Source: a virus
DNA: 29,111 bases
Direction: 5' to 3' (one strand)
IMG/VR virus record: IMGVR_UViG_3300027522_000021
Coordinates: 1 to 29,111 of that record
The notes beneath the pieces are model-generated. The model was not told the origin of the DNA. It did no database searches and was given only the letters and a program-made list of their open reading frames with translations. How positions within the stretch are numbered: position 1 is the stretch's first letter; the number at the start of each line of letters is the position of its first letter. This document shows positions 1 through 29,111 of this stretch, piece after piece. The position numbers and the translations under genes were made by a program.

Positions 1-1
1 T

Positions 2-2611
2 TTATATGACCCAAACGACCATGTTTTAGATTACATGAAAAGTAGTGAATGGAAAGCAGGAATGCCTGATGGTCCTAAAGATGATATAGAACCTGGATAC
101 AAATATAGAAGAGGAGGACAATATAGTGCAGCTTCAGGTATAGGAGGTGCTGGTGGAATGTATGAATCTAGAGGGGGAGAATCAGAATTACACATATACG
201 ATTTTGACGAAACAATAGCAAGAGTAGAAACCCCCATTCCCTACACAGTAGAATCTCCAGAAGGAAAAATAATAGAAAAAGGAGAAACTACATCTATAGA
301 TTTTGAAGAAAAAAAAGATTTTTTAAAAAATTCATATGATAAAGGAATTAAAATAAATTGGGATTTTAAAGCATTTGCAAATTTAATAAGTAAAGGTACA
401 TTAAATAATGAAGTATTCCAAAAACTTTTAAAGTCTATACAAAACCCAAATGCTAAAGTAACCATATTAACAGCAAGAGCTATAGGATTACCAGTTACAA
501 AATTTCTTAAAGATCAAGGAATATGGGCTTATGTAGTTCCTTTAGGATTAAATAAAGAAAAGGGACAACCAGTAACAGGGGAGGATAAAGCTAATTGGAT
601 AGAAAATAGAATTAAAGATACAACCAAAAAAGTCCTTTTTATAGATGATTCTTCAGAAAACAGAAAAGCAATATATACCTTAAGAGATAAATATCCAAAT
701 ATAGAATTTGATGTAGAAAATCCTCTTGAAATTGAGGAAATGATGGGTACTATGAATAATCAGGAAAAAGCCAAACATGCTAAAAATCTTAAACGTTTAA
801 GTAAGGATATGTCTAATATGAAAGGAAATAACTATGGGGGAGGAGGTTATAAAGTACCTAAATATATAAAAGGTACACTTACAAGAAAATTATACGAAGA
901 AATGTCAGCAGCAGACATAGACGCTGTAGATACATTCGCAGACAAACAACTTAACCCTGTTGATGTAGTATTAACAGACAAACATTTTTTCGATAGATTA
1001 AATGATCCTCGTAATAAAAAGGAAATATCTGGGGCAGAATTAATTGGGTTTTTTAAACGTTTAGCTAGAAAAAAAGATGAATTTGTTGAATTTTTAACTA
1101 AATATAAAGAATTAGTAGTTACGGATAACAGAACAAACCTTAACATCCCCTTTATGAAGTTAGCTAATAAGGCAATAGCTAAAACAGTAATGAGAAAAAA
1201 GGATTTCCAAACATCTAGCCCAAAATTATCAGTAGGAGAAGCAAATGGATGGGATGGGGCCTCATCAAAACATCCAGGTAATTGGGATGGTAAGCCATCA
1301 GAAAAAATTAAGAATAAACCTTTCCCAGCAGTGGGGGAAACAGTACGAGCTAAAAAAATGGAAGAAACAAAACTATTTTCACAAAATTGGTGGAAAGAAC
1401 AACTAACAGAAATCTTAACAGAAACAAAAGCAAACACACACCTAACACACCTTGAAGAATTAGTATTAACTCAAGGACAAGATGGTTATAACCAAGCAAA
1501 ATCATTTCTTTATGAATTAATTAAAAATTTAAAAGGAGAAGACAATAACATAAAAAATGTTTCTGTAAAATGGGATGGTGCCCCTGCAGTATGGGCGGGT
1601 ATTAATCCTGAAAATGGAAAATTCTTTGTGGGTATTAAAGGAATATTTAATACAGTTACCCCTAAAATTAATTATACTCCCCAAGACATAGATAAAAACC
1701 ATGGCCATTCAGGTGATTTAGTTAAAAAATTAAAATTAGCATTACAATATTTACCTGCTTTAGGAATAAAAAATATATTACAAGGTGATTTTATGTTTGA
1801 CAGTAATGATGTCCAAACAGACAATATAGATGGAGTTACACATTATACTTTTAGACCTAATACAATTAGATATGCAATTGAAGCAAATTCGGAAATAGGT
1901 AAAAAAATACTAAATGCTAAAATAGGAGTCATTTGGCATACAACTTATAATTCTTTAGAGCAACGTGATTTTTCATTTGGGGCAGATGTAAGTGGATTAA
2001 GTCAAACACCAGATGTTTGGTTTGACGATGCTTATTTTAAAGACGATACAGGAGTTTTATTAAGTAGCAAGGAAGAGGCTTTTGTATTAGAAAAAATCAA
2101 AGAAGCAGATTCAATTAATGTGGATTACGATGCATTACCAGATGAACTTTCTTCAAGAGCTAAAACAAATATGTTAAATACTTATTTAAACCAAGAAATA
2201 AGAAAAGGAGAATTTATTAATGATCCAAACAAATCTTTTGAACGATTTAAAAGTTGGTACCAATTAGCAGTTGACAAAAGTATTGAAAAAGTTAAACGAC
2301 CAGAATCAAAAGAAAGAAAGAAAACAGAGGGAGAAGAAAAATTAAAAATATTCGATTCTAAAAAAGAAATAGTACTTAATCTGTTTAAAGTAAGTAAATT
2401 GCTCTCTGAAGCAAAAGCTATATTTATTACCAAATATGATAAAGCTGTAGCAACTAAACACTTTATCGATAATGGAGATGGTACCTTAAGTGTAACTAAA
2501 GCAGAAGGTTTTGTAGCGGTTGACCATACAGAGAATGGTATCAAATTAGTTGACAGATTAGAATTTAGTAAAAATAACTTTAACGCAGGTAAACCTGGAG
2601 CAAAAAAATAA
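2..2611 (+). CDS. HAD phosphatase-like / KxDG nucleotidyltransferase-like fusion protein (5' partial)
   Basis: The frame is open to the left edge with no stop, so the first ATG (35) is probably internal. Numbering from that Met: residues 52-235 look like a HAD hydrolase, with motif I YDFDET (D56, D58), motif II LTAR (T146) and motif IV FIDD (D204, D205). This pattern resembles polynucleotide 3'-phosphatases. Residues 280-400 form a second conserved-looking block (HFFDRLNDPRN … AKTVMRKKDF). A Gly/Asp-rich linker follows. Residues 465-760 hold KWDGAPAVW (K512, D514, G515), GIKG (533-536) and QGDFMF (583-588), which resemble motifs I and IIIa of nucleotidyltransferases/ligases. From memory this part matches phage family DUF6267. 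The join of end-healing and end-sealing-like domains suggests nucleic-acid repair, but this is inference. It could instead be a virion protein with a degenerate fold. It starts the virion-accessory operon; the next gene begins 2 bases after its stop. Confidence 0.75.
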   Translation, partial: LYDPNDHVLDYMKSSEWKAGMPDGPKDDIEPGYKYRRGGQYSAASGIGGAGGMYESRGGESELHIYDFDETIARVETPIPYTVESPEGKIIEKGETTSIDFEEKKDFLKNSYDKGIKINWDFKAFANLISKGTLNNEVFQKLLKSIQNPNAKVTILTARAIGLPVTKFLKDQGIWAYVVPLGLNKEKGQPVTGEDKANWIENRIKDTTKKVLFIDDSSENRKAIYTLRDKYPNIEFDVENPLEIEEMMGTMNNQEKAKHAKNLKRLSKDMSNMKGNNYGGGGYKVPKYIKGTLTRKLYEEMSAADIDAVDTFADKQLNPVDVVLTDKHFFDRLNDPRNKKEISGAELIGFFKRLARKKDEFVEFLTKYKELVVTDNRTNLNIPFMKLANKAIAKTVMRKKDFQTSSPKLSVGEANGWDGASSKHPGNWDGKPSEKIKNKPFPAVGETVRAKKMEETKLFSQNWWKEQLTEILTETKANTHLTHLEELVLTQGQDGYNQAKSFLYELIKNLKGEDNNIKNVSVKWDGAPAVWAGINPENGKFFVGIKGIFNTVTPKINYTPQDIDKNHGHSGDLVKKLKLALQYLPALGIKNILQGDFMFDSNDVQTDNIDGVTHYTFRPNTIRYAIEANSEIGKKILNAKIGVIWHTTYNSLEQRDFSFGADVSGLSQTPDVWFDDAYFKDDTGVLLSSKEEAFVLEKIKEADSINVDYDALPDELSSRAKTNMLNTYLNQEIRKGEFINDPNKSFERFKSWYQLAVDKSIEKVKRPESKERKKTEGEEKLKIFDSKKEIVLNLFKVSKLLSEAKAIFITKYDKAVATKHFIDNGDGTLSVTKAEGFVAVDHTENGIKLVDRLEFSKNNFNAGKPGAKK

Positions 2612-2613
2612 AA

Positions 2614-3948
2614 ATGAAAAAATTTAATTACACAAAATGGCTAGTAGAACATAAACATGGTAAAACCATAAATGAAGAGTTAGATGCTAATAAAATAAAA
2701 GATTCATTAAAAAACTTAGCAAAAGAAAAAGATTTACCAGGATTTGGTCCTACTACTACGGTAGATGATGATGTAAGATCAGATTTAGTGGGAATAATAT
2801 TACCTTCATTAGAAAAAGCAAAAGCCCCAGAAGAATTAATAAAAAACCTAGAAATACTATCAAACAAATATAATACTGATCAAGGGGTCTCATTAGCACA
2901 ACAACCTGACGAAGTTAAAAACGCTATAACTTACTTAACAGGAGATGAAGCCCAAAAATCGGTAGATCAAATTGAGGATATAGCTGGGGGTCATGCAGAT
3001 GCATTAAAACCAGGAACAGAAAAAATATACACAGCAGATGCTTTTCCTGATGGTTTAAAAGATAGTGATTTTTATAAAAAAGCAGTAGAAGATGGTTGGA
3101 AATTTATAACTAAAAATAGTTTAACTCCAGATCAAGAAAAAATAGCAAAATCACTTCCAACAAAAAGTGATGGAACTCCTTTAAAAGAAAGAATTCAAGA
3201 ATTATCATTAGATCAAAAAGCTAAATTATATTTTATGGGTTTAGTTAGAAAAGGTATAATAGACACATTACCTGAAGATCCAAAAGCAGCTTACATTAGA
3301 GATATGATGGATAAAGAAGATCCTAAAATGGACCCAGCAATTAGATCTGATTTTGATGAGCCTATGTTTGAAAATGATGAAGATAAAGAAGAAGAAGAAG
3401 AAAAAAGATACACTTTAAAACCTCAAGATCCTAAAAAAATGAAAGATTATGGTTTAGGAAAGAGAATCCCAGGCGCAGGATTTGCTAAGCGAGGAAAAGA
3501 TATCAGTACAAAAGGGGAGAAGCAGTTTTCTGAAAATAAAGAAAAATCATTAAAAGAAATAGCATCTGAATTAGGATATTTAAAAGAAGAATATAATATG
3601 GATTTAATGAGATATCATGGTGGAGATAGAGATAAAGCAGCTATAGATGCATATGAAAAAGAGTATAAGAAGACAGAAGTAAGCGAAGTTGATGGTATAG
3701 AAGGAGGAATAAAAGACATTAATATTTGGTTTAATACTTCAGGTGGTTTTTATAGAACAGTTATTGATGGAGAAAAAAGAGTAAAAGGTTGGGATAGCTG
3801 GAGAGATGCACAAGAATCACTATCTAAATTATTAGGTAGGGAAATCCATTTAAGAAATATGGATGAAGAAAAATTAGAAACAGCAGCTACAGATTTATCT
3901 AAACAAGGGATTAAATTAACTTGGGATGATTCAATGGACGTAAGCTAA
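2614..3948 (+). CDS. Unrecognised 444-aa virion-accessory protein with CTS-like N-terminus
   Basis: I do not recognise a family. The N-terminus (MKKFNYTKWLVEHKHGKTINE) resembles T4 capsid-targeting sequences and ends in an (I/L)xE-type site (TINE, then E). Residues 20-245 appear mainly alpha-helical. A very acidic stretch (EDKEEEEEK, about residues 255-264) leads into a basic, Gly-rich linker. The C-terminal part from about residue 360 looks like a small alpha/beta domain with Trp and aromatic residues (INIWFNTSGGFYRT, GWDSWRDAQ). A further site-like SLKE lies at about residue 310. It starts 2 bases after the preceding stop, with an A-rich leader and no Shine-Dalgarno. An internal or core virion protein is plausible from context only. 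Confidence 0.7.
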   Translation: MKKFNYTKWLVEHKHGKTINEELDANKIKDSLKNLAKEKDLPGFGPTTTVDDDVRSDLVGIILPSLEKAKAPEELIKNLEILSNKYNTDQGVSLAQQPDEVKNAITYLTGDEAQKSVDQIEDIAGGHADALKPGTEKIYTADAFPDGLKDSDFYKKAVEDGWKFITKNSLTPDQEKIAKSLPTKSDGTPLKERIQELSLDQKAKLYFMGLVRKGIIDTLPEDPKAAYIRDMMDKEDPKMDPAIRSDFDEPMFENDEDKEEEEEKRYTLKPQDPKKMKDYGLGKRIPGAGFAKRGKDISTKGEKQFSENKEKSLKEIASELGYLKEEYNMDLMRYHGGDRDKAAIDAYEKEYKKTEVSEVDGIEGGIKDINIWFNTSGGFYRTVIDGEKRVKGWDSWRDAQESLSKLLGREIHLRNMDEEKLETAATDLSKQGIKLTWDDSMDVS

Positions 3949-3958
3949 AATAAAAGTT

Positions 3959-4549
3959 ATGCTAAAAAAAGAATTTAAAAGAAAAGACGTAAACAGAGCT
4001 CGTAATTTAATTATGGGCAAAACTGGTGCATCAACTGGTACACAAATTGGTTACAACACAAAACAAACAGACCATAAAGAAGGTGATGTTTGGACAGAAG
4101 GAAGAAAAACATGGACAATAAAAAATGGCATTAAGCAAACAGTATCTAAATTAGATGCTATTAAAAAAGAAGTATTTATACCTTTAAGTTGTCCTTGTTG
4201 TAATAAAATAATGAAAAAACGTTTAGATAAACCTAATTATAAAATACATAAAAAGTGTTTTGATTGTGTTGTAGAATTTGAACATAAATTAAAAATTAAT
4301 GGTAAATATGATAATTATATTAAAACTTTAAAAATAAATAATTCTTTTGATATAGTAAATGAAATGGAGTCATATTTATTAGATGTAGTAAACAGCAATT
4401 CTAATTCAGGATTTGTTTCTGAAGATGGTATTATTGAAAGATGGGTAGGAGGAACTAATAAAGATAAGCTTAGAAATAAAGTAAAAAAAGAATTTGACAT
4501 TGAAAGAAAAAAGCTAAAAAAAGAATTAAATGACAAAGAAGGAGCTTAG
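3959..4549 (+). CDS. Zinc-finger protein, conserved in T4-like phages, function unknown
   Basis: A 196-aa basic protein. The N-terminus contains a segment (about residues 15-60: RARNLIMGKTGASTGTQIGY … WTIKNGIKQTVSKLD) that I recall from hypothetical proteins of T4-superfamily marine phages. Residues 78-106 hold CPCC … KCFDC, a plausible four-Cys zinc ribbon with a basic loop. The C-terminal third is helical and Lys-rich, suggesting nucleic-acid binding. Its 3' end overlaps the next ORF by 20 bases, so translation is probably coupled. The small terminase or a DNA-binding accessory factor is conceivable from size and position, but nothing in the sequence proves it. Confidence 0.75.
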   Translation: MLKKEFKRKDVNRARNLIMGKTGASTGTQIGYNTKQTDHKEGDVWTEGRKTWTIKNGIKQTVSKLDAIKKEVFIPLSCPCCNKIMKKRLDKPNYKIHKKCFDCVVEFEHKLKINGKYDNYIKTLKINNSFDIVNEMESYLLDVVNSNSNSGFVSEDGIIERWVGGTNKDKLRNKVKKEFDIERKKLKKELNDKEGA

Positions 4550-4781
4550 AGAATTAGTAAAATCAGTAATTAAAGAATATATGGGTACTGGATCAAGTGG
4601 TGGACAAGTGGATAAATTCTCTTCTTCTCCTCGTATAGGGGGAACATTTTTATCTGATGAAGATGAATTAGAATTTTATAATAACCAAAATGCAGGAGAC
4701 GGAGGACAAGGTCACCAAACAAAAGGTATGGAAGTAACAAACATGGGTAATCCTAACAGAACACGCTTTACAAGATTTTAA
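4530..4781 (+). CDS. Small CTS-like virion protein candidate, 83 aa
   Basis: The start overlaps the preceding gene by 20 bases; the next gene begins 1 base after the stop. The N-terminal 16 residues (MTKKELRELVKSVIKE) form a basic amphipathic helix ending in a gp21-like cleavage motif (VIKE). Then comes a low-complexity Gly/Ser/Asn-rich body and a C-terminus rich in Arg and Phe (RTRFTRF). The body looks disordered. The N-terminus closely parallels those of the genes at 4783, 7084 and 7919. Function unknown; a small packaged protein is my inference. Confidence 0.65.
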   Translation: MTKKELRELVKSVIKEYMGTGSSGGQVDKFSSSPRIGGTFLSDEDELEFYNNQNAGDGGQGHQTKGMEVTNMGNPNRTRFTRF

Positions 4782-4782
4782 A

Positions 4783-6771
4783 ATGAAAAAAAAAGATATC
4801 ATACAATTAGTTAAAAAATCCATAAAAGAAATGAGGAAAGGCCATGAACATGATGGTTATGGAGCAGGTCATGAAGGTGGAAGAAATAGTATAAGTGGTA
4901 TGCCTGGAGTATGGGAGGGTGAATCTACTTCTTTTAAAGTAGTAAATATAGACACAGGAAAAACAATAGACTTTGGTATAGATCAAGCAAAAGCAGAAGA
5001 AATAGTAGCCGCAGCTAAAGAAGATAATATAAACGCTAAAGTAGTTAAAATGGAAAGTGATGATGATGTAGGTAAATTAAAAAACGAAGTAGGACCCCCA
5101 AACGACCCATATTTTAATGCTTTAGTTAAAAAAGCAGAAGAAATGGGAACCCATGTAAATGATCTTATAAAAAGTCTTTTAAAAGACAAATCTGAAATGG
5201 AAATAGTAAAAATGGATTATCAAGACCTAGCAGCTTTAGCAGGTGTAGAAAATTTAAGTGAAAGTCAAGGCACATTATCTTCTGACATGTTAAATTATGC
5301 AGACCAATATCATATGGAACTTGTAGACACAATGAAAGGTGTTTCAACTCATCCCGATAAAAGAACAGGAGGATTTAGGATTTTATTTCCACACTATAAT
5401 GGTCCTGATTATACAGGGGCAATGTTTGGTAAAGATGTTTCAGATAAGATTGAAAGATCTAAAGCAGCAGCAAAGGCAGCAGCACTTAAAACATACACTA
5501 AATTCCAAGATCAAATAGAAGATTACGAAATAACAGACCACTCTCGAGCAGGTGTTCATGGTAGTATTCATTTATGGATAATGCCTAAAAATAATATGAA
5601 TGAAGATTTTGAAAAAAATTATGGTGATAAAATAAAAGCAGACGATTTTAAAAATAACGAAAAACTACAACCAGGTAAAAAAGTAACATATTTAGGTACA
5701 TCCCGAACAATAGCTAAAAATAATGGCTTTATTCTAACATTAGACAATGGCACAACAGTAAATTTAGGTCAATTTAACCAAAAAGGCGCAATAAAAGAAA
5801 AAGATATGAAAAAAATAACAAAAGAAAAAAAATACGCTGGTAAAAAAGCTTTACCTGATATGTTAAAGGATCCAGATTTTCAAACTTTACAAGGTGATGA
5901 AAAAGAAGATGCAAAAAAAGATTTAACGTTAGGTAAATCAGTAAATTTAGAAGGAGAAGGTGATTGGGATAAATCAATGGGACAGGTAAATAATGATATC
6001 TCTAAAAATTTCTATGATGATGAAGATTTAGACAATCCAGATGAGGACTTAGTTATAATTGGTTCAGGATATTTAGACATTAAAAGTAAGTTTGGAGAAC
6101 GTCCTTCACAGACTAATGGTGAATATGCAGCGATAGGTCAAAAGGTTGTTGATCAATTACACAATGGCGATAAAGAGGCTGCTTTAAATTACATTTATAG
6201 TCAAATTAATGAAAATAAAGAAGAAGAGGTCTCAGCGCCTTTTGTTTTAGATTCAAAAACTATTGAAAACTTAAAACACCTAACTAATTTTAGAGGTGAT
6301 GAAAAAATTGAAGAACTAACAGGTTTAGCTAATTACATTTTAGATACCCCATCACCATCATTTGAAAAAACAGGTATGGGTGAAACTATGATGAGAGAGT
6401 ACATTAAAGAAAGAGGCAATGATAATTTAATGGAACATGTAGACAGATATAATAAAAGAGCTAGATTAATGGAGGGTGCTTGGAAAGATATGAACCCAAT
6501 GTTTGATAATGGACAAACAGATGATGAAATAGTTAAACATTATATTACTAAGGGAGTGGCACCAGAAAATATAGGTAAATTACCTACTCTCGTTGCTAAA
6601 TTTAGAAATAACTGGAATAGTGTTCAAAAAATAAAAACAGATCTTGAAATTTTAGACCAGGAAGCAGATGGACTTAAACAATCTACTCAACCAGCAGTAA
6701 GTGGAATGGAAGGGGGAATGGAAGAAGAAAAAACATTAGCCTCAGGTTTATTTAACGAAATTAAAAAATAA
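4783..6771 (+). CDS. Large multidomain virion-accessory protein, 662 aa, unrecognised
   Basis: The N-terminus (MKKKDIIQLVKKSIKEMRKG) repeats the basic-helix plus (I/L)xE theme, followed by a His/Gly-rich linker (HEHDGYGAGHEGG). Residues 50-95 look like a small alpha/beta unit. Residues 160-270 form a compact domain (LVDTMKGVSTHPDKR, GFRILFPHYNGPDYTG … HGSIHLWIMPKNN). Residues 296-335 resemble an SH3-like beta barrel (PGKKVTYLGTSRTI … LDNGTTVNLG). The C-terminal half is helical and acidic. No catalytic signature is evident. Size and neighbours suggest an internal or baseplate-associated protein, but there is no direct support for either. Confidence 0.7.
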   Translation: MKKKDIIQLVKKSIKEMRKGHEHDGYGAGHEGGRNSISGMPGVWEGESTSFKVVNIDTGKTIDFGIDQAKAEEIVAAAKEDNINAKVVKMESDDDVGKLKNEVGPPNDPYFNALVKKAEEMGTHVNDLIKSLLKDKSEMEIVKMDYQDLAALAGVENLSESQGTLSSDMLNYADQYHMELVDTMKGVSTHPDKRTGGFRILFPHYNGPDYTGAMFGKDVSDKIERSKAAAKAAALKTYTKFQDQIEDYEITDHSRAGVHGSIHLWIMPKNNMNEDFEKNYGDKIKADDFKNNEKLQPGKKVTYLGTSRTIAKNNGFILTLDNGTTVNLGQFNQKGAIKEKDMKKITKEKKYAGKKALPDMLKDPDFQTLQGDEKEDAKKDLTLGKSVNLEGEGDWDKSMGQVNNDISKNFYDDEDLDNPDEDLVIIGSGYLDIKSKFGERPSQTNGEYAAIGQKVVDQLHNGDKEAALNYIYSQINENKEEEVSAPFVLDSKTIENLKHLTNFRGDEKIEELTGLANYILDTPSPSFEKTGMGETMMREYIKERGNDNLMEHVDRYNKRARLMEGAWKDMNPMFDNGQTDDEIVKHYITKGVAPENIGKLPTLVAKFRNNWNSVQKIKTDLEILDQEADGLKQSTQPAVSGMEGGMEEEKTLASGLFNEIKK

Positions 6772-6775
6772 AAAT

Positions 6776-7072
6776 ATGTCATTAAACGCAAAAATAACAA
6801 GAGTAATATCATGTTCAGCAGCAAGTGAACACACAGGAAGTTTTGTAAAAATATACTGTCCTATAGCTACTACTTTTTCAAGAATTGAATTTGGAAATTC
6901 AAAAGAAACCCACTTTGTAGATGGTTATCCTGGATTTGCTGCAAGTAGAAGAGAAGTATCCCAAATCACAGGTATAGCAGGTGCTTTAACATCACCTGCG
7001 GGTTCGTATGTAGATGGTCCTATAGCAGCATTTAGAATAACTGCTGGTGGTGTAATAGCTTATGAAGGTTAA
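6776..7072 (+). CDS. Small beta-rich protein, possible virion decoration protein
   Basis: A 98-aa protein with no charged N-terminal helix, unlike its neighbours. It is rich in Ser, Gly, Ala, Ile and aromatic residues and predicted by eye to be all-beta (SGSFVKIYCPIATTF-like strands, final AFRITAGGVIAYEG). It starts 4 bases after the previous stop. Small beta proteins of this size in phage structural clusters are often head-decoration or tail proteins, but I see no diagnostic motif. Two Cys residues (13 and 28) are present. Confidence 0.65.
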   Translation: MSLNAKITRVISCSAASEHTGSFVKIYCPIATTFSRIEFGNSKETHFVDGYPGFAASRREVSQITGIAGALTSPAGSYVDGPIAAFRITAGGVIAYEG

Positions 7073-7083
7073 TACTTATTAGT

Positions 7084-7527
7084 ATGAAACAACTTAGAGA
7101 ACAAATAAGAAAAGAAATTAAAAAATTAATGGAAAAGGAAATGAGATCTTTTCCTGTCCCTCCTAAAATTAGAAAAGCTTTAGAAGAAAATCTTAGACTT
7201 TTTCCCCTAAAAAGATATGTAGCTACTTTAAAATCTGCAAACACAGTACCACCATCATACAGAGTATTTTTTCACAATAATCAATTTATTGATTTATACA
7301 TTGAACAAGTAACCCCGAAATTACTTGTAATAAAAGCTATAATAAGCAATAAACCTTTTAATATAACTGATCCAAGAGAAGCAAATTTAGCAATGGCTTT
7401 ACTAAATAAAACAATACTAACAGCTCCTATTCCAGTGTCTAGTGGTGAAGAAACATCAACAGATACAGATGATAGTCCAAGTGATGATGCAGTAACAGAA
7501 CCAGATGAAGAAGAAACAGAAGCATAA
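7084..7527 (+). CDS. CTS-like small protein with acidic tail, 147 aa
   Basis: The N-terminus MKQLREQIRKEIKKLMEKE is a strongly basic/acidic amphipathic helix ending in a glutamate that fits the LxxE pattern of prohead-protease sites. Residues 23-115 look like one alpha/beta domain (FFHNNQFIDLYIEQVTPKLL … LAMALLNKTIL). The last 30 residues are a disordered acidic Ser/Thr/Asp/Glu tail. The stop TAA shares a base with the ATG of the next gene (7527), so the two are likely translationally coupled. Function unknown. Confidence 0.65.
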   Translation: MKQLREQIRKEIKKLMEKEMRSFPVPPKIRKALEENLRLFPLKRYVATLKSANTVPPSYRVFFHNNQFIDLYIEQVTPKLLVIKAIISNKPFNITDPREANLAMALLNKTILTAPIPVSSGEETSTDTDDSPSDDAVTEPDEEETEA

Positions 7528-7922
7528 TGGAACTAAAAGAAGCCTTAGGGGAAATATTTAAAAAAGCAAAGGAGCAATTTGACATTCAAAATGTACCTTC
7601 TCTTCATCTTAAACAAGATGAGGAAAATGCTCAAGGCATCTTTGGCAAAACAGCATACTATGATCCTTCAAATATGTCTGTTGTATTATACATTACAAAC
7701 AGACACGATAAAGACATTTGTAGATCATTTGCACATGAATTAATTCATCACGTTCAAAATGAAAGAGGTGATTTAGAAATGGGAGATGCTTCTAGCCCAA
7801 CATACGCTCAAGATGATAAACATATGAGAAAAATGGAAATGGAAGCATATTTAAAAGGTAATCTTCTCTTTAGAGATTGGGAAGATTGGGTAAAAAATTA
7901 TAGAAAAACCAACCAAAAATGA
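7527..7922 (+). CDS. HExxH zinc metallopeptidase-like protein
   Basis: A 131-aa protein with HELIHH at residues 70-75 (H70, E71, H74), the zincin signature. E104 or E106 in MEMEAYLKG lies about 30 residues downstream and is a good candidate third zinc ligand. The chain is short for a full peptidase and is close to a minimal SprT/ImmA-type or phage putative metallopeptidase fold. Its N-terminal MELKEALGEIFKKAKEQF is helical but ends in no clear cleavage site. It shares a base with the upstream stop and overlaps the downstream start by 4 bases. Possible roles are virion maturation, entry or host-protein cleavage. The substrate is unknown. Confidence 0.75.
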   Translation: MELKEALGEIFKKAKEQFDIQNVPSLHLKQDEENAQGIFGKTAYYDPSNMSVVLYITNRHDKDICRSFAHELIHHVQNERGDLEMGDASSPTYAQDDKHMRKMEMEAYLKGNLLFRDWEDWVKNYRKTNQK

Positions 7923-8527
7923 AAAAATCCCAACTAAGAAATATAATCAAAGAAGAGATATCTAAAGTATTAAATGAAACAACATTAAACGAATCAAGTG
8001 AATCAGAACTGATAGATATATACAAACCAACCGCCTTTTGGAAGGACTTTAGGGAGGTTCTTGAGAAAGAATTAGCAAATTATAAGATGGAAGCTAGTGG
8101 ATGGATGAGTGCTGATGGAGATTTTGATGGAGGGAGTGATTGGAATGTAGTACAGCTACCATTCATTTCGAATACATGGGGTGTAAGTACTAGGACAGTA
8201 CATACACGATCTCATAGTAGTAGATCTGATGATAATGAACTTATGAGCAAGACTCAAATAACTATATCAGTTGATGGTGTAATGGACATCAGCATGGTTG
8301 TAGAAAGAAATCATGCAGATGGGAATTTCGCTGTTAGATCATCAGACCTAAAATGGTTCCACCCATTCAAAGAAAGTGTTTTCGAAATGGATTTAGGTAT
8401 GAGCTACTCAGCAGGGGATTCTGGCCGTGAATTAGTAGATTATATAGTAAAAGATATAAAATATGCAGTCAAAAAGCGAGGAAAAATAATAAGTGGTGCT
8501 ATATTCAAAATAGTAGAAAGTGATTAA
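7919..8527 (+). CDS. CTS-like protein, 202 aa, unrecognised
   Basis: The start overlaps the metallopeptidase stop by 4 bases (ATGA-type coupling). The N-terminus MKKSQLRNIIKEEISKVLNE is the clearest example of the shared basic helix ending in an LxE site, and a second site-like TLNE follows five residues later. The body (residues 35-200) looks like one globular alpha/beta domain: WMSADGDFDGGSDWN, strand-rich ITISVDGVMDISMVVERN, then a C-terminal helix-strand ending GAIFKIVESD. No family recognised. A packaged protein cleaved from its N-terminal tag is my inference. Confidence 0.65.
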   Translation: MKKSQLRNIIKEEISKVLNETTLNESSESELIDIYKPTAFWKDFREVLEKELANYKMEASGWMSADGDFDGGSDWNVVQLPFISNTWGVSTRTVHTRSHSSRSDDNELMSKTQITISVDGVMDISMVVERNHADGNFAVRSSDLKWFHPFKESVFEMDLGMSYSAGDSGRELVDYIVKDIKYAVKKRGKIISGAIFKIVESD

Positions 8528-8560
8528 TAATCAAAATGATTTAAACAAAAACAAAACGTT

Positions 8561-8956
8561 ATGAGTATATTAACAAATTTATTTTCAGGTGGTGCAGCTG
8601 ACCTGGTAAAAGGTGTAGGTGGTGTAATAGATAATTTACATACCTCAAAAGAAGAAAAATTAGCTGCAGAAGCAAAAATTAAAGCTTTAATAGCAGAACA
8701 CGAAGCTAAAATGGAACAAAACATAACTGATCGTTGGTCAGCTGATATGAATTCAGACTCTTGGTTAAGTAAAAATGTTAGACCCTTAGTCTTAATATTT
8801 TTAGTTGTTTCCACAGTTTTAATGATATTTATCGACGCAGGAACAATCAACTTTACTGTTGAAGCTAAATGGACAGATTTACTTCAATTAGTATTAATTA
8901 CAGTGATTGGTGCCTATTTTGGTGGGCGTACAATGGAAAAAAGAAATAAAAAATAA
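8561..8956 (+). CDS. Holin, GTA_holin_3TM-like
   Basis: A 131-aa membrane protein. An amphipathic N-terminus (MSILTNLFSGGAADLVKGVGGVID) is followed by a charged helix (28-60), then WSADMNSDSWLSKNVRPL leading into TM1 (about 75-92) and TM2 (about 106-121). It ends in GGRTMEKRNKK. The charged helix, the SWLSKNVRP-type junction and the YFGGRTMEK end fit the three-helix holin family first described in gene-transfer agents, as I recall it. Such holins form membrane lesions that time lysis. No endolysin is visible next to it. It is preceded by 33 noncoding bases with an A-rich leader. Confidence 0.75.
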   Translation: MSILTNLFSGGAADLVKGVGGVIDNLHTSKEEKLAAEAKIKALIAEHEAKMEQNITDRWSADMNSDSWLSKNVRPLVLIFLVVSTVLMIFIDAGTINFTVEAKWTDLLQLVLITVIGAYFGGRTMEKRNKK

Positions 8957-8962
8957 ATAAAA

Positions 8963-9472
8963 ATGGCAAAACAATTATTAAAAGAACGATTCCAAGAATT
9001 AGCAGGTATCAAACCTCTATATGAAAATGAAGCTAGTCAAGTTTTAATAGTAACTTCTGAATATGGAACTGAAGTAGAAATCACAGATCCTGAAGACATA
9101 AAAGCTTTTTTAGCAGGTGAAGAGGTTAACGGAGAAGATTCCCAGGGGGGAACAGTAGAAGTTAGTTTAGATAACGCACAAGATCATCGAATAAATGAAG
9201 AAAATTTTGATAATATAAGCTTCGATGATAAAGTTGCAACTTTTGGTGCTGCAGGCTCAGATAAAAGAACAGGCCAAGTAATAGGTGACATACTTCAACT
9301 AATTAAATCTACTCAAATAGACCCAATGGAGGTAATGGGGGAAATTGGTGAAGAATTTAAAATTAATTTTCAATTCACTGGATTTGATGGAAAGGGAAAA
9401 GGTGGTTACACACCCCCAGATGATGGACTTCCTAAAATGGATCCAGATAATTGGGGTTTTAAAAATCAATAA
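8963..9472 (+). CDS. CTS-like acidic protein, 169 aa
   Basis: The N-terminus MAKQLLKERFQELAGIKPLY followed by ENEA has an amphipathic helix and a cleavage-like ENE|A junction similar to that of the capsid protein. The remainder is acidic and probably partly disordered: a beta-like stretch (QVLIVTSEYGTEVEITD), a Gly/Glu region, a helix around residues 105-130 and a Gly/Pro/Asp-rich tail. It is the last gene before a strong terminator, so it ends the transcription unit. Function unknown. Confidence 0.65.
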   Translation: MAKQLLKERFQELAGIKPLYENEASQVLIVTSEYGTEVEITDPEDIKAFLAGEEVNGEDSQGGTVEVSLDNAQDHRINEENFDNISFDDKVATFGAAGSDKRTGQVIGDILQLIKSTQIDPMEVMGEIGEEFKINFQFTGFDGKGKGGYTPPDDGLPKMDPDNWGFKNQ

Positions 9473-9496
9473 AAAACAAAAATTAATAAACATACA

Positions 9497-9515
9497 GTCC
9501 GATTCATAGCCGGAC
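9497..9515 (+). other. Short hairpin upstream of terminator
   Basis: GTCCG and CGGAC can pair as a 5-bp stem around a 9-base loop in the transcript. It lies between the last accessory gene and the terminator. It may protect the 3' end or be incidental. Confidence 0.3.
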
Positions 9516-9534
9516 GACTTATAATTTCTCAGAG

Positions 9535-9570
9535 AGCTGTGGCCTCCAATTTGGTAGCCACAGCTTTTTT
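9535..9570 (+). terminator. Rho-independent terminator
   Basis: AGCTGTGGC pairs perfectly with GCCACAGCT over 9 bp, followed by a run of six T. It separates the virion-accessory block from the FAD dehydrogenase gene that begins at 9598. Confidence 0.85.
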
Positions 9571-9597
9571 ATGTACGCTACCGCAAATTAATAAAAT

Positions 9598-10881
9598 ATG
9601 CATGTAGTAATAGTAGGAGCAGGTGTTGCAGGTGTAAATGCCGCAACAAAATTAGTAGACAATAATTTCAAAGGAAAAATCACCATCATTGATATGGGAT
9701 TAGATCCTTATAGAAGACCAACCTCCGATGTAATGAGAGGTTTTTTAGGTGCTGGTGGTTGGAGCGATGGTAAATTAACTTACCACACATCCATAGGGGG
9801 TCAATTATCAAAATACACAGGCGATGAAAAAGCAATGGAATTGTTTGATCAAGTTATAGCAAACTTTAAACGATTCCACCCAAACCCATCTGAAGTACAA
9901 TGTTCAGATCCCCAAGAAGAACCCGATTTTATCAAGCCACATTTTGGTTTACGCTTATTCCCCGTATGGCATGTTGGAACCGATTATCTACATGAAATTG
10001 GCAAGAATTGGTATGATTATTTAGTAGAAAAAAATGTAGAATTTATATGGGAAACTAAAGTAACTGACATCGATTTTGACAAAAATATAGTAATATATGA
10101 TGGTGGTTGGGAAGATTATGATGAACTTATTTTTGGTGTAGGTAAATCAGGAATTGACTTTGGCAAACAATTAGCCGAAGAATATGAATTACCAACAGAA
10201 CCTAAACCAGTACAAATTGGAGTTAGATTTGAAGCACCTCAAAAACACTTTCAAAAATTAATTGATATCGCTTATGATTTTAAATTATATAGAAAATTTG
10301 ATGATAAAGGTGTATCATTAAGATCATTCTGTACTAATAATAACGCAGCTTATGTAGCAGCTGAACACACTTATGGCGACATTAGTTATAATGGTCACGC
10401 TAAAAAAGATAAAAAATATCAAAATGATATGACTAATTTTGGTATATTAATGGAAATTAGAGACATTGATAAACCATTTGATTGGGCAAGAGAAGCAGTA
10501 AAGAAAATGCAATGGGATGGTAAGGGAACATATTTCTCTCCTAGCCATAGAGTACCGTCAAAAACAACAGAGGGTGATTATGTAGAAACCCAAGTTGTAG
10601 ATACTATGGAACCTTTATGGGATGCTATTGGAGATTATGCATCATATATTGAAGATTTTATAACGGACATGCAAAAAGTATTCCCAACGTTAGGTAAAGA
10701 TTGGGGAATTTACATGCCAGAAGTAAAATATTTATCACCAGAACCTTTAGTCAATTACGATGATTTAAGTTTAACTAGGTTTCCCAACGTACATTTTGTA
10801 GGTGATGCATTATCAGCAAGAGGAATAACAGTATCAGGAGCTCAAGGTACTTATGTAGCAGAAGCATTACTAAAAAAATAA
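9598..10881 (+). CDS. FAD-dependent dehydrogenase (COG2509-like)
   Basis: A 427-aa protein beginning with a Rossmann dinucleotide motif VIVGAGVAGVNAA (G7, G9, G12) and a strand ending in an acidic residue (TIIDMG). The middle contains GVGKSGIDFGKQL and LRSFCTNNNAAYVAAE (about residues 235-250), with later NGHA and TNFGIL. These resemble the uncharacterised FAD-dependent dehydrogenases of COG2509, known mainly from cellular genomes. The C-terminal VHFVGDALSARGITVSGAQG is the usual FAD-contacting GD segment. It is soluble with no signal peptide. It stands after a terminator as the first gene of an accessory block, so it looks like an acquired auxiliary metabolic gene. The substrate is unknown. 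Confidence 0.85.
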   Translation: MHVVIVGAGVAGVNAATKLVDNNFKGKITIIDMGLDPYRRPTSDVMRGFLGAGGWSDGKLTYHTSIGGQLSKYTGDEKAMELFDQVIANFKRFHPNPSEVQCSDPQEEPDFIKPHFGLRLFPVWHVGTDYLHEIGKNWYDYLVEKNVEFIWETKVTDIDFDKNIVIYDGGWEDYDELIFGVGKSGIDFGKQLAEEYELPTEPKPVQIGVRFEAPQKHFQKLIDIAYDFKLYRKFDDKGVSLRSFCTNNNAAYVAAEHTYGDISYNGHAKKDKKYQNDMTNFGILMEIRDIDKPFDWAREAVKKMQWDGKGTYFSPSHRVPSKTTEGDYVETQVVDTMEPLWDAIGDYASYIEDFITDMQKVFPTLGKDWGIYMPEVKYLSPEPLVNYDDLSLTRFPNVHFVGDALSARGITVSGAQGTYVAEALLKK

Positions 10882-10883
10882 AA

Positions 10884-11216
10884 ATGATAAATTTAACAAA
10901 AGAACAAAAAGCAGAGGCATTAGCTGAAGAAATTCATAATATAAAAAAGTGGGTTAATCCTAAAGGAAAAGTAAGAAGAGTATCTAAAATTGAAGAAGAT
11001 GGTTCTAAAACAATAGCTTTAGCTTTACAAATGGGAGACAGAACAGTATTTCATAGTGAAGAGGGTCCTGCTTTAATTAACAAAGAGCAAAGAAGAAAAG
11101 AATATTATTTAAATGGTATTGAATTTACCTATGATGATTGGAATGAAATAATGAAAGGTAAAGAGGGTTTACCATGGTATAAAAACCCAGCAATGAAAGG
11201 AACATCAAGACACTAA
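10884..11216 (+). CDS. Small conserved protein with GPA / YYLNG motif
   Basis: A 110-aa protein. Residues 50-92 (GDRTVFHSEEGPALI … KEYYLNGIEFTYDDWNEIM) match one unit of a repeat often seen in phage and bacterial proteins, in which an H-x-x-x-GPA strand is followed by a W/Y-Y-x-N-G strand. The N-terminal helix (KEQKAEALAEEIHNIKKW) and basic C-terminus show no catalytic motif. It starts 2 bases after the dehydrogenase stop, so it is probably co-transcribed. Function unknown. Confidence 0.65.
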   Translation: MINLTKEQKAEALAEEIHNIKKWVNPKGKVRRVSKIEEDGSKTIALALQMGDRTVFHSEEGPALINKEQRRKEYYLNGIEFTYDDWNEIMKGKEGLPWYKNPAMKGTSRH

Positions 11217-11220
11217 AAAT

Positions 11221-11622
11221 ATGGAAGATAATAAAGTTTTAATTCAACATAAAACAGAAACAAGAAAAAGCTCTATTCATGGTTATGGGGTTTTTGCAAA
11301 AGAAAACATTAAAAAAGGTGATATTATAGAAGAATGTCATTTTATGTCTGTACACCCTTTAATGATTAATTTAATGAAAAGATGGTCTATATTTAGATAT
11401 ATATTCCATTATCCTAAAAATTTACCTGGGGAAGAATTAGTTTGGCCTTTTGGAAATGGATGTGTATATAATTCATCTCCTACCCCTAATGCGGATTGGG
11501 ATACAAATACAATTAATAGATTATTTATGTTTATAGCTATTAAAGATATAAAAAAAGGAGAAGAAATATTTACTAATTATGAAGATTCACTAGAATATTG
11601 TAAAAATCAGGGTTTAATATGA
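11221..11622 (+). CDS. SET-domain protein (putative lysine methyltransferase)
   Basis: A 133-aa minimal SET domain. The N-terminal SSIHGYGVFAKENIKKGDII (residues 18-36) is the classic G-x-G-x-F-A strand. Residues 80-92 (GCVYNSSPTPNADW) occupy the place of the NHS..PN pseudoknot motif, and FIAIKDIKKGEEIFTNY (104-120) gives the GEE and the catalytic-type Tyr120. The usual His of the NH motif is absent (N84-S85-S86), which may alter cofactor binding. There are no pre-SET or post-SET cysteines. It overlaps the next gene by 4 bases. SET proteins methylate lysines; a phage enzyme could modify host or virion proteins. The target is not shown by the sequence. Confidence 0.85.
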   Translation: MEDNKVLIQHKTETRKSSIHGYGVFAKENIKKGDIIEECHFMSVHPLMINLMKRWSIFRYIFHYPKNLPGEELVWPFGNGCVYNSSPTPNADWDTNTINRLFMFIAIKDIKKGEEIFTNYEDSLEYCKNQGLI

Positions 11623-12146
11623 GAATAGGATTTTGTGGAACAATGAGTGTAGGAAAAACTACACTAGTAAATGCATTAAAAGAATTACCTGATTTTAAAG
11701 ATTATCATTTTAGAACAGAACGTTCTAAGTATCTTATGGAAATGGGTATCCCCTTAAATACAGATAGCACTTATAAAGGACAATTAGTTTTTACAGCTGA
11801 AAGAGCAGCTGAATTAATGCAAGAAAAAATTATAACTGATAGAACTATTGTTGATGTTATGGCTTTTTCTAATTTATCTACATCAATGAAGGACTATGAA
11901 AAATTCCACCTAAATTCAACTTTATTTCATTTAATAAAAGAATATGACGTTTTATTTTATGTTTCTCCTGAAGGGGTCGAAATAGAAAACAATGGAGTTA
12001 GAGAAACAGACGCAGAATACAGAATGGCTATCGATAAAGAAATAAAATTAATTATAGGAATGCATAGAAGCAATACTCCTACAATTAAAGGTACTGTAGA
12101 AGAACGTATAGAGCAAGTCAAGAACGCCTTAGTTCAATATGTATAA
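11619..12146 (+). CDS. P-loop nucleoside/nucleotide kinase-like (AAA_28 / NadR-like)
   Basis: A 175-aa protein with Walker A GTMSVGKT at residues 7-14, followed by ERSKYLMEMG, a DR motif in IITDRTIVDV (D74, R75) and a strand DVLFYVSPEGVE after which a lid-like Arg/Asp segment (RETDAEYRMAID) follows. This order fits small P-loop kinases of the AAA_28/NadR-like or deoxynucleotide-kinase class, which phosphorylate nucleosides or nucleotides. The start ATG lies inside the SET gene's 3' end (4-base overlap). Its last codons contain an ATATGTATAA motif just before the terminase gene. Substrate not determinable by reading. Confidence 0.75.
   Translation: MRIGFCGTMSVGKTTLVNALKELPDFKDYHFRTERSKYLMEMGIPLNTDSTYKGQLVFTAERAAELMQEKIITDRTIVDVMAFSNLSTSMKDYEKFHLNSTLFHLIKEYDVLFYVSPEGVEIENNGVRETDAEYRMAIDKEIKLIIGMHRSNTPTIKGTVEERIEQVKNALVQYV
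12137..12146 (+). promoter_or_regulatory. Candidate late-promoter motif upstream of terminase
   Basis: ATATGTATAA matches the recurring TATATKTATAA motif of this window. It ends 8 bases before the terminase ATG and overlaps the stop of the kinase gene. Confidence 0.35.
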
Positions 12147-12154
12147 CATATAAT

Positions 12155-13744
12155 ATGGCTCAACAAAATATAAAACAAATCATAAAGCAAGAGTACATTA
12201 AATGTGCTCAAGATCCAGTTTACTTTATGAAAAAATACTGTTATATTCAACACCCAACAAGGGGTCGTATTCAATTTAATCTTTTTCCCTTTCAAGAAGG
12301 TACATTAAAATTACTTCAAAAGAACGACAGAAGTATTATTTTAAAGTCTAGACAGTTAGGTATTTCAACTTTATCCGCAGGTATTTCATTATGGATGATG
12401 TTGTTTCAAAAAGATAAAGCAATATTAGTTGTTGCAACTAAACAAGACACAGCAAAAAACTTAGTTACAAAGGTAAAATTTATGTATGACAATTTACCTT
12501 CTTGGTTACAAATTGGTTTTGTCGAAAAAAATAAATTAGCATTACGTTTAACTAATGGTTCCCAAATAAAAGCAGTGTCAGCAGCAAGTGATGCTGGTAG
12601 ATCAGAAGCAATTTCTTTATTAATTATTGATGAGGCTGCCTTTATTGAGGAAAATAGAATTGAAGACATTTGGGGTTCGTCACAACAAACATTATCAACA
12701 GGGGGTAAAGCAATTGTTTTATCTACACCTAATGGCACAGGTAACTTTTTTCATAGAATGTGGCTTAAAGCCCAAGAAGGAAGAAACGGATTTACCCCCA
12801 TTAAATTACATTGGAGTGTACATCCTGAAAGAGACCAAATATGGAGAGACAAACAAGATGATGAGTTAGGTTTAAGAATGGCAGCACAAGAATGTGACTG
12901 TGATTTTACAACTTCTGGTAATACAGTGTTTGATGTAGATCTTTTATCTTACTATGAAAAAACTTTTATATGTGATCCTGTAGAAAAAAGGGGTATAGCG
13001 GGTGATTTACATATTTGGGAATATCCTGACTATTCAAGAAAATATTTAATTGTAGCTGATGTAGCTAGAGGGGATAGTAAAGATTATTCTGCTTTTCATA
13101 TTATAGACATTGAAGAAGCTAAACAAATTGGTGAATTTAAAGGTCAAATTGGTACTAAAGAATTTGGACATATGTTAGTTGCAATTGCAACTGAATATAA
13201 TAATGCATTACTTGTAGTTGAAAATGCTAATATAGGATGGAATACAATTCAAGTAGTAATTGATAAAGGTTATCAAAATTTATATTATTCACCCAAGGGG
13301 GATGCAGCTACAAGCGCAGAAGCATTTTTAGCTAAAGGGTATGATATAACAGACACAACAAAAATGGTTCCTGGTTTTACAATGTCAATGAAAACTCGAC
13401 CATTAACTATAGGTAAATTAGATGCTTATATGAGAGAAAAGTCAGTAGTAATTCAAGGACATAGAACTATGGAAGAACTCCGTACTTTTATTTGGAAAAA
13501 CGGAAGAGCAGAAGCACAAACAGGATATAATGATGATTTAGTTATGTCCTTAGCAACAGGATGTTATGTAAGAGATACAGCTCTTAAATTTGCACAACAA
13601 GGAATAGATTTAACAAATGCTACTTTAAAAAATTGGCAACGAAGTGGAGCAGGTGTATACACAGGGGGGACAAATAAAAAGGACGCAGGTTGGACTCAAG
13701 ATATAGGAGATAAAGGACAACAAGATTTGACTTGGCTTCTTTAA
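12155..13744 (+). CDS. terL: Terminase large subunit (gp17-like)
   Basis: The 529-aa DNA-packaging motor. The ATPase domain has SRQLGIST (65-72) in the Walker A position, Walker B LLIIDEAAF (155-163) and the coupling motif STPNG (190-194). The Walker A lacks the canonical Lys, a variant known in many terminases of the SRQxGxST type. The RNase H-like nuclease domain has D302 (VADVARG), E356 (LVVENANIGW) and D460/D461 (YNDDLVMSLATG). It is slightly shorter than T4 gp17 (610 aa). It sits at the head of the packaging/portal module, 8 bases after the kinase. No small terminase subunit is recognisable nearby. Confidence 0.97.
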   Translation: MAQQNIKQIIKQEYIKCAQDPVYFMKKYCYIQHPTRGRIQFNLFPFQEGTLKLLQKNDRSIILKSRQLGISTLSAGISLWMMLFQKDKAILVVATKQDTAKNLVTKVKFMYDNLPSWLQIGFVEKNKLALRLTNGSQIKAVSAASDAGRSEAISLLIIDEAAFIEENRIEDIWGSSQQTLSTGGKAIVLSTPNGTGNFFHRMWLKAQEGRNGFTPIKLHWSVHPERDQIWRDKQDDELGLRMAAQECDCDFTTSGNTVFDVDLLSYYEKTFICDPVEKRGIAGDLHIWEYPDYSRKYLIVADVARGDSKDYSAFHIIDIEEAKQIGEFKGQIGTKEFGHMLVAIATEYNNALLVVENANIGWNTIQVVIDKGYQNLYYSPKGDAATSAEAFLAKGYDITDTTKMVPGFTMSMKTRPLTIGKLDAYMREKSVVIQGHRTMEELRTFIWKNGRAEAQTGYNDDLVMSLATGCYVRDTALKFAQQGIDLTNATLKNWQRSGAGVYTGGTNKKDAGWTQDIGDKGQQDLTWLL

Positions 13745-13756
13745 TATATTTATAAC
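13745..13756 (+). promoter_or_regulatory. Candidate late-promoter motif upstream of portal
   Basis: TATATTTATAAC, ending 13 bases before the portal ATG. It is identical over 12 bases to the copy at 26621. Confidence 0.45.
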
Positions 13757-13769
13757 AAACAAATAAAAA

Positions 13770-15611
13770 ATGGCAGATACTAGTTTATTTACAAGATTAC
13801 AACGATTATTTTCAAGCGATGTAATTATTCGAAATGTAGGAGGAAAACAATTAAAAGTAATGGATACGGGTAGGATCCAAAAATATGGAAACCTAGCCTC
13901 TAATTCTCTTTATGATAGATTCACACGTTTACATAAACCTGTAGGATCTTCATTACAATATAACCCTACATTAAATTATCAGTCAATGCGACTTCAGCTT
14001 TATAGTGATTATGAAGCTATGGACCATGATCCTATTATAGCCGCAGCTTTAGATATTATGTCTGATGAAACTACAGCAAGAAATGAGTATGGACAAGTAT
14101 TAAATATTAATTCAACTGATGAAAATATAAGAAAAGTATTACACAACTTATTTTATGATGTTCTAAATGTAGAATTTAATTTATCTACATGGATTAGAAA
14201 TATGTGTAAATATGGAGATTTTTATCTTAAATTAGAAGTATCTGAAAAATTTGGTGTTTATAATGTTATACCTTTATCTGTATATGAAGTAGTAAGAGAA
14301 GAAGGAACAGACCCTGACAACCCATCTTACACTCGTTTTACACTAGATCCAAATGGTTTAGCTTCAGGTGCAACAAACACAATTAGACGGGATCAATTCC
14401 AATTAGAAAATTATGAAGTTGCTCACTTTAGATTACTTACAGATTCTAATTATCTTCCTTATGGTAGAGCATTTTTAGAACCAGCTCGTAAAGTATTTAA
14501 ACAGTTAATGTTAATGGAGGATGCTATGTTAATTCATAGAATTATGAGAGCTCCTGAAAAAAGAACATTTTACATTAATGTAGGAGCTATTCCTCCAGAA
14601 CAAGTAGAACAGTTTATGAAAGAAACTGTTAGTAAAATGAAAAAAACACCTTATATAGACCAACAAACAGGTGATTATAACTTGAAATATAATATGCAAA
14701 ATATTTCTGAAGATTTTTATATACCAGTAAGAGGTAATGACAATTCAACTAAAATTGAAACAACTAAAGGTTTAGATTATGACGGAACAACAGACATTGA
14801 ATATTTAAAAGCTAAAATGATGGCTGCTTTAAAAATTCCTAAACCATTTTTAGGTTATGAAGAAGGAGTAGAAGGAAAATCAACATTAGCCGGTATGGAT
14901 GTTAGATTTGCTCGTACCGTTGAACGTGTTCAAAGAATTGTAGAATCAGAATTAACTAAAATTGCGTTAGTACATTTATATTCACAAGGTTTCACAGATG
15001 AACAATTAGTAGATTTTTCTTTAGAATTAACTACACCTTCTATTATTTATGAACAAGAAAAGGTTGAATTATTTACAGCAAAAACAACAGTAGCAAAAGA
15101 AATGTTAGATGGTAAATTATTTAGTAAAGATTGGATTTATGAAAATATATATGGTTTATCTCCTGATCAATATTCTTTAGAAAAAGATATATTAATAGAT
15201 GATGCAATGCAATCATTTAGATTATCTCAACTTGAAAATGAAGGAAATGACCCAACAGAATCAGGTATGTCATATGGTACCCCTCATGATTTAGCTTCGT
15301 TATATGGTAATAAAAGAGATAAATCAGTAGGCCCCGCTCAAATACCAACAGGATATGATGAAAAAGATCCAGGACGTCCAGTTGAAAAACCTCAAAATTA
15401 TGGTTCAGATAAAAGTAATTTTAGTAGAGACCCATTAGGTAAAAAAGGACAATCACCACCTAGACCTCCTAAACCAACAGAAACCAATAAAGTTACTACA
15501 TTTGAAGCTAAAAATATAAAAAGATCTCTTCAAAAACTCCAAAATAAAAACCAAATCTTAACAGAAGGAGATAATAATGGAATGTTATCTGAAAAAAATA
15601 TTAAGTCTTAA
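13770..15611 (+). CDS. Portal protein (gp20-like)
   Basis: A 613-aa vertex protein through which DNA is packaged and to which the neck attaches. Conserved gp20 blocks are visible: DHDPIIAAALDIMSDET, KYGDFYLKL, the crown/stem segment LPYGRAFLEPARKVFKQL … LIHRIMRAPEKRTFYINVG, NISEDFYIPVRG, and the segment with YLKAKMMAALKIPKPFLG and ARTVERVQR. It is longer than T4 gp20 (524 aa). The extra length is a Pro/Gly/Lys-rich C-terminal tail from about residue 505, with two protease-like sites, QILTE and GMLSE, in the last 20 residues. Located directly after terminase, with an A-rich leader. Confidence 0.95.
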   Translation: MADTSLFTRLQRLFSSDVIIRNVGGKQLKVMDTGRIQKYGNLASNSLYDRFTRLHKPVGSSLQYNPTLNYQSMRLQLYSDYEAMDHDPIIAAALDIMSDETTARNEYGQVLNINSTDENIRKVLHNLFYDVLNVEFNLSTWIRNMCKYGDFYLKLEVSEKFGVYNVIPLSVYEVVREEGTDPDNPSYTRFTLDPNGLASGATNTIRRDQFQLENYEVAHFRLLTDSNYLPYGRAFLEPARKVFKQLMLMEDAMLIHRIMRAPEKRTFYINVGAIPPEQVEQFMKETVSKMKKTPYIDQQTGDYNLKYNMQNISEDFYIPVRGNDNSTKIETTKGLDYDGTTDIEYLKAKMMAALKIPKPFLGYEEGVEGKSTLAGMDVRFARTVERVQRIVESELTKIALVHLYSQGFTDEQLVDFSLELTTPSIIYEQEKVELFTAKTTVAKEMLDGKLFSKDWIYENIYGLSPDQYSLEKDILIDDAMQSFRLSQLENEGNDPTESGMSYGTPHDLASLYGNKRDKSVGPAQIPTGYDEKDPGRPVEKPQNYGSDKSNFSRDPLGKKGQSPPRPPKPTETNKVTTFEAKNIKRSLQKLQNKNQILTEGDNNGMLSEKNIKS

Positions 15612-15620
15612 GAATAGTCT

Positions 15621-15632
15621 TATATTTATATA
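15621..15632 (+). promoter_or_regulatory. Candidate late-promoter motif
   Basis: TATATTTATATA, in the 45-base gap after the portal gene and 24 bases before the ATG at 15657. Confidence 0.4.
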
Positions 15633-15656
15633 CGATAAATTCGAATTTATAAAAAT

Positions 15657-16499
15657 ATGAAAGTAAAGCATTCTAAGTACAAAAATACTGGGATTTTATT
15701 TGAACTTCTTACTAGGCAGTTGACTTCCGACACTATTACAGGAAATCAAACAAAATCATTGTCTTTTTTGAAAAAACACTTTAATTCTAAAACAGAATTA
15801 TTAAAAGAGTATAAAATATATCATACATTAGCTACACAAAAGTATAACAAAGATAGTCAAGCTACAATGTTAATTGATACTTTGTTAGAAGCGCATGGAA
15901 AGTTAAATAAAAGTCAGTTAAGAAGAGAAAAATATAATCTTATTAAAGAAATTAAAGAAAGTTACAACGTAAATGATTTCTTTAAAGCAAAAATAACAGA
16001 TTATAAAGTAATGGCATCCATTTTTAATTTATTAGAAAATAAAAAAGCCACAGCACTATCAATAGTTAATTCTAAAGTAAATATTTTAGAACACATTACT
16101 ATAAAACCAACAGTAGCTAAAAAAGACACAGTTTTAGAAAACTTTAGCAAACAAGACAGTGACACTAGATTACTAACTTACAAAGTCTTACTTGAAAAAT
16201 TTAACAGTAAGTATAGTGGTTTACAAGACAACCAAAAAACACTCCTAAAAGAATATGTTAACAGCGTTACTAATAGCCCTGCTCTTAAGTCTTATCTCAA
16301 CCAAGAAATCAAAGAAGTTAAAAAAACTATTACAGGATATTCTAAAAAAGTTGAAGATAAAGCAGTAGTCGTAAAATTAACTGAGACTAGAGACATGATT
16401 AAACCATTATGTAAAAAATCATCTGTAAATGATGATAACGTTATTAACTTGCTTAACTATTATGAATTAGTAAATGAGTTAAAAACAATCCATGGTTAG
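15657..16499 (+). CDS. Putative prohead core-associated protein, 280 aa
   Basis: A Lys-rich, almost entirely helical protein (KVKHSKYKNTGILFELLTRQLTS at the start; repeated helices to the end). It lies between portal and prohead protease, where T4 carries the core genes 67 and 68. I do not recognise its sequence family with certainty. Helical content and high charge fit a prohead core or scaffold-assisting role, which is inferred from position. It overlaps the following gene by 8 bases. Confidence 0.7.
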   Translation: MKVKHSKYKNTGILFELLTRQLTSDTITGNQTKSLSFLKKHFNSKTELLKEYKIYHTLATQKYNKDSQATMLIDTLLEAHGKLNKSQLRREKYNLIKEIKESYNVNDFFKAKITDYKVMASIFNLLENKKATALSIVNSKVNILEHITIKPTVAKKDTVLENFSKQDSDTRLLTYKVLLEKFNSKYSGLQDNQKTLLKEYVNSVTNSPALKSYLNQEIKEVKKTITGYSKKVEDKAVVVKLTETRDMIKPLCKKSSVNDDNVINLLNYYELVNELKTIHG

Positions 16500-16827
16500 T
16501 CTTACTGACATATATAATATAAAAGAATCATCTTTTAGTGAATTAAAAAAAGATAGAGATCCTGCTAGGGGAAATAAAGGCAAAACAGATACAAAAGATT
16601 TTTATTTTGTAGATGAACCTGCAGATCCAGAAACGGGACAAATAAAGTCAAAAGTAGTATATAAACGTTCTTTTAAAAAAATGGTAGCAGATTTAGAAGC
16701 AGAAGCAATAGATTTAAATAAACTATCAGAAGATAATCCAGATGATATGGTATTATATAAAATGTCTGAAGATTTAAAAGAATTATTTAATAATTTTAGA
16801 ACACACGTAAGAAAAAACTATGAGTAA
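16492..16827 (+). CDS. Small charged head-module protein, 111 aa
   Basis: Starts 8 bases inside the previous gene and ends 8 bases inside the next, suggesting coupled translation. The N-terminus is polar (SFSELKKDRDPARGNKG). A central DFYFVDEPADPETGQIKSKVVYKR looks like a beta hairpin. The last 50 residues form an acidic helix (VADLEAEAIDLNKL … MSEDLKELFNNFRTHVRKNY). Not recognised. By position a core/internal head protein. Confidence 0.65.
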   Translation: MVSLTDIYNIKESSFSELKKDRDPARGNKGKTDTKDFYFVDEPADPETGQIKSKVVYKRSFKKMVADLEAEAIDLNKLSEDNPDDMVLYKMSEDLKELFNNFRTHVRKNYE

Positions 16828-17239
16828 AAAATTTAACATACACGATTGGCAAGCAAAACAAAGAAAACAACTTTTAACAGAAAGTTTAAACCCAGAAGTA
16901 TCTAGAGCATTAGACCGTTTTATTAGAACAATGGCAGACAAATATAATTACTCTATGCAAAATGCTGTTTATGCTATTATAGCTGCTCTTAAACAAAGAA
17001 ATTATGATGGTTTAGGTGAACACCACAACGATGAAGATTTTCCAGGAAAAGATTTAAGCGCTTGGCAATTATTAGATAAATTAAAAAAAGGCAACGAAGA
17101 TTTATACAATGATGTTGAAAATTTTATGAAAAAAACAAATGAAGCAAGTGGAACAAGCGCAGCTGTCACAATAAATAATCCTGGAGTATCAGGTACTGGA
17201 CCTCATTTTGGTGACGCTACAAAGAAAAAAAATAAATAA
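16820..17239 (+). CDS. Putative core protein with two gp21-like cleavage sites (gp67/68 position)
   Basis: A 139-aa protein. The N-terminus (MSKKFNIHDWQAKQRKQLLT followed by ES) resembles a capsid-targeting tag with a LLTE|S site. Near residue 110 a second site-like TNE|ASGTS closely resembles the capsid protein's VNE|ASSTG junction. Between them lies a compact helical domain (ALDRFIRTMADKYNYSMQNA … AWQLLDKLKKGNEDLYND). The tail is Gly/Thr-rich and basic. Placed immediately before the prohead protease, as small core proteins are in T4. Its role is inferred from position and sites. Confidence 0.7.
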   Translation: MSKKFNIHDWQAKQRKQLLTESLNPEVSRALDRFIRTMADKYNYSMQNAVYAIIAALKQRNYDGLGEHHNDEDFPGKDLSAWQLLDKLKKGNEDLYNDVENFMKKTNEASGTSAAVTINNPGVSGTGPHFGDATKKKNK

Positions 17240-17240
17240 C

Positions 17241-17852
17241 ATGCTATTACAAGAATACAGACCGTTTAAAGTAGACAAACAATTAGTTGAATCTTCTATA
17301 AGAGAAAACAAAACACTAATAGTTACAGGTAAACTCCAAGCGGCAGATACTAAAAACCAAAATGGTAGAATATATCCTGAAGGTATTCTTAAAAGAGAGG
17401 TTGAAGCTTACATGAAGGGTCCTGTAGCTGAAAATAGAGCAATGGGTGAATTAGACCACCCTGAATCATCTGTAATTAATTTACAAAATGTTTCTCACAC
17501 AATTAAAAGATGTTGGTGGGAAGGTGATTCAGTAATGGGCGATGTTGAAGTATTAAACACACCAGCGGGAAACATATTAAAAGCATTATTTGCCTCAGGT
17601 ATTACAGTTGGTATTTCATCTCGTGGTATGGGTTCAGTTTCAGAAAATCTATCAGAAGGTACAGTTGAAGTACAAGATGATTTTGAATTATTATGTTGGG
17701 ATTTTGTTTCAACACCATCAACACACGGTGCTTTTATGGCTCCTAAAGGTTTAAATGAAGGCAAAATACAAATGCCAGAATATAAATATACAAACGTAAA
17801 CAACATAATCCGCGACATTATCTGCGATAATACAGGGATGTGTAAATGTTAG
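17241..17852 (+). CDS. Prohead core protease (gp21-like)
   Basis: A 203-aa serine protease of the herpesvirus/HK97/T4 gp21 superfamily, which matures the prohead. His73 lies in GELDHPES. The catalytic serine is in GISSRG (S126 or S127). The fold continues with DFELLCWDFVSTPS. The start at 17241 (MLLQEYRPFK) is preferred over an in-frame ATG at 17208 that would overlap the previous gene by 32 bases, because homologues begin near this sequence and it lies 1 base after the upstream stop. The C-terminus carries LNE|GKI, a likely autocleavage site, and an unusual Cys-rich end (ICDNTGMCKC). T4 gp21 has 212 aa. Confidence 0.93.
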   Translation: MLLQEYRPFKVDKQLVESSIRENKTLIVTGKLQAADTKNQNGRIYPEGILKREVEAYMKGPVAENRAMGELDHPESSVINLQNVSHTIKRCWWEGDSVMGDVEVLNTPAGNILKALFASGITVGISSRGMGSVSENLSEGTVEVQDDFELLCWDFVSTPSTHGAFMAPKGLNEGKIQMPEYKYTNVNNIIRDIICDNTGMCKC

Positions 17853-17855
17853 TCG

Positions 17856-17873
17856 TGAACAATTAATTGTTCA
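17856..17873 (+). terminator. Palindrome, possible weak terminator
   Basis: An 18-base perfect palindrome (TGAACAATT/AATTGTTCA) begins 4 bases after the prohead-protease stop, followed by ATTTTCTT. The lack of an unpaired loop makes a protein-binding site an alternative. Confidence 0.4.
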
Positions 17874-18088
17874 TTTTCTTAAAATATCCACGAAAAAACG
17901 TGGGTTTCCCAAAATCCAGTTATATGTATGTCAAGCAATAAAGGTTATAAAACAATAAAGGTTACAAAACAATTAACTCCTATGAGAGATTAAAAAACAT
18001 AAAGTACTATAAGTACTTCAATAGCACAAGAACAGTAGTCAGCTGTTCCTGTTTTCAATTAAAACAATTATTAACTAAAACAAAAATT
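17874..18088 (+). promoter_or_regulatory. Structured leader of the outer-membrane protein gene
   Basis: Noncoding. It contains a CCACG/CGTGG hairpin with an A6 loop (17888-17903), a promoter-like TATATGTATG (17921-17930), two tandem 17-base units CAATAAAGGTTAYAAAA (17936-17969), an inverted repeat AAGTACT/AGTACTT with a 3-base loop (18002-18018) and a GAACAG/CTGTTC hairpin (18030-18048). No ORF is supported. The density of elements suggests regulation of the downstream gene, by RNA structure or a bound protein. Confidence 0.5.
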
Positions 18089-18529
18089 ATGAAAAATTTA
18101 ATTATGACACTTGCTGTAGCAATTCTAACAACATTTGCAGCATCAGCACAATTTATGGTAGTTACTACTGTAAACACTCCTGACAGCGACTTGAACGAAG
18201 AATGGGGTACAACAAATTTTACTGACAACATGGGTATCGGGTACTTAGTAAACGATAAATGCGTTGTTGGTTTGGTAAAGGCAGGAGAAGACGCTGAAGG
18301 CGAAACTTCTTACGACCTTTGGGGCCGTTACAACTGGAACGCAAATATGTTCGTTTCAGTTCAAGCACCAACAGAAGAAATGATGGACAACTTAACAGTT
18401 GGACTTGGTTATTCTTATGATGTGTGGAAAGGGCTTTGCGTTGAACCTAACTACAGTATGGGTTTAAAAGAAGATGAAACAGGTGAAAGAAATGGTTCTT
18501 TCAACTTAGGTTTGTCTTACAAGTTTTAA
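18089..18529 (+). CDS. Secreted outer-membrane beta-barrel-like protein
   Basis: A 146-aa protein with a clear signal peptide (residues 1-20, hydrophobic core LIMTLAVAILTTFAA, cleavage at ASA|Q). Alternating polar/aromatic strands follow (YDLWGRYNWNANMFVSVQ, LTVGLGYSYDVW, EPNYSMGL) and the chain ends in FNLGLSYKF, whose terminal Phe is typical of BAM-inserted barrels. The size fits a small 6-8-strand barrel. Codons end in C more often than in most neighbours (AAC, GAC, TAC), similar to the capsid gene, hinting at high expression. It lies between prohead protease and scaffold, which is not a T4 position. Probably exported to the host outer membrane; receptor masking is one possibility. Confidence 0.8.
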   Translation: MKNLIMTLAVAILTTFAASAQFMVVTTVNTPDSDLNEEWGTTNFTDNMGIGYLVNDKCVVGLVKAGEDAEGETSYDLWGRYNWNANMFVSVQAPTEEMMDNLTVGLGYSYDVWKGLCVEPNYSMGLKEDETGERNGSFNLGLSYKF

Positions 18530-18574
18530 ACTTAGTATTAATTAAAAAAAGACCTGGTAACAGGCATTAAAAAA

Positions 18575-18799
18575 ATGGAAAAAGTATTTTCAACAGTAAG
18601 CGGATTTTTAGGTGGATTAGGGTCATTATTTATGGCTTTCATCCCAGTAACAATCCTTTGGTACGTTTTAACAGGCGGATCAGTATTTGGAATGGATGTA
18701 ATCGCTAACCTAACTTCTTTAGTAGAAGGATTTGGTAACGGTGGTTTTGTAGGATTAGTAGTTTTAATCTTAGTAGCATCATTTTTTACAAAAAAGTAA
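18575..18799 (+). CDS. Small two-TM membrane peptide
   Basis: A 74-aa hydrophobic protein: TM1 about residues 12-34 (GGLGSLFMAFIPVTILWYVL), a short loop with VFGMDVIANLTSLVEGF, TM2 about 55-71 (GGFVGLVVLILVASFF) and a basic end TKK. No family recognised. It follows the outer-membrane protein gene by 45 bases and is closed by a strong terminator, so the two probably form one transcript. It could be a holin/antiholin-like or superinfection-related membrane protein. Its leader is A-rich. Confidence 0.7.
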   Translation: MEKVFSTVSGFLGGLGSLFMAFIPVTILWYVLTGGSVFGMDVIANLTSLVEGFGNGGFVGLVVLILVASFFTKK

Positions 18800-18825
18800 T
18801 AGTTTTTTAGAACATATTTACTAAG

Positions 18826-18850
18826 AGAGGCGCTTCGGCGCCTCTTTTGT
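18826..18850 (+). terminator. Strong Rho-independent terminator with UUCG loop
   Basis: GAGGCGC-TTCG-GCGCCTC, an extra-stable tetraloop hairpin extended by A-T pairs and followed by TTTTGTTTT. It ends the outer-membrane protein/two-TM unit. Confidence 0.92.
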
Positions 18851-18998
18851 TTTCTATTTTTTTGTTATATGTATGTTTGAACATACGCGCTTCCCAATAA
18901 GCCGTCCCTGATTATTTATAACCCTATTAAGGATCCTAATATCCTTATTTCCCGTACAATTTATTAACGAGACTCGAAAGAGAAAAAACTATTTAAAA
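18851..18998 (+). promoter_or_regulatory. Leader of scaffold gene with inverted repeats
   Basis: Noncoding. It contains TATATGTATG (18866-18875), overlapped by TATGTTTG (18872-18879), which fits the Bacteroidota -7 pattern TAnnTTTG. An inverted repeat GTATGTT-TG-AACATAC (18871-18886) covers the same bases, so a repressor could occlude the promoter. A second inverted repeat TAAGGAT/ATCCTTA with a 6-base loop lies at 18928-18947, and ATTATTTATAA at 18911-18921. Likely controls scaffold and capsid genes. Confidence 0.45.
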
Positions 18999-20117
18999 AT
19001 GGCAAAAAACATTTTAAAAGAAGCTATCGCTGACGCTAAGGCAGTTCGTGAAGTTGCTCTTGCAAATGCAAAAGCCGCACTAGAAGAAGCTTTTACACCC
19101 AAACTACAATCTATGTTATCTGCTAAATTATCTGAAACTTTAAATGAAGAAGAAGAAGAATTAGAAGAAACATATATGGATGAAAAAATGGACGAAACTA
19201 TGGATGAAACATACATGGATGAGGAAATGGATGAAATCACGGGTATGGAAAATAAAGGCGAAGATCTAGATGAGGTAATTGATTTGGAAGAAATTCTTAA
19301 TGAACTAGAATTAGAAGAAGGCGAAGTGGAAGAAGAAGAAGAAGAAGAAAAAGAAGAAGATTTAAAAGAAATGGAAGTTAACTACAAAGCAGAAACAGCT
19401 AACCGTGCAGGTTACGCAGCTGATTATGTTCATGAAGGAAACGAAAATTTTGACTTAGATGCTCTTCTTGAAGAGATTAACAATTTAGACGAAAACGAAG
19501 ACGAAGTTAATGAAGGTGACTTTGGTGAAGCTAAGGATGAAGTTGATGAGTATGTAGAACCTAGAGCAAAAGGCGGATTAGGATCAAAATCTGGAGATTT
19601 AGTACCTTTAGAAGGAGAAAGCTTTGAAGATTATCAACAAAGAGTTCCATCCTCACCTTGGATTAAATGGTTTAAAGCAGATGGCGCTCGTATTAAAGCT
19701 AACTTTTCTGAAGGTGCTTCTGTATATGAAGAACTTGAAGAAACTAAATCAGCTTTAGAAACAGTTCGTACTGAACTTAACGAAGTCAATTTGTTAAACT
19801 CTAAATTATTGTATGTTAACAGAATTTTTAAAGCAAACACTTTAAATGAAGGACAAAAACTACGTGTAGTTGAAACTTTAGACAAAGCTGAAACTGCTAA
19901 AGAAGCTAAGTTAATTTACGAAACAATCAAGGACACTTTCACTGTTGCTAATAACAAGAAAACATCCTTTAAAAACAAAACGAAATCATTAAAAGAAGGA
20001 ATCGGAATGGCTTCTAGAGCAGCTGGTACATCTACTGCTCCTAAGAAACCAGTTCTTAATGAATCGACTAATATGGTAAATCGTTTCCAAAAATTAGCAA
20101 ACATTAAAATTAATTAA
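18999..20117 (+). CDS. Prohead scaffold protein (gp22-like)
   Basis: A 372-aa highly acidic protein. A helical N-terminus (ILKEAIADAKAVREVALANA) leads to an acidic region with tandem YMDEKMDE/TMDETYMDEEMDE units (about 58-80) and a Glu run (about 110-122). The C-terminal part has a coiled coil (about 245-275, ELEETKSALETVRTELNEVN) followed by LLNSKLLYVNRIFKANTLNE and later helices, a pattern characteristic of gp22 C-termini. Protease-like sites include TLNE, SLKE and VLNE|S. It lies directly upstream of the capsid gene, as expected. Scaffold is cleaved and leaves the head before DNA fills it. Confidence 0.88.
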   Translation: MAKNILKEAIADAKAVREVALANAKAALEEAFTPKLQSMLSAKLSETLNEEEEELEETYMDEKMDETMDETYMDEEMDEITGMENKGEDLDEVIDLEEILNELELEEGEVEEEEEEEKEEDLKEMEVNYKAETANRAGYAADYVHEGNENFDLDALLEEINNLDENEDEVNEGDFGEAKDEVDEYVEPRAKGGLGSKSGDLVPLEGESFEDYQQRVPSSPWIKWFKADGARIKANFSEGASVYEELEETKSALETVRTELNEVNLLNSKLLYVNRIFKANTLNEGQKLRVVETLDKAETAKEAKLIYETIKDTFTVANNKKTSFKNKTKSLKEGIGMASRAAGTSTAPKKPVLNESTNMVNRFQKLANIKIN

Positions 20118-20142
20118 TAATCATTTTAAAAAAAATAAAAAA

Positions 20143-21867
20143 ATGAATAACAACGTAAACAATTTGTTAGAAGGCGCAAGCCCTTACCAAGTTCTTTCCG
20201 AGCAGTCAGCTAAATTAGCTAACAAATGGGAAAAATCAGGACTTTTAGAGGGAATTGAATCTTCTACAGAAAAAAATAACATGTCAATGTTATTAGAAAA
20301 TCAAGCTAAACAGCTTGTAAATGAAGCTAGTTCTACAGGAACTGACGCTTCATTTAGTGCAGGTAACTCTGAAGCATGGGCGGGTGTAGCTCTTCCATTA
20401 GTAAGAAGAGTATTTGGAGAAATAGTAGCAAAAGACCTAGTGTCAGTTCAGCCAATGAACTTACCAGCAGGTTTAATTTTCTACCTTGACTTTCAATATG
20501 GCACAGCTCAAAACTTTAAAGGTGCTAACGAATCACTTTATGGTGCTGCTGGGTCTACTTCAACAACTATTAAAAGAACTGACGGTGATCTTAATAAAGG
20601 TCTTTATGGTGCAGGTGAATTTGGTTACTCAGTAACTCAAAGTAACTCATCAACATTAGCACAAGAAGCAGGAGCAGCTACTTCAGCAGTTTCAACTACA
20701 AAATACCAAACAGGTTCAGCTGCTTTTGCAAACATATTGAATTTAGATACTGACTTCTCAGCTTCTCAAGCAGGTAAGTTTGGAGCAACAAGTGGTGCTA
20801 AATCAGTAGTTAAAACATTAGCAGTTTTAGCTACAGATTTAACTGATCATGATCCTGAAGCAATTAGAGCATTTAAAGTAGGATTTGCTGCTGCTGCTAG
20901 TTTATCAGGTTCATTCCCACAATTTACAAGATTAAACAACAATAATGTTGAATTTGTAATTTCTTCATCAGCGGGTATAGCTCCTGGTAATGTTACTATT
21001 ACTTACTTAAAAGGACCAGATAATTTAGATGATAGAGGTGACTTTGAAGATTCAATTCCATCTGCTGGTGTTTCAACTCAATCAATTCCTGAAATTAATG
21101 TTAAATTAATCAGTGATACAGTTGCTGCTAAAACACGTAAATTGAAAGCACAATGGACTCCTGAGTTCGCTCAAGATCTTAATGCTTATCATTCAATTGA
21201 CGCTGAAGCAGAATTAACTTCAATCTTAAGTGAGTACATTTCAATGGAAATTGATTTAGAAATCTTAGATATGTTAATCAGAAACGCTGATACAGTTGAA
21301 GGATGGAGTGCTAAAGTTGCACAAGATGTATCTGTAAGTTCAAATACTACTGCAGGTGGTACATCAAACGTTACTTACACATCAACAAATAACTCAGGTG
21401 GTGTATATTACACTAAAATGTCTTGGTTCCAAACTTTAGGTGTTAAATTACAGAAAGTTTCTAACTTAATTCACCAGAAAACTTTAAGAGGTGGTGCTAA
21501 TTTCTTAGTAGTTTCTCCAAAAGTTTCTACAATCTTAGAATCTATCCCAGGATTTGCAGCTGACTCAGCAGGAGAAAGCAGTAAATATAATATGGGTGTT
21601 CAAAAGATTGGTGCAATAAACAACAGATATACAGTTTACAAAAACCCTTACATGACTGAAAATGTTATCTTAATGGGTTATAAAGGATCTCAATTCCTTG
21701 AAACTGGTGCTGTTTTTGCTCCTTACATTCCGTTAATCATGACTCCTCTAGTATACGATCCAGTATCATTCACGCCAAGAAAAGGTATTATGACTAGATA
21801 TGCTAAGAAAATGGTAAGACCTGATTTCTATGGTAAAGTATTAATTCAAGACTTAAACGATCTTTAA
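20143..21867 (+). CDS. Major capsid protein (gp23-like)
   Basis: A 574-aa HK97-fold capsid protein. An N-terminal 61-residue helical propeptide ends in QLVNE|ASSTG, matching the position of T4 gp23 cleavage by gp21 (near residue 65). Conserved gp23 blocks are LPLVRRVFGEIVAKDLVSVQ (about 86-105), LKAQWTPEFAQDLNAYHSID, VVSPKVSTILES and YKNPYMTENVILMGYKGS. It is somewhat longer than T4 gp23 (521 aa). Codons are cleaner and C-richer than in neighbours, consistent with high expression. A strong terminator follows. Confidence 0.96.
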   Translation: MNNNVNNLLEGASPYQVLSEQSAKLANKWEKSGLLEGIESSTEKNNMSMLLENQAKQLVNEASSTGTDASFSAGNSEAWAGVALPLVRRVFGEIVAKDLVSVQPMNLPAGLIFYLDFQYGTAQNFKGANESLYGAAGSTSTTIKRTDGDLNKGLYGAGEFGYSVTQSNSSTLAQEAGAATSAVSTTKYQTGSAAFANILNLDTDFSASQAGKFGATSGAKSVVKTLAVLATDLTDHDPEAIRAFKVGFAAAASLSGSFPQFTRLNNNNVEFVISSSAGIAPGNVTITYLKGPDNLDDRGDFEDSIPSAGVSTQSIPEINVKLISDTVAAKTRKLKAQWTPEFAQDLNAYHSIDAEAELTSILSEYISMEIDLEILDMLIRNADTVEGWSAKVAQDVSVSSNTTAGGTSNVTYTSTNNSGGVYYTKMSWFQTLGVKLQKVSNLIHQKTLRGGANFLVVSPKVSTILESIPGFAADSAGESSKYNMGVQKIGAINNRYTVYKNPYMTENVILMGYKGSQFLETGAVFAPYIPLIMTPLVYDPVSFTPRKGIMTRYAKKMVRPDFYGKVLIQDLNDL

Positions 21868-21891
21868 GATTTAGTTTAATTATATATTTTG

Positions 21892-21922
21892 AAAGAGAGC
21901 CGCAATAGCGGCTCTCTTTTTT
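21892..21922 (+). terminator. Rho-independent terminator after capsid gene
   Basis: A 12-bp stem (core GAGAGCCGC/GCGGCTCTC) with an AATA loop and a T-run. It ends the scaffold-capsid transcript. The T-run merges into the promoter-like TATATGTATAAT of phoH. Confidence 0.93.
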
Positions 21923-21933
21923 ATATGTATAAT
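21922..21933 (+). promoter_or_regulatory. Candidate late-promoter motif upstream of phoH
   Basis: TATATGTATAAT directly after the capsid terminator and 14 bases before the ATG, as expected for a new transcript start. Confidence 0.5.
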
Positions 21934-21947
21934 CAAATGTTACATTT

Positions 21948-22610
21948 ATGGTAAAAACCAACACAGCAAAAAGACCCCCAAAAGGCTCGGTTAGATTTTC
22001 ACTTTCACTTTCAGAAGAACAAAAAGCTGCTAAACAAGCAATTTTACACCACCCATTTAACTTTATCGTTGGAAAAGCGGGTAGTGGTAAAACATTGTTA
22101 GCTTGCCAAGTTGCATTAGATATGTTTTTCAAGAGAATGATTAATAAAATTATTATAACAAGACCTACAGTATCAACTGAAGACAATGGTTTTCTACCTG
22201 GTTCAGAAAAGGAAAAAATGGAACCATGGATTGTCCCTATCAAATCTAACATGCGTAAAATTTACAACAAACCACTCATATTAGAAAAAATGGAAAAAGA
22301 CGAATCAATTGAATTAGTTTCATTGGCTCACTTTAGAGGTAGAACATTTGAAAACAGTGTTGTAATAGTTGATGAATTTCAAAATTTAACTCGCTCACAA
22401 TTTAGAATGGCATTAGGTAGATTAGGAAAGGGATCAACAATGATATTTTGTGGAGACAATCAACAAATTGACTTAAAAGATAAAAATTACTCTGCAATAG
22501 TTGACTTGCCTAAAATTAACAATTCTCAATATGTTTATAAAAGAGTATTAGAAGATAATCACCGCCACATAGCAATAAACGAAGTATTTGAATTATTAAA
22601 CGGAATGTAA
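21948..22610 (+). CDS. phoH: PhoH-like P-loop ATPase
   Basis: A 220-aa PhoH domain with Walker A GKAGSGKT (42-49), the PhoH signature IIITRPTVSTEDNGFLPGS (68-86), FRGRTFENSVVIVDEFQN with Walker B VVIVDE (138-143), and FCGDNQQIDL (167-176). It is short, consisting of the ATPase core only. PhoH is frequent in marine phages. It resembles superfamily I helicase cores and its phage role is uncertain (RNA metabolism has been proposed). It lies between the capsid and neck genes under its own promoter-like motif. Confidence 0.95.
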   Translation: MVKTNTAKRPPKGSVRFSLSLSEEQKAAKQAILHHPFNFIVGKAGSGKTLLACQVALDMFFKRMINKIIITRPTVSTEDNGFLPGSEKEKMEPWIVPIKSNMRKIYNKPLILEKMEKDESIELVSLAHFRGRTFENSVVIVDEFQNLTRSQFRMALGRLGKGSTMIFCGDNQQIDLKDKNYSAIVDLPKINNSQYVYKRVLEDNHRHIAINEVFELLNGM

Positions 22611-22628
22611 CCTCTTTCGTAGTCTTTT

Positions 22629-22640
22629 CATATTTATAAT
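22629..22640 (+). promoter_or_regulatory. Candidate late-promoter motif upstream of gp13
   Basis: CATATTTATAAT, 20 bases before the ATG at 22661. It differs from the portal copy in the first and last base. Confidence 0.45.
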
Positions 22641-22660
22641 AGAACATAATTCTATTTAAA

Positions 22661-23812
22661 ATGGCAAACATCTCTATATGGCCCGGCTCATCATCATTTG
22701 ATGCAACTGCAACACCCTTTTCATTTTATGATACAGACACTGTATTTCAAACAGACGCAGTTAATATAGCAGATTGGTGTGCTAAACGTTTAGGATACCC
22801 CCTAGTAGATATTGAATTACAAGCAGCTAATTTTTTTACTTGTTTTGAAGAAGCTACTAATGAATATGGGGCCCAACTATATAATTTTCAAATAATAAAT
22901 AATTTTCAAACTTTAGAGGGAAACACAACAGGTTCAGATTATAATAACCAATTAATAACTCCTAATATGGGGGGTACTATTAATGTATCTGAACAATATG
23001 GAAATGAAACAGATGGGGGTGGGGGAGATTATGAATTATTATCAGGATCCTTAGAAGTAACAGTAGGTCAACAATCATACGATTTACTATCAGCTATAGG
23101 TTCTACAATTAGTGGTTCAGAAGCAGTTTATATTAAAAGAATTAAACATTACCAACCAGCAGCAATTAATAGATACTTTGATCCTTACGCAGGTACAGGT
23201 ACAGGAATTCAATCTTTAATGCAAAGTTTTGGATTTGGTAATTTTTCACCGGGTGTAAATTTTATGTTAATGCCTTTAAGTTTTGATTTACAAAAACTAC
23301 AAGCAATTGAATTAAATGATACAATTAGAAAATCAGGATATCATTTTAATATAGAAGCAAATAGATATTTAAAATTATTTCCTATCCCCAATAGAAATTA
23401 TACATTATGGTTTGAATACCAATTAAAATCAGTAGCAAATGCTCCTATTAAAGATACATCACCTAATTTAATAACAGATATATCAAATGTTCCTTACACT
23501 ACTCCCACATATTCTTTTATAAACCAACCAGGAAGACAATGGATTAGAAGATATGCTTTAGCATTAGCTAAAGAAATGTTAGGAAGTATAAGAGGTAAAT
23601 ACCAAACAATTCCTATTCCTGGAGATACAACAACTTTAGATTATACTAGACTATTATCAGAAGCTAAAGAAGAAAAAGATAAATTAATCACTGAATTAAA
23701 AGAATTACTTGAAGAAACTACAAGATTAAAACAACTTGAAAGAAAAAATCAAGAAGCACAACAAACACAAGAAACATATTATAAAGTACCATACCATATT
23801 TATATAGGATAA
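22661..23812 (+). CDS. Neck protein (gp13-like, head completion)
   Basis: A 383-aa protein. Residues 36-75 (IADWCAKRLGYPLVDIELQAANFF … EEATNEYG) match the N-terminal helix pattern of T4-type gp13, where a WCxxRLG-like segment precedes a helix with EA..EY. A beta-rich middle (SGSLEVTVGQQSYDLLSAI … IKRIKHYQP) and LKLFPIPNRNYTLWFEY follow. Around residue 300, WIRRYALALAKEMLGSIRGKY is another gp13-like block. The C-terminal 50 residues form a Gln/Glu/Lys coiled coil. gp13 with gp14 seals the filled head. Followed by a gene sharing its stop (1-base overlap). Confidence 0.82.
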   Translation: MANISIWPGSSSFDATATPFSFYDTDTVFQTDAVNIADWCAKRLGYPLVDIELQAANFFTCFEEATNEYGAQLYNFQIINNFQTLEGNTTGSDYNNQLITPNMGGTINVSEQYGNETDGGGGDYELLSGSLEVTVGQQSYDLLSAIGSTISGSEAVYIKRIKHYQPAAINRYFDPYAGTGTGIQSLMQSFGFGNFSPGVNFMLMPLSFDLQKLQAIELNDTIRKSGYHFNIEANRYLKLFPIPNRNYTLWFEYQLKSVANAPIKDTSPNLITDISNVPYTTPTYSFINQPGRQWIRRYALALAKEMLGSIRGKYQTIPIPGDTTTLDYTRLLSEAKEEKDKLITELKELLEETTRLKQLERKNQEAQQTQETYYKVPYHIYIG

Positions 23813-24153
23813 TGATAAAATTAAAAGACATACTATCAGAAGTAATGAACACTTACCAAATACAGGCATCCCTTATGTCTGATAGAGGGACGGGTATCAC
23901 AAATATATTAGATCAAATTAGAGGTTTAGAAAAAGTAACAATTGTAAATAATATTACACCCCCCGAATATGTTCAAAAAGAAAAAATTGAATATACAAGA
24001 GTAAAAATTAAATTCGTATCAAGAACTGACCCAAAAGCAGACATAGTAAAAATGCAAAAAGATATGTTAACTTCTAATTTAAAAACATCAGACATGAGAA
24101 TAGATGGGTTAAAAAATGTTAAATTTAGAATAGAAACCCTAAGAAGATTGTAA
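23812..24153 (+). CDS. Small neck-region protein, ferredoxin-like fold, 113 aa
   Basis: It shares a base with the gp13 stop and with the next start (1-base overlap at each end), so it is tightly coupled to the neck genes. After a short N-terminal MIKLKDILSEVMNTY (LSE site-like), the body looks alpha/beta: DRGTGITNILDQIRGLEKVTI, KIEYTRVKIKFVSR, a helix with DIVKMQKDMLTSN, and a final strand NVKFRIETLRRL. This resembles small ACT/ferredoxin-like phage proteins of unknown role. A head-tail joining function is inferred only from position. Confidence 0.7.
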   Translation: MIKLKDILSEVMNTYQIQASLMSDRGTGITNILDQIRGLEKVTIVNNITPPEYVQKEKIEYTRVKIKFVSRTDPKADIVKMQKDMLTSNLKTSDMRIDGLKNVKFRIETLRRL

Positions 24154-24698
24154 TGGCATTATTTGGAAAAAGTAGAGACATAAATTTATTTCACACAATA
24201 AATAGTGAACTTTTAAAGGATATAATCCAAACAGAAGTGGCTTATTATAAATTTGCTTTAGAACAAACAACTGCTAATGTTTATGGTGAGGCTATAGGTA
24301 AAAATTACTATGAACCATTAAAAATAGCATGTTTGATTAATAGAACAGACCAATCATGGACTTCCGATGAGCTAGGATCTGACGTTAATCAAACTATTGG
24401 CTTTCAGTTTTTAAAAAATGAACTTAAAGATATAAATTTAGTACCTGAAGTAGGAGATATAATATTATTTAGAAATAACTTTTATGAAGTAGATGCTAGA
24501 ATAGAAAATCAACTTATATTAGGTAGAGATCCTGATTATGCTCTTTCAACAGAAACAACAGATTTTGGTGATAGTTTTTCTGTATTAGTTAATGCAATAA
24601 TATCAGGAGTACAAAGATTAAATTTAATACCTTTAAGAGAAGGAAAATATCCAACAACAACAAAATTAGATGGTGGAGAAGCAAATTTATTAGAATAA
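24153..24698 (+). CDS. Neck protein (gp14-like)
   Basis: A 181-aa protein. Residues 35-55 (YYKFALEQTTANVYGEAIGKNYYEP) and especially 116-143 (VPEVGDIILFRNNFYEVDARI … LGRDPDY) fit the gp14 pattern, in which a GDxIxF-(N/x)-FEV/YEV strand is followed by a binding loop. It starts with MALFGKSRDINLF. Adjacent to gp13 and gp15 homologues, which supports the call; by residue pattern alone it is less certain. gp14 forms the connector between head and tail. Confidence 0.72.
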   Translation: MALFGKSRDINLFHTINSELLKDIIQTEVAYYKFALEQTTANVYGEAIGKNYYEPLKIACLINRTDQSWTSDELGSDVNQTIGFQFLKNELKDINLVPEVGDIILFRNNFYEVDARIENQLILGRDPDYALSTETTDFGDSFSVLVNAIISGVQRLNLIPLREGKYPTTTKLDGGEANLLE

Positions 24699-24699
24699 T

Positions 24700-25674
24700 A
24701 TGTCAGACAATAAACAAATAAATCCAAGAAGACCTATCCCCGCAAGCGGATACGACCGTTTACTTAATAATATTACACCTACAGTAGCTGGTACTAATCC
24801 TCCAGAAACAAGACCAAATGTAAATAGAGGAAGAATAACTACTCGTAAAGACGATACAGTACAAGATATTTCAATTGGTCTTCAAGACCATGATGAAGCA
24901 ATAATGTTTTACTTTAATAATGTTATTAAACCTTCAGTTATTATAAATGGTAATAGAACAAATGTTCCTATAATTTATGGTTCACCTGAAAGATGGAAAT
25001 CAGTTCAAAAAGATGGTTTTTATAGAGATAAAGAAGGTAAAAGACAATCTCCCTTAATTATGTTTAAGAGAAATAGTGTTGAAAAAAGAAGAGATTTAGG
25101 TAATAAATTAGATGGTAATAACCCACAATTATATTATACCTTTCAAGAAAAATATTCTAAAAAAAATACATATGATAATTTCTCAGTTTTACAAAATAGA
25201 ATACCACAAAAAGAATTCCACACTGTAGTAGTTCCTGATTTTGTTAATATAAACTATACATGTATAATGTTCACAGCTTATATAACTCAAATGAATAAAT
25301 TAATTGAAATGATCAACTATACATCAGACTCATATTGGGGGGATAAAGAAAAATTTAAATTTAATGCAAAAATAGATAAATATCAAGATACTATTGAATT
25401 AGCTCAAGGTAGTCAAAGAATAATTAAATCTACATTTGACTTAAAACTTCAAGGATATTTAGTACCAGATAGTATTAATAAAGAATTAACTAAAAAACCA
25501 CAAAAATTCTTTAGTAAATCAACAGTAGTATTTAATAGCGAATTGTCTGTTGTACCTACAGGAGTTTCTATGACAAGAGAACAAGTAAGAGCAGCAACAG
25601 GAGCACAAAACATACAACAAATAGGAACAGGAGTAGGATATACTCAAATAGGTATAAATAATCAAATAGCATAA
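24700..25674 (+). CDS. Tail completion / sheath stabiliser (gp15-like)
   Basis: A 324-aa protein. Residues 64-122 (AIMFYFNNVIKPSVIINGNR … VPIIYGSPERW … SPLIMFKRNSVEKR) match the gp15 plan: an exposed strand, VPI-x-Y-(G/A)-(S/x)-x-E-(R/H)-W, then an M/L-F-K block. Residues 187-260 (YTCIMFTAYITQMNKLIEMI … FKFNAKIDKYQDTIEL … STFDLKLQGYLVP) match its second half. The C-terminus is Gly/Gln-rich. gp15 caps the tail tube and joins it to the neck. T4 gp15 is 272 aa. Starts 1 base after gp14 stops. Confidence 0.8.
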   Translation: MSDNKQINPRRPIPASGYDRLLNNITPTVAGTNPPETRPNVNRGRITTRKDDTVQDISIGLQDHDEAIMFYFNNVIKPSVIINGNRTNVPIIYGSPERWKSVQKDGFYRDKEGKRQSPLIMFKRNSVEKRRDLGNKLDGNNPQLYYTFQEKYSKKNTYDNFSVLQNRIPQKEFHTVVVPDFVNINYTCIMFTAYITQMNKLIEMINYTSDSYWGDKEKFKFNAKIDKYQDTIELAQGSQRIIKSTFDLKLQGYLVPDSINKELTKKPQKFFSKSTVVFNSELSVVPTGVSMTREQVRAATGAQNIQQIGTGVGYTQIGINNQIA

Positions 25675-25675
25675 A

Positions 25676-26245
25676 ATGGCAAAATACAACAGAACAACAT
25701 TAAAAGGATACTTCGAAACAGGCGATATACCCTCACAAGCACAGTATGGTGATTTAATAGATAGTAAATTAAACTTATCAGACACAGGAACCCAAGTAGT
25801 AGAAGGAACAATAAGTTCTTCTTTTTTAGAAGTAGCTAACCATATAACAGCCTCAGGTAATATAAGTGCAAGTGGTATTTTAACAGCAGAAGGATTAGTA
25901 ATCTCTGATGATGCAACTATTACGGACGATCTAACAGTTAATGGAAATGCAATTATTAATGGATCTATAACAGGACCAACTAGATTTACATTTGATTCTG
26001 GTGAATATATTGACACAGCTGATGGTGTTATTACAACAGGGGTTGATGATGGTTTATTTGTACAATCTAACATAACAGCCTCAGGTAATATAAGCGCAAG
26101 TTTTACATCCACAGGTTCTTTTGGTTCAGCAATGTTAACAAATTTACCAACAGTTGAACCTTTAGTATCAGGTGCCTTATGGTTATCCGGTAGTGGGGGT
26201 GGATCGGCTTCAGGCTCAAAATACTTAATGGTATTTAACGGATAA
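25676..26245 (+). CDS. Fibre-like structural protein with ITASGNISASG repeats
   Basis: A 189-aa protein beginning MAKYNRTTLKGYFETGDIPS, a start that I recall in marine phage structural proteins. After residue 55 it carries ITASGNISASG twice, with low-complexity Ser/Gly/Thr strands between (ILTAEGLVISDDATITDDLT, NGSITGPTRFTF). It ends in GSASGSKYLMVFNG. Composition and repeat suggest a tail-fibre or baseplate-associated trimeric beta-helix protein. Starts 1 base after gp15 stops. It shares its repeat at DNA level with the gene at 27217. Confidence 0.75.
   Translation: MAKYNRTTLKGYFETGDIPSQAQYGDLIDSKLNLSDTGTQVVEGTISSSFLEVANHITASGNISASGILTAEGLVISDDATITDDLTVNGNAIINGSITGPTRFTFDSGEYIDTADGVITTGVDDGLFVQSNITASGNISASFTSTGSFGSAMLTNLPTVEPLVSGALWLSGSGGGSASGSKYLMVFNG
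25841..26100 (+). repeat. Two copies of a 35-nt fibre repeat
   Basis: Copies at 25841-25875 and 26069-26100 of a 35-nt unit encoding ITASGNISASG. The nucleotide match to copies in the gene at 27217 is nearly exact. Confidence 0.8.
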
Positions 26246-26248
26246 TAA

Positions 26249-26611
26249 ATGGCAAAAATAAAATGGGAAGATGCAGATTTTAAATGGAATATTGCACCCC
26301 CCAGTGAAGATTATAAAGTAGGTTTTAAAGCATCTAAATTTCCATATACTTGGAATGATGTAGCTTTAGTTGAAGAAGCAGTAGAAGCAGTAGAAGCCTT
26401 AGGAGGTGGGGGTGTTATAGAAGATGACATGCCTTGGATGCGAGACGAAGAAAAGAAAAAACGTCTTGTTAAATTAGTTTGTAAGATTCAAGGAAAAACA
26501 TACAAAGAAACTAAAGAAATCCAAGACTATAAAATCAAAGTTTCTGACATAAAATTATTAGCAGAAAAAGTATTAGGTATTGAAGTACTAACAGAAAATA
26601 TCAAGTTTTAA
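26249..26611 (+). CDS. Unrecognised small structural-region protein, 120 aa
   Basis: A 120-aa protein. The N-terminus is Trp-rich (KIKWEDADFKWNIAPPS … KFPYTWNDVALVEEAVEAVEAL). A Gly linker precedes MPWMRDEEKKKRLVKLVCKI (residues 62-81), then helical/strand stretch to VLGIEVLTENIKF. No catalytic motif. It starts 3 bases after the previous stop. Between two fibre-type genes; a chaperone or small structural protein is possible but unproven. Confidence 0.65.
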   Translation: MAKIKWEDADFKWNIAPPSEDYKVGFKASKFPYTWNDVALVEEAVEAVEALGGGGVIEDDMPWMRDEEKKKRLVKLVCKIQGKTYKETKEIQDYKIKVSDIKLLAEKVLGIEVLTENIKF

Positions 26612-26620
26612 TATTTATTT

Positions 26621-26632
26621 TATATTTATAAC
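26621..26632 (+). promoter_or_regulatory. Candidate late-promoter motif
   Basis: TATATTTATAAC, identical over 12 bases to the portal-gene copy and 11 bases before the ATG at 26644. Confidence 0.45.
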
Positions 26633-26643
26633 AAAACAACTTT

Positions 26644-27204
26644 ATGTATAAATTATTTACGGACAAGTCTGAACTCTTTGAGTGTGACATTAAATTAGAG
26701 GGTGCCAGTTTAAGTAAATCAAAAGCACGTTTAGTAGTTGAAACTTCTGACTACTCTTTACTTTTTAACGGATCTATTAGTTCCGGTGGAAAATGTGAAA
26801 TTCCTATTAGAAAATTAAAAGGATTAATTGATGAAAACACTTCAGGTAACATTCGTTTAGAAGTTATTGCTGAAGACACTTATTTTACACCATGGGAAAG
26901 TGACTTTGAAGTAGATGCAAGTAAAAAAGTAACTGTTGAAGTTAAATCACAAACAACTAAAAAACCTATTGTAGAAACTAAAGTAAGGGTTAAAGTTAAG
27001 AATGAAAAACCAACAATTACTGAAACACAACACGTTATAAATTTATTCAAACTTTTAATAAAAGACGATATAAACGTAGACAATATTTCTTATAAGCGTA
27101 ACGCACTAAACAATATAGTAGCAACATACCTACAAGAAAATACCGTGAAAAACACAGATAAAGTGATAAGGGGTGTATTAAAAGTTCTTGAAAAACAAAA
27201 ATAA
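26644..27204 (+). CDS. Beta-sandwich plus helical C-terminus protein, 186 aa
   Basis: Residues 1-105 alternate strands (YKLFTDKSELFECDIKLEGA, RLVVETSDYSLLFNGSIS, GNIRLEVIAEDTYFTPWES) and resemble an Ig-like/beta-sandwich domain. A Lys/Thr linker follows, then residues 128-186 form a helical bundle (HVINLFKLLIKDD … VIRGVLKVLEKQK). I recall similar hypothetical proteins in T4-superfamily marine phages, but the role is unknown. A promoter-like motif lies upstream. A virion adaptor role is inferred from place. Confidence 0.68.
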   Translation: MYKLFTDKSELFECDIKLEGASLSKSKARLVVETSDYSLLFNGSISSGGKCEIPIRKLKGLIDENTSGNIRLEVIAEDTYFTPWESDFEVDASKKVTVEVKSQTTKKPIVETKVRVKVKNEKPTITETQHVINLFKLLIKDDINVDNISYKRNALNNIVATYLQENTVKNTDKVIRGVLKVLEKQK

Positions 27205-27216
27205 AAATGGTTATAA

Positions 27217-29111
27217 ATGAGCGTAAACGATTTAACGGATCAAAACATACAGGACACTTATAAAAGAGTAGTCCAAACAGACGGGACTAACCTAGCAGAC
27301 GGAACAGGTAGTCTTCTTCCAATTTCATTTGATGGAAATAATGTAACTATTTCAGGCTCTATAACAGCCAATGAATACATTGTGTCTTCTTCTGTTACTA
27401 ACATAGTAATTGCAACTAAATCAGGCTCAACTGCCTTTGGTGATTCCACAGATGATATCCATCAATTTACAGGAAGTGTAAATATATCAGGAAATATAAG
27501 TGCAAGTGGAAACATGTCAATGAAGGGCATTCTTAATTCAGGCGCTACTTTAACTACTCATCTAACTGCATCAGGTAATATATCAGCAATAGGTGATATA
27601 GTTGCCACTAATATAAACGGTACTAGGTTATCCCAAGGTGGTATTCTCATTGGATCTATATTTTCTAAAATTGCAGGAGGTTCAGAAATAGTAACAGTAG
27701 GAGCAGTAAATGCTGGTTCTATAACATCCGGATTTACATCAATAGATGTAGGGGAAGGAGCTATTACTACAACCGGAACTTTAACTGGTGGAGCTTTTGT
27801 TGCAACAGGAAATACAACGCTAGGTAATGCTATTACTGATACTCATACATTTACAGGCCATATAACAGCCTCAGGTAATATAAGTGCAAGTGGTAATATA
27901 TATGCACAAACCTATAGTATATTAGGTACGGGCATAATAAGTCAACTTACAGATTTAGGAGGAACGACTACTCTTAACATTGGGAATGTGAATAATTCTA
28001 CTGAAATTGAAGGAACAAATATAAAATTAGATGCACCAGTAACAGCATCAGGTAATATAAGTGCAAGTGGAGATGTATTTGCTGGTCATGTAAGAGCAGC
28101 TACAAATTTTGGACTTAAAGACAGTGGAGGAACTTTTAGACATTTTGCAAGAGCGGCTAATAGTACAAATGAATTAGAAATAGGCAATACAAATTTTACA
28201 GACGGAATAGTATTAATAGGAAATATAACAGCCTCAGGAAATATAAGTTCAAGTGGACAGGTACAAGCAAATACTTTTAATGTAAAATCAGGAACTAGTA
28301 ATGCAAGTTATAAACATAATGGGGTAAAGATTATTCACTTTGATAATGCATTTGTTTTTGGAAGAGGTCCATCAGATACAGTAATATCTGGTTCAACAAT
28401 TAGTTTGGGTAATCCAGGAGATTCTGCTCATGTAACAGCCTCAGGTAATATAAGTGCAAGTGGGAATATTATAGGTGCACAAATGATACCATCAAATTTA
28501 GTAGCAGGTGGTAATAGTAGTATAGATGGAAAATTACATGTAGGAGGAACAGCTCAACCAAGTGGAATACTTAAAGTAACAGGTACATCAGAATTTACCT
28601 CTCATATAACAGCCTCAGGTAATATAAGTGCAAGTGGAAATATATATTCTGCAAATGAAAAGACAATTAATTATGGTGTTTACCTTAAATCTACAAATGC
28701 AACTAAATGGTGGGGTCCTAAAAAATTCGGAGTCCAAGGATCTGGCCTATGGAACCAATCTTATGCTAATGCCGGCTCTGGCACCGAACCAAGTAGGTTA
28801 TTTCTAAACACAGGATTTGCAATTACCGAAAAGGCTAAGTTTGTTAGATTTCATGTTTCAGCAGTAGTAAATACAGGTACTGCAGACCTCCCAATAACGG
28901 CTTCGTTTGCAGTTATTGATTCTGTATTAGATACAGATCAAACAACTAACCCTTTATTGGTACATTTGGATTCTGGAAGTGCTATAACAGATAGTGATGG
29001 AAGTAATTATGATCAGATACAAATATCCTCTAGTTTAGGAGCAGGAACAGTAATACCAAAAAACTCCATGGTATATCCTAGATTCAAATGGGGTATAGAT
29101 CAAACATCCTC
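27217..29111 (+). CDS. Tail-fibre-like repeat protein (3' partial)
   Basis: The frame opens at ATG 27217 (MSVNDLTDQNIQDTYKRVVQ) and stays open for 631 codons to the window edge. After a short N-terminal attachment-like region (residues 1-50) it carries repeats of (H/N)(I/V)TASGNISASG at about 30-75-residue intervals, separated by beta-rich variable segments (e.g. LNIGNVNNSTEIEGTNIKLD). From about residue 485 the repeats stop and a new globular part begins (YGVYLKSTNATKWWGPKKFG, GFAITEKAKFVRFHVSAVVN), probably a receptor-binding or capping domain. Fits a trimeric phage tail fibre. A competing ATG at 27207 gives only 18 codons and is rejected. Confidence 0.85.
   Translation, partial: MSVNDLTDQNIQDTYKRVVQTDGTNLADGTGSLLPISFDGNNVTISGSITANEYIVSSSVTNIVIATKSGSTAFGDSTDDIHQFTGSVNISGNISASGNMSMKGILNSGATLTTHLTASGNISAIGDIVATNINGTRLSQGGILIGSIFSKIAGGSEIVTVGAVNAGSITSGFTSIDVGEGAITTTGTLTGGAFVATGNTTLGNAITDTHTFTGHITASGNISASGNIYAQTYSILGTGIISQLTDLGGTTTLNIGNVNNSTEIEGTNIKLDAPVTASGNISASGDVFAGHVRAATNFGLKDSGGTFRHFARAANSTNELEIGNTNFTDGIVLIGNITASGNISSSGQVQANTFNVKSGTSNASYKHNGVKIIHFDNAFVFGRGPSDTVISGSTISLGNPGDSAHVTASGNISASGNIIGAQMIPSNLVAGGNSSIDGKLHVGGTAQPSGILKVTGTSEFTSHITASGNISASGNIYSANEKTINYGVYLKSTNATKWWGPKKFGVQGSGLWNQSYANAGSGTEPSRLFLNTGFAITEKAKFVRFHVSAVVNTGTADLPITASFAVIDSVLDTDQTTNPLLVHLDSGSAITDSDGSNYDQIQISSSLGAGTVIPKNSMVYPRFKWGIDQTS
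27487..28637 (+). repeat. Seven copies of the 35-nt fibre repeat
   Basis: Copies at 27487-27509 (part), 27559-27590 (degenerate), 27859-27893, 28036-28070, 28222-28256, 28429-28463 and 28603-28637. The unit encodes (I/V)TASGNISASG. The copies at 27859 and 28603 are identical to the one at 25841 over 35 bases. Confidence 0.85.

Follow-up and report, generated by a model that had tools for sequence, protein, structure and literature searches.

We analyzed a stretch of virus DNA of 29,111 nucleotides (positions 1 to 29,111 of IMG/VR record IMGVR_UViG_3300027522_000021), here referred to as the window. The window is part of a marine T4-like phage, and its head genes, from 12155 to 23812, encode a terminase, portal, Peptidase_S77 protease, scaffold, gp23-type capsid protein, and head-tail adaptor. 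A preliminary description had claimed that seven genes, starting at 2614, 4530, 4783, 7084, 7919, 8963, and 16820, carry tag-like N-termini. The translations of the open reading frames confirm this: all seven begin with a tag of 16 to 23 residues closing in an LxE-type site. The claim that the bodies behind the tags differ completely was likewise borne out, as they share no mutual similarity (blastp, best E value 0.36). Instead of the one common tag that had been described, however, the tags fall into no fewer than three unrelated classes by sequence: A (KKSxLRxIIKE), B (KFNYxKW), and C (ERFQELAGIK). The features are listed below; each tag ends at its predicted cut, and a slash within a peptide marks a cleavage position, predicted for the phages described here.

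35..2611, + strand: 3' portion of a fusion gene with DUF6267 at its end; frame open to the left edge
about 1358..1423, + strand: internal tag MEETKLFSQNWWKEQLTEILTE, with upstream domains on one side and the DUF6267 domain on the other
2614..2676, + strand: class B tag MKKFNYTKWLVEHKHGKTINE on a 444-aa protein (gene 2614-3948)
4530..4577, + strand: class A tag MTKKELRELVKSVIKE on an 83-aa protein (gene 4530-4781)
4783..4830, + strand: class A tag MKKKDIIQLVKKSIKE on a 662-aa protein (gene 4783-6771)
7084..7134, + strand: class A-like tag MKQLREQIRKEIKKLME on a 147-aa protein (gene 7084-7527)
7919..7978, + strand: class A tag MKKSQLRNIIKEEISKVLNE on a 202-aa protein (gene 7919-8527)
8963..9031, + strand: class C tag MAKQLLKERFQELAGIKPLYENE on a 169-aa protein (gene 8963-9472); its core matches the scaffold C-terminus
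16820..16882, + strand: class B tag MSKKFNIHDWQAKQRKQLLTE on a 139-aa protein (gene 16820-17239), with the portal on one side and the protease on the other
17241..17852, + strand: prohead protease, Peptidase_S77, gp21 type (domain match 17310-17762)
18999..20117, + strand: gp22-like scaffold, with protease and capsid genes on either side; named from position, acidic composition, and a family of 101 homologues
20064..20114, + strand: scaffold C-terminal peptide STNMVNRFQKLANIKIN, behind the candidate site PVLNE/S
20143..20325, + strand: major capsid protein propeptide, ending QLVNE/A, predicted cut after Glu61
23812..23841, + strand: weaker candidate short tag MIKLKDILSE (gene 23812-24153), its one basis being likeness to T4-length tags

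Untagged genes (3959, 6776, 7527, and 8561) alternate with the tagged ones. One of them, at 7527-7922, encodes a small zinc metallopeptidase-like protein with an HELIHH motif and no clear tag, and another small protein (18089-18529), with the protease and scaffold as neighbors, has a signal-peptide-like start (MKNLIMTLAVAILTTFAASAQ). Neither Pfam nor PHROG gave a match for most tagged bodies, and DUF6267 is the only confident Pfam match among the bodies scanned.

Sharing of tags among unrelated proteins

Genes were called on 135 sequences, comprising the window, related viral contigs, and the head region of Flavobacterium phage immuto. Proteins were grouped by the part behind residue 25, which gave 172 body families, and N-termini were compared between groups only. 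Family pairs sharing a segment at a score of ≥40 numbered 115 for the N-termini; the controls gave 3 (residues 32 to 55), 2 (shuffled N-termini), and 4 (C-termini). The N-terminal links join the three classes in a single large network; related phages have, apart from it, a further class, MQWSLEDVYKKRVRGNIPPRKHLDVLGE. Aligning N-termini across related phages, a check proposed in the preliminary description, yielded 100 tagged proteins in 46 body families, with likeness limited to the N-terminus. The tag type of gene 2614, for example, heads different bodies in contigs L006, L008, L020, L033, L037, L063, L064, and others. The fourth class lies upstream of DUF6267 (L124:8657, L125:8823, L126:1679, L128:8774, L129:8815, and L130:8664); there, the 28-residue start is 63 to 90% identical, and the bodies behind it are mostly unrelated and fast-changing.

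The nearest isolated relative is immuto (terminase 58% and capsid protein 55% identical), which has a like gene block upstream of the terminase with tags of the same kinds. Profiles trained without immuto found 9 tagged proteins in its complete genome, compared with a shuffle mean of ∼1; at a stricter score, there were 6, compared with 0 in shuffles. Tags also occur beyond the head block: some tagged immuto genes lie among replication and metabolism genes (L143:1803-2318 and L143:25061-25456) or near baseplate genes (81525). Over 42 kb of LR756508, class A heads 9 of 47 proteins, with 0 in shuffles. This segment (138-180 kb of a 484-kb metagenomic phage record) has a diverged S77 match, and its nine class A proteins lie around head genes. 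A scan of 50 kb of the unrelated Cellulophaga phage phi38:1 gave no tag matches. A tblastn search over phages with the tags alone was too insensitive, and searches of literature text found neither the tag strings nor DUF6267 together with "N-terminal."

At the same residues, tag codons agree at 0.71 to 0.77, compared with 0.52 to 0.59 predicted from codon usage, which indicates that the tags share recent DNA ancestry; the codons nonetheless vary synonymously, so it is the peptide that is kept. This agreement, together with the Lys/Glu-rich composition of the N-termini, is what could be expected if the sharing reflected chance, AT-rich composition bias, or a conserved DNA element at gene starts. 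We consider any such origin extremely improbable, given that shuffled N-termini fail to reproduce the sharing, that phi38:1 is free of matches, and that the class C peptide also occurs at the opposite end of the scaffold protein. Chance and composition are ruled out by the shuffled and positional controls, and a conserved DNA element as the sole cause is ruled out by the synonymous variation.

Predicted cut sites, the prohead protease, and DUF6267

The protease passes the Pfam model PF03420 with 99.1 bits against a curated cutoff of 27. T4 gp21 cleaves after L/I-x-E (PMC9026906), and the tag ends in the window fit this published motif. Matching sites in capsid and scaffold, which had been claimed along with the protease, are present as QLVNE/A in the capsid protein and as the candidate PVLNE/S in the scaffold. 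Capsid proteins of this group carry QLVNE/A or QLLDE/A near residue 60; T4 gp23 is cut after residue 65. The portal (13770-15611) has a possible protease site near its C-terminus, ILTE/GDNNG, and T4 gp20 is reported to be unprocessed (PMC5694885). The preliminary description would have been contradicted by tags occurring mainly in phages without a gp21-type protease. We found the Pfam S77 model to match 14 of the 23 records with tags; the 9 that it does not match are fragments in which a capsid gene match is likewise missing, so they provide no argument against linkage to the protease.

Between residues 12 and 30, every class B tag (100%) and 95% of those of class C have an LxE-type motif, whose distance from the core varies. 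The corresponding values are 38% and 48% in shuffles and 20% and 10% at residues 45 to 63 of the same proteins. In class A, the LxE (IKE) belongs to a repeated helix, and thus its count alone shows no separate site. Homologue alignment of the class A-like 7084 family shows that Glu17 is invariant and that length varies directly behind it, and the predicted structure of the 7084 protein has residues 2 to 18 as a separate N-terminal helix.

A comparable boundary lies inside the DUF6267 fusion. The full 1042-aa form, with an N-terminal GGFKPPHKGHY domain, is present in a 100% identical contig (L090:819-3947), and its interdomain tag reads NWWKEQLTEILTE. The Glu at the DUF6267 boundary, just before the residue that precedes KANTHL, is conserved in 35 of 35 homologues, 33 of which have L or I at P3. 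As a standalone protein in other T4-like phages, the same domain bears T4-type tags at that boundary (LDFKNFITE/Q in C48C1 and KFTQFLAE/S in DLP6). The DUF6267 proteins of P-HM2 and S-PM2 have no tag and start almost directly at the domain, and P-HM2 GC190 also lacks one. DUF6267 (PF19782; window 1418-2608) has KWDGAPA and EGFVAVD motifs. Foldseek alone gave no significant match for it; in structural comparison, ligases top the list at Z scores of 5 to 6, and KWDGAPA fits K-x-D-G, so that the domain may be a nucleic acid ligase. In cyanophages and pelagiphages, DUF6267 and a cytidylyltransferase are encoded side by side by two genes; in the window's group, DUF6267 is fused behind GGFKPPHKGHY.

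The cytidylyltransferase T4-GC190, which adjoins DUF6267 in cyanophages, has been reported in purified S-SM1 virions (PMC3037559). S-SM1 GC190 starts MKKFSAFLNE/A and aligns with the T4 sequence MKTYQEFIAE/A, with which IPII and IPIII begin, at its key positions: by mutation, residues 4 and 7 of the T4 tag target, and 8 and 10 matter for cutting (PMC9026906). The evidence from S-SM1 is of GC190's presence in virions, not of tag removal. The T4 form (aromatic 4 and 7, aliphatic 8, and Glu 10) fits only the C48C1, DLP6, and S-SM1 tags and none of classes A, B, and C.

The helices could alternatively dock to another structure, such as the tail, baseplate, membrane, or coiled-coil partners, with LxE incidental to a Lys/Glu-rich helix. 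Class A is indeed an amphipathic helix with LxE within its repeat, and one tagged immuto gene adjoins baseplate genes. We nevertheless judge this improbable because it leaves unexplained the floating LxE of classes B and C, the invariant Glu at the DUF6267 boundary, and the scaffold match described below.

Class C tags and the scaffold C-terminus

The core of class C, RFQxLAGIK, recurs as the C-terminal peptide of the scaffold encoded by the same phage; in the window, this scaffold ends PVLNESTNMVNRFQKLANIKIN. This scaffold protein has no PHROG family match, so the name gp22-like rests on position and composition; its homologues sit at the same place between the protease and major capsid protein genes. 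Immuto repeats the pattern, with a scaffold ending in RWQKLAGIIK and tags reading RMQKLAGIITE and RMQFLAGIITE. We scanned IMG/VR with a DNA pattern for [RS]FQ(E/K)LAGIK and obtained at least 81 in-frame matches. All those listed lie at protein ends: at least 69 at the extreme C-terminus, nearly all of scaffolds, and at least 12 at residues 8 to 11 of assorted small proteins. Within the analyzed sequence set, 100 scaffold sequences and 4 other proteins have a relaxed form of the motif at the C-terminus, and 33 proteins have it at the N-terminus; shuffles gave 0.7 and 1.3. In class C tags and scaffolds alike, an LxE-type site separates this peptide from the remainder of the protein: scaffolds commonly have the E site before the peptide, and tagged proteins have the LxE site behind it.

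Among non-scaffold proteins, a 212-aa protein (L057:9414-10052) combines a class A start with a scaffold-like RMQKLANIK end, and proteins in L189, L216, and L244 end in the same motif. Classes A and B have no matching segment in scaffold, capsid, portal, or protease, and this comparison thus revealed no head protein that they might mimic. The LR756508 capsid protein start, MNNFDLSQF, fits the class B regular expression as a single case.

Tag classes also replace one another. Homologous bodies carry class B in L020 and class C in L064 (57% identity, E value 5e-29), with homology beginning just behind the tag. A further B/C swap involves L037 (B) and L107 (C), and an A/C swap involves L028 (A) and L259 (C; 39%, E value 7e-12). 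Such replacement suggests a common destination and, since class C matches the scaffold end, the simplest shared destination is the prohead interior.

In both P22 and herpes simplex virus, it is the C-terminal end of the scaffold that holds the shell protein (PMC12005531). By analogy, the C-terminal peptide is probably the part that holds this scaffold to the shell, and cargo bearing its copy would therefore dock at the scaffold's site. We consider it probable that the N-termini are removable prohead-targeting peptides. Counting against this reading are the tagged immuto genes outside the head block, the untagged P-HM2 and S-PM2 homologues, and the lack of a head-protein match for classes A and B. 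During head assembly, a tag would bind the growing core and shell and bring an unrelated protein inside; the gp21-type protease would then cleave the LxE site at the tag end, leaving the protein free in the head. Class C would copy the scaffold end so that its cargo docks at the scaffold's docking place, and classes A and B would arrive at the same place through other contacts. We favor, with somewhat less confidence, scaffold mimicry as the principle: a copy of the docking peptide and a protease site fused to arbitrary proteins, with several interchangeable tags serving one entry route. From sequence, binding, packaging, and cleavage of the tagged proteins are thus predicted, the residue-level cuts from motif and conservation. 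Injection into the host, which we liken to T4 IPI (PMC3012670), is the least certain part. Of the earlier proposal of a capsid-targeted cargo set, the targeting is supported by the protease, the L/I-x-E ends, the scaffold match, and the S-SM1 virion protein; its single-tag form is not.

Tagged proteins might instead be minor core or scaffold parts, like T4 gp67 and gp68, that are mostly degraded rather than carried as virion cargo. The 16820 gene occupies the portal-protease interval, T4's place for gp67 and gp68, and several bodies are acidic and of low complexity, as at the C-terminus of the 7084 family. We regard this as rather unlikely, though the strongest of the alternatives, because the 46 body families and the fast turnover of bodies behind the 28-aa tag look like accessory cargo, and some bodies (DUF6267) are enzyme-like.

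Relation to known targeting systems

The tags probably represent a variant of the T4 capsid-targeting system. They resemble the targeting sequences of T4 IPI, IPII, and IPIII in being short N-terminal peptides on unrelated bodies, with an L/I-x-E end and a gp21-type protease. Unlike those of T4, they comprise at least three unrelated tags per phage group, are mostly longer (16 to 28 aa), and occur on many more proteins; they include a class that matches the scaffold C-terminus, and they are also found at internal and C-terminal positions. T4 Alt has N- and C-terminal propeptides cut after ITE and LTE (PMC5694885), and the L057 protein with a tag-like peptide at each end is similar in layout. 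Packaged ejection proteins of the giant phages phiKZ and SPN3US likewise have N-terminal propeptides removed by a protease (PMC5694885); cleavage is predicted here, and the SPN3US propeptides, in contrast, mostly exceed 100 residues. The short scaffold C-terminal peptide has counterparts in the P22 scaffold and in herpesvirus UL26/UL26.5, and the capsid protein of herpes simplex virus binds the 25 residues at the scaffold's end (PMC12005531). Unlike in those systems, the RFQxLAGIK peptide, whose binding is putative, is also fused to other proteins.

How T4 puts particular proteins in the prohead core is, according to a recent review, still mysterious (PMC9958956). The class C match predicts that the tag binds at the place that binds the scaffold end. 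If true, scaffold mimicry names a binding partner for the capsid-targeting sequence, which in T4 is unexplained. The tags also offer new short sequences for loading proteins into phage heads, as well as a sequence rule for spotting packaged proteins in abundant, mostly uncultured marine phages, whose tagged proteins are almost without annotated function.
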